Assembly (NCBI GenBank): GCA_024762655.1
Contig: JANTHB010000011.1
Span: forward strand, 1-54,494
Length of the DNA: 54,494 nt
Direction: 5' to 3'
Origin: Bacteroidales bacterium
GTDB lineage: Bacteria > Bacteroidota > Bacteroidia > Bacteroidales > VadinHA17
The notes beneath the pieces were generated by a model. The model saw only the letters and a list, made by a program, of their open reading frames with translations, was not told the origin of the DNA and ran no database searches. The position numbers and the translations under genes are program-made. Positions 1 to 54,494 of the stretch are shown piece by piece (positions within the stretch are counted from its first letter, which is position 1; the number at the start of each line of letters is the position of its first letter).

Positions 1-143
1 TGGCTGAGATGCTGGGCACTTCCCGTGAAAGCATCAGCCGCCTGCTGAATGAGTTTGCCGAAGAAGGGATCATCAAACTGTCCGGAAAAGAAATTACCAT
101 CCTGGATGAAGAACGACTGAAAATGATCAGTCAGACCGGCTGA
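1..143 (+). CDS. Crp/Fnr-type transcriptional regulator, C-terminal end (partial)
   Basis: The window opens inside a gene. The first complete codon starts at base 3 and the TGA is at 141-143. The 46 visible residues read as the recognition helix and end of a winged helix-turn-helix: LGTSRESISRLLNEFAEEGI is the classic Crp/Fnr DNA-binding helix, in which the R-E/T-x-x-S-R motif contacts bases, followed by a short wing and the IxILDEERL tail common to this family. The sensor (cyclic nucleotide-binding-like) domain lies outside the window, so the ligand cannot be inferred. It converges with the hydantoinase gene, 51 bases away. Confidence 0.8.
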   Translation, partial: AEMLGTSRESISRLLNEFAEEGIIKLSGKEITILDEERLKMISQTG

Positions 144-194
144 AGAATGTTGTACGTTGAATGATAAAGTTTTCTTCCTTTCATCATTCATCGA

Positions 195-3100
195 TCATCG
201 ATCATCGTTCCCATACCCTCCTCCGCCGGGTGTCACAATCACCAGCTTATCCCCGGCTGTTACCCCGGCACCGTCCACGCTCTTCAGCGCTGTTTTTCTT
301 CCATCCTCATGCAGGATTATCTGTGCGCCTTTGGCTCCCGGCTCACCTCCTTCCAGCCCGTAGGGGGCAACGGTGCGATGTTGCGTAAGAAGCGAAAGAC
401 GCAGGTCTTTGAGAAAGCGTATTTCCCGGATCACACCGTCGCCACCGGTAAACTGACCTTTTCCACCCGAACCGGTACGTATTTCAAAACGTTCTAACCG
501 TACCGGATAATGATATTCCATCACTTCCGGATCGGTGATGCGGGTATTGGTCATATGATGATGCACGGCCGAAGCCCCGTCAAATCCGGGTCCGGCCCCA
601 CATCCGCCACAGATCGTTTCATAATAACTGAATGTATCATCTCCAAAAAGGACATTGTTCATAGTGCCCTGGCTACAGGCCTGTATCCCGAAAGGTTTCA
701 GCAACGTATCGGTAAGTCGTTGGCTCACTTCCACATTCCCACCCACTATGGCAGGACTGCGGGCAGGGTCCCCGGGAAAAGAAGGGTTGAGCAAACACTC
801 CGGCAGGATGATCTTCACCGGGTCAAACAAACCGTCGTTTAGGGGCACCGGCTCGTCCACAAGCAAACGCAACACATACACCACCACCCCGTTGACAATG
901 GCTTCCGTGGCATTCAGATTGCCGGAGTGCACTGCATCCGTGCCGGTAAAATCAATTACGCAATTCTCCCCGTTTACGGTAAAAGTGACCTGCAGTCGCG
1001 TTCCGTCATCCAGGAATTCCACCGACGTATATTTCCCGTCGGGGATTTTTCTCAGCGTTTCCCGCATACGGCCGGCAGCATGCTGCCTTATCAGTTTCAT
1101 ATATTTAATAACTTTCCCAAAGCCATGTTCCCTCACCATTGCTTTCAGTGCCTCCCCACCGTTCCGGTTAGCTGCCAGGGCGGCATTCATGTCCGCCATA
1201 TTGACCTGCAGGGCACGTGTAGGAAAGGGCGCTTTCTGCAGCATCTCCTTTATCTCATCCCATCTCACCTTTCCCCGTTTCACCAGGTATGTGGGAGGAA
1301 TAACCACGCCCTCTTCTGCCAGCGAGGTGGCATCTGCCGGCATCGAACCGGGGCTGATGCCTCCTATCTCAGCATGATGCGCTCTGTTCACCACATAACC
1401 TGCCAACTGTCCGTTACCGGAAAAAACCGGCGTTATCAGCGTAACGTCCGGCAAATGCGAACCTCCGTATGCCGGATGGTTGGTCACGACTGTATCCCCC
1501 GGCTCCATTTTTATATTCTCCCGTACCTTGCGGACACACACCCCCAGACTACCCAGATGCACGGGAATGTGCGGAGCGTTGACCACCAGTTCTCCTTCCG
1601 GGCTCATCAAAGCACAGGAAAAATCCATCCTTTCCTTGATATTTACAGACATGGCCGTCCTCTGCAGAAGAGAACCCATGTTGCGGGCGATAAAGGTAAA
1701 CCGGTTGATAAACAGTTCCAGTTCGGTCACTTCGGCATGACGAACCGCCCGGGAGGGTCTGTCTTTCTCTTCTTCCCGGGTAAGGACGGCGGTCCTGTTC
1801 CCGTCTAGGATCAACGTCCATCCTCTGTCAACCACAGTCGTACTGTGAGCATCCAGCAAGAGGGCAAAGCCTTCCACCACGGCGCCGGGATGCAGGTCTT
1901 TTCTTAAGAAAACCGGCACCTCCTTCCATTTCCCTCCCACCAGCGCACGCAGGGTATGGTGGTGTTGCGGTGCATATTTTTTTACTTCGCGCCCGTCCTC
2001 CCGTTGTTGTTCCCCGGGCCGGGTGGAAGCAATCACCCGGATCGACTCAATCTCTATCTCACTCCTGGAATTCCAGTGACCGAAGACCCGCTGGTATTCT
2101 TTCCGGAAAGTATCCCCCAGGTCTCTCCCCTCCTGCCACGGGATTTCCAGGGAAGATTCCTGTTCCCGGAACCGCATAAAAACCAGACGATCCCGGATCA
2201 TTATTTCTTTCTCATCCACTTTTTCTCCTCTGAGTTTCAGCGTAGCCTCCCGTTCTGTTTCACGGAATAATCCGGATAGGTTCTTTTCACACTCCTCCAG
2301 GGATAAGAGCACTTGTTTTTCGGCAAACCGTTCCATCGGGGCATGACCGATCCCGTAAGCGCTAAGCAGGCCGGCATCTTCCGGGATCAGTATCTTTTTC
2401 ATTCCCAGATGGCGGGCCACACTGGCAGCATGCAGGCCTCCGGCGCCTCCGAAGGCCACCAGCACATACTCCGACGGGGCATACCCCCGGGCTACGGATA
2501 TCTTCCGTATGGCCCCGGCCATGATCTCGTTGGCGATATCCAGAAAGCCGTTCAGCACTTCTTCTTCAGGAGGTCTTTTCCCTGTCCTTTCCCGTATCCT
2601 GTCCAGCAGGGTATGGAGTCTTTTCCGGGACTCTGCCGGAAACACGGGGATCCCAAACTCCGAAGTATCCAGTCTTCCCAACAAAAGGTTCACGTCGGTA
2701 ATCGTCAGGGGACCTCCGGCGCCGTAACATGCCGGGCCCGGCACAGCCCCAGCACTTTCCGGCCCCACCTGCAGGCGGTACCCGTCAAAAGAACACACAG
2801 AACCTCCACCGGCGGCTACCGTCTCGATGGTCAGGGCCGGGGCCATGACATGCACGCCTCCGATCTCAAGCTCGTAACGATAGTCATATCTTCCGTGAAT
2901 ACGGGACACATCTGTGCTGGTACCCCCCATATCAAAAGCGATCAGTTTTTCATACCCCGACTGTTTCCCTTTCAGGAAGGCTCCCACCACACCCCCTGCC
3001 GGACCGCTCAGCAAGCTGTCTTTCGGCTGAAAACGCCCGGCCCCCACCAGTCCGCCCGAGCTAGTCATCACATGCAGGGTAGAAGCTTCCGGTAAGATCC

Positions 3101-3998
3101 TGCTTATCTTCTCCAGATAATCCCTGATAGCCCCCGAGAGATAGACATTCACCACCGTGGTCTCGGCCCGCGGGAGAAAACGCATCATCCCCGACAAGGA
3201 GGTCGAAGCGCTTATGTATCGAAACCCCACTTCCTCTGCCAGACGAACAAGCATCTGTTCATGAACCGGATTGCGATAGGCATTCATAAAAGCGATAGCC
3301 AGCCCTTCAAATCCTTCTTTTTTTAACTGCTTTAACAGGGTACGGTATTTTTCCGGATCCGGTGCTTTCAGCACATGGCCTTCTGCATCCAACCGTTCTT
3401 CCACCTCCGTCACTTCTTCGTACAGGACCGGTTCTTTGACCACATTCCTGGCAAATATATCGGGACGTTGTTGTGTGCCTATCTTCAGGAGGTCCCGGAA
3501 ACCTTTCGTAATCAGCAGCAGGGTACGGACCCCTTTCTTCTCAAGGAGGGCATTGGTACCGCGGGTAGATCCCAGCCGCACCTCCATCGGAGGCAAAGAT
3601 TCCCGCAACCCTGTTGAGGTGATCAACCGGGCTCCCAGCACAGGAGCTTCCTCACCGGCAGAGATCTCGATCATATCTCCGGATTCGGGCAACACATGCG
3701 CAGAAACTTTGACCAACGAAATAATCTTTTTTTCCGGATCAAAGGATCCGATCATAGCACGTACCTCGCATTTTTCCGGCACCTTCAGGTGGTAACCCGT
3801 TAAAATATCCTTTGTCAGCCCCCAGTCATCACTGATACGGTAAGAAGCCTCTCCGGTCTTTTCCAGGATCATACTGCGTACAGCACCATGGCTCAGCACT
3901 TTTCTACGTATGGTTTTACCATCCGGAAAACGGGCAATGCAGTCGGTAAAAGTCCCGCCGGTGTCAACAAATAATTTGATATTGTTTTGCCTTTTCAT
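195..3998 (-). CDS. Fused hydantoinase/5-oxoprolinase (HyuA-HyuB type)
   Basis: A 1267-residue protein, the length expected for the single-chain ATP-dependent 5-oxoprolinase (5-oxoproline to glutamate) rather than split HyuA/HyuB subunits. The N-terminal HyuA half has the ASKHA nucleotide-binding motifs FVDTGGTFTD, GSTRGTNALLEKKG, FDMGGTSTDVSR and FGGAGGLHA. The C-terminal HyuB half has NHPAYGGSHLPDVTL, HHAEIGG, DFTGTD, HHHMTNTRITDPE and GGDGVIRE, the last two being highly typical of 5-oxoprolinases. A start at 3998 is preferred over the in-frame ATG at 4004, because an AGGA lies about 7 bases before 3998 but abuts 4004. The protein has no signal peptide and should be cytosolic. N-methylhydantoinase or acetone carboxylase-like activity remains possible, because the family's substrates are diverse. 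The Nramp-like gene lies 38 bases upstream in the same orientation, so co-transcription is possible. Confidence 0.9.
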   Translation of the reverse strand: MKRQNNIKLFVDTGGTFTDCIARFPDGKTIRRKVLSHGAVRSMILEKTGEASYRISDDWGLTKDILTGYHLKVPEKCEVRAMIGSFDPEKKIISLVKVSAHVLPESGDMIEISAGEEAPVLGARLITSTGLRESLPPMEVRLGSTRGTNALLEKKGVRTLLLITKGFRDLLKIGTQQRPDIFARNVVKEPVLYEEVTEVEERLDAEGHVLKAPDPEKYRTLLKQLKKEGFEGLAIAFMNAYRNPVHEQMLVRLAEEVGFRYISASTSLSGMMRFLPRAETTVVNVYLSGAIRDYLEKISRILPEASTLHVMTSSGGLVGAGRFQPKDSLLSGPAGGVVGAFLKGKQSGYEKLIAFDMGGTSTDVSRIHGRYDYRYELEIGGVHVMAPALTIETVAAGGGSVCSFDGYRLQVGPESAGAVPGPACYGAGGPLTITDVNLLLGRLDTSEFGIPVFPAESRKRLHTLLDRIRERTGKRPPEEEVLNGFLDIANEIMAGAIRKISVARGYAPSEYVLVAFGGAGGLHAASVARHLGMKKILIPEDAGLLSAYGIGHAPMERFAEKQVLLSLEECEKNLSGLFRETEREATLKLRGEKVDEKEIMIRDRLVFMRFREQESSLEIPWQEGRDLGDTFRKEYQRVFGHWNSRSEIEIESIRVIASTRPGEQQREDGREVKKYAPQHHHTLRALVGGKWKEVPVFLRKDLHPGAVVEGFALLLDAHSTTVVDRGWTLILDGNRTAVLTREEEKDRPSRAVRHAEVTELELFINRFTFIARNMGSLLQRTAMSVNIKERMDFSCALMSPEGELVVNAPHIPVHLGSLGVCVRKVRENIKMEPGDTVVTNHPAYGGSHLPDVTLITPVFSGNGQLAGYVVNRAHHAEIGGISPGSMPADATSLAEEGVVIPPTYLVKRGKVRWDEIKEMLQKAPFPTRALQVNMADMNAALAANRNGGEALKAMVREHGFGKVIKYMKLIRQHAAGRMRETLRKIPDGKYTSVEFLDDGTRLQVTFTVNGENCVIDFTGTDAVHSGNLNATEAIVNGVVVYVLRLLVDEPVPLNDGLFDPVKIILPECLLNPSFPGDPARSPAIVGGNVEVSQRLTDTLLKPFGIQACSQGTMNNVLFGDDTFSYYETICGGCGAGPGFDGASAVHHHMTNTRITDPEVMEYHYPVRLERFEIRTGSGGKGQFTGGDGVIREIRFLKDLRLSLLTQHRTVAPYGLEGGEPGAKGAQIILHEDGRKTALKSVDGAGVTAGDKLVIVTPGGGGYGNDDR

Positions 3999-4036
3999 TA
4001 TCATTCCTCATGACTCCTCTCCCATCCCTTACCTCA

Positions 4037-5368
4037 TTAATCAGAGGCAGAGGGAGTGTTTTTATTCGATTTTTTCTTTAAATATTTTATCCCCACGACT
4101 GAATCCAACACAAAAGCTATTCCTATTATCAGAGGCAGGAGTATCCTCTGTTGTTGTATTTCTATTCCTGTTAGAGACAGGGCTACTTTGATAAGCTGCC
4201 ACAACCCCAGGGTCAGGGTCACCCAGTTGACCAGGAACATCAGAAGATTGGCTCCGCGGCTGTTTTTGTACGCTCCCATCAAAGAAGTGTCGTTGACCAC
4301 CCGGAACAGGAACAGGGTGATCAGCGGCAGGACCAGTCCGTTGAGGGCCTGTGCGAGTATGATCACAGGTACCGGTTTCACATCGGCCAGGCCAAAAGCC
4401 ACACCCGTGAAGAGTACCACGAGCCAGGTGAAGACAAACCATCGTTTTCCCTCTCCCCAGTGGGGCCGGCTTTTTTCATAAAACAAGGATTTTGCTGTAA
4501 TAGCGGATGCCAGCGGGGCGGTCACCGCCGAGGTAAAACCGGCAGCCAGCATGCCGATGCCGAATATGGCCACTGCCCACCTGCCGGTACCGGTTCTGAG
4601 CACCGTAACGAGGCCCTCATAGGAAAACGCTCCCTGCACCGCCGTACCCACCACCAGGACAGCCATAGAGATCAGACCACCCAGAATCACTGCTACCGAC
4701 AATCCGAAACGCATCTCTTTCAGCGTCTGTTTTTCCCCGGCCATGCCGGAGCCCAGGAAGAGATTGTAAGGGACCACCGTGGTGCCGATCAATCCGAGCA
4801 CGAGCAGACCGCCTCCGCCGCCGGAAGGGATCTTTGGAATGATCATTCCTTGCAATAGCGGCCCAGGCTGAGGTTTGACGGCCACCGCCGTAATAAAAAA
4901 AGCCACCCCCATGACGGCCACCAGGGTACCCAGCACATTGGCCACGCCCCGTACCGAACGGCGGCTTAGCATCAAAGCAGCAAAACCGGCGATCAACAGC
5001 ACCCACAACCAGCCAGGTCCGGCGGCAATAAAACGGATGCCGGCCAGAGCACCCAGGATATTGCCGGTTTCATAAGCCGCCGACCCGAGGATGATCGCCC
5101 CCACCACCAATACAACCACCCACACAAACATGGAAGTGTCCTTGTACCTCCGCCGGATCGCTTCCCCCAGATTCAGTCCGGAGACCAACGTCAGCCGGGC
5201 AGCCGCTTCCTGCAACACGATACAGGCAATGGTGGAGAAAAGCAGTGCCCACAACAGTTGGTACCGGAATACAGCACCTGCTTTGGCTGCCGTGGTAACC
5301 GTCCCCGGACCAATGAAAGCGGCCGAGATCACAGACCAAAAAAGGATATTCAGAAAGCGGTTGCGCAT
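4037..5368 (-). CDS. Nramp-family transporter with non-canonical metal-site motifs
   Basis: A 443-residue integral membrane protein with about 11 hydrophobic segments and the general sequence plan of Nramp/MntH divalent metal transporters. The open frame extends upstream to 5638, but the added residues are the antisense of a degraded gene copy. The natural start is the ATG at 5368 (MRNRFLNILFWSVISAAFIGPG). In canonical Nramp proteins the metal is bound by DPGN in helix 1 and MPH in helix 6. Here the matching positions read GPGT (residues 20-23) and VPYN (199-202), so the Asp, Asn, Met and His ligands are all missing. The fold assignment is secure. Manganese or iron transport is not, and the substrate may be different. 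The upstream region carries the pseudogene fragment, which may have replaced the original promoter. Confidence 0.82.
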   Translation of the reverse strand: MRNRFLNILFWSVISAAFIGPGTVTTAAKAGAVFRYQLLWALLFSTIACIVLQEAAARLTLVSGLNLGEAIRRRYKDTSMFVWVVVLVVGAIILGSAAYETGNILGALAGIRFIAAGPGWLWVLLIAGFAALMLSRRSVRGVANVLGTLVAVMGVAFFITAVAVKPQPGPLLQGMIIPKIPSGGGGGLLVLGLIGTTVVPYNLFLGSGMAGEKQTLKEMRFGLSVAVILGGLISMAVLVVGTAVQGAFSYEGLVTVLRTGTGRWAVAIFGIGMLAAGFTSAVTAPLASAITAKSLFYEKSRPHWGEGKRWFVFTWLVVLFTGVAFGLADVKPVPVIILAQALNGLVLPLITLFLFRVVNDTSLMGAYKNSRGANLLMFLVNWVTLTLGLWQLIKVALSLTGIEIQQQRILLPLIIGIAFVLDSVVGIKYLKKKSNKNTPSASD

Positions 5369-5416
5369 AAACGGAAAAAATAAAATCAAAGATGTTAAAA
5401 TAAATTCAAATTTGAA

Positions 5417-5625
5417 ATATTGGGTGTGCTCATAGCCATGGGTTCCGTAGGGTCCTCGCCCGGGCAAACCAAAACGATTGGTGGGTTGGTCACCACATTT
5501 GTCAGTATTTCCCTGGTCGGCGTAAGCATCCGGGTTAAGCTCGAAAAATACGGTATATTCCGATACCCTCGGACATTTCACTGCAACCTGCCTGCCAAAG
5601 GATAAAATACTGATCACTGACAATG
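5417..5625 (+). pseudogene. Truncated 5' copy of the CarboxypepD_reg/TonB-plug gene at 13964
   Basis: About 200 bases align by eye with 13988-14196, at high nucleotide identity with a few substitutions and small indels. Shared stretches include CTCATAGCCATGGGTTCCGT near 5430 and 14000, GGGTTGGTCACCAC and CCCTCGGACATTTCAC. The reading frame is broken by small deletions after the first third. The copy covers the signal peptide and the start of the regulatory domain, then stops abruptly after AATGGA at about 5625, where unrelated sequence begins. This is a non-functional partial duplicate of a gene 8.5 kb downstream, and it lies directly before the Nramp gene (opposite strand). Confidence 0.85.
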
Positions 5626-5871
5626 GACAACAAACCATGAGGTGGACAAAATACGGGGGTTCAATGCCGGCTTAGGGCATGGAATTCTGGGTATGGCTAA
5701 AATCTTTGGGTCCTTACAATATTTTGCCAGAATATGATAACTACTTTCTCCAACTTAGGAAATGGAGAGAAGATTCAGCTAGTGAGTGTGAAAAAATCAC
5801 TATATTTGATGAAAAGGAAACAAAAATTTAAAGCCGGGTTTCTTTTCGCCGGGGAAACCTTTTAAATGCTT
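5626..5871 (+). other. Unassigned stretch between pseudogene and intron relic, with a possible 50-residue ORF
   Basis: No recognisable gene. An ATG at 5679 opens a 50-codon frame ending at TAA 5829-5831. Its product begins MEFWVWLKSLGPY and is rich in charged residues towards the end. I recognise no family. It has no obvious signal or membrane segment, so it may be chance or a leftover of the element that inserted here. Confidence 0.2.
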
Positions 5872-5925
5872 GAGCCGTGTACGGTGAAAGTTGCACGTAC
5901 AGATATTAGGGGACGTAAGCTATTT
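5872..5925 (+). mobile_element. Relic of a group II intron 3' end (domain V and part of VI)
   Basis: The sequence GAGCCGTGTACG, then GTGAAAG, then TTGCACGTAC is the hallmark of bacterial group II intron domain V (GAGCCGUAUGCG-GUGAAAG-CGCACGUACGGUUC). It is followed by TTAGGGG, a common intron 3'-terminal context. The expected closing strand ACGGTTC is replaced by ACAGAT, so the lower stem no longer pairs. No reverse transcriptase/maturase frame lies upstream. It therefore looks like a dead 3' fragment left by an old insertion, not a splicing intron. Confidence 0.62.
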
Positions 5926-5949
5926 GGTAAACCAGTAAAAAATAAAATC

Positions 5950-8250
5950 ATGAAAAAAAAATTTACTTTCTTATTATTAGGCTTGCTTGTAACCTTTACA
6001 ACAACACAAGCACAAACCTGGACGCAGATTGGGCAAGACATCTACGGCATAGAAGAAGGTTCCTGGTCCGGCTGGTCTGTGAGTCTAAGTTCTGACGGAT
6101 CAACAGTCGCAATTGGAGCAAAGGGTAGTTATATAAACTACACTCATGTTGACAGCTATGTTCGAGTTTACCAACAAAACCGAAGCGGAAATTGGAATCT
6201 TATCGGGCAAATCGACTCATACGGTAGTTCAGTAAGTTTAAGTTCCAATGGCACAACTGTCGCAGTTGGAGCATCTGATAATAACGAAAACGGCACTAAT
6301 GCCGGTCAGGTTCGGATTTACCAATATCAAGATGAAACCTGGACGCAGATTGGGCAAGACATCAACGGCGAAGCAGCAGGTGACAACTTCGGCTGGGCAG
6401 TAAGTTTAAGTTCCGACGGATCAACAGTCGCAATTGGAGCGCCCCATAGTTACGGAAAAGATTCTTTAGCTAGTACCGGTCAGGTTCGTATTTACCAAAA
6501 CCAGAGTGGGACCTGGGAGCAGATTGGGCAAGACATCAACGGCAAAGCAACAGGTGACAACTTCGGTTTCTCTGTAAGTTTAAGTTCCGACGGATCAACT
6601 GTCGCAATTGGAGCACCCAATAGTTATGGAAACGATTCTATAACTAGAACCGGTCAGGTTCGTATTTACCAAAACCAGAGTGGAACCTGGGCGCAGATTG
6701 GACAAGATATCAACGGCGAAGCATCATGTGACAACACCGGCTGGTCCGTAAGTTTAAATTCCGACGGAACAACTGTCGCAATTGGAGCACCTGGTAATGT
6801 CACGCTCCATACTTGCGCTGGTCGTGTTCGGGTTTACCAGAACCAAAGCGGAACCTGGGCGCAGATTGGGCAAGACATCAACGGCGAAGCAGCAAATGAC
6901 AACTCCGGCCAATCAATAAGCTTAAATTCCGACGGAACAACAGTCGCAATTGGAGCACCTAATAATAACGGAAACTTAATTAATACCGGTCAGGTTCGTA
7001 TTTACCAAAACCAGAGTGGAACCTGGGCGCAGATTGGGCAAGATATCGACGGCAAAACATCAATGGAGAACATAGGATTCTCGGTAAGTTTAAAATCCGA
7101 CGGCTTAAAAGTCGCATTTGGAGCACCAACGGTTGAGAAGCCATACGGCGTCGATAATGCCGGTGTGGTTCGTGTTTATGAGATTCCGCAGCCACCGGTT
7201 ATAACAACTCAGCCGGCTAACCAAACTAATATTTGCCCGGGAGACAATGTTTCCTTTACTATTGCTGCAGATAATATCGATATTTATCCTCCATGGGAGG
7301 TAAACAATGCGTATCAATGGCAGGTAAATGAAGGCTCCGGTTTTGGGGATATTACAAACGGTGGAGTTTATGACAATGCAACTACGGATACCCTCAATAT
7401 AACCGGAGTAACTCTTGCAATGAATAATTTTCAATATCGTTGTGTTCTTACAAACCCAATCGGAAGCACTACAAGCGATACCGCTGTTTTAATAACAGAC
7501 TACGAAGCCCCTGTTCTGGATGTTGCAACACTAACTGATGTTACTGCAGAATGTGAAGTTACTACTTTAACTGCTCCTACTGCAACCGATAATTGTGCAG
7601 GTACTATTACAGGAACTCACAATGTAACATTGCCTATTACAACACAGGGAACAACCGTTGTAACCTGGTCTTATGACGACGGCAACGGAAATACAGTAAC
7701 ACAAGACCAGAATGTAATTATCGAAGATGTTACAAACCCAACAATTACTTGCGTAGGCAATCAAACAATTGATTTATTGGCAGGTGATACAGTTTATACA
7801 GTTACCGGAACGGAATTTGACCCAACGGTAACCGATGATAACTGTAATGTTTCAAGTGTAATAAATGATTTTAACTCAACAGCTACGCTTGCCGGGGTAC
7901 AACTTCCGATAGGAACAACAACAATTGCCTGGGTAGTAACTGATGATGCAGCAAATACAGATACTTGCACATTTGATGTTACGGTAGACGCTTATACCGG
8001 AATTGAAACATTACAACAAAAAGGAACTACCATTTATCCAAACCCGACAAACGGAATTGTAAACTTTAATTTTGCAGTTAACAATATTCAAAAAATAATA
8101 GTTTCAGACGAAACAGGCAAACAGATAATTGAAAAAACAGAAATAAAACAAAGCGATCAGATAGATTTATCAGGTTTTGACAGCGGAATTTATTTTATCA
8201 GCATTCAAACAGATAAGGAAATATTTACAACGAAGATAATAAATAGGTAA
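5950..8250 (+). CDS. Type IX-secreted FG-GAP/HYR-domain surface protein
   Basis: A 766-residue secreted protein. Its order is: a signal peptide (MKKKFTFLLLGLLVTFTTTQAQ), about seven FG-GAP-like units of roughly 56-58 residues (core VSLSSDGSTVAIGAP...GQVRIYQNQSGTW), an immunoglobulin-like segment (PPVITTQPANQTNICPGDNVSF), two HYR-like units (ATDNCAGTITG..., TVTDDNCNVSSV...), and a Por/type IX sorting domain (YPNPTNGIVNF... to FTTKIINR). The start at 5950 is chosen because an in-frame ATG at 5866 would translate the intron relic. The product is probably exported by the type IX system and anchored to or released from the cell surface; adhesion is a reasonable guess but unproven. It is more AT-rich than nearby metabolic genes. 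It shares its architecture with the gene at 14967-17279. Confidence 0.85.
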   Translation: MKKKFTFLLLGLLVTFTTTQAQTWTQIGQDIYGIEEGSWSGWSVSLSSDGSTVAIGAKGSYINYTHVDSYVRVYQQNRSGNWNLIGQIDSYGSSVSLSSNGTTVAVGASDNNENGTNAGQVRIYQYQDETWTQIGQDINGEAAGDNFGWAVSLSSDGSTVAIGAPHSYGKDSLASTGQVRIYQNQSGTWEQIGQDINGKATGDNFGFSVSLSSDGSTVAIGAPNSYGNDSITRTGQVRIYQNQSGTWAQIGQDINGEASCDNTGWSVSLNSDGTTVAIGAPGNVTLHTCAGRVRVYQNQSGTWAQIGQDINGEAANDNSGQSISLNSDGTTVAIGAPNNNGNLINTGQVRIYQNQSGTWAQIGQDIDGKTSMENIGFSVSLKSDGLKVAFGAPTVEKPYGVDNAGVVRVYEIPQPPVITTQPANQTNICPGDNVSFTIAADNIDIYPPWEVNNAYQWQVNEGSGFGDITNGGVYDNATTDTLNITGVTLAMNNFQYRCVLTNPIGSTTSDTAVLITDYEAPVLDVATLTDVTAECEVTTLTAPTATDNCAGTITGTHNVTLPITTQGTTVVTWSYDDGNGNTVTQDQNVIIEDVTNPTITCVGNQTIDLLAGDTVYTVTGTEFDPTVTDDNCNVSSVINDFNSTATLAGVQLPIGTTTIAWVVTDDAANTDTCTFDVTVDAYTGIETLQQKGTTIYPNPTNGIVNFNFAVNNIQKIIVSDETGKQIIEKTEIKQSDQIDLSGFDSGIYFISIQTDKEIFTTKIINR
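6338..7080 (+). repeat. Tandem 168-174-bp repeats inside the FG-GAP gene
   Basis: The 15-base word CAGATTGGGCAAGAC, or a one-base variant, recurs with first bases at about 6346, 6520, 6694, 6862 and 7030. The spacings are 174, 174, 168 and 168. Neighbouring units are nearly identical at nucleotide level over tens of bases, which points to recent internal duplication or gene conversion. All spacings are multiples of three, so gain or loss of a unit would keep the frame open. Confidence 0.9.
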
Positions 8251-8944
8251 GCTGTTTTTAACATAATAGGATTTAAGACTCAGTAAAGCCCAAAAAAGAG
8301 CCAATAAGTTTACATACCTACCGCCTGTCTTTGTGCTGTTTTATTTCAGGATACCTGCTCAATTGAGTTTTAAATTATGCCTGTCCCGTAGCTTTAGCGT
8401 TACGGGATTGGGCTATATCATTGACATTCAATCTTCTGCCCTTAGTGGATTTTACATCTTTGGCAGCTCTCAAGAATCAATGTTTTCTCTTCATTTCATC
8501 AAAATCTACAGTATATTACAGAATAAAGAAATTTCTTAAAACAAACGATCCCCGGGGCAGCCTGTCCGAACGGCGTCAACCGGGCGGGCCCGTCCGAACG
8601 GAGTCAGCCCTGCCCGAAAGAATGAATTCTTTCATTCAGGCAGGCGGGTGAGAGCTCGGGGGAATTCTTTAGATTAAAAGTTCAAAAAGATAATTCTCAT
8701 GTGTACAATTTATTTCACATTTCTGTTGTTCCTGCTATCCATGTAAAAATATTCCACTAACTTTGTAATAATAAGACGGTCCATAAAGGTTGCTTCTTTT
8801 CTGCTAAAAGGACAGGAAGTGGCTTGTAAACGAACTGATTTTGGTTTCCTGCCGGTTCCTGTACATGAACCGGCGACGTAACTTGCCCAGCGTATTGAGG
8901 ATTCTGCCAATAGATAGAAGGAAATAAATTAAAAAGAGAAAAAC
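8251..8944. other. Intergenic region, 694 bases, with composite repeat copy A
   Basis: No convincing coding sequence; short frames here have no recognisable product. The middle holds composite repeat copy A (8525-8680). A TAACTTTG box at 8758-8765 fits the Bacteroidota minus-7 consensus TAnnTTTG and might drive the SDR gene through a leader of about 170 bases, but no clear upstream TTTG box was found at the right distance. Confidence 0.5.
8525..8680. repeat. Composite dispersed repeat, copy A (module 2 present)
   Basis: The outer frame reads AAAGAAATTTCTTAAAAC ... CCCCGGGG ... AATTCTTTAGATTAAAAG, matching copy D at 20255 almost base for base. Between the CCCCGGGG and the closing GGGGGAATTC lies an insert of about 110 bases. 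It has two direct copies of GTCCGAACGGnnTCA followed by CC-rich sequence, then an 8-bp-arm hairpin (GAAAGAAT/ATTCTTTC) flanked by CCTGCC and GGCAGG. Confidence 0.85.
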
Positions 8945-9733
8945 ATGGATTTAGGACTGGAAAACAAACCGGTGCTGGTAATGGCCTCTACCTCAGGAAT
9001 CGGATATGCCGTTGCACTCGAATTTGCCAGGGAAAAAGCAAAGGTTATGTTATTCGGCCGTTCTGAAAAAAAATTACAGGAAGCGCGTTCAAAGATCTTT
9101 TCGATAACACACAATCCGGTAGAGTACATTGTGGGGGATATGACAAAAAAACGAGATATCGAACATGCCGTGAAAGAAACAGCCGGCACCTTTGGAACAA
9201 TATACGCGCTTTTTAACAATACAGGGGGTCCACAACCGGGCAAATTTGAAGACCTTGATGATACGAACTGGAAAGATGCCTTCGAATTAACTTTACTGAG
9301 TTACATCCGCTCCGTTCGTGCGGTGTTACCCATAATGCGAAAAGCAGGGAAAGGCCGTATTGTAAATAACACCTCCTCTTCAATAAAAAGTGCTATTGAC
9401 AATCTCATACTTTCAAACACGTTCCGTACGGGCATTATGGGTTTGACCAAAACACTGAGCAGAGAGCTGGGGCCGGAAAACATCCTGGTGAATGTAATTG
9501 GTGCCGGGAAGATTGCTACCGAACGCGTTAGATATCTCGACTCTGTTATAGCCTTACAGGAAGGGGTTTCTCCTGAAGAATACCGGAGAAAATTTGAAGA
9601 AGGAATTCCACTGAAGCGCTATGGGGATCCTGCAGAAATAGCGAAAATGGTTGTTTTTCTTTGTTCGGAAGCCAATACATACATCACCGGACAGAGTGTG
9701 CTGGTGGATGGGGGCATGATACAGGCCTATTGA
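8945..9733 (+). CDS. SDR-family oxidoreductase with atypical active site
   Basis: A 262-residue cytosolic protein with a Rossmann fold of the classical short-chain dehydrogenase type. It has a cofactor loop STSGIG at residues 15-20, NNTGG at 91-95 in place of NNAG, catalytic Ser in NNTSSS (141-146), and a C-terminal YITGQSVLVDGG. The normal catalytic YxxxK is absent: the aligned segment reads SNTFRTG, placing Ser157 and Arg161 where Tyr and Lys should be. Known SDR subfamilies with an SNxxRxG segment exist, so this is probably a true subfamily trait and not a sequencing error. The substrate cannot be told. The next gene, a secreted laminin-G-like protein, starts 49 bases downstream on the same strand. 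Confidence 0.85.
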   Translation: MDLGLENKPVLVMASTSGIGYAVALEFAREKAKVMLFGRSEKKLQEARSKIFSITHNPVEYIVGDMTKKRDIEHAVKETAGTFGTIYALFNNTGGPQPGKFEDLDDTNWKDAFELTLLSYIRSVRAVLPIMRKAGKGRIVNNTSSSIKSAIDNLILSNTFRTGIMGLTKTLSRELGPENILVNVIGAGKIATERVRYLDSVIALQEGVSPEEYRRKFEEGIPLKRYGDPAEIAKMVVFLCSEANTYITGQSVLVDGGMIQAY

Positions 9734-9782
9734 AGGTTGCTAAATCATCAATAAATATATAGCTTAATTAAATTAAATCATT

Positions 9783-10457
9783 ATGAAACCAAGTCTGATC
9801 GTCATCACTCTCTTATTGTTATCAGGGTCTTTGTCTGCACAAAAAAAGGAAACCATTCCTTTGGCCGGCAATACCAGTCTGGTCCCCGTAAATGTTACCA
9901 TGTCCGTGGAAAACTATTCGGGAAAAAAATCCTTGAAAGTTATTGATATCGGTAAAAATACAGAGGCGAAATTTGTAAAAATCGGGAACCTGATTTTCAA
10001 GAATGGCACCATTGAAATCAATGTCGCCGGGAAACCGGCTGCAGGAGCTGGTAAACAAGCAAGGGGATTTGTGGGTATTGCTTTTAGAATCAAGAATGAT
10101 AATTCGGGATTTGAGTGCATCTACCTTCGGCCGACAAACGGTCGCGCAGAGGATCAGGTCCGCAGAAATCATTCGGTGCAATATGTTTCTTTCCCCGGTT
10201 TTCCCTGGTATAAAATGCGCAAAGAATTTCCGGATAAATACGAATCTTATGTAGATCTTGTACCCGGAGCATGGACAAAAATAAAGATCGTGGTAAAGGG
10301 GAAGCAAGCCAGATTGTATGTTCACGGAAACACCCAGCCTACGCTGATAATAAATGATCTAAAGATGGGCGAAGATACGCAGGGAAGCATCGGATTGTGG
10401 ATTGGACCCGGCACCGAAGCACATTTCTCAGATCTGCGCATTACCCGGGAAGAATAG
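9783..10457 (+). CDS. Secreted concanavalin-like (laminin-G/DUF1080-like) domain protein
   Basis: A 224-residue protein with a signal peptide ending at LSAQ (MKPSLIVITLLLLSGSLSAQ), followed by a single all-beta domain. The segments NGTIEINVAGK, GFVGIAFRIK, FECIYLRPTNGR, GAWTKIKIVVKGKQARLYV and GSIGLWIGPGTEAHFSDLRI follow the pattern of concanavalin A-like carbohydrate-binding or DUF1080-type domains seen in Bacteroidota glycan utilisation. No catalytic residues can be named. It may be co-transcribed with the upstream SDR gene. The export prediction is firm; the ligand is unknown. Confidence 0.72.
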   Translation: MKPSLIVITLLLLSGSLSAQKKETIPLAGNTSLVPVNVTMSVENYSGKKSLKVIDIGKNTEAKFVKIGNLIFKNGTIEINVAGKPAAGAGKQARGFVGIAFRIKNDNSGFECIYLRPTNGRAEDQVRRNHSVQYVSFPGFPWYKMRKEFPDKYESYVDLVPGAWTKIKIVVKGKQARLYVHGNTQPTLIINDLKMGEDTQGSIGLWIGPGTEAHFSDLRITREE

Positions 10458-10595
10458 AATCCCCTTTTTTGCCTTTTCAGGATTATTTCCCTGCTCAAAA
10501 CCAAACATTTGATAAATGGCAGTTATTTTATTGAAAAGGAATCTTCCCGGTCTGATAATTTTAGCAAACCGGAAAGATTTTCGGTCAAAAATATT

Positions 10596-10603
10596 TAACT
10601 TTG
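10596..10603 (+). promoter_or_regulatory. Possible minus-7 box for the sortilin-type gene
   Basis: TAACTTTG matches the Bacteroidota TAnnTTTG minus-7 consensus and lies 84 bases before the start codon at 10687. A TTTTCGG at about 10579 is only a weak upstream-box candidate. Confidence 0.35.
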
Positions 10604-10686
10604 GAAGCAGAAACTTTTGTTACACCTGAACATCCTCATAAATTCATTATCATTAGCAGTAGATAATCCAAAATCATTTTAACCTC

Positions 10687-13600
10687 ATGCACCCATACAT
10701 TCATCCTTCAAAACGGATAAGATTCTTTCTATTATCCCTTTTTTTATTTTTTACCGGTTCACTGGCCTATACAAATGCCCAGCAGATAAATACCGGGCAG
10801 TTAAAGCAATTAAAATTCAGATATATCGGGCCGGTAGGAAACCGCATTATCTCCATAGCGGGGATCCCCGGAGATCCCCTGACCTATTTTGCAGGGGCTG
10901 CTTCCGGAGGGATCTGGAAAAGCAACGATGGAGGCATTCATTGGAAACCGGTCTTTGATGACAAACCGGTTCATTCCATCGGCGCCCTGACGATTGCCCC
11001 TTCCGATCCGCAGGTTATTTATGCCGGAACAGGAGAGAGTTTTATACGCTCCAATATTTCCATGGGCGACGGCGTCTGGAAATCCACCGACGGCGGGAAA
11101 ACCTGGAAACACACCGGTCTGGACAATACCGGACGCATCAGCAGGATCGTAGTACATCCGGATAATGCGGATATTGTCTGGGTGGCTGCGGTGGGCCATG
11201 CTTATTCTCCCCAAAAAGAGCGCGGCGTATTCATGACCACTGACGGCGGGAAAACCTGGAAACAAGTACTCTTTGTGGATGAAAATACCGGCGCCTCTGA
11301 TATCGTCATAGACCCGGAAAACCCCAGGGTACTTTTTGCCGGTATGTGGCAGCTTGAACTGAAAACCTGGACCAGATACAGCGGAGGCCCGGGCAGCGGA
11401 ATATATAAATCTACGGACGGAGGAATGTCCTGGAAAAAACTGCAGAAACACGGCCTCCCGGTGTTGCCCGTAGGCAAGATCGCCCTGGCTATGACCCCGG
11501 CACAACCGGAGCGTGTATATGCCCTGATAGAAACCGGCGACGGGGTTCCTCTCAACGGTAAAAAGACCGAAAGCGGAGAACTATGGCGGTCTGATAACCT
11601 GGGGAAAACCTGGACGCTGATCAACTCAAACAGAAACCTGGGCAGCAGACAGGCTTATTATACACGCTGTGCAGCCTCTCCGGACAACCCGAATGAAGTA
11701 TATTTTATTGCGGATAATTTTCTGGTGAGCATAGACGGAGGGAAAACGGCCCAGGCAGGACCTTCCGATTCACAGCCCAACTGGGATCACCATGAAATGT
11801 GGATTGACCCGACTGACGGAAACCGCATGGTGGTGGTGGGTGACGGGGGGCTCTCCATTTCCATAAACCGGGGAAAATCATGGAACAGGATCCAGTTGCC
11901 GGTGGCCCAGGTTTATCATGTAACCACAGATACGGAAATCCCCTACAATGTTCTGACAAACAGACAGGATGGCCCTTCCATGAAGGGGCCGAGCCGCACA
12001 AATATCGGCAGTATTTTCGGCGCAGGATATATTACATCCGGCATGTGGCATGCCGTAGGCGGCGGGGAAAGCGGTTTCGCTACCCCCGACCCGGAAAACC
12101 CCGATATCATCTGGTCCAGCACCTCAGGGTACGGCCCCCTGGGGGGAATTGTGGTAAAATACAATGAAAAAACCAAACAATACCGCCATACTGAAATATG
12201 GCCCGAACTTACCCGCGGACACCCGGCAAAGGATGTGAAATACCGGTTTCAATGGACCTTCCCCCTGCTTATCTCCCCGCATGATCACAATACCGTATAT
12301 GTCGGAAGCCAATATGTTCACCGCACCACCGACGGCGGGCAGAGCTGGGAAATCATCAGTCCCGACCTGACCCTGAATGACAAAAGCAAACAGGGCTTCT
12401 CCGGAGGTTTAACCGGCGATAATATCAATGTCGAATATGCCGACGTGATCTACGCCCTGGATGAGTCACCTGCCCGGAAAGGCCTGCTGTGGGCAGGTAC
12501 CAATGACGGACTGGTACAGGTGAGCCGTGATGCCGGAAAAACCTGGACCAACGTGACAAAAAACATCCCGGGCCTGCCGGCACTGGGCGTGGTCAGGAAT
12601 ATCGACGCCTCCAAATGGAACGCCGGAAAAGCATATATTACCGTTGACTTTCACCAGGTGGGGAATTTTCAGCCTTATGTCTATAAAACCGAAAATTACG
12701 GTAAAACCTGGAAGAAAATCGTAAACGGAATTTCCTGCGGCAATCTGAACTATGTCCGGAATATCCGTGAAGATCCGGTCCGTCCGGGACTCCTTTACCT
12801 GGGCACCGAGAATGCCCTTTATGTCTCTTTCAACGACGGTGAAAAATGGCAGTCCCTGATGACCAATCTGCCTCACACCCCTATGTACTGGCTTGATGTA
12901 CAGGAACAATTTAACGACCTTGTGGTCGGTACCTATGGCCGGGGCATATGGATCCTGGACGATATCACCCCCCTGCAGCAACTCACCGGAAAAATCACTT
13001 CGTCCGATGCGGCACTCTTCGACCCCAGACCGGCATACCGCTTTCAGCCGGTTACCAGAACCATGGAGTTTTTCCCACAACCCTCTTCCGGCCAGGATCC
13101 GCCTTACGGAGCCACTATTCATTTCTGGCTGACCAAGGCCAACAATCATGTGCATCTGGTCATAAATGATTCGGACGGGAAAACAGTTCGTTCCATGAAC
13201 TTGAAAGGAAAACCCGGGATAAACAGGATCTGGTGGGACCTGAGGAGCGACTCCACCAATCAGGTCGTTTTCAGAACCAAACCCCGCTATGCCGAATGGT
13301 ATCCCTTATCTGCCGGCAGGACACGTAAACAGAGCGGCCTTTCGTTCTCTGTCCTCCAGCCTCCCGGCACCTATACCCTGACACTTACCGTAAACGGAAA
13401 ATCATTCACCAAAAAACTGGAAGTTCTGAAAGATCCGCATTCGGAAGGCTCTTTGCAGGATATCATGAAGCAGACTTCCCTGCTCAATGAACTGTATCAC
13501 GAAATGAATACGGTTGCCTCCGAAATCAATAAAATAGAAAACATCAGAAGACAACTGCTGGATCTAAAAGCCTTGCTCGGTGCCATGAAAGATAAGCAGG

Positions 13601-13917
13601 AGGTGATCCCCGCTGTCGATTCCCTGCATAACCGCCTCCAGTCTTTTGAAAACAAACTGGTCCAGTTGAAAATTACGGGAACAGGACAGGACGAACTTCG
13701 CTATCCGGTAAAACTGGCAGGACGCATTGCTTACCTGGCTTCCATTGTGGCGGTTTCCGACTTCCCTCCGACAAAATCTGATTACGAAGTGCATCAGATC
13801 CTGAAAAAAAGGCTGGAGGAGTACACTGAAGAATTGAATACATTGCTGGACAAACCTTTTGCCTCCTTTCTGGAACTCCTGAAAGATCACAATATCGGAC
13901 CGGTGATTACAGAATAG
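10687..13917 (+). CDS. Secreted VPS10/sortilin-type beta-propeller protein (BNR/Asp-box repeats)
   Basis: A 1076-residue exported protein. The signal peptide ends near SLAYTNAQQ. The first 750 or so residues hold many Asp-box/BNR motifs (S/T-x-D-G-G-x-x-W: KSNDGGIHWK, KSTDGGKTWK, MTTDGGKTWK, KSTDGGMSWK, RTTDGGQSWE, VSRDAGKTWT), forming one or two large propellers like the VPS10/sortilin N-terminal domain. A WILDDITPL linker leads to an Ig-like segment and a helical C-terminal tail (residues about 930-1060) with heptad character. Bacteroidota encode many such proteins of about 1050 residues, often annotated as glycosyl hydrolases, but the Asp-boxes are structural and no sialidase arginine triad is evident. 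There is no sorting domain at the end, so a periplasmic location is likely. Confidence 0.85.
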   Translation: MHPYIHPSKRIRFFLLSLFLFFTGSLAYTNAQQINTGQLKQLKFRYIGPVGNRIISIAGIPGDPLTYFAGAASGGIWKSNDGGIHWKPVFDDKPVHSIGALTIAPSDPQVIYAGTGESFIRSNISMGDGVWKSTDGGKTWKHTGLDNTGRISRIVVHPDNADIVWVAAVGHAYSPQKERGVFMTTDGGKTWKQVLFVDENTGASDIVIDPENPRVLFAGMWQLELKTWTRYSGGPGSGIYKSTDGGMSWKKLQKHGLPVLPVGKIALAMTPAQPERVYALIETGDGVPLNGKKTESGELWRSDNLGKTWTLINSNRNLGSRQAYYTRCAASPDNPNEVYFIADNFLVSIDGGKTAQAGPSDSQPNWDHHEMWIDPTDGNRMVVVGDGGLSISINRGKSWNRIQLPVAQVYHVTTDTEIPYNVLTNRQDGPSMKGPSRTNIGSIFGAGYITSGMWHAVGGGESGFATPDPENPDIIWSSTSGYGPLGGIVVKYNEKTKQYRHTEIWPELTRGHPAKDVKYRFQWTFPLLISPHDHNTVYVGSQYVHRTTDGGQSWEIISPDLTLNDKSKQGFSGGLTGDNINVEYADVIYALDESPARKGLLWAGTNDGLVQVSRDAGKTWTNVTKNIPGLPALGVVRNIDASKWNAGKAYITVDFHQVGNFQPYVYKTENYGKTWKKIVNGISCGNLNYVRNIREDPVRPGLLYLGTENALYVSFNDGEKWQSLMTNLPHTPMYWLDVQEQFNDLVVGTYGRGIWILDDITPLQQLTGKITSSDAALFDPRPAYRFQPVTRTMEFFPQPSSGQDPPYGATIHFWLTKANNHVHLVINDSDGKTVRSMNLKGKPGINRIWWDLRSDSTNQVVFRTKPRYAEWYPLSAGRTRKQSGLSFSVLQPPGTYTLTLTVNGKSFTKKLEVLKDPHSEGSLQDIMKQTSLLNELYHEMNTVASEINKIENIRRQLLDLKALLGAMKDKQEVIPAVDSLHNRLQSFENKLVQLKITGTGQDELRYPVKLAGRIAYLASIVAVSDFPPTKSDYEVHQILKKRLEEYTEELNTLLDKPFASFLELLKDHNIGPVITE

Positions 13918-13923
13918 TTTGTT

Positions 13924-13931
13924 TATCTTTG
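13924..13931 (+). promoter_or_regulatory. Minus-7 promoter box before the plug-domain gene
   Basis: TATCTTTG matches TAnnTTTG exactly and lies 33 bases before the ATG at 13964, a suitable spacing. It begins only 7 bases after the stop codon of the preceding gene, which argues for independent transcription. Confidence 0.45.
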
Positions 13932-13963
13932 ATAAGTGCACGATACATTAAAAAACATTCATC

Positions 13964-14650
13964 ATGCGTTTACGCTTCATTAAGATAATATTTGGATTGC
14001 TCATAGCCATGGGTTCCGTAGGGTCCTCCCCCGGGCAGACCAAAACGATTCATGGGTTGGTCACCACTTTTGACAGTATTCCCCTGATCGGCGTGAGAGT
14101 CCGGGTAAAAAGCTCGAAAAAGACGGTATATACCGACACCCTCGGACATTTCACGGCAACCTGTCTGCCCAAGGATAAAATTCAGATCACTGCCAATGGA
14201 TTCATAAAACGGAATATTAAAATCAGGGAGAAGGTCAGGTATGTACTTGTAAATCTTAAGCTGAAACCTTCTCCCGGCAGTGCGGATATTGCCATCGGAT
14301 ACGGATATGTCAGGGACAGGGATAAGCTCTTTGCTGCCTCCCGGTTAAGTGGCAATGAACTGGATATGTCACACTATAATAACATCTACGATGTGATCAA
14401 ATCCCGGTTTCCGGGGGTGCATATTGAAAACGGAGAGATTATCATCCGCGGCTCCCAGTCGGTAATGAGCAGCAATGCCGCTTTGCTGGTTGTGGACGGC
14501 TCTGTTGTTGACCAGGGCACTTTCGCTGCCATTGAACCTTCGGATATTGCAAGTATTAATATCATAAAAGACGGAGGCGCAGCCATATATGGCGCCAGGG
14601 GATCCAACGGCGTAGTCATTGTAAAAACCAAAAACGGAAGCCAAAAATAG
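13964..14650 (+). CDS. Orphan CarboxypepD_reg plus TonB-receptor plug protein without barrel
   Basis: A 228-residue exported protein. It has a signal peptide (MRLRFIKIIFGLLIAMGSVGSSPGQ), a carboxypeptidase-regulatory-like beta-sandwich (KTIHGLVTTFDSIPLIGVRVRVK to LVNLKLKP, residues about 27-93), then a SusC-type plug (NIYDVIKSRFPGVHIENGEIIIRG, AALLVVDGSVV, IEPSDIASINIIKDGGAAIYGARGSNGVVIVKTK). The plug ends where a 700-800-residue beta-barrel would normally begin, and the frame closes cleanly with TAG, with no barrel remnants downstream. Short proteins of this kind are known in Bacteroidota; their role is unsettled and could be as an accessory or regulator of outer-membrane transport. A damaged 5' copy lies at 5417-5625. 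Confidence 0.85.
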   Translation: MRLRFIKIIFGLLIAMGSVGSSPGQTKTIHGLVTTFDSIPLIGVRVRVKSSKKTVYTDTLGHFTATCLPKDKIQITANGFIKRNIKIREKVRYVLVNLKLKPSPGSADIAIGYGYVRDRDKLFAASRLSGNELDMSHYNNIYDVIKSRFPGVHIENGEIIIRGSQSVMSSNAALLVVDGSVVDQGTFAAIEPSDIASINIIKDGGAAIYGARGSNGVVIVKTKNGSQK

Positions 14651-14966
14651 GAAATCCCCCGGCTAACCAAACAGGCGATCCTCGTCATCTGTCTGATTTA
14701 CCTGATATTACAACTTATATCACAACCAATTTTTGTTATTTCCAATAACATCTTCACCATACGACCCGGTATTCGGCTGAATACCTGTCGAATACCGACA
14801 AGTACCTACGTAGGCGCCTACGTAGATCACTCACAACTCACTCAATTACTTCGCCTTAAAGTATATTTATTTTAATCAGGTACAAACCGGTTCATCACAA
14901 TAATGCGCTTGAGTTATCATCCGGGTTATTTTTACAGATAATAAAGATTGCCAGGAGCCTAAGCGG
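14651..14966. other. Intergenic region between convergent genes, 316 bases
   Basis: No gene. It lies between the 3' ends of the plug gene (plus strand) and the FG-GAP gene (minus strand). Its main content is the hairpin cluster at 14769-14825; no T-rich tail follows directly. Confidence 0.6.
14769..14825. repeat. Three adjacent hairpins ending in a perfect 20-bp palindrome
   Basis: GGTATTC/GAATACC (7-bp stem, 4-base loop) at 14769-14786 and TGTCG/CGACA at 14787-14801 are followed by the perfect palindrome CTACGTAGGCGCCTACGTAG at 14806-14825. The last is shared, with one mismatch, with 29424-29447. Placement between convergent genes suggests a transcription-end or REP-like element. Confidence 0.75.
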
Positions 14967-17279
14967 TTATTGTTTAACGATCCTGAAAGTGGAAATCCCT
15001 TTAGAGGTATTGATTTTCACGAAATAAACAGCATTAACATAATGTGACATATCAATGGTCATTTGTTTGCGGGTATTTTCTGTTTTATAGAGAAGTTCAC
15101 CGGTCACCGTAACAATAGTAACAGATATCGGCTTTTCCGGTAAAATAATATTTAAATCATCTTTCACAGGATTTGGAAACATATTAATGGCATCAGCTTT
15201 CGCATCCTGAACGGCAGTTGCCCGATTAACCGTTAACGAAATGTGGCAATTATTACTATTATTGGAGTTATCGCTAACTATCCAGAGAATATCGGTTGTC
15301 CCCAACGGAAAAGAATGCCCCGCCAGACTTATGCTACCGTTAATGTTGTTTGTTATATTATTGACCGAACAATTATCCTCTGTTAATACATCTAGTTCTG
15401 TTCCTGTAACCAAATACATAGAATCACTGACATTCGCAATTACATCCATATCACCCGGGCAGGTAATGGTTGGAGCAAGAGTATCTGCAACCAGAACGGA
15501 AATTGTGTCGTATAGAATATTCCCGGCACCATCTTCCAGCTTGATGTAAACAGAATTATAGCCCGTCTGCGAGCAGTCGAACGATGAAGGAGACGCAGAA
15601 AAGTTTATTATACCGCAATTATCGGTAGCATCAATATCATCAAGCGTTAAACTTGCATTGCCGAGCGAGTCAAGATAGATGCTTGGGCTGGCATTTGAAA
15701 AAGCAGGAGAAATGGAATCTGTTGTCAACAGGGCAATATCACTATATTCATAGCCATACTGATTGGATACTCTGCATCTGAACCGGGCACTGTCTAAATC
15801 AGGATCATCAACATTAAAATAGAGTGTGTTTGTTAAGGCACCCTTAAAACCAGACACATATTCAAGTAAAGTAAAATTTGCAGTGCCGGCATATTTAATT
15901 TCCCATTGGTAAGCAATAATACTATCACCTGACACAGAAAAAGCTACACTGTCTCCTATACATATATTAAATAAAGAGTCAGGTTGTTGTGTTATTTCAG
16001 GCATATGAGGCGTAAAGATATATGCCGAACCTGATCTGGAATCTATATCACTATCATATTTGGCACCTGAGATAATAAAATCACCGTCTATGGATACGCT
16101 GTAACCAAACAAATCATTTTGATTGCCATCCGACGCTGTTAATTTAGCGTTTAATTGCCAGTTCCCGGCATTATTATAATAAACATAGATAGCTCCTGAA
16201 GCCGGTTCATTTCCATTATCATGATCGGCGCCGACAACAATTTTATCATCACTAATAGCTACTGATCCACCAAAGTCAATTTCCGTCTGAGCACCATCCG
16301 GGATAAGTTTTGCATCCAATTGCCACGTGTGTAAACCCGTAACATAATGATAGCTGTAAACATATGCAGCTCCTGCGTTGAGGCAGACTTCGTCATTTTT
16401 TGGAGAACCTGCCACTAAAGTTTTGTCTGATTTGTTAAAACTCAGGGAAGTACCGAAATTATCATAATCCCCTGCGTCAGAGGGTGTCAGTTTTGCATAT
16501 TGCTGGTAGGTGCCATCGGACAGTATTTCAAAAACATATACGGCTCCCCTGGAGGTACCGCCACCATCACATCCGGGCGCCCCAATGGCAATAAAAGGAT
16601 AAGCCAGGGAAACAGATTTACCGAAATTATCATTCGCCGCTCCGTCATCCGGTTTAATCTTAATTTCCAAATAACTGTTGCTGGATGAGGAGGCAGTACT
16701 ATCTATATAGACATACACCGACCCCGATTGATTTCCGTTATCATCGTCACCGGGTGCGCCTACTGCAATTATTTTTCCTGTTGATGACCCAAAGTCATAT
16801 TCTTCCATTTCTGTGGATGATCCAAAAATATCATAATCGCTCCCGTCTGATGCTGTTATTTTATTATAAGCCATCCATACGTGTCCGCTTAAAACATTCA
16901 GGTAGGCAACTTCATAGACTGCACCTGCATTTATACCCTTTTCATCATCGAAAGAAGCACCGACCACAATATGCTCGCCCACATTTGAAACAGAAATTCC
17001 AATATTATCATCAGGGCCACCAGCCATATTAAAATTTTCATACTGCCATATATTTCCAGCTTTTCTGGCAATTTTAATATTCCCTGTTTTACCATTACTC
17101 GTTTCTCCACCGGGAATCCCGATTACTGCGATATCATTATTAATATTAACCGAATTACCAAAATATGCATTTGCAGAATCCTGATAAGTCAGCTTTTGCA
17201 ACTCAATAAATGTTTGTGGCATTGCATCTATACCAACAGATATAAAAAGTATGGCCAGGAAGTTTTTTGCTTTCATCAC
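14967..17279 (-). CDS. Type IX-secreted FG-GAP repeat surface protein, second paralogue
   Basis: A 770-residue exported protein. A signal peptide (MMKAKNFLAILFISVGIDAMPQ) precedes about seven FG-GAP units (for example FGKSVSLAYPFIAIGAPGCDG, FGGSVAISDDKIVVGADHDNG, FGYSVSIDGDFIISGAKYDS), an Ig-like segment starting PEITQQPDSLFNICIGDSVAF, HYR-like units (ATDNCGIINFSASP, LTEDNCSVNNITNN) and a Por/type IX sorting domain (INMFPNPVKDDLNI to STFRIVKQ). The domain order is the same as in the gene at 5950-8250, but the propeller units have diverged and lack the near-identical DNA repeats seen there. It is AT-rich relative to the metabolic genes. A cell-surface role is likely; adhesion is only an inference. 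Confidence 0.85.
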   Translation of the reverse strand: MMKAKNFLAILFISVGIDAMPQTFIELQKLTYQDSANAYFGNSVNINNDIAVIGIPGGETSNGKTGNIKIARKAGNIWQYENFNMAGGPDDNIGISVSNVGEHIVVGASFDDEKGINAGAVYEVAYLNVLSGHVWMAYNKITASDGSDYDIFGSSTEMEEYDFGSSTGKIIAVGAPGDDDNGNQSGSVYVYIDSTASSSSNSYLEIKIKPDDGAANDNFGKSVSLAYPFIAIGAPGCDGGGTSRGAVYVFEILSDGTYQQYAKLTPSDAGDYDNFGTSLSFNKSDKTLVAGSPKNDEVCLNAGAAYVYSYHYVTGLHTWQLDAKLIPDGAQTEIDFGGSVAISDDKIVVGADHDNGNEPASGAIYVYYNNAGNWQLNAKLTASDGNQNDLFGYSVSIDGDFIISGAKYDSDIDSRSGSAYIFTPHMPEITQQPDSLFNICIGDSVAFSVSGDSIIAYQWEIKYAGTANFTLLEYVSGFKGALTNTLYFNVDDPDLDSARFRCRVSNQYGYEYSDIALLTTDSISPAFSNASPSIYLDSLGNASLTLDDIDATDNCGIINFSASPSSFDCSQTGYNSVYIKLEDGAGNILYDTISVLVADTLAPTITCPGDMDVIANVSDSMYLVTGTELDVLTEDNCSVNNITNNINGSISLAGHSFPLGTTDILWIVSDNSNNSNNCHISLTVNRATAVQDAKADAINMFPNPVKDDLNIILPEKPISVTIVTVTGELLYKTENTRKQMTIDMSHYVNAVYFVKINTSKGISTFRIVKQ

Positions 17280-17811
17280 TAATTTATTCTTTAATATGCA
17301 ATAATAATAAAAATATTACACCTTGAAAGAGTAATGAAAATAATGGATAAGGATCTGTCATCATCATTCCAAATACACATTATGCGAAAGAACCCGGGAT
17401 TATAGAAATTTTCCGTGTTACTTAGGGAATCTGAAACACTTTCCCTGCACCCTCTCCCGGTTTGCATTTAATTAGTCCTTCATCCCGTAAACGCATTTAT
17501 TTTATTATAAAGAGAAAAATTAGAAGGAGAAGATCTGTTAACCAAAAAATAACGAAATTTCTTAAACCTAAATTTCTTTATTACACCTCACCCAAAACTT
17601 TCTTCGAAAGTTTTGACCTCTCCTCAAGGAGAGGTGTAGATGGAACCCCGGGGCAGCCCGTTTGAACGGCTTCAGCCGGGTGGACCTGTCCGACTGGCGT
17701 CAGCCAGGCGGGAGCCCCGAGGAATTCTTTTGATTAAATAACCCTCTGATATCGGAGACCCGGCATCAGGAGGGTCTAATAATATCATTTTTTCTTTTAC
17801 TTTTGTCTTCC
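17280..17811. other. Intergenic region, 532 bases, mostly composite repeat copy B
   Basis: The first 270 bases are AT-rich and presumably hold the promoter of the minus-strand FG-GAP gene, but no clear box was found. Repeat copy B occupies 17551-17740. The remaining bases lead into the isoprenylcysteine methyltransferase-like gene. Confidence 0.5.
17551..17740. repeat. Composite dispersed repeat, copy B (both modules present)
   Basis: The frame reads ACGAAATTTCTTAAA ... CCCCGGGG ... GGAATTCTTTTGATTAAA. Module 1, between the left arm and CCCCGGGG, starts AATTTCTTTATTACACCTC and contains two hairpins: AAAACTTTC/GAAAGTTTT and ACCTCTCC/GGAGAGGT. Module 2, after CCCCGGGG, has two diverged copies of the GTCCGAACGGnnTCAGCC unit. 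Confidence 0.82.
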
Positions 17812-18369
17812 ATGAGCAAGGTTTTTATTATAATCTGGTCCTTGTGGTTTCTTTCGGAGATTTTCCTGAACCGTTTGTTACGTTCCGGAAAACAGGACCA
17901 GAAGGATCAGGATAAAGGTTCTCTGCGCCTAATATGGATCACCATCGCTGCAGCCAATACCCTCGGAGTTCTCTTTGCTGTTTATATCCCGTTGCCGATA
18001 GGTCATGGTCTTACGCTGCCTTTGACAGGTCTGGCGATCATTGTCTGCGGAATGATAATCAGGTTTGTGTCCGTATGGTCGTTGGGGAAATACTTTACCG
18101 TGGATGTTACCATCCGTAAAAACCATAAAATTAAAACGGACGGGATCTATAAACGGGTCAGGCATCCCTCCTATACCGGCTCCATCCTCTCGTTCATCGG
18201 TTTCGGCATATCCCTGAACAACTGGATCAGTCTGGCAGTGGTCGCCATCCCCGTCATTCTGGCCATGCTGTACAGGATCCGTATTGAGGAACAATTGCTT
18301 ACGGAACAGTTTGGCAAAGAATATCTGGATTATAAAAAAAAGACCAGGCGACTGATTCCCTTTTTTTAA
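17812..18369 (+). CDS. Isoprenylcysteine carboxyl methyltransferase (ICMT/PEMT)-like membrane protein
   Basis: A 185-residue membrane protein with four to five hydrophobic segments. The C-terminal half has the family hallmark: TDGIYKRVRHPSYTGSILSFIGFG (SAM-binding RHPxYxG) and RIRIEEQLLTEQFGKEYLDYKKKTRRLIPFF (the E-E-x-x-L...F-G-x-x-Y-x-x-Y motif). Bacterial members methylate unknown small molecules or lipids, since bacteria have no prenylated CaaX proteins. The ATG at 17812 is preferred over an upstream in-frame TTG at 17803. It is flanked by repeat copies B and C and has no operon partner. Confidence 0.85.
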   Translation: MSKVFIIIWSLWFLSEIFLNRLLRSGKQDQKDQDKGSLRLIWITIAAANTLGVLFAVYIPLPIGHGLTLPLTGLAIIVCGMIIRFVSVWSLGKYFTVDVTIRKNHKIKTDGIYKRVRHPSYTGSILSFIGFGISLNNWISLAVVAIPVILAMLYRIRIEEQLLTEQFGKEYLDYKKKTRRLIPFF

Positions 18370-18370
18370 T

Positions 18371-18500
18371 TAAGAAATTTCCTAAAACAAAATTTCTTTG
18401 TTACACTTCCCTCAAAGCTTTCTCCGAAAGTCTTGACTTCTCTGCAGCAAGAGGCATGAAAAGCATCCCTTGCCCCGGGGAATTCTTTTAATCATAAAAA
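18371..18500. repeat. Composite dispersed repeat, copy C (module 1 present, module 2 absent)
   Basis: The left arm TAAGAAATTTCCTAAAAC is followed by module 1 (AATTTCTTTGTTACACTTC, then AAAGCTTTCTCCGAAAGTCTT, decayed relative to copy B). The CCCCGGGG then joins directly to AATTCTTTTAATCATAAA with no module 2. It starts 2 bases after the upstream stop codon. Confidence 0.78.
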
Positions 18501-18538
18501 TCATCGTTTCCGCTTTTTTTCGTAATTTTAAACAAAAA

Positions 18539-18688
18539 ATGTTCGGGAAAAGCAAAAGAACAACGCCATACAACAAATCCGGGAAGCTCTCTTTTGCAGA
18601 TATGGATGGCCACACGAACCCGCAAAAACGGATCAAGCTGCTGCAAAATGAAAAAGACATAGAAGTCAGGATCAGGAAAATGCAATAA
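18539..18688 (+). CDS. Small basic hypothetical protein, 49 residues
   Basis: The ATG at 18539 opens a 49-residue frame, MFGKSKRTTPYNKSGK..., that is strongly basic and hydrophilic, with a helical C-terminus rich in Lys, Arg and Glu (NPQKRIKLLQNEKDIEVRIRKMQ). An upstream in-frame ATG at 18470 lies inside repeat copy C and is less likely. It has no signal peptide or membrane segment and I recognise no family. The upstream TTCGTAATTTTAAAC is AT-rich, but no clear promoter box is seen. It could be a genuine small gene or a chance frame. Confidence 0.38.
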   Translation: MFGKSKRTTPYNKSGKLSFADMDGHTNPQKRIKLLQNEKDIEVRIRKMQ

Positions 18689-18791
18689 GGTTCGCAGTTT
18701 ACAGGCAAATACATAAAATACAATATTTAACGGTTTCTGAAACTACAACCCAGGGCGTATTAAACAATGCATTCACAAAAACAATAATAGT

Positions 18792-19898
18792 ATGAAAAAG
18801 TTAATTTTCCTGTTTCTGATTTCCGGTCTTTTGGTTTATTCCGCACACACACAGACAAAACTCGATTCAATCCTGCCTGTACGGGGTTTATGTATAGCGG
18901 CCCCCACACCGGCAGGAGTAAACCAATTCATTGATTTCATCAGAAACGAACTTGTTCCGGGGAAAATTAACACGCTTGTCATACGGATTGACTACCGGTA
19001 CCGGTATAAGTCACATCCCGAGCTGATTGACTCAAATGCCCTGTCCAAAAAAGAGGTAAAGAAAATCGTTAAGGCTTGCAGGGAGGGAGGCATAAAGATC
19101 ATCCCGCAGGTAAATATGCTGGGGCATCAATCCTGGTTCTCAAACGTCGGGAAACTGCTGGAGGCCTATCCCCAGTTCAACGAAACCCCGGATGTCCCCC
19201 TGGATAAAGGCATTAATAAATGGCCCAACAAATGGGGATTGTATTGCCTGAGCTATTGTCCGCTCCATCCCGATCTTCATGCAGTGACATTTGATGTTAT
19301 CGACGAAATTGTGGACGCTTTTGAAGCCGATGCTTTCCATGCGGGTATGGATGAAGTCTTTTATATAGGCATGGATAAGAGATGCATAGGCAGGGATCCT
19401 GCCGAATTATTTGCAGGTGAAGTCAGGGCCATCAGAAATCACCTGGCGCTCAGAAATAAAAAACTCTGGATTTGGGGCGACCGCCTTATCGACGGCAAAA
19501 CAACCGGCATCGGCATGTGGGAAGGAAGTTATAACAATACTTACCGGGCCATCGACATGATCCCGAAAGATGTGGTGATCAATGACTGGCACTATGAACG
19601 GCCCGACCCTACTGCCGCCTATTTTGCCCTCAAGGGCTTTCATGTGATCACCTGTCCGTACCGGCTCCCGGAGGTGGCCCTGAAACAACTTCAAATGATG
19701 ATGGATTTTAGGGAAAATGCAACCGCTGTCACGAAAGACAGGTACCAGGGGATCATGGAAACCGTCTGGACCAGCGCCGAAAATGCCATGGATCAGTATT
19801 ACGGCCGGAAAGAGATCAAAGACTCCGGAAGAGGAAACTGGGTAAAGACCTTCAAAGCCCTCTTACAGGAAATTGCAAAACTTGACCGGGGGGATTAA
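18792..19898 (+). CDS. GH20-like glycoside hydrolase (beta-N-acetylhexosaminidase family)
   Basis: A 368-residue exported protein; the signal peptide MKKLIFLFLISGLLVYSAHTQ ends near residue 21. It is a catalytic TIM barrel without the extra N-terminal domain of classic hexosaminidases. FHAGMDEVFYIG puts the adjacent Asp187-Glu188 pair at the end of strand 4, as required for substrate-assisted GH20 catalysis. Other matches are KIIPQVNMLGHQSW (residues 102-115), LWIWGDRL, and MWEGSY/VINDWHYE with conserved aromatic residues. It is shorter than most GH20 enzymes (500 or more residues). The sugar specificity cannot be read off. A periplasmic location fits the glycan-degrading context. Confidence 0.82.
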   Translation: MKKLIFLFLISGLLVYSAHTQTKLDSILPVRGLCIAAPTPAGVNQFIDFIRNELVPGKINTLVIRIDYRYRYKSHPELIDSNALSKKEVKKIVKACREGGIKIIPQVNMLGHQSWFSNVGKLLEAYPQFNETPDVPLDKGINKWPNKWGLYCLSYCPLHPDLHAVTFDVIDEIVDAFEADAFHAGMDEVFYIGMDKRCIGRDPAELFAGEVRAIRNHLALRNKKLWIWGDRLIDGKTTGIGMWEGSYNNTYRAIDMIPKDVVINDWHYERPDPTAAYFALKGFHVITCPYRLPEVALKQLQMMMDFRENATAVTKDRYQGIMETVWTSAENAMDQYYGRKEIKDSGRGNWVKTFKALLQEIAKLDRGD

Positions 19899-19997
19899 CA
19901 TATTATTATGGCTCATATAAAAATATATTCAGAAGACCTCATGAAAATTTTGGGCACCTTTAACCCGTGTAATTAAAACAAACTATAAGAAAATAAT

Positions 19998-20216
19998 ATG
20001 ACTAAATTCTGGATTACCGGTATTGCATTATTTATAATTTTCACATTCATTATAGCCAAACTCTCAATTAAACATTACAAAGAGGAGAACGGTGAAAAAA
20101 TGTGGAAGCAATTTGGTATCAGAACCCGGTACTGGCAAGTGGTTGTGCTGGTAAGCCTGATACTAACCTTCCTGGTGCTGTTCATATTGAAATGGACGAG
20201 TATTCTGACAATATAG
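19998..20216 (+). CDS. Small two-helix membrane protein, 72 residues
   Basis: A 72-residue protein with two clear hydrophobic segments, FWITGIALFIIFTFIIAKL (residues 4-22) and VVVLVSLILTFLVLFILKW (48-66). They are joined by a charged loop KHYKEENGEKMWKQFGIRTRYW, giving a helical hairpin. An AAGAAAAT lies just before the ATG. No family is recognised. The amphipathic design and position after a terminated gene suggest a real small membrane protein. Confidence 0.55.
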   Translation: MTKFWITGIALFIIFTFIIAKLSIKHYKEENGEKMWKQFGIRTRYWQVVVLVSLILTFLVLFILKWTSILTI

Positions 20217-20254
20217 AATATCTTTCCAACTGATTATCATAAGATAAAACAAGT

Positions 20255-20305
20255 AAAGAAGTTTCTTAAAACGAACGATCCCCGGGGAATTCTTTAGATT
20301 AAAAG
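20255..20305. repeat. Composite dispersed repeat, copy D (minimal, both modules absent)
   Basis: A 51-base element: AAAGAAGTTTCTTAAAAC, then GAACGATCCCCGGGG, then AATTCTTTAGATTAAAAG. It is the shortest form and matches the outer frame of copy A nearly base for base, with A's 110-base insert missing at the CCCCGGGG. Confidence 0.85.
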
Positions 20306-20344
20306 CATTTGATTTCGCCTGGCATCAGTTGTTGACATGTGTTC

Positions 20345-21781
20345 CTAATCAACTGATTGAGCATTTACAGTGATCACTGCAAACCATCCTCCATCACCCG
20401 GGGCTTCTATCTTGCGGTAGTCACCGCCGGGAATTTCCGCCTTGCCACCCCACATTCCGGATTTTACATCAATCCATTGCAATCGAAACGATTGGTTATG
20501 ATGCCTGAGATCCAGAGCCACCAACCCCCCGTCGGTAAAATATATCACATACTCTTCTCCAGGCAAAGCAGAAAGATATGCCTCATCAGGATCTCTGTCG
20601 GAGAGCAACTCCATCCGGGGCATAATATTCCAAAACTTCACAAGCGTTTCCACCTTTCTTACAGCCTGAATAGAAGCCCTGGACCGGTCATTTAGACCAT
20701 TACCATACGGAGGCCTGTGATGACGGGCAGCAGCACATCCCCCCATGATGTCCCGACAGAACCGTTCAACCCCATCTGCATTCGAACCGGAACCCCAACT
20801 TGAGTTCATCCCTCCGTATATTTTCACATTGTTAACCGGCCGCAGAGGATATCGATCCCTTTGCTTCAGAATCCATTGCAGAGTATCCCAGTGAGACTGA
20901 TTGAAATTTCGACTGTTTATCTGTGAAATATCAACGAAAGTGTAGACATGTGGTTTTGCAATTACCTGCAGACAGGAGGGACATTTCCGGGGTGCAAAAA
21001 ACCGGTCAAACATATCTGTCAGATAAATCTTGATATTTTTCCTTTCAGCTACCTCTTTTATATATTTTATCCAGAACTTTCCCCATTCCGGTGGAGTACT
21101 GGTTTCATTGTCCATACAATACAAAATATTACCGTATTTCAAAGAATACGACAACAATTTGCTTATATATTTCTTCTGATAAGCCCTTATGATATCAAGA
21201 TTTTCGCTGTACCCGGACATGCCGGGAACGGAATGAAAGAAGGGTTGAACATCCCTGGAAGGATGCAGTGGATATTCTTTATTCAGTCCCGTTTCTTCCG
21301 AAGTATAATTCACATTATTGGCCGGATTCCAGGGACTGTGCCTCCAGGGTTCTCGTGAAAAGTCAAACCGGTCCCATAACTCAAGCTGTACTATAATGTC
21401 TCTTGCGTTGGCAAGTTTCAGCAAATTCTCAAATTTCTTCCAGTATTTCTTATTCCATTTATCCAGATCATATTTACCGTTTTTCTGCTTGAAGAAAGGC
21501 CAGATATTTCCGGAATCACCCGAATCCATCGTATTACGAATATAATTTCCGCCAATAGCTTGTAATGAGTCCAAGTGTTCTTTCAAACCGGAGGATTGAA
21601 AAAGATTGTCATTTTTCGACCCTCCGAGCAGTAGCACCGGTTTGCCTTTATATTCCCAATATCCCGGATTCTTACCATAAGGTTTTATATAATCATTAGG
21701 GGGATCCTGATTTTTAAAACCCTGAAAAGAGCTGACTCCGATTAACAGCAAACCTAAGATAAGATTCATCATCAATTTCAT
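20345..21781 (-). CDS. Exported TIM-barrel glycoside hydrolase-like protein (DUF4038/GH140-like)
   Basis: A 478-residue exported protein; the signal peptide is in MKLMMNLILGLLLIGVSSFQG. The opening WEYKGKPVLLLGGSKNDNLF is the usual first strand of the DUF4038/putative-cellulase clan. YIRNTMDSGD, IIVQLELWDRFDF and NILYCMDNETSTPPEWG follow as barrel strands; the NE in DNETS is the likely acid/base of a clan GH-A-like glycosidase. The end (YFTDGGLVALDLRHHNQSFRLQWIDVKSGMW) is a beta-sandwich like the collagen-binding C-terminal domain of that family. The substrate is unknown; plant or algal polysaccharides are plausible. The 14-bp palindrome just upstream may be its operator. Confidence 0.75.
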   Translation of the reverse strand: MKLMMNLILGLLLIGVSSFQGFKNQDPPNDYIKPYGKNPGYWEYKGKPVLLLGGSKNDNLFQSSGLKEHLDSLQAIGGNYIRNTMDSGDSGNIWPFFKQKNGKYDLDKWNKKYWKKFENLLKLANARDIIVQLELWDRFDFSREPWRHSPWNPANNVNYTSEETGLNKEYPLHPSRDVQPFFHSVPGMSGYSENLDIIRAYQKKYISKLLSYSLKYGNILYCMDNETSTPPEWGKFWIKYIKEVAERKNIKIYLTDMFDRFFAPRKCPSCLQVIAKPHVYTFVDISQINSRNFNQSHWDTLQWILKQRDRYPLRPVNNVKIYGGMNSSWGSGSNADGVERFCRDIMGGCAAARHHRPPYGNGLNDRSRASIQAVRKVETLVKFWNIMPRMELLSDRDPDEAYLSALPGEEYVIYFTDGGLVALDLRHHNQSFRLQWIDVKSGMWGGKAEIPGGDYRKIEAPGDGGWFAVITVNAQSVD

Positions 21782-21795
21782 GGATTCTGTTTTTT

Positions 21796-21809
21796 AAATG
21801 ATATCATTT
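21796..21809. promoter_or_regulatory. Perfect 14-bp palindrome upstream of the glycosidase
   Basis: AAATGATATCATTT is self-complementary and lies 14 bases before the minus-strand start at 21781. That position suits a repressor or activator operator. No regulator gene is adjacent. Confidence 0.35.
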
Positions 21810-21837
21810 GTATGCAAAGAGTAACCCGGCAATATGG

Positions 21838-21868
21838 GATTATAATTTAATAAAAGAAAATTATAATC
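21838..21868 (-). terminator. Possible hairpin terminator of the 224-residue membrane protein gene
   Basis: GATTATAATTT pairs with AAATTATAATC (11-bp stem, 9-base loop), with outer CCCGG/CCGGG arms nearby. It lies 32 bases past the stop codon. The stem is AT-rich and no strict T-run follows, so efficiency is doubtful. Confidence 0.4.
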
Positions 21869-21899
21869 ACAACTTACCGGGCATGAATACAGTACTATT

Positions 21900-22574
21900 T
21901 TATTTAAAAACAGCTTTTATTCTCGTAAAAATATCAGGCAATCCTGTATTCAGGCGGTAAATAACCCATCCCATGCCCCCTCCGAAGGCAATATGAGCCA
22001 GTGTTACGGTAGTGAGAAACTGATAGCCGTCCTTGAACTGCAGACCAAAAACACCAATACCCAATGATTTTGTGGCCGGACTGACCATAAAGCCGATACC
22101 GACAAGTAAGCCATAAATGACTCCCTTCCAGGGTTTTCCTCTGCCCAGCAACAAACTAAAGATAATTCCGAAAGATGCCCCGTTCCAGAAGTGGTACCCC
22201 CACCCTGCCAGGTTAGACCATACATTGGGTCCATAGGCAAACCGGTTAAGCAGCAAGACCCCTAACAGCTTGGGCATATCGCCCGGCATGCCCCCCAGAC
22301 GGAATCCGGTCTCCCGGACGATCTCCAGGCCGACCGTCCCCACAATTCCGGCAAGAATTCCTGTAAGTATCTGTCTCTTTACATCCTTGTAGGCAAGCCA
22401 GTGAGTCATCCATATCAGCACGAAGATAAGAAGTACGGAAGGGATTAGTAAATGAGTAGCAAGATGAGATAAGGAAGCATAACCGGCCTGTGCTGCGGAA
22501 AATAAATTGGGCGAGATGCCTGCCAGTCCCAGGACCAGAGCAATGATTATTAATTTTATTTTATCCTGTTTCAT
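21900..22574 (-). CDS. Integral membrane protein of unknown function
   Basis: A 224-residue protein with about six hydrophobic segments (IIIALVLGLAGISPNLFSA, LLIPSVLLIFVLIWMTHWLAY, ILTGILAGIVGTVGLEIV, FGIIFSLLLGR, GVIYGLLVGIGFMVSP, TTVTLAHIAFGGGMGWVIY). Conserved-looking polar features are the His in SHLATHLL, E84 in VGLEIVRETGFRLGG, and H/N in GWGYHFWNGASFG. No family is recognised. It follows the DUF302 gene (73 bases, with a terminator between them), so it may be independently expressed or transcribed by readthrough. DUF302 and small membrane proteins often sit together in redox or metal-stress loci, but nothing here proves that link. Confidence 0.65.
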   Translation of the reverse strand: MKQDKIKLIIIALVLGLAGISPNLFSAAQAGYASLSHLATHLLIPSVLLIFVLIWMTHWLAYKDVKRQILTGILAGIVGTVGLEIVRETGFRLGGMPGDMPKLLGVLLLNRFAYGPNVWSNLAGWGYHFWNGASFGIIFSLLLGRGKPWKGVIYGLLVGIGFMVSPATKSLGIGVFGLQFKDGYQFLTTVTLAHIAFGGGMGWVIYRLNTGLPDIFTRIKAVFK

Positions 22575-22598
22575 GATGATGTTATTTAAAGCATTGTT

Positions 22599-22639
22599 AA
22601 AAAAAACAAAGCCGGAGAAGCCTTATTCATCCGGCTTTG
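22599..22639 (-). terminator. Rho-independent terminator after the DUF302 gene
   Basis: Read on the minus strand, CAAAGCCGGA pairs with TCCGGCTTTG (10-bp GC-rich stem, 13-base loop), followed at once by a run of eight T. It starts 8 bases after the DUF302 stop codon. Confidence 0.8.
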
Positions 22640-22647
22640 CGACGGCA

Positions 22648-23124
22648 TTACTTCGCAATCATCTTCATCATCATCCCCAGTTTGCCGTCCAGTTTTTGGG
22701 CGATCATCTTCGCCTGCTGGTTCTGGCTATAGGAAAGCAAGTCCGAAGGTTTGTAATAATTAACCTTAACCTTTCCATTTTCTTCATAGATATTCACTCT
22801 AACAGGGATAGCCACACCCACGGAAGGGTCTGCCGAAAAAGCCATTTTCCCTACATTCGGATTGCCGATAAATAAGGAATGGGCATTGATCTTCAATCCG
22901 GTCATGGAAAGAATCTTTCCCTGGTTGATCTCAGCCAGAACCATCATGCCTCCGCCGGAAACAGCCTTTTTTATAGCGGCAAGGGTGCCGTCGAAATCTT
23001 TGGACGATTCAATGGTCACCGGCTTAACGGATTGGGCCTGCATCTGATTGGTAAATCCCATGGTCCCTAAAAAAAGTACTGTTAAAATGAACAGTGCCGG
23101 AAATCTTAACTTACGTGTTTTCAT
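22648..23124 (-). CDS. Exported DUF302-domain protein
   Basis: A 158-residue protein with a signal peptide (MKTRKLRFPALFILTVLFLGTMGFTNQMQAQ). The mature part matches the DUF302 family: SSKDFDGTLAAIKKAVSGGGMMVLAEINQG, AHSLFIGNPNVGKMAFSADPSVGVAIPVRVNIYEENGKVKVNYYKPSDLL. DUF302 proteins form small alpha/beta dimers. Some are linked to sulfur, metal or redox stress, but no activity is established. The protein is likely periplasmic. It has its own terminator. Confidence 0.85.
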   Translation of the reverse strand: MKTRKLRFPALFILTVLFLGTMGFTNQMQAQSVKPVTIESSKDFDGTLAAIKKAVSGGGMMVLAEINQGKILSMTGLKINAHSLFIGNPNVGKMAFSADPSVGVAIPVRVNIYEENGKVKVNYYKPSDLLSYSQNQQAKMIAQKLDGKLGMMMKMIAK

Positions 23125-23505
23125 AATTTTTGCTTTTTTAATTAAAATTTATTTCACTTTTCAACATCCGGTCCAACACATCAGGATCAAATGTCAATCA
23201 AGTAGTCGGAGCTGATCCGATAACCTGACAAAAAATAAATTTTAAATGGATTTTTAACGCCCCGGCCGGAGCGCAAGACCCTGACCTGTCTTTTATAGAA
23301 AAATACAGAAACGATACTATAACCTAAAGAACTTGTATCACCGGCTTTTATAGAACAACTGCCGGGTATACCCATTCACGTCCTTCTGCTGTTCTTTGCC
23401 CTCCCTGGTCCGGAGGACAAAGGAGGATGACTTCTCACCTCTCACTTCTCATATCTCATCACTCACTTCTCATATCTCATCACTCATTTCTCACTTCTCC
23501 CCCTC
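23125..23505. other. Intergenic region, 381 bases, with CT-rich tandem repeats
   Basis: No coding sequence is supported. The left part should hold the DUF302 promoter (minus strand), but no TAnnTTTG box was found. The right part is the pyrimidine-rich tandem repeat next to the S9 peptidase stop codon. Confidence 0.5.
23441..23503. repeat. Tandem 21-bp pyrimidine-rich repeat
   Basis: CTCACTTCTCATATCTCATCA occurs twice exactly in tandem (23441-23461 and 23462-23482), followed by degenerate copies (CTCATTTCTCACTTCTCC). It begins a few bases past the stop of the minus-strand S9 peptidase, so it would lie in its 3' untranslated region. Confidence 0.85.
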
Positions 23506-26376
23506 TCACTTCTCCGGCACCAGCTCATACCCGTCCGTCTTCCCCTTTTTCACCGCCGGGATACCTTTCACCATCCATGCGGGGGCCGGCTTATCTTTCA
23601 GGTAATGGTCATAGAACTGCATCACACGGATGGACAGATCTTTTTCATCGGCACGACGGGTCAGGTTGTGGTCTTCATTATTGTATTCCAGCAGCCAGGC
23701 CGGTTTGTTCAACCGGCGCAAAGCCACGAAAAATTCGATGCCCTGATACCAGGGAACGGCACCGTCCTTGTCGTTGTGCATGATCAGCAGCGGTGTGTGG
23801 ATCTTCGGCACAAAGAATACAGGGGAATTCTCAATGTAATGCAAGGGTTTTTCCCACAAGGTTCCGCCAATACGGCTCTGTGTCTGTTCGTACTGGAACA
23901 TGCGGCTCATACCCGAGCCCCACCGGATTCCTCCGTAAGCCGACGTCATGTTCGATACCGGAGCTCCCGAAAAAGCACACCTGAACATGTCGGTCTGTGT
24001 CACCAAATAAGCGATCTGATAACCGCCCCAGCTCTGACCGTTCATGGCCATACGGTCGCGGTCGATAAAAGGATATCTTTCCACCATCGCCTGCGTACCG
24101 CTGACCACAGCCTTATAAGCACTCTGACCGGGGTATCCTGTTTCATAGGTAATGTCAGGCACAAAGATCAGGTAGCCATGGCTGGTGTACATGGTACGGT
24201 TGATGATCGAGCGGCTGGGAGCAGGCACCCAATGACGGTGCAACCCGTCCGAACTGCGTTCATAGAAATACACGATCATGGGATATTTCTTATGCGGGTC
24301 AAAGTTCTCCGGTTTGTACAACAGACCCTGCAATTTTTCTCCGTTAAAAGCTCTCCATTCCACCAGCGCTACCGATCCCCACAGGTAGTTTTTCTGCTGC
24401 GGGTTGGTCAGGGAAATCTTCCGGGCCTTCTGCATCTTCATATTCCCGGTCCACAATTCCGGGTATTCCTGAAATGTCTCTCTTCGCCAAAACAGTTCAT
24501 CGGCTTTTTCAGGTTTCATCAGATACGAATACTGGTAATCCTCCAGCACCAGCTTTTTTGGAACGGCCGCTTTGCCGGCAGAAACCGTATAGTATCCGGA
24601 CTTTTTATTAAACATATGAAACGCCTGCAGGTAGAGTATCTCCTCCGGTCCGATGGTCTCCTTTTTCCGGTTGAGTCTTACTCTGCGAAAACGTATCTGT
24701 TGTTGCCGGCCGTATCCTTGTGTCAGACATACCGGCTTTTCCCTGCCGGAAGGGTCCACTTTCCAAAGATCATACATATCGTAGAGGATGAAATAGCGGT
24801 CTTGGTCATACCACCCTCCCAGACCATAAGGATGAGGATCACTGGGTGTATCGTGGCGCTCATTATAAAAAGCCACCGGAAGGTTCCCGGTCACATTAAT
24901 CTCTTTCCCGCTATTGAGATCCCTGACATACCAACAACTGTCTACCGTCTGATACCACACCAGGTAGTTCCCCTCCGGGGATAAGGATACCGAGGAAGGG
25001 GCTTTGGTCAGTAACTTCTCTTTTTCCCCGGTTTTTAAGTTGACCCGGTAAATATCCTGGTATCTGTTCGCTTCCCAGGAGATCAGCTTGCGATACGGCA
25101 GGTTGGAACGCCCCAGCCCCCAGGGTGCGTTGCCCTTCAATGCCACGGAGACTTCAGGAACCTTCTCATCCCCCAGTTGCACAATTTTCTTATCCCCCGG
25201 GTACCACAAGGCCATCCAGGTCCTTTTCCTCTCCCGCTCAGCCTGCAGTTTCTGCATAGGCTGCAGATAAGGATCCTTCCAGTTCCAGATATCCACATGG
25301 TATTTTTCTTCTTCCAGCAAAGTATCCCTGGGCTCCGGTTCCGGTTTGGGAGCCGTCCCGAAAAAAAGACACGAACCATCTTCCGAAAACCAGGGTTGCC
25401 TGTTAAGGCTTACACTCCAGCCGTCAGGCATGCCCTTCGTTAAAGGATCTGCTGCTACCCGGGCGGAATCCTGTCCCGCACGCCAGTAATACAGATCAAA
25501 TATCTTCGCATCCCCTGTATCGGCCGAATGGAGAAACACCAGCTGATCACCCTGTTTATCAAGGACTGGCTTATCCGAGTGAACGGCTTTCCCCTCCCTT
25601 TTCAATACCGGACGCTCCTGCTCCGTTTCCGTATTAAACAAATAAACGACAGAGTGTTCCAGCGAGTCTTTCTTTTCTGCGATAAAAGCAATGCTCTTTC
25701 CGTTCCGGGAGACCGTCTGACTGGTTACTTCATGATAGGTCAGATACGTATCCTTCAAAGGATTCACCACCACCAGATCCGTCCCTTTGGCCTTCTTTAT
25801 CTCCTTCATCTCTTTATCATATGCCTTTTTTTTCTGCTGATAAGATTTTTTTGTTTCTTCGGATAAGTTTCTACCCGCAGTATCCGGTTTCTCAGGATAC
25901 ACTTTTTCTCGCCGGTACCAGAACCATTCGCCATTTTCATAGGGGACACCAAAGGAACGAACCTTCGCAATCCTGATCAGGGACTTGTCCTTCAGCAAGA
26001 CGACTCCCAGGGAATCCTTCGGCATATTCTCCTTTTTCTTTTTATCCCGTTTGGCTTTCCTCACGACCTTGTATTGGGGTTTGATCTTAAATACCAGATA
26101 ATCCGAGGCCGGAGAGAAACGAGCCCCCGAACCTCTCGGAAAAGAATCCAGGCTGTGTTTTTTCACATCATACAGATAGAGCCAGCCATCTCCCTGCTGC
26201 GGATCGGTTTCATAGCTCGCCCACCGGCCGTCACGCGAAAGGGTGATCCCTTTGATGCTCTTCCACGAATCATATACATCATGGGTCAGAGGTTTCCTGT
26301 CGGAACGCTGGCCGAAAAGATTCATAACCAATAAACTCAGGAACGCCGGGAAAAAGAAAATTTTTAGGGTTTTCAT
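23506..26376 (-). CDS. S9 family (prolyl oligopeptidase-type) exported peptidase
   Basis: A 956-residue protein with a signal peptide (MKTLKIFFFPAFLSLLVMNLFGQ). The N-terminal two-thirds is a beta-propeller-like region (GITLSRDGRWASYETDPQQGDGWLYLYDV, VSLSPEGNYLVWYQTVDSCWYV). The C-terminal alpha/beta hydrolase has the triad: Ser782 in GQSWGGY, Asp871 in HNDKDGAVPW and His903 in NNEDHNLTRR. This spacing fits S9B/S9C acylaminoacyl or dipeptidyl peptidases. The protein is probably periplasmic and digests oligopeptides. It is divergently transcribed from the nucleoside operon across a 70-base spacer with an inverted repeat. It has low-complexity Lys-rich stretches (KAKRDKKKKENMPKD), which is unusual for a propeller but common in Bacteroidota homologues. 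Confidence 0.9.
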   Translation of the reverse strand: MKTLKIFFFPAFLSLLVMNLFGQRSDRKPLTHDVYDSWKSIKGITLSRDGRWASYETDPQQGDGWLYLYDVKKHSLDSFPRGSGARFSPASDYLVFKIKPQYKVVRKAKRDKKKKENMPKDSLGVVLLKDKSLIRIAKVRSFGVPYENGEWFWYRREKVYPEKPDTAGRNLSEETKKSYQQKKKAYDKEMKEIKKAKGTDLVVVNPLKDTYLTYHEVTSQTVSRNGKSIAFIAEKKDSLEHSVVYLFNTETEQERPVLKREGKAVHSDKPVLDKQGDQLVFLHSADTGDAKIFDLYYWRAGQDSARVAADPLTKGMPDGWSVSLNRQPWFSEDGSCLFFGTAPKPEPEPRDTLLEEEKYHVDIWNWKDPYLQPMQKLQAERERKRTWMALWYPGDKKIVQLGDEKVPEVSVALKGNAPWGLGRSNLPYRKLISWEANRYQDIYRVNLKTGEKEKLLTKAPSSVSLSPEGNYLVWYQTVDSCWYVRDLNSGKEINVTGNLPVAFYNERHDTPSDPHPYGLGGWYDQDRYFILYDMYDLWKVDPSGREKPVCLTQGYGRQQQIRFRRVRLNRKKETIGPEEILYLQAFHMFNKKSGYYTVSAGKAAVPKKLVLEDYQYSYLMKPEKADELFWRRETFQEYPELWTGNMKMQKARKISLTNPQQKNYLWGSVALVEWRAFNGEKLQGLLYKPENFDPHKKYPMIVYFYERSSDGLHRHWVPAPSRSIINRTMYTSHGYLIFVPDITYETGYPGQSAYKAVVSGTQAMVERYPFIDRDRMAMNGQSWGGYQIAYLVTQTDMFRCAFSGAPVSNMTSAYGGIRWGSGMSRMFQYEQTQSRIGGTLWEKPLHYIENSPVFFVPKIHTPLLIMHNDKDGAVPWYQGIEFFVALRRLNKPAWLLEYNNEDHNLTRRADEKDLSIRVMQFYDHYLKDKPAPAWMVKGIPAVKKGKTDGYELVPEK

Positions 26377-26419
26377 AAAATGAAGATTTAAATTTTCATT
26401 AAAAATAAAAAATTTTATG

Positions 26420-26437
26420 TAGGTTTGAAATCAAACC
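26420..26437 (+). promoter_or_regulatory. Minus-7 box embedded in an inverted repeat, before the nucleoside operon
   Basis: TAGGTTTG (26420-26427) matches TAnnTTTG exactly and overlaps the inverted repeat GGTTTGA-AA-TCAAACC (26422-26437). The box lies 19 bases before the ATG at 26447. A protein bound to the repeat would cover the promoter, so this is a candidate operator for the divergent S9/nucleoside genes. Confidence 0.5.
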
Positions 26438-26446
26438 GTTAAAACC

Positions 26447-27457
26447 ATGTTTATCATTCACACCTATACCCAGGCTGTTATCCTTTTGATCATTACCATG
26501 CTCTGCTGGGGATCGTGGGCAAACACCCAGAAACTGGCTTCCCGGGAATGGCCCTTTCAGCTTTTTTACTGGGATTATGTTTTTGGTATTCTGCTTTTCT
26601 CGGTCGTTATGGCTTTTACCCTTGGAAGTATCGGCGGACACGGCAGGAGCTTTCTGACAGATCTCCGCCAGGCTGAAGGGCACGCAGTGATTTCGGCACT
26701 TACCGGAGGGGTGGTCTTCAATTTTGCCAATATCCTCCTGGTCCTTGCCATTGACATTGCCGGCATGGCCGTAGCGTTTCCCGTAGGCATAGGACTTGCT
26801 CTGGTTCTGGGAGTTGTTGTAAACTATCTGGCGGTTCCGTCAGGAAATCCGTGGTATCTTTTTGCCGGCGTATTTGGGGTGGTGGTGGCCATCTTTCTGG
26901 ATTCGTTTGCATACCGGCAGGTGCAGACAAAAGACGCCAATAAAACTTTCTGGAAAGGCCTTGTCATTTCTGTGCTGGCAGGGGTTGCCATGGGGTTCTT
27001 TTACCGCTTTGTAGCGGCTTCCATGTCTATGAATTTTGAGAATCCCCTGCCGGGGAAACTGACCCCTTATACGGCCATGTTCCTTTTTTCCGTCGGAGTA
27101 TTTCTTTCAAGTTTTCTTTGGAATACCATTGTCATGTACAAACCGTTATCAGGGAGTAAAACTACCTACAGAGCGTATTTCAGGAAAGGGACCCCAAGAC
27201 TGCATTTGATCGGTATCCTGGGAGGTAGCATCTGGGGCCTCGGCATGCTTTTCAGCATCATAGCCGCTGACAAAGCCAGTTACGCCATCTCCTACGGTCT
27301 GGGTCAGGGAGCTACCCTGGTATCCGCCATCTGGGGGGTCTTTATCTGGAAAGAATTTAAGGGCGCCCGGAATCCCGCTAAAATAAAGCTATGGCTCTCT
27401 TTCATGTTTTTATCATTTGTACTGGGACTTACCCTGATCATCATAGCTAAATTATAA
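26447..27457 (+). CDS. GRP/ureide-permease-like (DMT superfamily) transporter, likely for ribose or nucleoside
   Basis: A 336-residue inner-membrane protein with ten hydrophobic helices. The opening MLCWGSWANTQKLASREWPFQLFYWDYVFGILL and the VVFNFANILLVLAIDIAGMAVAFPVGIGLALVLGVVVNYL block match the glucose/ribose porter (GRP, RbsU-like) and ureide permease branch of the drug/metabolite transporter superfamily. A charged cytoplasmic loop follows helix 5. It is the first gene of an operon with ribokinase (3 bases downstream) and nucleoside hydrolase. Context therefore suggests uptake of ribose or ribonucleosides, but the sequence alone cannot fix the substrate. Confidence 0.8.
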   Translation: MFIIHTYTQAVILLIITMLCWGSWANTQKLASREWPFQLFYWDYVFGILLFSVVMAFTLGSIGGHGRSFLTDLRQAEGHAVISALTGGVVFNFANILLVLAIDIAGMAVAFPVGIGLALVLGVVVNYLAVPSGNPWYLFAGVFGVVVAIFLDSFAYRQVQTKDANKTFWKGLVISVLAGVAMGFFYRFVAASMSMNFENPLPGKLTPYTAMFLFSVGVFLSSFLWNTIVMYKPLSGSKTTYRAYFRKGTPRLHLIGILGGSIWGLGMLFSIIAADKASYAISYGLGQGATLVSAIWGVFIWKEFKGARNPAKIKLWLSFMFLSFVLGLTLIIIAKL

Positions 27458-27460
27458 GTT

Positions 27461-28396
27461 ATGAAAAACATTCTTGTAATAGGCAGCACAAATATTGATA
27501 TCATTGCACAGGTAGATCATTTGCCGGCCCCGGGTGAAACCGTCGGGGACGCTATCCTGTCGGAAGCTTTTGGCGGAAAAGGGGCCAACCAGGCCATTGC
27601 GGCTGCCCGCGCCGGCGGAAAGGTCACCTTCTTTACCTGCCTGGGAGACGATGACAAAGGACGGAGAGCCCTTCAAAACTTACAGGAAAATCATATCGAC
27701 ACCAGATACGTATATACGGTACAAGATCATTATACCGGGACAGCCCTGATCTTTGTGGACCGGAAAGGTGAAAATATTATTGCAGTCGCTCCGGAAGCCA
27801 ATCAATATTTAAGCAAGGAAAAAATGAATCCTTACCTTGACGTAATTAAAAATGCCGACCTTATCGTTATGCAGTTAGAGATCCCTTATGAAACCGTAAA
27901 ACATATTACAAAACTGGCTTCCTACAACGGGAAACAGATACTTCTGAATCCTGCCCCGGCACGGCAACTGGATGAGGAGGTGCTGAAATCCGTTAAATAT
28001 CTCATTTTAAATGAAACGGAAGCGGAAATGATTGCCGGCCGGCAAGTCTCCGAAGAATCCCTGCCTATTATCGGACAAAAACTGATAGAGAAAGGACCAG
28101 AAAATATTATTCTCACCCTGGGGAAAAAGGGAGCTTATATCTTCAACAACAAGCGTCGGACATTTGTAGATAGTTTTCCGGTCACTCCGGTGGACACCAC
28201 TGCTGCCGGCGACACTTTTTGCGGCGCATTTGCCACCCGCATCCTGGAGAAGAACGATCTGACCCGGGCTGCCCGGTTTGCCAACGCAGCTGCAGCAATT
28301 TCCGTAACCAGGCTGGGCGCACAGCCTTCCGTGCCTTCGTTGCCTGAAATTGAACGGTTTTTAATGAATCATAAAATCTCCGGTCATGAAAAATAA
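27461..28396 (+). CDS. rbsK: Ribokinase
   Basis: A 311-residue PfkB-family sugar kinase: ribose plus ATP to ribose 5-phosphate. The N-terminal signature is VIGSTNIDIIAQVDHLPAPGETV and GGKGANQAIAAARAGG (the ribose-binding GGKGANQA typical of RbsK). The C-terminal active-site signature is PVDTTAAGDTFCGAFA, with the catalytic base Asp in AAGDTF. LTLGKKGAY and the LNPAPARQL and LNETEAEMI segments are also family-typical. It starts 3 bases after the transporter and its last 11 bases overlap the nucleoside hydrolase gene, so the three are translated as one unit. Its likely role is to phosphorylate ribose freed by the downstream hydrolase. Confidence 0.92.
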   Translation: MKNILVIGSTNIDIIAQVDHLPAPGETVGDAILSEAFGGKGANQAIAAARAGGKVTFFTCLGDDDKGRRALQNLQENHIDTRYVYTVQDHYTGTALIFVDRKGENIIAVAPEANQYLSKEKMNPYLDVIKNADLIVMQLEIPYETVKHITKLASYNGKQILLNPAPARQLDEEVLKSVKYLILNETEAEMIAGRQVSEESLPIIGQKLIEKGPENIILTLGKKGAYIFNNKRRTFVDSFPVTPVDTTAAGDTFCGAFATRILEKNDLTRAARFANAAAAISVTRLGAQPSVPSLPEIERFLMNHKISGHEK

Positions 28397-29420
28397 ATAT
28401 GTATTACCGGTATGGTTATTGCTTTTTCTGCTGCCGTCCTGCCATACATCAGGCCCAGGAGAACAATACGCCCCACGCATCATCTTTGATACCGATATGG
28501 GTAACGATATCGACGACGCCCTGGCGCTGGCCATGTTAAATAACTATATGTCGGAAGGAAAACTTAAACTGATGGGGGTAATCCTGAGCAAAAAAAACCG
28601 TTATTCCGCCGAATATGTTGACATTCTGAATACCTGGTACGGTCATCCCGGTATTCCTTTGGGCATGACCCGTAAAAATAGGGGGCCGCAAGATCCGACC
28701 TATGCGAAAGCCATAGCGGAACTTAAAGAAAACGGGGAAAAGGTTTTTCAGGGATCCCTTACCGGGTACCGGAATATTCCGGACGGTGTAAGTCTTTACA
28801 GAAAGCTTCTCGCCGGATCCCCCGATACCTCGCTTATTGTTATCTGTGTGGGCTTTTCCACCAATCTTTCCGGTCTCTTAAACTCGGGGCCCGATGAATA
28901 TTCCACACAGAACGGAAAAGATCTGATCAGAAAAAAAGTAAAGTACCTCAGTATGATGGCTGCCAACTTTGACGGCTCCATTCAATACAGGGAATTCAAT
29001 GTTGTCAATGATTGTGAAGCTGCCGGGAATGTTTTCGACCACTGGCCTACCAGGATCATCATCAGCCCGTTTGAAGTTGGGATACAAGTGAAATATCCCG
29101 CCTCTTCCATTGAACATGATTTCGGGAAAGAGAAACACCATCCGTTGGCTGACGCTTATAAATCCTTTATGAAGATGCCTTACGACAGGCCCTGCTGGGA
29201 CCCTACATCCGTATTGTACGTCATGGAAAAAGACTCCGGATTTTTCAGCCTGTCCGGTCCGGGTATCGTCAGAACGGATACCGTTTGTGCTACTCACTTT
29301 GTGCCAGAAAAGGACGGCAAATGTCGATATCTGAAGACGGACAGTATCCAGGCAAAGAGAATAATCCACCGACTGGTAGAAGTTGTTACGACCGGTGAAA
29401 AAAGTCCGGTAAAAAATTAA
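28386..29420 (+). CDS. Nucleoside hydrolase lipoprotein (IunH family)
   Basis: A 344-residue protein that hydrolyses the N-glycosidic bond of ribonucleosides to base and ribose. The calcium-binding signature DTDMGNDIDDALALAMLNNY is near residue 38, and FEVGIQVKYPAS and PCWDPTSVLYVME match the family C-terminal metal and base-pocket regions. A lipobox LLPSC (Cys19) follows a hydrophobic signal, so it is anchored in an envelope membrane. Hydrolysis would therefore occur in the periplasm, with ribose entering by the first gene of the operon and phosphorylated by the second. The start overlaps rbsK by 11 bases. Confidence 0.9.
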   Translation: MKNKYVLPVWLLLFLLPSCHTSGPGEQYAPRIIFDTDMGNDIDDALALAMLNNYMSEGKLKLMGVILSKKNRYSAEYVDILNTWYGHPGIPLGMTRKNRGPQDPTYAKAIAELKENGEKVFQGSLTGYRNIPDGVSLYRKLLAGSPDTSLIVICVGFSTNLSGLLNSGPDEYSTQNGKDLIRKKVKYLSMMAANFDGSIQYREFNVVNDCEAAGNVFDHWPTRIIISPFEVGIQVKYPASSIEHDFGKEKHHPLADAYKSFMKMPYDRPCWDPTSVLYVMEKDSGFFSLSGPGIVRTDTVCATHFVPEKDGKCRYLKTDSIQAKRIIHRLVEVVTTGEKSPVKN

Positions 29421-29423
29421 ACT

Positions 29424-29447
29424 ACCTATGTAGGCGCCTACGTAGGT
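29424..29447. repeat. Second copy of the TACGTAGGCGCCTACGTA palindrome
   Basis: A 24-base near-perfect palindrome centred on GGCGCC with one mismatched pair; its core equals the perfect palindrome at 14806-14825. It starts 4 bases after the nucleoside hydrolase stop codon. Confidence 0.8.
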
Positions 29448-29494
29448 AAGATTTGCTGAACATCTTTCTTGTTCATTTGTCACCATTATAAAAG

Positions 29495-29520
29495 GCAGGG
29501 GCACAAAATTGTGCCCCTGC
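29495..29520. terminator. Strong bidirectional terminator hairpin
   Basis: GCAGGGGCACAA pairs with TTGTGCCCCTGC (12-bp perfect stem, 2-base AA loop) between the convergent 3' ends of the nucleoside hydrolase and tricorn-like genes. Only short A/T runs flank it, so it may be partly Rho-independent. Confidence 0.7.
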
Positions 29521-29591
29521 TTATGACTGTCTTATCCGCTGTTGCCTTTGCGAATGCATTGGCAGCGGAAGAGGACTTCTTCAATGTTCTG

Positions 29592-32500
29592 TTATTTTCC
29601 GCTTTTATCGGGAAACGGCGGTATGGGCGGAATTTTGTATTTGAAATTCTTCACTTCTTCCTTAATCACATCGATGGCTTTGTTCAACTGATCGTCAATC
29701 CCTTCATACTCCCTGACCGGGTCGTTTTCGATATAAATATCCGGTTCAACCCCATGACCTTCGATGATCCAGCCACTGCCATTGGCCGCAAAGGGAGCAT
29801 AAGAAGGAGTGATCAGCGAACCCCCGTCAATCAGGGGAATAGAACCGCTGTATCCCACGACGCCTCCCCAGGAACGGGTGCCTATCAGTTTCCCGAGTTT
29901 ATGATACTTAAAACGATAAGGAAAGAGGTCTCCGTCCGAAGCGGAATACTTATCCAGCAAAGCAACTTTCGGACCGATAAATGTACCGACAGGGTTCACA
30001 TCCCCTTTCTTTTCGCCTGCATGCATGGTCACATAGGTAATGGTACGAAGCAGTCGTTCCATAATCATGGGAGATACATTCCCGCCTCCGTTACCCCGTA
30101 CATCGAGGATCAGGCCTTTCTTCAGCAACTGTGGATAATAATGCTTCACAAATTCATTCAACCCTTCCGGTCCCATATCCGGGATATGGATATACCCCAC
30201 CTCTCCGTTGGTGGCTTCGCTGACCTTTTTGATATTGTTTTCCACCCAATCATAATAATACAACTGGGACTCGTCAGCAACAGGAACTACCAGAACCTTC
30301 CGGCTTCCTGCCATATCCGGCTTGCTGTTCACCGTCAGTTCGACGGTTTTACCGGCTTTCCCAATCAACAGATCAAAGATATTATTCACTTTGTTGACCG
30401 GATGTCCGTCCACGGCAAGGATATAATCTCCCTCTTTCACATTCACGCCCAGTTCGGTCAGGGGAGAGCGCAGGGACTTGTTCCAGTTGGCTCCTTTCAG
30501 TATATGATCCACCCGGAAGTATCCGCTTTCCGCACGTGAGAATCTTGCGCCCAGTAAACCCATTTGAATCCGTTGCGGCATAGGACGTTCGCCGTTGATG
30601 ACATACGAGTGGCCGATACTCAACTCTCCGACCATTTCCCCGATAATATAGGTCAGATCGGAACGGTGGTTTACATAAGGTACCAGCACGGCATATTTAT
30701 CATGGATAGCTTTCCAGTCCAGTCCGTGCATGTTGGGCGCATAGAAAAAGTCACGCATCTGCCTCCAGCTTTCTTCAAACATCTGCGTCCATTCCTGATG
30801 GTGATCAACCAGCACTTTCATATTGGAAAGATCCGCCGGTTTAGTCAGTTGTATCTTCGAAGAAGGCAGGGGTATAACCTGATACTTGCTTCCCTGACGC
30901 ACCAGCATCTTTTTATGATTGGATGAGATCACATAACTGAATATGCCGGAGGATAACTCCGTCTCCTTTTTCTTTTTCAGGTCATACATCCTGAAGGACG
31001 GGCTTCCGCCCATAGAAGAAGCACGTACAAAGTACACCTTGTTGTCCACACAGGAGAGATTAAAATAATTGGAAGGTTTCACCGGCAACCCAATGACCCG
31101 GTCCTGGATCCCCTCCAGATCGATCGTAAGCTGGTTGGCATTCCCCGTTTCTTTTTTGCCGGATTCTTTCTTTCCTTTCTTTTCCTTCCCTTTCTTATCA
31201 GACGAAGAAGCGCTCTTATTTTCCGAGACTTTCACCACATCATTTTCCGGAGCAAAAGGAGACGGGGTATTTTTGGCCAGCGCGATCAGATAGATCCGGT
31301 TCATATCCTCGTAGGCATAATCCCATTCCACCTGGCTATACATCGGATGAAAATCCCTGGCAGAGGTAAATACGATATATTTTCCGTCGCTGCTGAAAGT
31401 AGGATTCCCGGACTCATACCAGGCATCCGTCAGCTCGTAGGATTTCTGTGATTCCAGGCTGTAAAGCCGGATCTTCGTCATTCCTTTTTCCGCCTTGGTG
31501 TAAGTGATCCATTTACTGTCGGGTGACCAGTCATAGCTAAACCAGGGCGCCTCATCCGACTGATCCACCTGTACCACTTTCTTTGTGTCAATATCTACAT
31601 AATTCAGGGTCTGCCTTTTGTCATTAAACAGGATTTTCCTGCTGTCGGGCGACCAGGCCAGATCGAAAATATAGGTTTTCAGCCCGGAAGTGATCTGTAC
31701 CGGGCCTTCGGAACCATTCTGCTTTTGGATGTAGATCTGAAACTCTCCGCTGCGGTCCGAGATATAAGCAATGTACTTCCCATCGGGCGACCAGTAGGCA
31801 TCACGGTCATTGGCATAAGACGATTCCGTATAATTCACCGTAATGCCGTGTTCCGACGGTACGGAAAAAACATCTCCGCGAGCCCCGAAAAGAATGCGCT
31901 TACCCTCCGGGGAAAGATCCATGGAGGAAATCTTTTTTGATGCATCTTCCCACTGTGCCCGGCTCCACTTCTCGTCATTGGCTATTTGCACATGAATTCT
32001 GGTAATATTGTCGGTATGTATATTAAACTTATACAGGTATCCGCCCCGCTCAAAAACGATATAATCTTTTCCGAAGCCGGGAAATTTGATGTCATAATCC
32101 GTAAAATGGGTCAGCTTCTTTTCCTGTTTGGTGGTGAGATCATAGGAAAAGAGGTTCATGGTCCGGTCCCGGTCGGAGAGAAAATAGATCTTATTCCCTA
32201 TCCACATAGGGAAAATATCCTGGTTTATATTATTCGTGATCTTTTCCACCTTTTTAGTTTCCAGATCCACGATCCGGATATCATCGGCCATCCCGCCTTT
32301 GTAATATTTCCAGGTACGGAACTCCCTGAACACCCAGTTAAAAGCCAGTTTCTTTCCATCAGGAGAGTAGGAGCAGAAACCTCCTTTGGATATGGGCAGT
32401 TCTTTAGAGAGCCCTCCTTCGACAGGCACAAGAAACAACTGTCCCACAAAAGAGTTGAAAGAGTATCTCCGGGAACGGTAAACAATATATTTGCTGTCGG

Positions 32501-32885
32501 GGGTCCACCCCATTACAATGTTGTTGGGTCCCATGCGATCGCCTATATCATCACGCCCCAGGGTGGCCGTATAGGTCAGACGTTTGGGGACTCCGCCGGT
32601 GGAAGGGATTAAAAAGACTTCCGTATTGCCGTCATACTGACCGGTAAAGGCAATATATTTTCCATCCGGGGAAAAATGCGGGAAAGACTCATATCCCTTG
32701 TTGGTAGTGATTCGTCTGGCCACGCCTCCTTCGGCGCTGACCAGATACAGATCTCCGGCATAAACAAATACAACCTGATTGCCGTGAATATCAGGAAACC
32801 TCAGTAACCGGGCATCATCGGCACGTACCTGAAGCTGCAGACACAACAAGCCTGCAAAAATAAACCAAAATATTTTTTTAAACAT
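29592..32885 (-). CDS. Tricorn-like S41 family protease, exported
   Basis: A 1097-residue protein. The start at 32885 gives a standard signal peptide (MFKKIFWFIFAGLLCLQLQVRA); the ATG at 32909 would add eight residues ahead of it. Two beta-propellers fill residues about 25-540, with repeated PD40 motifs (FSPDGKYIAFTG, WSPDGKYIAYISD, WSPDSRKILFND, FSSDGKYIVFTS). A C1 helical region, then a PDZ domain (LTELGVNVKEGDYILAVDG) and the S41 catalytic core follow: GLILDVRGNGGGNV, and YSASDGDLFPYRFK with the nucleophilic Ser. This order (propellers, PDZ, S41) is that of Tricorn peptidase, which trims peptides. A Lys/Ser-rich linker (SSSDKKGKEKKGKKESGKK) in the middle is an unusual insertion. The protein is likely periplasmic. 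Confidence 0.9.
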   Translation of the reverse strand: MFKKIFWFIFAGLLCLQLQVRADDARLLRFPDIHGNQVVFVYAGDLYLVSAEGGVARRITTNKGYESFPHFSPDGKYIAFTGQYDGNTEVFLIPSTGGVPKRLTYTATLGRDDIGDRMGPNNIVMGWTPDSKYIVYRSRRYSFNSFVGQLFLVPVEGGLSKELPISKGGFCSYSPDGKKLAFNWVFREFRTWKYYKGGMADDIRIVDLETKKVEKITNNINQDIFPMWIGNKIYFLSDRDRTMNLFSYDLTTKQEKKLTHFTDYDIKFPGFGKDYIVFERGGYLYKFNIHTDNITRIHVQIANDEKWSRAQWEDASKKISSMDLSPEGKRILFGARGDVFSVPSEHGITVNYTESSYANDRDAYWSPDGKYIAYISDRSGEFQIYIQKQNGSEGPVQITSGLKTYIFDLAWSPDSRKILFNDKRQTLNYVDIDTKKVVQVDQSDEAPWFSYDWSPDSKWITYTKAEKGMTKIRLYSLESQKSYELTDAWYESGNPTFSSDGKYIVFTSARDFHPMYSQVEWDYAYEDMNRIYLIALAKNTPSPFAPENDVVKVSENKSASSSDKKGKEKKGKKESGKKETGNANQLTIDLEGIQDRVIGLPVKPSNYFNLSCVDNKVYFVRASSMGGSPSFRMYDLKKKKETELSSGIFSYVISSNHKKMLVRQGSKYQVIPLPSSKIQLTKPADLSNMKVLVDHHQEWTQMFEESWRQMRDFFYAPNMHGLDWKAIHDKYAVLVPYVNHRSDLTYIIGEMVGELSIGHSYVINGERPMPQRIQMGLLGARFSRAESGYFRVDHILKGANWNKSLRSPLTELGVNVKEGDYILAVDGHPVNKVNNIFDLLIGKAGKTVELTVNSKPDMAGSRKVLVVPVADESQLYYYDWVENNIKKVSEATNGEVGYIHIPDMGPEGLNEFVKHYYPQLLKKGLILDVRGNGGGNVSPMIMERLLRTITYVTMHAGEKKGDVNPVGTFIGPKVALLDKYSASDGDLFPYRFKYHKLGKLIGTRSWGGVVGYSGSIPLIDGGSLITPSYAPFAANGSGWIIEGHGVEPDIYIENDPVREYEGIDDQLNKAIDVIKEEVKNFKYKIPPIPPFPDKSGK

Positions 32886-32926
32886 ATCCTTATATATTAA
32901 GTGAAACATACTATAACATTACATGC

Positions 32927-32953
32927 AAAAATATACAAAGTTTGTATATTTTT
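32927..32953. promoter_or_regulatory. Perfect inverted repeat (13-bp arms, 1-base spacer) upstream of the tricorn-like gene
   Basis: AAAAATATACAAA-G-TTTGTATATTTTT lies 41 bases before the chosen start on the minus strand. The arms are perfectly complementary. It is a good operator or promoter-region candidate. Confidence 0.45.
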
Positions 32954-33030
32954 AACATGCTGAAAAACACTCTGAATATTTTCCGGACGGTTTTTTCCCC
33001 GGGATTCTATACAAATCCCCAAATCAACCA

Positions 33031-33399
33031 TTATTCTCCCAGCAGTTTCTTAACCGCCCGGATGATTTCATCTTTCTTAAAAGGTTTCTGAAATATTACT
33101 TCTGCCCCCAGCAGTTGGGCCGAATGAAGATATTCCCGGGAATCAACTCTTCCCCCTCCTGAAATGGCAATTACTTTCAGATCGGGGTTCTCTCCTTTCA
33201 GATTCATGATTGTCTCCAATCCTTCTTTCTCGGGCATGACAATATCCGTAATGATCAGATCGGCTCCGTTTTTATGATACAACTCTATCCCTTCCACCCC
33301 GTTGGTTGCCATATCCACTTCATATCCCTCTTTTTCCAGCATCTTTTTTAACATCAGCAGGATATAGGGCTCATCATCGATAACAATAATTCTTTGCAT
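33031..33399 (-). CDS. Stand-alone receiver domain response regulator (CheY-like)
   Basis: A 122-residue single-domain receiver. The acidic pocket is Asp8-Asp9 (VIDDEP), phospho-acceptor Asp52 in LIITDIVMP, switch Ser80 in AISGGG and Lys105 in FQKPFKK. There is no output domain, so it must act by binding another protein or as a phosphorelay shuttle. It starts 3 bases after the hybrid kinase's end and is the last gene of a methyltransferase-kinase-receiver operon. The probable phosphodonor is the neighbouring kinase. Confidence 0.92.
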   Translation of the reverse strand: MQRIIVIDDEPYILLMLKKMLEKEGYEVDMATNGVEGIELYHKNGADLIITDIVMPEKEGLETIMNLKGENPDLKVIAISGGGRVDSREYLHSAQLLGAEVIFQKPFKKDEIIRAVKKLLGE

Positions 33400-33402
33400 G
33401 AT

Positions 33403-35373
33403 TTAATTATTTTTATTCTTTTCATCCAGTACCTTTCGTATAACCTTACTGAACTCGCTTATCTTCAACGGTTTCAGTAACAACTCATCGATTTTGTAAT
33501 CTTCGATGATCTTTTCATTGATTGATTCTTTTGCGCCGGTAATAACGATCACTTTCAGCTTGGGATTTAATTGTCTGAACTTGGCAGCCAGGTTGGTCCC
33601 CAGCAATCCCGGCATTACCTGGTCTGTAACCAGCAGGTCGTACTCATCGGGATGCGCTTTAAATTCCTGGAAGGCTCTGTTTCCGTCTGTTCGGATCGTA
33701 ACCGAATAACCCAGGCTCTCGAGCATTTTTTTTCCGATAAAAGTAACTTCTTCCTCATCATCCACAAACATGATGTGCTCCATCCCTGTTTTCAGGAATT
33801 CTTCGGATATCTCTGTCTCTTTGGCATCGCTGAAGCGGGGCAGGAAAATATCAAAAGTAGTCCCTTTGCCCGGCGTACTCTCCACGGTAATAGCTCCTCT
33901 GTAACTGTTAATAATTCCATGCACCACAGCCAGACCCAATCCTGAACCGACCCCCACTTCTTTTTTTGTAAAAAAAGGTTCGAAAATTCTCTGCATCGTT
34001 TGCTTGTCCATCCCAATGCCCGTATCTGTTACCGTAATATTGGCATAGACCCCGGGGCTGATATTATTCAGTTTTTTCACCTGTCTGGCATCCAGTTCTA
34101 CTTCTTTCAGGCCGATAAAAAGATCCCCCCCGTCCGGTGTCAAGGCATGGGCAGCATTGGTACACAAGTTCATCAACACCTGATGTATCTGTGTAGCATC
34201 CACCAGCACACTGCCGCATCCTTCTTTCAGATTTGTTTTGATCATGATATTCCTGGGCAGCGAGGCCCGCACCAGGTTCAGCACCTCTTCGATAATTGCT
34301 TTCAGATCGGACGGTTTTTTCTCCACATCCATCTGGCGGCTGAAGGTAAGGATCTGCTGTACCAGGTCTTTGGCACGTATGGCAGCATGATTGATCTGTT
34401 CGATATCAAAGCGTAAGGTGTTGTCTTCCTCAATTTCTTCCAGGGCCATCTCCGTATACCCAAGAATAGGTGTAAGGATATTGTTGAAATCATGAGCTAT
34501 TCCTCCGGCCAGGGTCCCTATGGTTTCCATTTTCTGCAATTGCATCAGCTGGGCTTCCAGTTTGGTCCTCTCCTTTTCATATTGTTTTCTCAGCTCTATC
34601 TCTTTTTTAAGTTCAACATTGGTCTCGAGAAGTTGTTGCGTCCTTTCCTGTACCTTCTGTTCAAGGATATCATTGGCTGCCTTCACTTTATTCCTCTCAA
34701 TCTCCAGCAGTTTTCTCATAAAAAAGTCCCGGCGGTTGGTACGGTCCAGAAAGTAACATATCAACATGCCGATTACGTTGGCTGAAACAAAAAAGAAGTT
34801 ATTATTGATCAATGCGACCGTTGGTGTGTGAGCAAAACCTATGGCTACAATCTCATAGGTTAGCACGATAGACCACCCTGCAATGGTGGCCGAGACGATT
34901 CTTAATCGGATAAAGGTATAACCGATCATAAATATTAACATCAGACCGGCATAATAAGTATACAGACCTATCTTCGACACATAAAATATCATGAGAATAA
35001 TACCGAACCCCGTCAGGTACATCCCTATTCCCACAAGCGTCTGAACATATTTTCTGAACCCTGGACGATAAGAGAGGATCAGTAACAGAACCAGCACAGG
35101 AATGACAAATGCAAAACGGATCAGCCACAATTGTGCCTGAAACTGTTTTGCAACGGCAACGTCAAGCCCGGCAAAAATAGCATAAAAGAAAATGGCAAGA
35201 ACCAGCGTAATCCGGATAGCACCTATAGATTCGGAAAAATAAAAGTCCCTGTATTCTTCCTCCAGATAAGCCTGATCATCAACAAAATGCAAAGTAAAAG
35301 GATGAAGCTTCATCCCGATATCAGAAGCTCCATCCTTTGCAAATTTCAATTTCCCCTTACGCTGAAATAACAT
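33403..35373 (-). CDS. Membrane-bound hybrid sensor histidine kinase with C-terminal receiver
   Basis: A 656-residue protein. Residues about 51-208 form six hydrophobic helices. A long coiled coil follows (215-282: EIERNKVKAANDILEQKVQERTQQ...), then HisKA with His294 in GGIAHDFNNILTP. The HATPase has N402 in NLCTNAAHAL, DTGIGM at 450-455 and GSGLGLAVVHG at 477-487. The receiver at 533-650 has the acidic pair in FVDDEE, Asp584 in LVTDQVMPG and Lys634. The GGIAHDFNN type is common in orphan and hybrid kinases. The six-helix membrane part has no extracytoplasmic PAS or Cache domain, so a lipophilic or membrane signal is plausible. It starts 5 bases after the methyltransferase stop and is followed 3 bases later by the receiver gene. 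It resembles PhcS in context only. Confidence 0.9.
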   Translation of the reverse strand: MLFQRKGKLKFAKDGASDIGMKLHPFTLHFVDDQAYLEEEYRDFYFSESIGAIRITLVLAIFFYAIFAGLDVAVAKQFQAQLWLIRFAFVIPVLVLLLILSYRPGFRKYVQTLVGIGMYLTGFGIILMIFYVSKIGLYTYYAGLMLIFMIGYTFIRLRIVSATIAGWSIVLTYEIVAIGFAHTPTVALINNNFFFVSANVIGMLICYFLDRTNRRDFFMRKLLEIERNKVKAANDILEQKVQERTQQLLETNVELKKEIELRKQYEKERTKLEAQLMQLQKMETIGTLAGGIAHDFNNILTPILGYTEMALEEIEEDNTLRFDIEQINHAAIRAKDLVQQILTFSRQMDVEKKPSDLKAIIEEVLNLVRASLPRNIMIKTNLKEGCGSVLVDATQIHQVLMNLCTNAAHALTPDGGDLFIGLKEVELDARQVKKLNNISPGVYANITVTDTGIGMDKQTMQRIFEPFFTKKEVGVGSGLGLAVVHGIINSYRGAITVESTPGKGTTFDIFLPRFSDAKETEISEEFLKTGMEHIMFVDDEEEVTFIGKKMLESLGYSVTIRTDGNRAFQEFKAHPDEYDLLVTDQVMPGLLGTNLAAKFRQLNPKLKVIVITGAKESINEKIIEDYKIDELLLKPLKISEFSKVIRKVLDEKNKNN

Positions 35374-35378
35374 TCATT

Positions 35379-36335
35379 TTAGTTGTTGTTTATTTCGAGC
35401 CAAGATATAAAAGTTTCAGCATTTCTAAAAGGATTTGACGGTTTTTTCATTCTTAAGAACAGGTTTACTTCCAAAGGCTCCTTGTCAACGGTCACATTTT
35501 CTTCTTTGGTCCCTGCTTCCAGGGCATAACGTACCAGATCCTCGGGAGAACGCTGGTTCAGATGCCATTCGAGCATGGCATGCATTCCCTTGGTAGAAGG
35601 GTTCTGATCAGAAAAATTACCAATGATCATCTCCCCGCCATCCTTTACATAAGCCTGGTATTTCTTAAGAAGGAAAATAAAATGTTTCTCCTTAAAATAA
35701 TCAAACAATCCTGCACTCCAGATAAGATCATAGAATTTATGTGTTTGATAACGAAGCACATTCATTCTGATGAAATTGAGACGGTCGAGGAATCTGGCGT
35801 TTTTCTTCTTCGCGTAATCAATAGCACGCTGATCCAGGTCAATCAGATCAAAATGCAATTTTGAATCGGGATGAGCATTCAGAAACTCATAAACGTCCGT
35901 AGCCGGCCCGCTTCCCAGTACCAATACTTCTTTGGGTTTGTCGGCCGTGGCATTCAACTCTTCCAGAACATTCTTAAAAAATTCCTTTCTGTTTCTAACC
36001 GCTTTTGCAGCATGCTGCTCATGATACCATACATCCCATTTACTATACATGGGATTATCACTCACCTTTTGCTGATACATGTAGTCAATGATCTGAAAAT
36101 CGCCGGCATATCCAAAGGGTTTGGCATAGGCAAAACCCACCATGGTTCCTTCATTCATGATAGGCTTCAGGAGTTCTCTGATCTCACTGAACCCTTGCTC
36201 GTTCAAATGTTCCAGAACGGAAAAAAACGGCCTGTAATCATACCGGTCAGGACCGCCCTTGGCAACCAGGGATTTGACATAGTTTACATCCTGTTCCTCA
36301 AGAACAGTAAAAGCAGAAGCAGTTTTAGCTTTCAT
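35379..36335 (-). CDS. SAM-dependent methyltransferase, possible PhcB-like signal synthase
   Basis: A 318-residue soluble class I methyltransferase. SAM motif I is VLVLGSGPATDVYEF (residues 137-151), with the motif II acidic loop FDLIDLD (162-168) and the motif IV segment FYDLIWSAGLFDYF (201-214). The N-terminal part contains KPFGYAGDFQIIDYMY (72-87); a GYAGD block is, from memory, a recurrent feature of a methyltransferase group that includes enzymes annotated as 3-hydroxypalmitic acid methyl ester biosynthesis proteins (PhcB). That link is an inference, to be tested by search. It is the first gene of a tight operon with a hybrid kinase and a receiver. The leader holds a TTAGT-type microsatellite that could influence expression. 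Confidence 0.78.
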   Translation of the reverse strand: MKAKTASAFTVLEEQDVNYVKSLVAKGGPDRYDYRPFFSVLEHLNEQGFSEIRELLKPIMNEGTMVGFAYAKPFGYAGDFQIIDYMYQQKVSDNPMYSKWDVWYHEQHAAKAVRNRKEFFKNVLEELNATADKPKEVLVLGSGPATDVYEFLNAHPDSKLHFDLIDLDQRAIDYAKKKNARFLDRLNFIRMNVLRYQTHKFYDLIWSAGLFDYFKEKHFIFLLKKYQAYVKDGGEMIIGNFSDQNPSTKGMHAMLEWHLNQRSPEDLVRYALEAGTKEENVTVDKEPLEVNLFLRMKKPSNPFRNAETFISWLEINNN

Positions 36336-37317
36336 AATGTTAAGTTTTAGTTAATTAGTTAGTTTAGTTAGTTCGTTAGTTATTTTGTTCGTTTAGTTAG
36401 TTTAGTTAATTTTCAGGTTGGCTGCTAAAGAAATTTACATATTTGTCTTATATATATTATAACAAGATGATCTGACTCTTTAATTTCTTGCATCCCAGGT
36501 TAAAATTAAAAACTTTTCAATGCATAAATTCATAAATTTTAATGCACAAACACTTTTCTCTTCTCCCCTTCTTGTCCAGGACCCTCCTGAATTATTCACG
36601 GTTAATCCCCTGCAGAAATTAACCATAAAAAACAGGTCCGTACAATCCAAATCTTCATCCTCATCCCACCGGATTTACCACATCTACATGCGATACCCGT
36701 ATACGTTTACACTCGTTCGACACACAATATCTCCTCTTGAGGCAGAACATTACCTCATCATTGGCAGAATCATCATTTTATAACCGGGGTAAAATATATC
36801 TTATGCTGTTGTCCCCCGTGAAAAATACCACGATCACTCAGACGGTATTATCTTCCCCCGGAAAAAATATAATCATTCCAAACATAAACAATCCTGAAAT
36901 GAAAACATAACTTATGTATTAATATTTCTTTTTAATACACCTCCTTTCTTCCTGATTCATAAAACTAATACTTTTTTCTTATTCTTTCGTTAACATAAAT
37001 TTATCAAAGCAGACAACTGTATTTAAACCTCCGGAACACTATTATACTTCCCTACGAAAATGAAATTTCATACCCTCACAGAAACCACCATCATCATCCC
37101 ATTCTGTCGGTCCGGAAACACTATGGTTTATATTTACCTTAAAAATATGAAAAAAAAAATGAAAGTTCCAAAAATACGGATGATTTACCTAACCATAAAA
37201 AGATGAGATACATCACCTGTTTCCGGCCATCCTCCCGGCCGGATATTGACGAATATCATAGATTTATTACCTTCTTCGATCTAAATTTACAAAATATAAA
37301 TACAAAAACCATCATAC
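36336..37317. other. Gene-poor stretch, 982 bases
   Basis: AT-rich, without a supported gene. A frame of 87 codons at 36520-36783 has no family resemblance and an irregular composition, and is probably chance. Contents are the TTAGT-type tract (36344-36412), presumed promoters for the methyltransferase operon (minus) and the epimerase (plus), and no strong hairpin, tRNA or riboswitch-like fold that I could see. Confidence 0.5.
36344..36412. repeat. TTAGT/TTAGTTAGT microsatellite in the methyltransferase leader
   Basis: About 70 bases consist of imperfect TTAG and TTAGT units (for example TTAGTTAGTTTAGTTAGTTC, TTAGTTAGTTTAGTTAA), starting 8 bases upstream of the methyltransferase start codon on the minus strand. 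Such tracts can slip during replication. Confidence 0.8.
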
Positions 37318-37728
37318 ATGATTGCTTCAAAAATTGAACATATCGGCATTGCTGTCAAGGACTTACAAGAGGCCCGGAAATTCTACGAGCAGATTTTGGG
37401 ACTGGAATGTTACCGGGAGGAAACGGTTTCTGACCAGCTTGTCAAAACCGCGTTTTATCAGATAGGAAATGTAAAGATCGAATTGCTGGAACCAACAACA
37501 CAGGACAGTCCCGTAGCAAAATTTATTGAAAAAAGAGGAGAAGGAATTCATCATATTGCCTTTGAGACGGAAGATTTACCTCAAATTCTGGACAAATTGG
37601 ATCGCCAACAGGTCAGATTGATTGACAGGCATCCCCGTGCGGGTGCAGAGGAAATGCAAATTGCTTTTCTTCACCCGGCTTCTACCCACGGCGTTTTGGT
37701 AGAATTATGTGAAACAAACCGGGGGTGA
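37318..37728 (+). CDS. mce: Methylmalonyl-CoA epimerase
   Basis: A 136-residue vicinal-oxygen-chelate protein. It interconverts (R)- and (S)-methylmalonyl-CoA in propionate formation or use, a normal Bacteroidota route. The paired beta-alpha-beta-beta-beta modules are visible: IEHIGIAVKDLQEARKFYEQILGL with metal-ligand His8, GEGIHHIAFETEDL with the second His, and GVLVELCE with the ligand Glu. Length and motifs are standard. It stands alone here; mutase subunits are not in this window. Confidence 0.92.
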   Translation: MIASKIEHIGIAVKDLQEARKFYEQILGLECYREETVSDQLVKTAFYQIGNVKIELLEPTTQDSPVAKFIEKRGEGIHHIAFETEDLPQILDKLDRQQVRLIDRHPRAGAEEMQIAFLHPASTHGVLVELCETNRG

Positions 37729-37792
37729 TCTGCAACATGATTTTTTTTGAATTTACTTGTTACCTTTACCTCATTAACTGAAACCGGATGCT

Positions 37793-38992
37793 ATGGAGAA
37801 AAGGGATTTTGTTTCCGCCACTGCCGGGAATACCGGCGAAAAAGTGCGCTCCGATTGTCATGTATCCCTGGAAATAAAAAAAACAGGGGGGATTGTCATA
37901 GAGCTCCAGTCCAAAGTTAAATCTATGTACGGGTGGCATATCTATAAGCTCACCGAGCGGGTCCTGACTTTTTTCGACATCGTTCACGCGGATGTCAGGA
38001 TCATAGATACCGGCGCTTTGGACTTTGTAATAATGGCCCGGCTTGAGGCTGCCATAAAAAACGCTACCGCTTCGGATAAATCATTTCTTCCGGATTTTAT
38101 TTCACAGAACGACTATCCCACCCAACGGGATGCCTTTCGTTTTTCCCGCCTGTACCTGCCGGGAAACACCCCCGCTCTGATGCTAAATGCCGGCATCCAT
38201 AAACCGAACGGTGTGATTCTCGACCTTGAAGACTCCGTAGCCCCGGATAAAAAAGAGGAAGCCCGGCTTCTGGTACGCAATGCTCTCAGACAGGTTGATT
38301 TCTACGGTGCCGAGCGCATGGTCCGAATCAACCCGTTACCTGCCGGTATGGAAGACCTGAAAGCGGTAATCCCCCACAATGTCCATGTAGTGCTGGTTCC
38401 CAAAGCTGAGCATCCGGAAGATCTGGTGTTGATAGATAAAACCATCCGCAATATTCTGAAAAATAACGGAAGCGACCGCGAAGTCTATCTTATGCCCATC
38501 ATCGAGACTGCGCTGGGGGTGGAAAATGCTTATCTGCTGGCTACCAGCACCCCCTCGGTCGTTGCGATGGCTATCGGACTGGAAGACTATACTGCTGACA
38601 TCGGGGTTCCCCGCACCCCGGAAGGGTCCGAGTCCCTGTATGCACGCACACGTCTTGTCAATGCATGTAAGGCTGCCGGGATACAACCCATTGATTCGGT
38701 GTTCTCGGATGTCTCCGACATGGAAGGGCTGACAAGAAACGTCACCGCTTCACGGGCACTGGGATTTGAAGGGATGGGATGTATCCATCCCCGGCAGATC
38801 AGGGTCATCCATAAGGCTTTCGAACCCACCCCCGAAGAGATTGAAAAAGCGCTGAAGATTGTGGAGGCTTTTGCCAAAGCCCGTGAGAAAGGACTGGGCG
38901 TCGTGTCCCTGGGCTCCAAAATGATCGACCCCCCCGTAGTCAAAAGAGCCCAACGTATTGTCGGCCTGGCTACACAACTGGGATTATTATAA
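37793..38992 (+). CDS. Fused citrate lyase acyl-carrier (CitD-like) and beta (CitE) subunit
   Basis: A 399-residue protein in two parts. Residues about 1-92 look like the acyl-carrier subunit CitD: VRSDCHVSLEIKKTGGIVIELQSKV, then DVRIIDTGALDFVIMARLEAAIKNA. Ser20 sits in the S-D-c/v position that bears the phosphoribosyl-dephospho-CoA arm. Residues about 105-399 are CitE of the HpcH/HpaI-like aldolase fold: RLYLPGNTPALMLNAG, GVILDLEDSVAPDKKEEAR, RINPLPAG, VLVPKAEHPEDL, PIIETALGVENAYLLA, AIGLEDYTADIG, and GCIHPRQIRVIHKAFEP. CitE cleaves citryl-thioester on the carrier to oxaloacetate and acetyl-carrier. It lies 43 bases upstream of citF. No separate citD was found. Confidence 0.87.
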   Translation: MEKRDFVSATAGNTGEKVRSDCHVSLEIKKTGGIVIELQSKVKSMYGWHIYKLTERVLTFFDIVHADVRIIDTGALDFVIMARLEAAIKNATASDKSFLPDFISQNDYPTQRDAFRFSRLYLPGNTPALMLNAGIHKPNGVILDLEDSVAPDKKEEARLLVRNALRQVDFYGAERMVRINPLPAGMEDLKAVIPHNVHVVLVPKAEHPEDLVLIDKTIRNILKNNGSDREVYLMPIIETALGVENAYLLATSTPSVVAMAIGLEDYTADIGVPRTPEGSESLYARTRLVNACKAAGIQPIDSVFSDVSDMEGLTRNVTASRALGFEGMGCIHPRQIRVIHKAFEPTPEEIEKALKIVEAFAKAREKGLGVVSLGSKMIDPPVVKRAQRIVGLATQLGLL

Positions 38993-39035
38993 AAAACTTT
39001 CGTATACCTTATTATATATATAAGAAGGAAATAAT

Positions 39036-40604
39036 ATGGGAACTCAGACGCAATGGATCAGGAATGCAGCCGGCCGTATGGTCCCTGCCGAAGTAAACGG
39101 AACACCCGTCATTCCATTTTACGGAGTAGGTAAATATAAGCCTGACGGCCGCAAACATGCACCGAAGATCCCCAGCAATATCGATTATCCCTCCGACGGA
39201 AACAAACAGGTGCCTTCCCTGAAAGAAGCATTGATCAAAGCCGGTCTGCGGGACGGCATGACCATCTCCACCCACCATCATTTCCGCAACGGGGATTATC
39301 TGGCAAACATGATCTTTGACATTGCTCATGAGTTGGGGGTCAAAAACCTGAGGTGGTTCCCTTCTGCCTCTTTTCCCTGCCATGAACACCTTATTCCTTA
39401 TCTGGAGGATGGGACCATCCATCATATTGAAGGAAGTATGAACGGGCCGCTGGGACGATTTGCTTCGGAAGGAAAGATGAAAGGAGTAGGTGTGCTACGC
39501 TCCCACGGCGGACGTTATCAGGCAATCCAGGACGGGGAAGTAAAGATTGACATTGCCGTAATCGGTGCTGCCTGCGCCGATCCGTTCGGCAATGCCAACG
39601 GGCTTTACGGCCCCTCCGCCACAGGATTGTTGGGCTTTGCCCTGGCCGACTCCCAATATGCGGATAAAGTAATTGTCGTAACGGATAATATGGTTCCCTT
39701 TCCCTGTGTGCCCTGGCAAATCCAGGGAAATTACGTTGATTACACCGTGCAATTAGACAAACTGGGAGATCCCGAAAAAATCATCTCCGGGACCACCCGC
39801 ATTACCAAAAGTCCCGACAGGCTTTATCTGGCCGAACTGACTGCCCGTTTTTGTGAGGTTACCGGCATTATCCACGACGGTTTCTCCTTCCAGACCGGGG
39901 CGGGAGGAACCTCCCTGGCCGTAGGAGAATACTTCAGAGAGATCATGCAGCAAAAAGACATAAAAGCCCGTTTTGCCCGGGGAGGAAGCAACAAATATCT
40001 GGTATCCATGCTGCAGGAAGGACTGGTGGAATACATTCTGGACGGTCAGACTTTTGACCTGGAGGGGGTACGCTCCATGGCAGAAAACCCAAACCACGTA
40101 TGGACCAGCCCTTTCACCTCTTACAATTACCATAGCAAAGGAAACTTTGCAGGCATGGTGGATGTGGTTATTCTGGGAGCTACGGAGGTGGATGTTCATT
40201 TCAACGCCAATGTAGTGACCCATTCCGACGGGTACCTGCTCCATGGCATCGGAGGATGGCAAAATTGTCTTTTCTCCAAAACCGTTATCCTGCCCGTACC
40301 CCTGTTCCGCGACCGCATCCCGGTGGTGGTGGATGAAGTCACTACACTTTGTGGACCCGGCGAACTGATAGATGTGATTGTTACCGAAAGAGGGATTGCC
40401 ATTAACCCGCGTCGCACAGACTTGCTGGAAAAAGTCAAAGGCTCTGATCTCCCGGTTAAAACCATTGAAGCATTAAAAGAAGAAGCTGAAAAAATCTGTG
40501 GGAAACCCGATAAACCGGAGTTTGACGATCAGGTCATTGCTGTGATCAAATGGGTGGACGGAACCGTTATTGATGCCGTGAAAAAGGTAAAGCAAAAAAC
40601 GTAA
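39036..40604 (+). CDS. citF: Citrate lyase alpha subunit (citrate-ACP transferase)
   Basis: A 522-residue protein of the expected CitF length. It transfers the carrier between acetyl and citrate (citrate:acetyl-ACP transferase) in the anaerobic citrate lyase complex. It has the CoA-transferase-like double domain; recognisable segments are LRDGMTISTHHHFRNGDY, FPSASFPCHEHLIPYLEDG, RSHGGRYQAIQDGEVKID, AACADPFGNANGLYGPSATG, FSFQTGAGGTSLAVG, and SDGYLLHGIGGWQNCLF. With the preceding CitDE fusion it gives the three activities of citrate lyase. Genes for the activation of the prosthetic group (CitC, CitG/X) are not in this window. The stop overlaps an in-frame ATG of the sulfatase gene by one base (TAATG). 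Confidence 0.93.
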   Translation: MGTQTQWIRNAAGRMVPAEVNGTPVIPFYGVGKYKPDGRKHAPKIPSNIDYPSDGNKQVPSLKEALIKAGLRDGMTISTHHHFRNGDYLANMIFDIAHELGVKNLRWFPSASFPCHEHLIPYLEDGTIHHIEGSMNGPLGRFASEGKMKGVGVLRSHGGRYQAIQDGEVKIDIAVIGAACADPFGNANGLYGPSATGLLGFALADSQYADKVIVVTDNMVPFPCVPWQIQGNYVDYTVQLDKLGDPEKIISGTTRITKSPDRLYLAELTARFCEVTGIIHDGFSFQTGAGGTSLAVGEYFREIMQQKDIKARFARGGSNKYLVSMLQEGLVEYILDGQTFDLEGVRSMAENPNHVWTSPFTSYNYHSKGNFAGMVDVVILGATEVDVHFNANVVTHSDGYLLHGIGGWQNCLFSKTVILPVPLFRDRIPVVVDEVTTLCGPGELIDVIVTERGIAINPRRTDLLEKVKGSDLPVKTIEALKEEAEKICGKPDKPEFDDQVIAVIKWVDGTVIDAVKKVKQKT

Positions 40605-40627
40605 TGACAACCTTAAACAACAAAACC

Positions 40628-42172
40628 ATGAAACGATTAATTTTCCCGGGCGTACTGTTTCTTGCCGTCCTGTTCCTTTTCCCTGCCTGCACGTCCGGAG
40701 TCGCCAAAAAGAAAGAAAAACCGAACATTGTGTTCATCATGGCCGATGACTTGGGCTATGGCGAGTTGGGTTGTTACGGACAGGAGAAAATCCGGACGCC
40801 CAACATTGACAAACTGGCTGAAAACGGCATGAAATTCACCGACTTTTATTCGGGAGCACCTGTTTGTGCGCCGGCACGCTGTATGCTGCTGACCGGACGT
40901 CATCCCGGGCATGCCCAGATCAGGGGAAATAATGAAATGGCCAAACGAGGAGATGTATGGGATTTCTCCAAAGCCTCCCGGGACCCGAATCTGGAAGGAC
41001 AATATCCTTTGCGAAAAGGAACACAAACCCTCGGAACCCTGCTGCAGGCCGCAGGCTATAAAACAGCAGCTATCGGCAAATGGGGCCTCGGAGGTCCCCT
41101 CACCGACGGACGCCCGACACAACAGGGGTTTGACCTTTTTTTCGGATACAACTGCCAGCGTCAGGCCCATAATTATTATCCGGGACATCTTTGGAGAAAC
41201 GACCAGAAAGTGCCGCTGGACAACAAACTTTTTTCGCCGCACCAAAAACTGCCCGCGGATGCCGATCCATACGACCCGAAAAGCTATGAGCAATACAAGG
41301 GCAAAGAATATGCCCCCGACCTGATGATCAAAGAAGCACTCCAATTTATAGAAGAAAACAAAGCGCACCCGTTTTTCCTGTATTTTCCTACTACCATTCC
41401 TCATGTAGCGCTGCAGGCACCCGACGAATGGGTGGAGAAATACCACAAAATATTCGGGGAGGAAGAGCCTTATACCGGCAACCATGGCTACCTCCCCTGC
41501 CGTTATCCCCGGGCCACCTACGCTGCCATGATCAGTTATCTGGATGACCAGGTGGGACAGATCGTAAATAAACTGAAAGAACTGGGGTTATTGAACAATA
41601 CCATTATCTTTTTTACCAGCGACAACGGCCCCACCTATGTGGGAGGCGTAGACACCAGATTCTTTGACAGTGCCAAACCCTTCAAATCCGATTACGGCTG
41701 GGGCAAGGGATTTACCCGCGAGGGTGGAATACGGGAGCCTTTGATCGCTTACTGGCCGGATCACATCAAACCGGGATCACAAAGCCATTTTATCGGGGCT
41801 TTCTGGGATGTGTTGCCTACATTGTGCGACCTGGCCGGTGTTCAGGCTCCCGACAGTACCGACGGGATCAGTTTTGTACCTACCCTGCTGAATAAAGGAG
41901 TGCAAAAAAAACATGAATATCTTTATTGGGAATTTCCAGCCTACACAGGACAACAGGCTGTCAGAATGGGGAATTGGAAAGCAATCAGAGACAGTATTTT
42001 TAAAGGAAATATGAGGATAAAACTGTATGACCTGAATACGGATATCCGGGAAAGCCATGACATATCTTCGGAACATCCCCGGGTTGTGGATCAAATAAAA
42101 AAGATCATGCAGGAAGCTCACATTCCTTCAAAAGTATTCAGGCTGGGAGCTATAGATAAGCAAAAAAAGTAG
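40628..42172 (+). CDS. Lipoprotein sulfatase (type I, formylglycine-dependent)
   Basis: A 514-residue sulfatase. The start at 40628 gives a lipoprotein signal MKRLIFPGVLFLAVLFLFPAC; an ATG at 40604 overlapping citF's stop would add eight residues. The active-site motif C-A-P-A-R lies at Cys80 (PVCAPARCMLLTGR), so the Cys can be converted to formylglycine by anSME or FGE. Also present are the metal-binding ADDLGYGELGCYG (residues about 39-51), KWGLGGPLTDGRPTQQGFDLFFGYNCQRQAHNYYP, and SDNGPTYVGG. It resembles arylsulfatase A/N-acetylgalactosamine-sulfatase groups. It is likely co-transcribed with citrate lyase, an odd pairing. It acts in the periplasm on sulfated glycans or small sulfate esters. 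Confidence 0.9.
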   Translation: MKRLIFPGVLFLAVLFLFPACTSGVAKKKEKPNIVFIMADDLGYGELGCYGQEKIRTPNIDKLAENGMKFTDFYSGAPVCAPARCMLLTGRHPGHAQIRGNNEMAKRGDVWDFSKASRDPNLEGQYPLRKGTQTLGTLLQAAGYKTAAIGKWGLGGPLTDGRPTQQGFDLFFGYNCQRQAHNYYPGHLWRNDQKVPLDNKLFSPHQKLPADADPYDPKSYEQYKGKEYAPDLMIKEALQFIEENKAHPFFLYFPTTIPHVALQAPDEWVEKYHKIFGEEEPYTGNHGYLPCRYPRATYAAMISYLDDQVGQIVNKLKELGLLNNTIIFFTSDNGPTYVGGVDTRFFDSAKPFKSDYGWGKGFTREGGIREPLIAYWPDHIKPGSQSHFIGAFWDVLPTLCDLAGVQAPDSTDGISFVPTLLNKGVQKKHEYLYWEFPAYTGQQAVRMGNWKAIRDSIFKGNMRIKLYDLNTDIRESHDISSEHPRVVDQIKKIMQEAHIPSKVFRLGAIDKQKK

Positions 42173-42196
42173 TTGTATATACCGGAGGTTGTGAAT

Positions 42197-43984
42197 TTAC
42201 CGGAGACGAGGTTCTTGTTGATGAGGATCTGAGGAGTGGTTTTTCAGTTTTTGCACCAGATCACGGGGAGTATCTTTTCCTGCTTCCAGAATACCTGCAG
42301 CACGGAAGTTCCAGGCCGCCTGTACGGCATCCACCAGGCGCGACCGCACCGCCCACACCTGTGGAACAGAGCTTTCCTTCAAAAGGGCGGCAATCGCATG
42401 TGCCCATCCCTGTCCTTTTAGTTCAAGGGAACCCACTTCATCCACAATCATCACATCCGGGTTATCGGAAAGGCTTCTCCACAGTACATCCTCTCCCCAA
42501 TGGATAGCATCGGGGTAGAAAGTAAACCTGCCCGTAGATATTTTTCCTTTTTTCTTACCTGCAAAACCAAAGGGTTTCGAAGCTCCGTCGGTCACCGATA
42601 CCAGGCGGTATCCTTTTTTTTGTCCGTTTTCCAGAATTCCCTCAGCCAACAAACCTGACGGTTTCAGACCTGTTTTCTTCAGTTCCGCTACCAGTTTTTT
42701 CAGCCAGGCGGTCTTTCCTGCCCCCACGGCACCGGTAACAAGATAGATCAGAGGCTGCCGGTCCATGGATTCCGCAAAACTTTCTAACAGACTTTCTGCC
42801 AGCGCCAGGGTCCGGGTTATGACAGATACCGGTTTTCTCATTATCTCCCGGGGTCTGGCAAAAGCCTCCATGAGCAACGGCATGGAAGAAAAAGCCAGAT
42901 TCAGGGAAAGATACAACCGGGCAAAACCTCTTTTGAATAAAACGACTCTCACCAGCGGATTCCTTAATTCGACACTGATGGCCGAAAAGGATACCATCAC
43001 CAGAATTGCACGCAGATTCATCTGTAACCCGGTAATCAGCCCCTCCCTGTTAAAAAGGGTTCCCGACTTAAAACCATTCCATACCAGGGAAGCCAACAGG
43101 GTTATGACTACCAGTTGTATCCAGAAAAAAGGCTTTTTCAAATGTCTGACCGCTTGTTTGTAACGTATAATGCATACGGCAACATAAGAAAACACCAACA
43201 GGGCAGCATACCCCAGCGGGAGGTGCCCGGTAACCCATAAAAGTGCGCTTAACAATGCCAGGTGAAGCAGAAGCCAGGCTATGGAATAGCCGGACGAAAA
43301 AGAAAAAACGGTGGTCGGGGGGCCGGATAAGGAAAGCGTATTGTTTTTTTTCAATTGTTCTGCCCTGTTTCCTATATAATATCCGATAAATGCAGCCAGT
43401 GATCCTATCGCCAGATAGATGGACACGAACAATGCCACAATAAGCCAGGCATCCTGTCCGGATTCACTTATATTCAGTTTCTCCAGCGCATATTGATACA
43501 GATAAACCAATAAACGGACCAGATTGTACCCATACAGCACCAATAAGGTGATCAGCTTATGCAGTAAAGCACTGAATACAGCCATCGCTCCACCTGCAAT
43601 ATACCCGGCAATATTTTTCCCGAACAGAAAAACAAAAGATTCCATAATAAACCCCTCCAGCATGATCCCGGTCATAGGGCCCAGGATCACTGCGCTGGGA
43701 GAGATGGATTTCATCAGGGCCGCGATCAGGCTTGCCCGCCAGAACAATCCGTTTTCCCTCCATAGCCTCGAAAAAGAAACCAATAGAACCACGGAGAAAA
43801 ACGACAGGATGGTCCCGGACATGGGGAAACGCATATTGTGAAAAAAACTGCCCAGTACAATCTCCAGCGTACCCCAATAGCTGCCAATAACGGCAGCTTT
43901 CAACCATTTATCATTTATGTGTTTTGTACTCAAATTTTCAAATTGTTGCCCAAAAGTATAAAAAAAACAGAAGGAGCTTTTCAT
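42197..43984 (-). CDS. Multi-spanning membrane protein fused to a THEP1-type NTPase (ECF-like architecture)
   Basis: A 595-residue protein in three parts. Residues about 25-165 form six hydrophobic segments, with FHNMRFPMSGTILSFFSVVLLV and LGPMTGIMLEGFIMESFVFLFGKNIAGYIAGG, which resemble ECF transporter S-components. Residues about 180-405 carry further helices and a helical segment (LRNPLVRVVLFKRGFARLYLSLNLAFSSMPLLMEAFARPREIM) with an EcfT/CbiQ-like look. Residues about 411-595 are a P-loop NTPase of the THEP1/NTPase_1 family: LVTGAVGAGKTAWLKKL (GAVGAGKT at 418-425), VMIVDEVGSLEL and a C-terminal RDLVQKL. ECF systems normally use ABC ATPases, so a THEP1 NTPase in the same chain would be unusual. 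The NTPase identity is firm; the transporter reading is inferred. Confidence 0.72.
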   Translation of the reverse strand: MKSSFCFFYTFGQQFENLSTKHINDKWLKAAVIGSYWGTLEIVLGSFFHNMRFPMSGTILSFFSVVLLVSFSRLWRENGLFWRASLIAALMKSISPSAVILGPMTGIMLEGFIMESFVFLFGKNIAGYIAGGAMAVFSALLHKLITLLVLYGYNLVRLLVYLYQYALEKLNISESGQDAWLIVALFVSIYLAIGSLAAFIGYYIGNRAEQLKKNNTLSLSGPPTTVFSFSSGYSIAWLLLHLALLSALLWVTGHLPLGYAALLVFSYVAVCIIRYKQAVRHLKKPFFWIQLVVITLLASLVWNGFKSGTLFNREGLITGLQMNLRAILVMVSFSAISVELRNPLVRVVLFKRGFARLYLSLNLAFSSMPLLMEAFARPREIMRKPVSVITRTLALAESLLESFAESMDRQPLIYLVTGAVGAGKTAWLKKLVAELKKTGLKPSGLLAEGILENGQKKGYRLVSVTDGASKPFGFAGKKKGKISTGRFTFYPDAIHWGEDVLWRSLSDNPDVMIVDEVGSLELKGQGWAHAIAALLKESSVPQVWAVRSRLVDAVQAAWNFRAAGILEAGKDTPRDLVQKLKNHSSDPHQQEPRLR

Positions 43985-44091
43985 ATCAGTAAATCCTGGG
44001 TGTTAATAATTGTTTAAAGAAGAATTTGGATAATTACTGAAAGTTTTTGTATTTTGACAGGCTTTTAAGGGAAGAACATTTACCATAAGGG

Positions 44092-47000
44092 ATGAGTGAA
44101 AAAATTCTAAAAGCTTTAATGCAGCTTTTTGCGATTATTGCCAGACCGGAGAGTAACAGGTCGGATCGCAGAAGTGTCGTGGAATCGTTCCTGAAACGTG
44201 AGCTCAACCAGGAGCTGGTAGATGAATATCTGAGAATATTTGATCATTATTATAAGATCCATCAGGAAAAACAGAAGGTCAAAGAAAAACGGGTACGCCG
44301 TATTTCTTCTTCTTCGGTCAGGGTGTTGAAAATATGCACCGAGATCAATGAAGAGCTGACTCAACAGCAAAAAATCATCGTTCTGTTTCAGTTACTTGAA
44401 TTTGCACGTTCCGACGGAGAGAGCGTAACCGAACAGGAAATGGCCTTTATCAATACGGTGGCCGACACTTTCAATTTCCCGGAAAGTGAATTTGACGAAA
44501 TGGCGGAATTCATTTTGAACCCCATAGAAGCACTGCCCGACTCCCCCAATATCCTTATTGTTTCGGGGAAAGTCAACCAACCCGGCAAAGAGATAAAATA
44601 TATTCATCGTCCCGGAACAAACGGGGAGATCTCCATTTACCACATCAATACCGGCAATGTTTTCCTGATCAAGTATCTCGGGGATAGTGAACTTTACATG
44701 AACAGCCAGCTTCTTCATCAGGACAGAATATATGTCTTTAACACCGGCTCGTCCCTCCGTGACAGAAAAGGAAAACCCGTTTATTACAGTGACGTATTAA
44801 GTCGTTTTCAGGAAGACCGTATCAAAGAGAAACTATATTATCAGGTCCGGAATATAGAGTATCGGTTTAAAGGAGGCAAAATCGGCATCCATAAAATGAG
44901 CTTTGAGGCTGAATCGGGAAAACTCGTCGGGATCATGGGAGCCAGTGGCGCCGGCAAGTCCACCCTGTTAAATGTACTGAACGGAACGAATACTCCAACC
45001 AAAGGGGAAGTCCTGATCAATGGTGTAAACATTCACTCCGAAAAAGAAAAAATTGAAGGTCTGATCGGGTTTGTTTCCCAGGATGACTTACTTATTGAGG
45101 AGCTTACGGTATATCAGAATCTTTACTTCAACGCCAAACTTTGTTTTGGAAACTATACGGAAGAACAGCTCAACGAGGCGGTAAACAATGTATTGAACAG
45201 CCTGGGATTACTGGAGATCAAAGACCTGCTGGTAGGGTCCCCTCTCAACAAAAAGATCAGTGGCGGACAGCGCAAAAGATTAAATATCGCCCTCGAACTG
45301 ATTCGCGAGCCGCCCATCCTGTTTCTGGATGAACCGACTTCCGGCCTCTCTTCCAGGGATTCGGAAAACATCATGGACCTGTTAAAAGAGCTTGCCCTCA
45401 AAGGAAAACTGGTCTTCGTGGTAATCCACCAGCCTTCTTCAGATATCTTTAAGATGTTCGATAACCTGCTCATCCTGGACAATGGAGGTTATCTTATCTT
45501 TAACGGCAATCCGGTAGACTCGCTCACTCATTTTAAGAAAGAGATGCATTATGCCAACTGGAATGAGAGCGAGTGTCATGTTTGCGGGAATGTAAATGTC
45601 GAGCAGGTTTTCAACATCATTGAGACGCAGGTGCTCGATGAATATGGCAAAGTGACGGGGACACGCAAGATATCCCCCAGTGAATGGAATAATATCTTCA
45701 AGAAAAACTTCCCGGATACCGAACCTAAAGAGGTTAAAACAGGAAATATTCCCCCCATCAATTTCAAGATACCCCGGAAAGTAATCCAGTGGATGGTTTT
45801 TACCAAAAGGGACATCCTGTCCAAATTATCCAACACCCAGTACCTGGTGATCAATTTCCTGGAAGCTCCGGTACTTGCTTTCTTCCTGGCTTTTCTTATT
45901 AAGTATTATGACGAAACCGGCACTACGGGCTATACCCTGATCAATAATGACAACCTTCCGGTCTATCTTTTCATGTCGGTTATTATCGCTATTTTCATGG
46001 GGCTTACCGTAAGTGCAGAAGAGATCATCAAAGACCGGAAGATCCTGAAAAGAGAAGCTTTTCTGAACCTGAGCTGGCCCAGCTACCTGTTATCCAAAGT
46101 AGCGGTCCAGTTCGGCATCTCTGCGGTGCAGGCATTCACCTTTGTCCTGGTTGGGAATGCCATCATGGAAATCCATGGGATGTTCTGGCAATACTGGCTG
46201 GTTTTGTTTGCAACATGGGCTTCTTCGAACCTCATGGGTCTGGTCATCTCTGACAGTTTCAAGACGGTCGTTACCATATATATTTTAATACCCTTCCTGG
46301 TAATACCACAGATCGTGCTTAGCGGGGTTCTGGTTAAATACGAGAAACTGAACCCGGCCATTTCTTCCCCTGCCAAAATCCCGTTTTACGGCGAAGTTTT
46401 CTCTGCCCGCTGGGCCTATGAAGCACTGGCCGTTTACCAATATATGGAGAATAAGTACGAAAAACATTTTTATCCACTGGATAAAATGATGAGTATTGCA
46501 GACTTCAAAAAAATCTACTGGTATAACGAGCTAAAATCCAGACTGGACCAGGTAGAAAGAAACTACAACAACCCCGATAAGAAAGAACAAGTGCTGTCGG
46601 ATCTGACGATCCTGACCAACGAAATCGGGAAAGAACTGCAAAAAAATCCCCGGATTCCGTTCCGGGAATATCAGCGGTTGGTGCACCGGGATATCAATCC
46701 GGAATTACTCCGTAAAATCCGGCTTTATCTTGAAACCGTCAAAAATTATTACAAAAAGTACTACAACCTTGCCAGCAACAAAAAGGATCAGATTATTTCC
46801 GATATGGTGAACAAAGACAAAAAGGGATTTATCAAATTAAAAGAACAATACCTAAATGACCGTTTGAAAGAATTTGTAACCAATAAAAACGGGAAAAACC
46901 GATTTGTGATTTACAAGGAACAGGTTATACAAAAAATGGATCCTATTTACCTGGATCCCCCCTACAAATTTGTCAAAGCACAGTTTTATGCTCCACGTAA

Positions 47001-47160
47001 ACAGTTTTTCGGGTCTTTCGTCTCTACTTTCTGGGTAAATATTATCGTAATCTGGGCCATGGCTGTAATTCTGTACCTGATCCTTCAATACCGGCTGTTC
47101 AAACGATTCCTGGATCAGATGGAACACTGGTCCTCCAGACTTTTCCCGGAAGAAGATTAA
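44092..47160 (+). CDS. ABCG-type transporter with N-terminal TerB-like and FHA-like domains
   Basis: A 1022-residue protein. Residues about 1-145 are helical and TerB/DjlA-like (LFQLLEFARSDGESVTEQEMAFI). Residues about 150-235 resemble an FHA-type beta domain (EISIYHINTGNVFLIKYLGDSELYMNSQLL). The ATPase has Walker A GASGAGKST (283-291), signature ISGGQRKRLNIAL (389-401) and Walker B ILFLDEPTSG (409-418). Then come ABC2-type helices (about 580-760: FLEAPVLAFFLAFLIKYY, VYLFMSVIIAIFMGLTVSAEEI). A 200-residue polar, helical insertion (about 785-985) precedes a final helix. The domain order is that of ABCG half-transporters, with a TerB/FHA front end seen in Bacteroidota. The substrate is unknown. 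It converges on the SiaB/SiaC pair across a terminator. Confidence 0.9.
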   Translation: MSEKILKALMQLFAIIARPESNRSDRRSVVESFLKRELNQELVDEYLRIFDHYYKIHQEKQKVKEKRVRRISSSSVRVLKICTEINEELTQQQKIIVLFQLLEFARSDGESVTEQEMAFINTVADTFNFPESEFDEMAEFILNPIEALPDSPNILIVSGKVNQPGKEIKYIHRPGTNGEISIYHINTGNVFLIKYLGDSELYMNSQLLHQDRIYVFNTGSSLRDRKGKPVYYSDVLSRFQEDRIKEKLYYQVRNIEYRFKGGKIGIHKMSFEAESGKLVGIMGASGAGKSTLLNVLNGTNTPTKGEVLINGVNIHSEKEKIEGLIGFVSQDDLLIEELTVYQNLYFNAKLCFGNYTEEQLNEAVNNVLNSLGLLEIKDLLVGSPLNKKISGGQRKRLNIALELIREPPILFLDEPTSGLSSRDSENIMDLLKELALKGKLVFVVIHQPSSDIFKMFDNLLILDNGGYLIFNGNPVDSLTHFKKEMHYANWNESECHVCGNVNVEQVFNIIETQVLDEYGKVTGTRKISPSEWNNIFKKNFPDTEPKEVKTGNIPPINFKIPRKVIQWMVFTKRDILSKLSNTQYLVINFLEAPVLAFFLAFLIKYYDETGTTGYTLINNDNLPVYLFMSVIIAIFMGLTVSAEEIIKDRKILKREAFLNLSWPSYLLSKVAVQFGISAVQAFTFVLVGNAIMEIHGMFWQYWLVLFATWASSNLMGLVISDSFKTVVTIYILIPFLVIPQIVLSGVLVKYEKLNPAISSPAKIPFYGEVFSARWAYEALAVYQYMENKYEKHFYPLDKMMSIADFKKIYWYNELKSRLDQVERNYNNPDKKEQVLSDLTILTNEIGKELQKNPRIPFREYQRLVHRDINPELLRKIRLYLETVKNYYKKYYNLASNKKDQIISDMVNKDKKGFIKLKEQYLNDRLKEFVTNKNGKNRFVIYKEQVIQKMDPIYLDPPYKFVKAQFYAPRKQFFGSFVSTFWVNIIVIWAMAVILYLILQYRLFKRFLDQMEHWSSRLFPEED

Positions 47161-47183
47161 GTTACGGATTCATCCCCCCACAA

Positions 47184-47214
47184 AAAAAGGTTGCACATAA
47201 AAGGCAACCTTTTT
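47184..47214. terminator. Rho-independent terminator between the ABCG-type and SiaC-like genes
   Basis: AAAAAGGTTGC pairs with GCAACCTTTTT (11-bp stem, 9-base loop), flanked by A-rich and T-rich runs (TTTTTATCTTTTT on the plus strand). It lies 23 bases after the ABC gene's stop and 26 bases before the minus-strand gene's stop, so it may serve both strands. Confidence 0.85.
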
Positions 47215-47239
47215 ATCTTTTTATCATGGAAGCGATACG

Positions 47240-47620
47240 CTACTCAACAATCTCAATCATCTTGAATGGGATTCTTATAATGGATTCATAATCTTCTCCT
47301 GCCTCGAGCATATCCTCATCATCCTCCTCATAATACCAGTTTATTTCCACATCGTTTTTGGCTTTATGAATAGCCTCCAGTTTCTTAAAAACATCCAGGA
47401 TACACTTGGATGAACTGGTATTAAAATATTCCAGTTGAATATTCACCGTGGTTTTGGGTTTCGGATTCTTTTTATATTCTTCAAGCCAATCCACAAGAGG
47501 TTTGTAAAATTCTACCGAGTTTTCAGGAATTGACCTTCCTTTTATCTCAATAACTCCTTTTTCGGCATCAAAGCGAACCGTCGGAGTTTTTGGCGTCCCT
47601 TCAATGATCAATGGTTCCAT
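47240..47620 (-). CDS. SiaC-family (DUF1987) regulatory phosphoprotein
   Basis: A 126-residue protein matching DUF1987/SiaC: TPKTPTVRFDAEKGVIEIKGRSIPENSVEFYKPLVDWLEEY, then IQLEYFNTSSSKCILDVFKKLEAI. In Pseudomonas, SiaC is phosphorylated on a Thr in the YFNTSS loop and, when unphosphorylated, binds a diguanylate cyclase. The same YFNTSSSK loop is present here. It lies 11 bases downstream of the SiaB-like kinase gene. The partner in this organism (diguanylate cyclase or other) is not visible in the window. Confidence 0.9.
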   Translation of the reverse strand: MEPLIIEGTPKTPTVRFDAEKGVIEIKGRSIPENSVEFYKPLVDWLEEYKKNPKPKTTVNIQLEYFNTSSSKCILDVFKKLEAIHKAKNDVEINWYYEEDDEDMLEAGEDYESIIRIPFKMIEIVE

Positions 47621-47631
47621 AAGCTGAATAT

Positions 47632-48204
47632 TTAACTGTTTTTTTTATCTTTGATTTCATCAACAAATACATCCAGATTGTAAAAAGAATATTCGTCATC
47701 AAACGGCACAAAAGTATATTTCAGTTTGTTGCCGGTTTTGCGCGCAATATCAACCAGTCCGAGTCCTCCTCCCCCCTTTTCTGATAATTTCTGATGATTA
47801 AGAATAAACTTATACATCTCTTTCAACTCTTCCCTGGTACTGGAATTTATCTTGTCAATTTTCTCTTTCAAATAGGCGATCCTGTCATTTCTGATAAAGT
47901 TTCCCGTAGAGATCCGGTACTGATTCCCTTCTTTAGTAACTACCAAAATACCGAACCTTGATTCAAAATCGTCCCTGTACTCATCCGGCAGATCATCAAT
48001 ATGGTGAAATAAGTTCTGTAAGCTTTCAACCAATACATTATATACTTTCTTACGGACTTTTGAAGGTTCATTAAAATCCTTTAACTTAGACTCTATCGTA
48101 TCAAGGACATTATTTATAAGCTCTGTATTGATACTCCCCTTATAGGCCAAAAGGACATTTCCGTTAATCAGGTCAGCATAATAATCTTCAATGCTAAAAT
48201 TCAT
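47632..48204 (-). CDS. SiaB-family protein kinase (DUF6272)
   Basis: A 190-residue GHKL-like kinase. The N-box-like NVLVESLQNLFHHID (residues about 56-70) and the G-box EKGGGGLGLVDIARKTG (142-158) fit the SiaB family, which phosphorylates SiaC in a partner-switching pathway controlling aggregation and c-di-GMP signalling. It directly precedes the SiaC-like gene, as in Pseudomonas siaBC. The upstream membrane receptor phosphatase SiaA is not in this window. Confidence 0.86.
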   Translation of the reverse strand: MNFSIEDYYADLINGNVLLAYKGSINTELINNVLDTIESKLKDFNEPSKVRKKVYNVLVESLQNLFHHIDDLPDEYRDDFESRFGILVVTKEGNQYRISTGNFIRNDRIAYLKEKIDKINSSTREELKEMYKFILNHQKLSEKGGGGLGLVDIARKTGNKLKYTFVPFDDEYSFYNLDVFVDEIKDKKNS

Positions 48205-48249
48205 TCGAAATGTGAATTAATTAATCCTTTAGCCAAATAATTGATGTAA

Positions 48250-48277
48250 CAAATATAAAAAAATCTATTAAAACAAA
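48250..48277 (-). promoter_or_regulatory. Promoter for the SiaB/SiaC operon
   Basis: On the minus strand TATATTTG (48250-48257) fits TAnnTTTG exactly, with TTTG (48274-48277) 16 bases upstream. The spacing is slightly shorter than the usual 17-23. The start codon is 46 bases downstream of the minus-7 box. Confidence 0.5.
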
Positions 48278-48341
48278 CCTTTTCTTCCTGTAAAAACTAT
48301 ACAATTCCTGTATTTTCTTCTCTCACAATAAGCCTCTTGGT

Positions 48342-49535
48342 TTATTGTTTTTTACGATTTCCGGACATCACGTGAGGGGTGTAATTTTCTCTGACCGCGA
48401 ATTTTTTTAGAAAGACTTTAAGTCCTCCGTGATTTAACTCATACCGGGTTGAGGGTCTTAGCCCGATCCATTTAAAGGCCTGGTTGTTACTGCTGAGTAT
48501 CCATGCGTCATAACCGGAGAAGGTGTTTTTAAGCACATGCCCGATGGAGCGATAAATATTTTCCAGATCGCGGGGTCTCATACGTTTTCCAAACGGGGGG
48601 TCTGTAATAATAATTCCCGGTTTCCCTGCGGGCCTTGTCAGTTCCTGAAAGGGTATGATCTTGAGTTTCACCATATCTTCCAACCCGGCATGGGTCACAT
48701 TCAGTCGTGCCAGACGAATGGCTACCGCCGAACGGTCACAGCCCAGGATCAGGGAACGGGGATGCGGTCGTCCACCGGTATACATATTTTTTATCACCTG
48801 ATAGAGCGTAGCATCGTAGTCTTTCCATTTGATAAAAGCATATTTATTACGCATAAATCCGGGAGGAATATCCATCGCAAACATAGCTGCCTCGATAGGC
48901 AACGTTCCGGAACCACACATCGGATCAATAAAAGGCACATCTCCCTGCCAGCCGCTCAACAGGATCATTCCGGCAGCCAGCACTTCATTCAGGCTGGCCT
49001 GTCCGTGGCGGACCCGGTATCCTCTTTTATGCAGCGAATCTCCGGAACTATCCATAGACAACACGCATTTCTTTCCGGAGATCTGAATGTTCAGGCGTAT
49101 GTCCGGAGAATCCTTGTCCACCCCGGGACGGCTCCCTGTCTTATCCCGGAAATGATCGACTACGGCATCCTTAACCCGTTGCTCGATAAAATGAGAATGC
49201 TTAAAATAAGGAGAGTGTATCACGGCATCCACGACAAACTTCTGATGATTGCTGAAAATAGTTTCCCAGGGAAGATCATACAGGAAGCGGTACAATATCT
49301 TATCGTCGGTAGCCTGAAACTCCGCGACAACCCGCAATATGCGCAACGCCGTTCGCAGGTGATAGTTGGCGGCATACAGCAGTTTCTTGTTTCCCCGGAA
49401 AGTCACCGCCCGGCTTTTTTCTCTTATCTCCGTCCCGCCCAGTCTCATCACTTCTTCCGCCAATACCCCCTCCAATCCCTGAAAGGTGGTGGCCACCATA
49501 GGGAACTGCTTTTCTTCCGGAGAATATACCGTCAT
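48342..49535 (-). CDS. THUMP-domain rRNA methyltransferase (RlmL/TrmN-like)
   Basis: A 397-residue protein. The N-terminal THUMP/ferredoxin-like part (about residues 45-160: TFRGNKKLLYAANYHLRTALRILRVVAEF) leads to a class I N2-guanine methyltransferase: motif I FIDPMCGSGTLPIEAA, an LILGCDRS acidic loop, and motif IV IIITDPPFGKRM, the D-P-P-F catalytic motif. This matches the m2G methyltransferase half of RlmL, which is commonly stand-alone in Bacteroidota. The likely target is 23S rRNA (m2G2445), but TrmN-like tRNA activity is not excluded. It starts 8 bases after the kinase gene and so ends a pnuC-kinase-methyltransferase operon. Confidence 0.9.
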   Translation of the reverse strand: MTVYSPEEKQFPMVATTFQGLEGVLAEEVMRLGGTEIREKSRAVTFRGNKKLLYAANYHLRTALRILRVVAEFQATDDKILYRFLYDLPWETIFSNHQKFVVDAVIHSPYFKHSHFIEQRVKDAVVDHFRDKTGSRPGVDKDSPDIRLNIQISGKKCVLSMDSSGDSLHKRGYRVRHGQASLNEVLAAGMILLSGWQGDVPFIDPMCGSGTLPIEAAMFAMDIPPGFMRNKYAFIKWKDYDATLYQVIKNMYTGGRPHPRSLILGCDRSAVAIRLARLNVTHAGLEDMVKLKIIPFQELTRPAGKPGIIITDPPFGKRMRPRDLENIYRSIGHVLKNTFSGYDAWILSSNNQAFKWIGLRPSTRYELNHGGLKVFLKKFAVRENYTPHVMSGNRKKQ

Positions 49536-49543
49536 TTTCCTTT

Positions 49544-50083
49544 TTATTTATCGTTTTTTATAACCTCTTCTACAAATAGCTTCGCATTGCGTAACCGCAC
49601 TTCACCCTCTCCTTCTACAATACGATACGGAAAACCTAGCTTGTGCAGTTCCTTTTCATAAATGAAAAACAACTCCTCTCTTTTCTGGCCCGGATTTTCA
49701 CGAACAGGATCATATTTCCAGGGAATATCCGGACGACAGAGCAAATATAAATCTATTTTTCTTTTTTCTATGGCTTCCTGCAACCAGCCGGGAACATTTT
49801 TATACCTTACCTGAAACCAGATTTTCAGAATGATCAGGTCCGTATCAAAAAACACTACCGGCACGTCTCCCCCCGTCATCCGGTCTGTCTGTTTTATCTG
49901 ATAACGGGCAATACGAACCACATCTTCAAAATCGTACGGTCTGTCCAGATGCTCAACGTAATTACGGGCATACTCCGGGACCCAACGCCCTCCGAAATAC
50001 CCGGCCAGTTGTCCGGCCAGCGTAGTCTTCCCGGTCGACTCAGGACCGGTCAACACAATGATATACGGTCTATCCCTCTTCAT
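49544..50083 (-). CDS. NadR-like ribosylnicotinamide kinase
   Basis: A 179-residue P-loop protein. Walker A GPESTGKTTLAGQL is near the start; VPEYARNYVEHLDRPYDFEDVVRIARYQ is typical of the NadR kinase domain (E-Y-A-R substrate loop), and FFDTDLIILKIW and YDPVRENPGQK complete the match. It lacks the nucleotidyltransferase half of full NadR. The gene's first 14 bases overlap the end of pnuC. Together they would import nicotinamide riboside and trap it as nicotinamide mononucleotide. Confidence 0.88.
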   Translation of the reverse strand: MKRDRPYIIVLTGPESTGKTTLAGQLAGYFGGRWVPEYARNYVEHLDRPYDFEDVVRIARYQIKQTDRMTGGDVPVVFFDTDLIILKIWFQVRYKNVPGWLQEAIEKRKIDLYLLCRPDIPWKYDPVRENPGQKREELFFIYEKELHKLGFPYRIVEGEGEVRLRNAKLFVEEVIKNDK

Positions 50084-50735
50084 TCCACATTTTGGGTTCT
50101 TCCGCAGGGATGCTTCCGGTATTCAGTCCCTGTCTCCATTGCAGATATCCTATTACCGCCATGGTTGTGTAAACCACAAACAACCCTGCTGTAAGATACA
50201 ATCCCTTATAAACATACAATCCCATGGATACGGCATCCACCACGATCCACACCAGCCATTGTTCCAGGATCTTCCGGGCCAGCATCCAGGTAGCCACAAT
50301 ACTTGCTGCCGTGGTAAAAGCATCCCAGTAAACCAACTGGGAAGAGGGGATGTCCAACCAATGCGGAACATGCTTGAGCGTCCACACCAGTATCCAGTAA
50401 ATAACAAATGTCACGAAGAGCAATATGCCGGTCATCCTCTTATTCACAGTAGTCACGGGGAGCGTATCCTTCTCCCCTTTCTTTCCGCCGTACAGCCAGT
50501 TATACCATCCGTAGATACTTATCACCAGATAATATACCTGCAGCCCCATATCTGCATACAGCCGTGAATGGTAAAATACATATATATAAAATGCGGAGGT
50601 GAGAATTCCGAAAGGCCACAGCCATATCTTTTGCCGGATACTGAACCAGAGATAAACCAAGGCAAACAACACCCCCGACAACTCTATGATCAGCGCACCG
50701 TGCCGGAAAAACCAGTTAAAAAGGATTTCAACCAT
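50070..50735 (-). CDS. pnuC: Nicotinamide riboside transporter
   Basis: A 221-residue inner-membrane protein with seven hydrophobic segments. PnuC hallmarks are WLWPFGILTSAFYIYVFYHSRLYADMGLQVYYLVISIYGWYNWLYGG (residues about 37-84; read in parts) and the C-terminal WIVVDAVSMGLYVYKGLYLTAGLFVVYTTMAVIGYLQWRQ. The kinase partner supports nicotinamide riboside rather than thiamine as substrate. It is the first gene of the operon. The short leader shows no recognisable riboswitch. Confidence 0.92.
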   Translation of the reverse strand: MVEILFNWFFRHGALIIELSGVLFALVYLWFSIRQKIWLWPFGILTSAFYIYVFYHSRLYADMGLQVYYLVISIYGWYNWLYGGKKGEKDTLPVTTVNKRMTGILLFVTFVIYWILVWTLKHVPHWLDIPSSQLVYWDAFTTAASIVATWMLARKILEQWLVWIVVDAVSMGLYVYKGLYLTAGLFVVYTTMAVIGYLQWRQGLNTGSIPAEEPKMWNEEG

Positions 50736-50801
50736 ATATATACACTTCCGGAATAGGTTTCACAGAGACCGGGCTTATCTTCCGTTCAGGATCCGTTTTG
50801 A

Positions 50802-52409
50802 TCAGTGTCCTTCCAATAATCGTTGATAAATCTGGTCGTCATTGATCAAATCAACAGCTTTCAGAAAATCGGGCGATTCTTCATTGACAATTCTGAAATA
50901 AGCAGTGGAATTCCATAAATCCCTGGCTATCAAAGCACGTACAAGAAGACGCAGTTTTGGTTCGGATTGTTTGAAAGAGGCTTCCTCTGTTTTGATATTT
51001 TTCTCTTCCCCGGCTTTTTTCAGATCCCGCATCATCGTCTCCGGCAACCTGAATTTTTTAATATAATCGTTTACGGTGGGGTATTTCCCCAACATCTGTT
51101 TTCTATGGGCATCCTCCCAACCCAGCACAAAGTTGGTCACGATACCCTGCCCTACCATTTGACGCAGATACGGAGTATTGGCAGAGGTGTCGGCCGGCAC
51201 AAAGAAGTCAGGCATAATCCCGCCACCCCCATAGACCAAACGATGATCCTTCAGGGTATAATAGCGCAATGAGTCCGGGAAGTGAATACTGTCGGCAGAC
51301 AGCAGTTCTCCATGCATGTACCGGTTATTCAGTTCTTTCATATAACTGTCATAGCCGTTTTTATACGATTTTTGAATCAGTCTGCCCGAAGGCGTATAAT
51401 ACCTGGCGATGGTTAATCTGACCACACTGTAGTCGGGCAGATAAAAAGGTTTCTGTACCAGGCCTTTCCCAAAAGTCCGGCGACCTACGATAAGCCCTCT
51501 GTCCCAGTCTTGTATGGCACCCGTAAAGATCTCACTGGCCGAAGCGGAACCTTCATTTACCAGAACCGCCAGTCGCACATTCTTAAGCCGTCCCCGCTCA
51601 GTGGTATAAAACTCCTGACGTTTCAGGTGTTCTCCCTGCATATAAACGATCATGCGGCCATCCGGCATAAACTCATCCACCAGGTCGGTGGCTGCGGTCA
51701 TAATACCACCGCCATTGTCGCGCAAATCAAGGATAAGGCCTTTCATCCTGTCAAGAGGCAGTTCATCCAGCGCTTTATGAAACTCGTCCAGGGTCTTTAC
51801 GGAGAAACGGCTTATCTTAATATATCCGGTCTTGTCATCGACCATGTAAGACGCATCCAGACTGTAAATGGGGATTTTATCCCGGGTAATGGTAAAATGC
51901 AATGGCCCTGCAACATGATGTCTTACAACATCCACTTCCACCTTCGTACCTTTGGGCCCCAGAAGTTTCTTCCGCACCATGTTGGTTGTGATGCCGATGC
52001 CCGCTACTTTTTCCCCATCGATACCCACAATCCTGTCACCAGCGCTGATCCCCACTTTTTCCGAAGGTCCTCCGCTGATCGGTGAAATTACAATGATCGT
52101 ATCATTCAGGACATTAAAATAGATGCCGACCCCCTCAAAGTCCCCCAACAGAGGCTCATTCATTTCCTTTACTTCGTCTTTGGAGATATAAACAGAATGC
52201 GGATCCAGCTCCCGCAGCAACTGCCGGATAGCATCTTCCACCAGTTTGTCTTCATTCACCGTATCCACATAATATCCGGAGATCAGATTTAACAGTTTAC
52301 TGAGCTTAAAAGCCTGCTCATTAAACATTTCCGTCTGACTGTACAGGGCAGGTAAAAACGCCGTCTGAACCGTGATCGAGAAAAGAAGTATATAAAATAT
52401 TTTTTTCAT
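50802..52409 (-). CDS. C-terminal processing (S41) peptidase
   Basis: A 535-residue exported protease. The start at 52409 begins a signal peptide (MKKIFYILLFSITVQTAFLPALYSQ); nine extra residues from 52436 are unlikely. The order is: a helical N-terminus (LRELDPHSVYIS), a PDZ domain (GPSEKVGISAGDRIVGIDGEKVAG), and the S41 catalytic core (ILDLRDNGGGIM, and NEGSASASEIFTGAIQDWDRGLIVGRRTFGKG with the Ser/Lys dyad). A C-terminal extension of about 190 residues (PDFFVPADTS...FRLPETMMRDLKKAGEE) is typical of Bacteroidota Ctp proteases. It acts in the periplasm, probably on misfolded or tagged proteins. It lies 17 bases after guaA. Confidence 0.92.
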   Translation of the reverse strand: MKKIFYILLFSITVQTAFLPALYSQTEMFNEQAFKLSKLLNLISGYYVDTVNEDKLVEDAIRQLLRELDPHSVYISKDEVKEMNEPLLGDFEGVGIYFNVLNDTIIVISPISGGPSEKVGISAGDRIVGIDGEKVAGIGITTNMVRKKLLGPKGTKVEVDVVRHHVAGPLHFTITRDKIPIYSLDASYMVDDKTGYIKISRFSVKTLDEFHKALDELPLDRMKGLILDLRDNGGGIMTAATDLVDEFMPDGRMIVYMQGEHLKRQEFYTTERGRLKNVRLAVLVNEGSASASEIFTGAIQDWDRGLIVGRRTFGKGLVQKPFYLPDYSVVRLTIARYYTPSGRLIQKSYKNGYDSYMKELNNRYMHGELLSADSIHFPDSLRYYTLKDHRLVYGGGGIMPDFFVPADTSANTPYLRQMVGQGIVTNFVLGWEDAHRKQMLGKYPTVNDYIKKFRLPETMMRDLKKAGEEKNIKTEEASFKQSEPKLRLLVRALIARDLWNSTAYFRIVNEESPDFLKAVDLINDDQIYQRLLEGH

Positions 52410-52426
52410 AGCATTAAAGATAAGGG

Positions 52427-53956
52427 TTATTCCCATTCGATGGTAGCGGGTGGTTTTGAACTGATATCGTACACTACCCTGTTTATTCCTTTCACCTTAT
52501 TGATAATATCCGATGATGCGCGGGCCAGAAAATCATAAGGCAGATGCGACCAGTCGGCGGTCATTCCGTCGGTTGAATTAACGGCCCTCAGCACCACAAC
52601 ATGTTCATAGGTCCGTTCATCGCCCATTACGCCGACCGATTGGACGGGCAACAAAATAACTGCGGCTTGCCAAACCTTATCATACAGATTTTCGCGTTTC
52701 AAGCTGCGGATAAAGATATCGTCTGCTTCCTGCAGGATACGTACTTTGTCGCGTGTGATGTCTCCCAGGATGCGGATGGCCAGTCCCGGTCCCGGAAAAG
52801 GGTGCCGCCGAATCAGATGTTCCGCCATTGCCAGAGCACGTCCTACTCTCCTGACTTCATCTTTGAATAGCAACCGCAACGGTTCTATCACCCTCAGATG
52901 CATTCTTTCCGGGAGGCCTCCCACATTGTGATGGGATTTTATGGTTGCCGAGGGGCCATTCACGGATACCGATTCTATCACATCCGGATAGATCGTGCCT
53001 TGTGCCAGCCACTTCACCTCTCTGATTTTCCGGGCTTCTTCATCAAACACTTCAATAAATGCCCGGCCGATAATTTTTCTTTTTTTCTCGGGGTCGCTTA
53101 CGCCGGCCAGGGCATCCAGGAAACGGTCCGAAGCATCCACCCCAATGACATTCAGTCCCATGTGACGGTATGAATCCAGCACCTGGGTAAACTCATTTTT
53201 GCGCAACAGACCGTTATTAACGAAGATACAGGTCAGGTTTGTTCCAATGGCTCTGTGCAGAAGGACCGCTGCCACACTGGAATCGACACCTCCCGATAAA
53301 CCAAGCACCACCTTGTCGTTTCCTATCTTCTCCTTCAGATCCCGGACGGTCGTTTCGATAAAGGAATCCGGAGTCCAGTTCCGCGAGACATCGCACACCT
53401 TTACCACAAAGTTTTCCAGTATTTTCTGCCCCTGAACGGTATGGTATACCTCGGGATGAAACTGTATCCCGTAGGTGTCTTCCCCTTCAATATGATAGGC
53501 ACCGACCTTAACATCCCCGGTGCTCCCGATAATACGATAATGATCCGGTATGCGGGCAATGGTGTCTCCATGAGACATCCACACTTGTGTATCCGGTTCA
53601 ATCCCCTGAAAAAGAGGACTGTTCTCATCAATATATTTCAGATTTGCACGGCCATATTCACGGCTGTCCGAGGGAAGCACTTCGCCTCCGTAATAATGTG
53701 CCAGATATTGGGCCCCGTAACAGATACCCAGCAGCGGAATCTTTCCTTTTATCCCGGAAAGATCAGGGATGGGGGCCTCCGCGTCCCTGACAGAATAAGG
53801 ACTGCCCGAAAGGATCACCCCTTTCACCGAAGTATCGGGTGCCGGGAAATGATTAAACGGATGAATCTCACAATACACATTTAACTCCCTGATTTTCCTG
53901 GCAATCAACTGTGTATATTGCGATCCGAAATCAAGTATCAAAATTTTGTCTGTCAT
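52427..53956 (-). CDS. guaA: GMP synthase (glutamine-hydrolysing)
   Basis: A 509-residue enzyme: XMP plus glutamine and ATP to GMP. The start at 53956 ([22 protein letters not shown]) matches the family N-terminus; the frame continues upstream to 54052 with unrelated residues. The glutaminase domain has catalytic Cys79 in LLGICYGAQ. The ATP-pyrophosphatase P-loop is [16 protein letters not shown], and the C-terminal dimerisation domain ends in the near-universal IEWE. No guanine riboswitch-like element was seen upstream. The Ctp protease follows at 17 bases, and the two may be co-transcribed. Confidence 0.96.
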
Positions 53957-54056
53957 CTTACTACCATTCCAGGGGGATAAAGATAAGATTTTCTCCTCAG
54001 AATCGATAATAACCCCAAATTCCGCAGCAGAAGATTTTTTTGAAATCTCCATTTTA

Positions 54057-54494
54057 TCCTGGATAGTTCTTCAACCCCGCTGGGGTTGCGATTTTATGGT
54101 GATGCATTATACCACAGGTGGTACTGTGGCTACTTTCGTCCGACCCCTCCCTTGCTCCGCACGCTGTCGCCGAAGCTTCAGCGCAGGCGCCCGAAGCGGC
54201 TACCCGAAGGCGAGGCGGGATCTTTGGAATTACAGGAACTCCTTAAGATTCAGTTTGTGGTGGTTAGCAGTTTACCGTACTGACCACGGAGTGGTCGCAG
54301 AAAATAACCCCGGTCCCGCCCGGGGTACATAGAGGACCGTATATTCAATTGTTGCTATTCGGTTATGAAAGATTTCCTTTTCCTGTCCACCGTTTTCTGT
54401 TTCACCCCCTCCCCAACCCTCCTCCGCCAGCTGGCGGAGAGGGAGTTTTCACCGGTGCTGTTTTTCTGCTGTATGCAGGAGGGGGTGATACATA
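54057..54494. other. Intergenic hairpin-rich repeat region, 438 bases to the window end
   Basis: No gene is supported; the frames here have repetitive translations. It carries at least five hairpin-forming segments: CAACCCC/GGGGTTG (54072-54088), CCACAG/CTGTGG (near 54112-54129), GACCAC/GTGGTC (near 54282-54296), ACCCCGG/CCGGGGT (near 54307-54326), and the perfect palindrome at 54422-54439. The middle (54160-54220) is a run of CGCCGAAGC-like words. This looks like a cluster of REP-type elements. Confidence 0.6.
54422..54439. repeat. Perfect 18-bp palindrome
   Basis: CTCCGCCAGCTGGCGGAG is fully self-complementary and is flanked by CCCT and AGGG, extending the hairpin. It is likely part of the REP-like cluster in the window's last 440 bases. 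Confidence 0.85.

What the first reader, a model, noticed from the sequence alone, without database searches (positions are those of the whole stretch)
8525..20305. A palindromic repeat family built from two independently present modules
Four intergenic elements (8525, 17551, 18371, 20255) share the same outer frame: AAAGAAATTTCTTAAAAC on the left, a CCCCGGGG in the middle, and GGAATTCTTT(n)nATTAAAA on the right. Module 1 (a hairpin-rich block between the left arm and CCCCGGGG) is present in B and C and absent from A and D. Module 2 (a block with two GTCCGAACGG-type direct repeats, at the CCCCGGGG) is present in A and B and absent from C and D. All four combinations therefore occur. Copy D looks like an empty or collapsed site for copy A. 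This suggests a non-autonomous element built by nested insertion, or one that loses modules by recombination. I do not know of a described family with this plan.
Basis: seen in the sequence. Interest (0 to 1): 0.76.

Follow-up and report, generated by a model that had tools for sequence, protein, structure and literature searches.

The report
Mosaic mobile repeat with swappable hairpins
A small mobile DNA repeat in this bacterium carries a core hairpin, picks up an unrelated hairpin repeat in its palindromic hinge, and seems to lose pieces cleanly between short repeats, which explains the four forms seen; the plan resembles known modular repeats of other bacteria.

Summary
The left arm (26 nt, up to 3 mismatches) occurs 35 times in this genome (reversed control 0) and in 5 of 117 family genomes. 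In 27 parsed elements M1 and M2 combine freely: the 18 without extra modules give 4 with both, 5 M1 only, 5 M2 only, 4 neither. The modules differ in nature. M1 looks like the core of the frame. M2 is an independent 28-nt hairpin repeat, standing without frame or M1 at 13 of 13 loci examined in six related genomes, and nested inside another palindrome in two places here. M1-less forms fit deletion between short direct repeats; one copy keeps the last 28 nt of M1. At copy C's site one congener has the M1+M2 form, another an empty site. At five loci a congener lacks the element and shows 5 nt in its place. Best reading: a non-autonomous mobile repeat remodelled by nested REP-like insertion and slippage-type deletion; mobilising enzyme not identified. 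BOX elements and REPs lodged in palindromes are precedents for the plan; I found no description of this sequence family.

The parts
8522..8679 (+). Copy A: L - CCCCGGGG - M2 - M2 - S - R (no M1)
8522..8551 (+). left arm L of copy A
8550..8557 (+). CCCCGGGG hinge of copy A (right partner degenerate, CTCGGGGG at 8655-8662)
8558..8609 (+). module 2 of copy A: two M2 units
8609..8648 (+). palindrome S of copy A, uninterrupted; interrupted by an M2 unit in C16 and C154
8661..8679 (+). right arm R of copy A
17548..17739 (+). Copy B: L - M1 - CCCCGGGG - M2 - M2b - CCCCGAGG - R
17578..17645 (+). module 1 (M1) of copy B: two hairpins
17646..17653 (+). CCCCGGGG left of module 2 in copy B
17654..17714 (+). 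module 2 of copy B
17715..17722 (+). CCCCGAGG right of module 2 in copy B
17721..17739 (+). right arm R of copy B
18368..18496 (+). Copy C: L - M1 - CCCCGGGG - R (no M2). Congener G006 has L-M1-M2-R at the orthologous site, congener G002 an empty site
20252..20304 (+). Copy D: minimal L - CCCCGGGG - R

Best explanation
A non-autonomous, lineage-restricted mobile intergenic repeat. Its basic form is frame + core: left arm L (AATAAAGAAATTTCTTAAAACGAAC), core module M1 (two hairpins), a GC-rich hinge CCCCGGGG, right arm R (GGAATTCTTTNGATTAAA). SHOWN: whole elements are present or absent at orthologous sites; M1 and M2 vary independently; M2 is an independent 28-nt hairpin repeat that sits inside other repeats; an element with only the tail of M1 exists. 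INFERRED: (1) the frame was moved by some transposase acting in trans; (2) M2 entered the hinge by nested insertion, as a REP-like element; (3) modules are lost by slipped-strand deletion, because they are hairpins bounded by short direct repeats (CCCCGGGG on both sides of M2; AAAACGAA / AAAACCGAA bounding the stretch before M1). Recombination between the first and last CCCCGGGG gives D; between L's AAAACGAA and the copy before M1 gives the L-M1 fusions B and C; loss of M2 between its CCCCGGGG flanks gives C; loss of M1 with M2 kept gives A. Any regulatory effect is not shown. The two rivals about the enzyme below are not exclusive with this reading.
For: Parse of 27 elements: 18 without extra modules split 4 M1+M2, 5 M1, 5 M2, 4 neither; 9 carry further modules. 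Junctions: elements without M1 keep CGAT(C/T)CC-like sequence before the hinge, L-M1 fusions lack it (read by eye). C136: L-CGATCCCCGG joined to the last 28 nt of M1, 25 of 28 identical including CCCCGGGG; the 20 nt without the hinge reach 17, reached by 0 of 5000 mononucleotide shuffles. Direct repeats: within B only 9 of 8600 position pairs 40-120 nt apart are at least 7/8 alike. In-situ change: copy C's site, G006 L-M1-M2-R against G000 L-M1-R, G002 empty; G000 C43 against G002 C56, a 14-nt difference between GAAATTTCTT repeats and an M2-like stretch only in G002. Nested insertion: S intact in C46, C17, C11; interrupted at TTTC|ATTC by a 28-nt M2 unit in C16 and C154 (in C22 an M2 stretch follows the same point but the right half of S is not seen); M2 without L, R or M1 at 13 of 13 loci examined, of 42 matches listed for those six genomes. 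Mobility: empty sites for C79, C46, C45, C17a and a C42 composite of two elements in G002; 5 of 5 show exactly 5 nt. Hairpins: copy B folds at z -4.9 against 200 dinucleotide shuffles; for A, B and C none of 200 mononucleotide shuffles folded as well. Slippage over a hairpin between short direct repeats is documented (PMC4134008, passages).
Against: The 5-mers of the G002 empty sites (ATCAA, GTCAG, AGCAA, ACAAA, AAATA) are not copies of the ATAAA / TTAAA at the filled ends, so a true target-site duplication is not shown; G006 gave 5, 5, 4 and 7 nt at four loci. No autonomous partner was found and none was sought systematically. Direction is not proved for M2: G010 has an empty hairpin hinge (CCCCGAGGCCAGCCTCGGGG) that could be the state before insertion or after loss. 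Minimal copy D folds no better than chance (91 of 200 shuffles as good). Copies A, B and D have no informative orthologous site in G002. The C125 copy has M2 inverted in the hinge, which simple slippage does not give. M1 as core is not clean: 3 of 16 M1 loci examined elsewhere have no clear L or R 16-mer by my cut-offs.
Confidence: 0.72

Rival explanations
1. REP/BIME-type element: the frame and its hairpin modules are moved by Y1 (RAYT, IS200-like) transposases, as proposed for BIMEs.
For: Six Pfam Y1_Tnp matches in the genome, plus partial relatives of the C15 protein on C110 and C14. The C15 gene sits between an L arm with spacer and a roughly 200-nt hairpin block that recurs 82-88% identical directly beside L arms on C103, C55, C42 and C26. 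The 5' blocks of the C14 and C31 genes match module M3 of long elements at 71-80% over 83-88 nt. A role of RAYTs in BIMEs is proposed in PMC2817692 (passages incl. abstract).
Against: Relatives of the C15 protein at >=60% identity over its length are in G014, G001, G004, G031 and G027, which have no L arm at up to 3 mismatches; L-bearing G002 and G010 have only about 34% relatives, G003 and G006 none at E<=1e-8. The C15 frame shows no ordinary start codon ahead of its domain (the ORF listed is 121 aa from TTG), so it may be decayed.
Confidence: 0.3
2. Classical MITE moved by a DDE transposase, with imperfect terminal inverted repeats (AAAGAAATTTC / GGAATTCTTT) and a 5-nt target duplication; autonomous partner lost.
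For: L and R are imperfect inverted repeats; 19 of 27 elements have ATAAA at the left end and 18 of 27, by eye, TTAAA at the right; the empty sites count these 5 nt once in 5 of 5 G002 loci.
Against: The flanking 5-mers are nearly the same at every locus and not equal to the 5-mer of the empty site; G006 gives 5 nt in only 2 of 4. No insertion sequence with these ends was found, though no systematic search for one was made.
Confidence: 0.3
3. A functional RNA or terminator element whose modules tune gene expression.
For: Strong hairpins in M1 and M2; 25 of 27 copies lie between simple longest-ORF gene calls.
Against: No fixed orientation to neighbouring ORFs: 9 divergent, 7 and 3 codirectional, 5 convergent, 3 undetermined of 27 (ORF calls, not annotation). 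No Rfam match at gathering scores in the window. Several sites are empty in congeners.
Confidence: 0.08
4. Random decay of one repeat that only looks modular.
For: Copies are diverged and some junctions are degenerate.
Against: Same junctions recur across many copies; M2 exists on its own elsewhere.
Confidence: 0.02

Closest known systems
BOX elements (Streptococcus pneumoniae, S. suis)
   Same: Outer frame (boxA/boxC, or boxE/boxF) with inner modules present in variable number and kind (boxB, boxD), 67-637 bp in S. pneumoniae, share features of MITEs, vary in length between genomes (PMC3049150: passages, one section).
   Different: Different phylum. No sequence comparison with BOX was run. 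Here one inner module (M2) is shown to be an independent repeat of other genomes, and its slot is a self-complementary CCCCGGGG. BOX is reported to have TIR and TSD; here neither is settled.
REP / BIME with RAYT transposases
   Same: Intergenic mosaics of hairpins from several families, some next to Y1 transposase genes; hybrid BIMEs described (PMC2817692, passages).
   Different: A fixed asymmetric AT-rich frame L...R encloses the mosaic; carriage of the C15-type Y1 protein does not track the frame.
REPs lodged inside palindromes (GTAG-15, GTAG-23, H. neapolitanus CGTC-1)
   Same: A REP or REP dimer placed inside a palindromic host sequence, in one case a GC-rich CCGSSCC...GGSSCGG palindrome (PMC3733652, first part of one section and passages).
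   Different: Here the palindrome is the hinge of another mobile repeat.

Membership tests
BOX-like modular interspersed repeat | constant outer modules with a variable set of inner modules | tested here: met
   27 parsed elements
BOX-like modular interspersed repeat | sequence homology to boxA, boxB, boxC | not tested
   no BOX sequence was fetched or compared
MITE | terminal inverted repeats | tested here: inconclusive
   imperfect, about 10 nt, ends not flush; read by eye
MITE | target-site duplication | tested here: inconclusive
   5 nt counted once in 5 of 5 G002 sites and 2 of 4 G006 comparisons, but the sequence is not duplicated faithfully
MITE | autonomous partner with the same ends | not tested
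   only Y1 transposases were searched in this genome; 420 nt before each of ten R arms were read by eye
BIME / RAYT-mobilised | hairpins flank a Y1 transposase gene of the genome | tested here: inconclusive
   true for hairpin blocks H and M3; L is beside the C15 gene; not shown for R
BIME / RAYT-mobilised | repeat abundance follows the cognate transposase across genomes | tested here: not met
   for the C15-type protein and the L arm only
CGTC-tagged REP (for M2) | CGTC tag, 8-9 bp stem starting with A-T pairs, 4-5 nt loop, CCA-like tail | tested here: not met
   M2 (CCGTCCGACYGGCGTCAGCCGGGCGG) holds CGTC but its inner stem is about 5 bp of G-C pairs; read by eye against the description

The most novel reading that the evidence does not exclude
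The self-complementary CCCCGGGG hinge is a true exchange slot: unrelated hairpin cassettes are loaded, removed and inverted at it without a dedicated recombinase, so that one mobile frame gathers cassettes from several repeat families. Three slot states (collapsed, empty hairpin, filled), one inverted M2 (C125) and a hairpin-for-hairpin swap in module M3 (152-154 nt K against a 22-nt hairpin between the same flanks) are what this predicts.
Probability: 0.12. Interest if true: 0.7.

Novelty: new variant of a known kind. Interest (0 to 1): 0.42.

Why it matters
It gives a readable case in which nested REP-like insertion and hairpin-bounded deletion can be told apart module by module within one repeat family, with empty, filled and intermediate states in congeners. 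If the slot reading were right it would show how bacterial mosaic repeats are assembled without a site-specific recombinase.

Tried and rejected
Random decay: rejected. Known RNA family: no Rfam match at gathering scores in the window. Terminator or regulator with fixed orientation: not supported. Autonomous element with the same ends: not found, but I only read 420 nt before each of ten R arms by eye, so this is no real test. Y1 protein as predictor of L arms: failed. Orthologous sites for copies A, B and D in G002: A lies in a stretch rearranged there; the B and D intergenic regions were not alignable.

Rows dropped. Elements: the 27 are L arms with an R arm within 800 nt (overlapping R matches of one element merged) plus C42:16716, C74 and C43; L arms without R within 800 nt, cut by contig ends or not fetched were left out of the roughly 57 L places. 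C74 has no recognisable L and C43 no recognisable R. C136 is counted as 'neither' although it keeps the M1 tail, and S was counted with M2. Empty sites: of 23 flank fragments made, 5 (C8, C9:47655, C16, C55, C15) were not sent, mostly as they ran into repeats; 18 were sent and all 18 matched G002, 11 of 18 G006. Of those 18 loci, 5 entered the 5-nt count; C37, C10, C53, C6, C118, C136, C17b and C26 were displayed but did not align across the junction; C1, C2, C9:60122, C35 and C36 aligned on one side only. Window copy C was left out of the count because of A/T runs. M1 and M2 elsewhere: 16 M1 loci and 13 M2 loci were examined, those that had been given locus ids and that I picked, not every match; two of the 13 have an L-like best match of 13/17 and one an R-like of 13/18, one above the random maximum of 12.
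Full report
OBSERVATION. The four copies were read directly: A 8522-8679, B 17548-17739, C 18368-18496, D 20252-20304. All share an AT-rich left arm L (consensus AATAAAGAAATTTCTTAAAACGAAC), a GC-rich hinge CCCCGGGG and a right arm R (GGAATTCTTTNGATTAAA). M1 is in B and C, M2 in A and B. The window is one whole contig (C11) of a 3.44-Mb draft genome, G000, in 165 contigs. Copy A has 58 blastn matches in it at E<=10, 50 below 0.001, some being pieces of one element. The 17-nt left arm has 57 places at up to 2 mismatches against 5 for the reversed pattern; the 26-nt arm has 35 at up to 3 mismatches against 0. R is found exactly at 13 places, but at up to 3 mismatches 104 against 51 in the control, so weak R matches mean little.

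MODULES GENOME-WIDE. I parsed 27 elements with a typed module library. Of the 18 without further modules, 4 hold M1 and M2, 5 M1 only, 5 M2 only and 4 neither, so the four forms in the window are common forms. Nine carry further modules (named X, M3, P, K, G, H, S here), up to 713 nt. One copy (C125) has M2 in inverted orientation between the hinges. L arms without a nearby R were left out of this count.

M1 IS PROBABLY THE CORE, M2 IS A GUEST. M1 copies in other genomes usually come with the frame: of 16 loci examined in G002, G003, G006 and G010, 12 have an L-like 16-mer at 14 or more of 16 upstream, 8 an R-like 16-mer at 13 or more downstream, 13 at least one of these, 3 neither (no null was run for these 16-mers). 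M2 behaves otherwise: at 13 of 13 loci examined in G001, G004, G014, G008, G033 and G019 (42 matches listed for these genomes) it stands alone, with best L, R and M1 matches nearby of at most 13/17, 13/18 and 22/41 against random maxima of 12, 12 and 23 in 30 trials. Some of those sit inside low-complexity repeats. In G000 the palindrome S is intact in C46, C17 and C11 (copy A) but split at the same point, TTTC|ATTC, by a 28-nt M2 unit in C16 and C154; in C22 M2 follows the same point and the right half of S is not seen. That is nested insertion, seen directly.

LOSSES. Elements without M1 keep L's own CGATCC-like stretch before the hinge; L-M1 fusions lack it (by eye). This is what deletion between L's AAAACGAA and a second copy in front of M1 would leave; G010 still has a long form L-X-M1-R with AAAACGAA...AAAACCGAA, and the fusions show both variants at the junction (AAAACGAA in C6, C10 and C17; AACCGAA in C37 and C43). 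Element C136 keeps L-CGATCCCCGG and the last 28 nt of M1 (25 of 28; for the 20 nt without the hinge 17, reached by 0 of 5000 shuffles): most simply, M1 was there and was lost. In copy B only 9 of 8600 position pairs at 40-120 nt are at least 7/8 alike, the two hinges being among the alike. Copy B folds at z -4.9 against 200 dinucleotide shuffles; for A, B and C none of 200 mononucleotide shuffles folded as well, for D 91 did. Slippage over a hairpin between short direct repeats is documented (PMC4134008, passages).

COMPARISON WITH CONGENERS. At copy C's site, downstream of a methyltransferase-like gene (PF04191/PF04140), G006 holds L-M1-M2-R, G000 L-M1-R, and G002 nothing. At the C43 site G002 differs from G000 by 14 nt between GAAATTTCTT repeats and by an M2-like stretch. 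Flank fragments of 18 elements were searched: 18 of 18 matched G002, 11 of 18 G006. For five loci the empty site could be aligned across the junction, one of them a composite of two elements on C42: all five in G002 leave exactly 5 nt between the host sequence before ATAAA and the host sequence after TTAAA; in G006 it is 5, 5, 4 and 7 for the four loci tested. The 5-mers differ between loci while the element ends hardly do, so this is an accounting that looks like a target duplication but is not proof of one.

DISTRIBUTION. The L arm occurs in 5 of 117 family genomes searched: G000 35, G010 6, G003 3, G002 2, G006 2, controls 0. An exact 26-mer scan of named genomes found five loci of one MAG titled 'Chlorobiota bacterium isolate M_MetaBat.158'; two of them contain G010 loci at 100% identity over 3.1 kb. 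Of seven different G010 copies viewed, five are L-X-M1-R (two with runs of N), one an L-M1 fusion and one cut short; the hinge is an empty hairpin where seen.

MOBILISING ENZYME. The genome has six Y1_Tnp matches and partial relatives of the C15 protein on C110 and C14. The C15 gene stands beside an L arm and a hairpin block that recurs next to other L arms. Yet relatives at >=60% identity are in genomes without L arms, and L-bearing genomes other than G000 have distant ones (G002, G010) or none (G003, G006). I give Y1 mobilisation 0.3, a DDE transposase 0.3, and leave the rest open.

KNOWN KINDS. BOX elements share the plan of outer frame plus variable inner modules (PMC3049150, passages and one section). 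RAYT-BIME mosaics are close in content (PMC2817692, passages). REPs inside palindromes are described (PMC3733652: passages and the first part of one section). PMC6006769 was seen in passages only. Text searches for a Bacteroidota family of this plan (listings of 3 of 3, 15 of 32, 12 of 22 and 10 of 90 papers) showed none that I recognised as it; the library holds open-licence papers only and sequences cannot be searched in it.

VERDICT. The plan is not without precedent, but I found no description of the family, and the guest-in-hinge arrangement, with an inverted guest and collapsed, empty and filled hinges, is a variant worth a strain-level test.

Noticed in passing
window 5416-5627 and 13987-14200: Direct repeats of about 210 nt (88-90% identical) bracket an 8.4-kb stretch that aligns to G002 only in small pieces.
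   Followed up: partly
window 14803-14825 and 29426-29448; L121:2531-2552: Another palindromic repeat, TACCTACGTAGGCGCCTACGTAG, in two window places and 22 nt identical in another contig.
   Followed up: no
window 54023-54329: Stretches similar to the hairpin flanks of the Y1 transposase genes (54216-54329 at 79% to L125; 54023-54072 to L123 and L124) at the window's end.
   Followed up: no
C28:24880, C47:11760, C42:27507, C64:1238 (loci L035, L041, L050, L053): R arms without a recognisable L arm or modules in the preceding 420 nt shown (less at one contig end); origin unexplained.
   Followed up: partly
C42 and C46 long elements against C79 and C26: Module K (152-154 nt, folds as a long imperfect palindrome) stands in place of a 22-nt hairpin between identical flanks ATGAATA and CACAACGCA inside module M3.
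   Followed up: partly
L125 (C15 end) and C16 start: 91 nt identical at the two contig ends; a Y1 transposase gene may lie inside a longer composite that continues into C16 with L, M3, K and M1.
   Followed up: partly
L129:1-235: A copy in the named MAG appears to sit between CCATTCC and GGAATGG followed by T-rich DNA, as if inside a terminator hairpin.
   Followed up: no
window 5866-8250 (+) and 14967-17279 (-): Two large proteins with FG-GAP and HYR domains and a Por secretion tail, so probably secreted.
   Followed up: no
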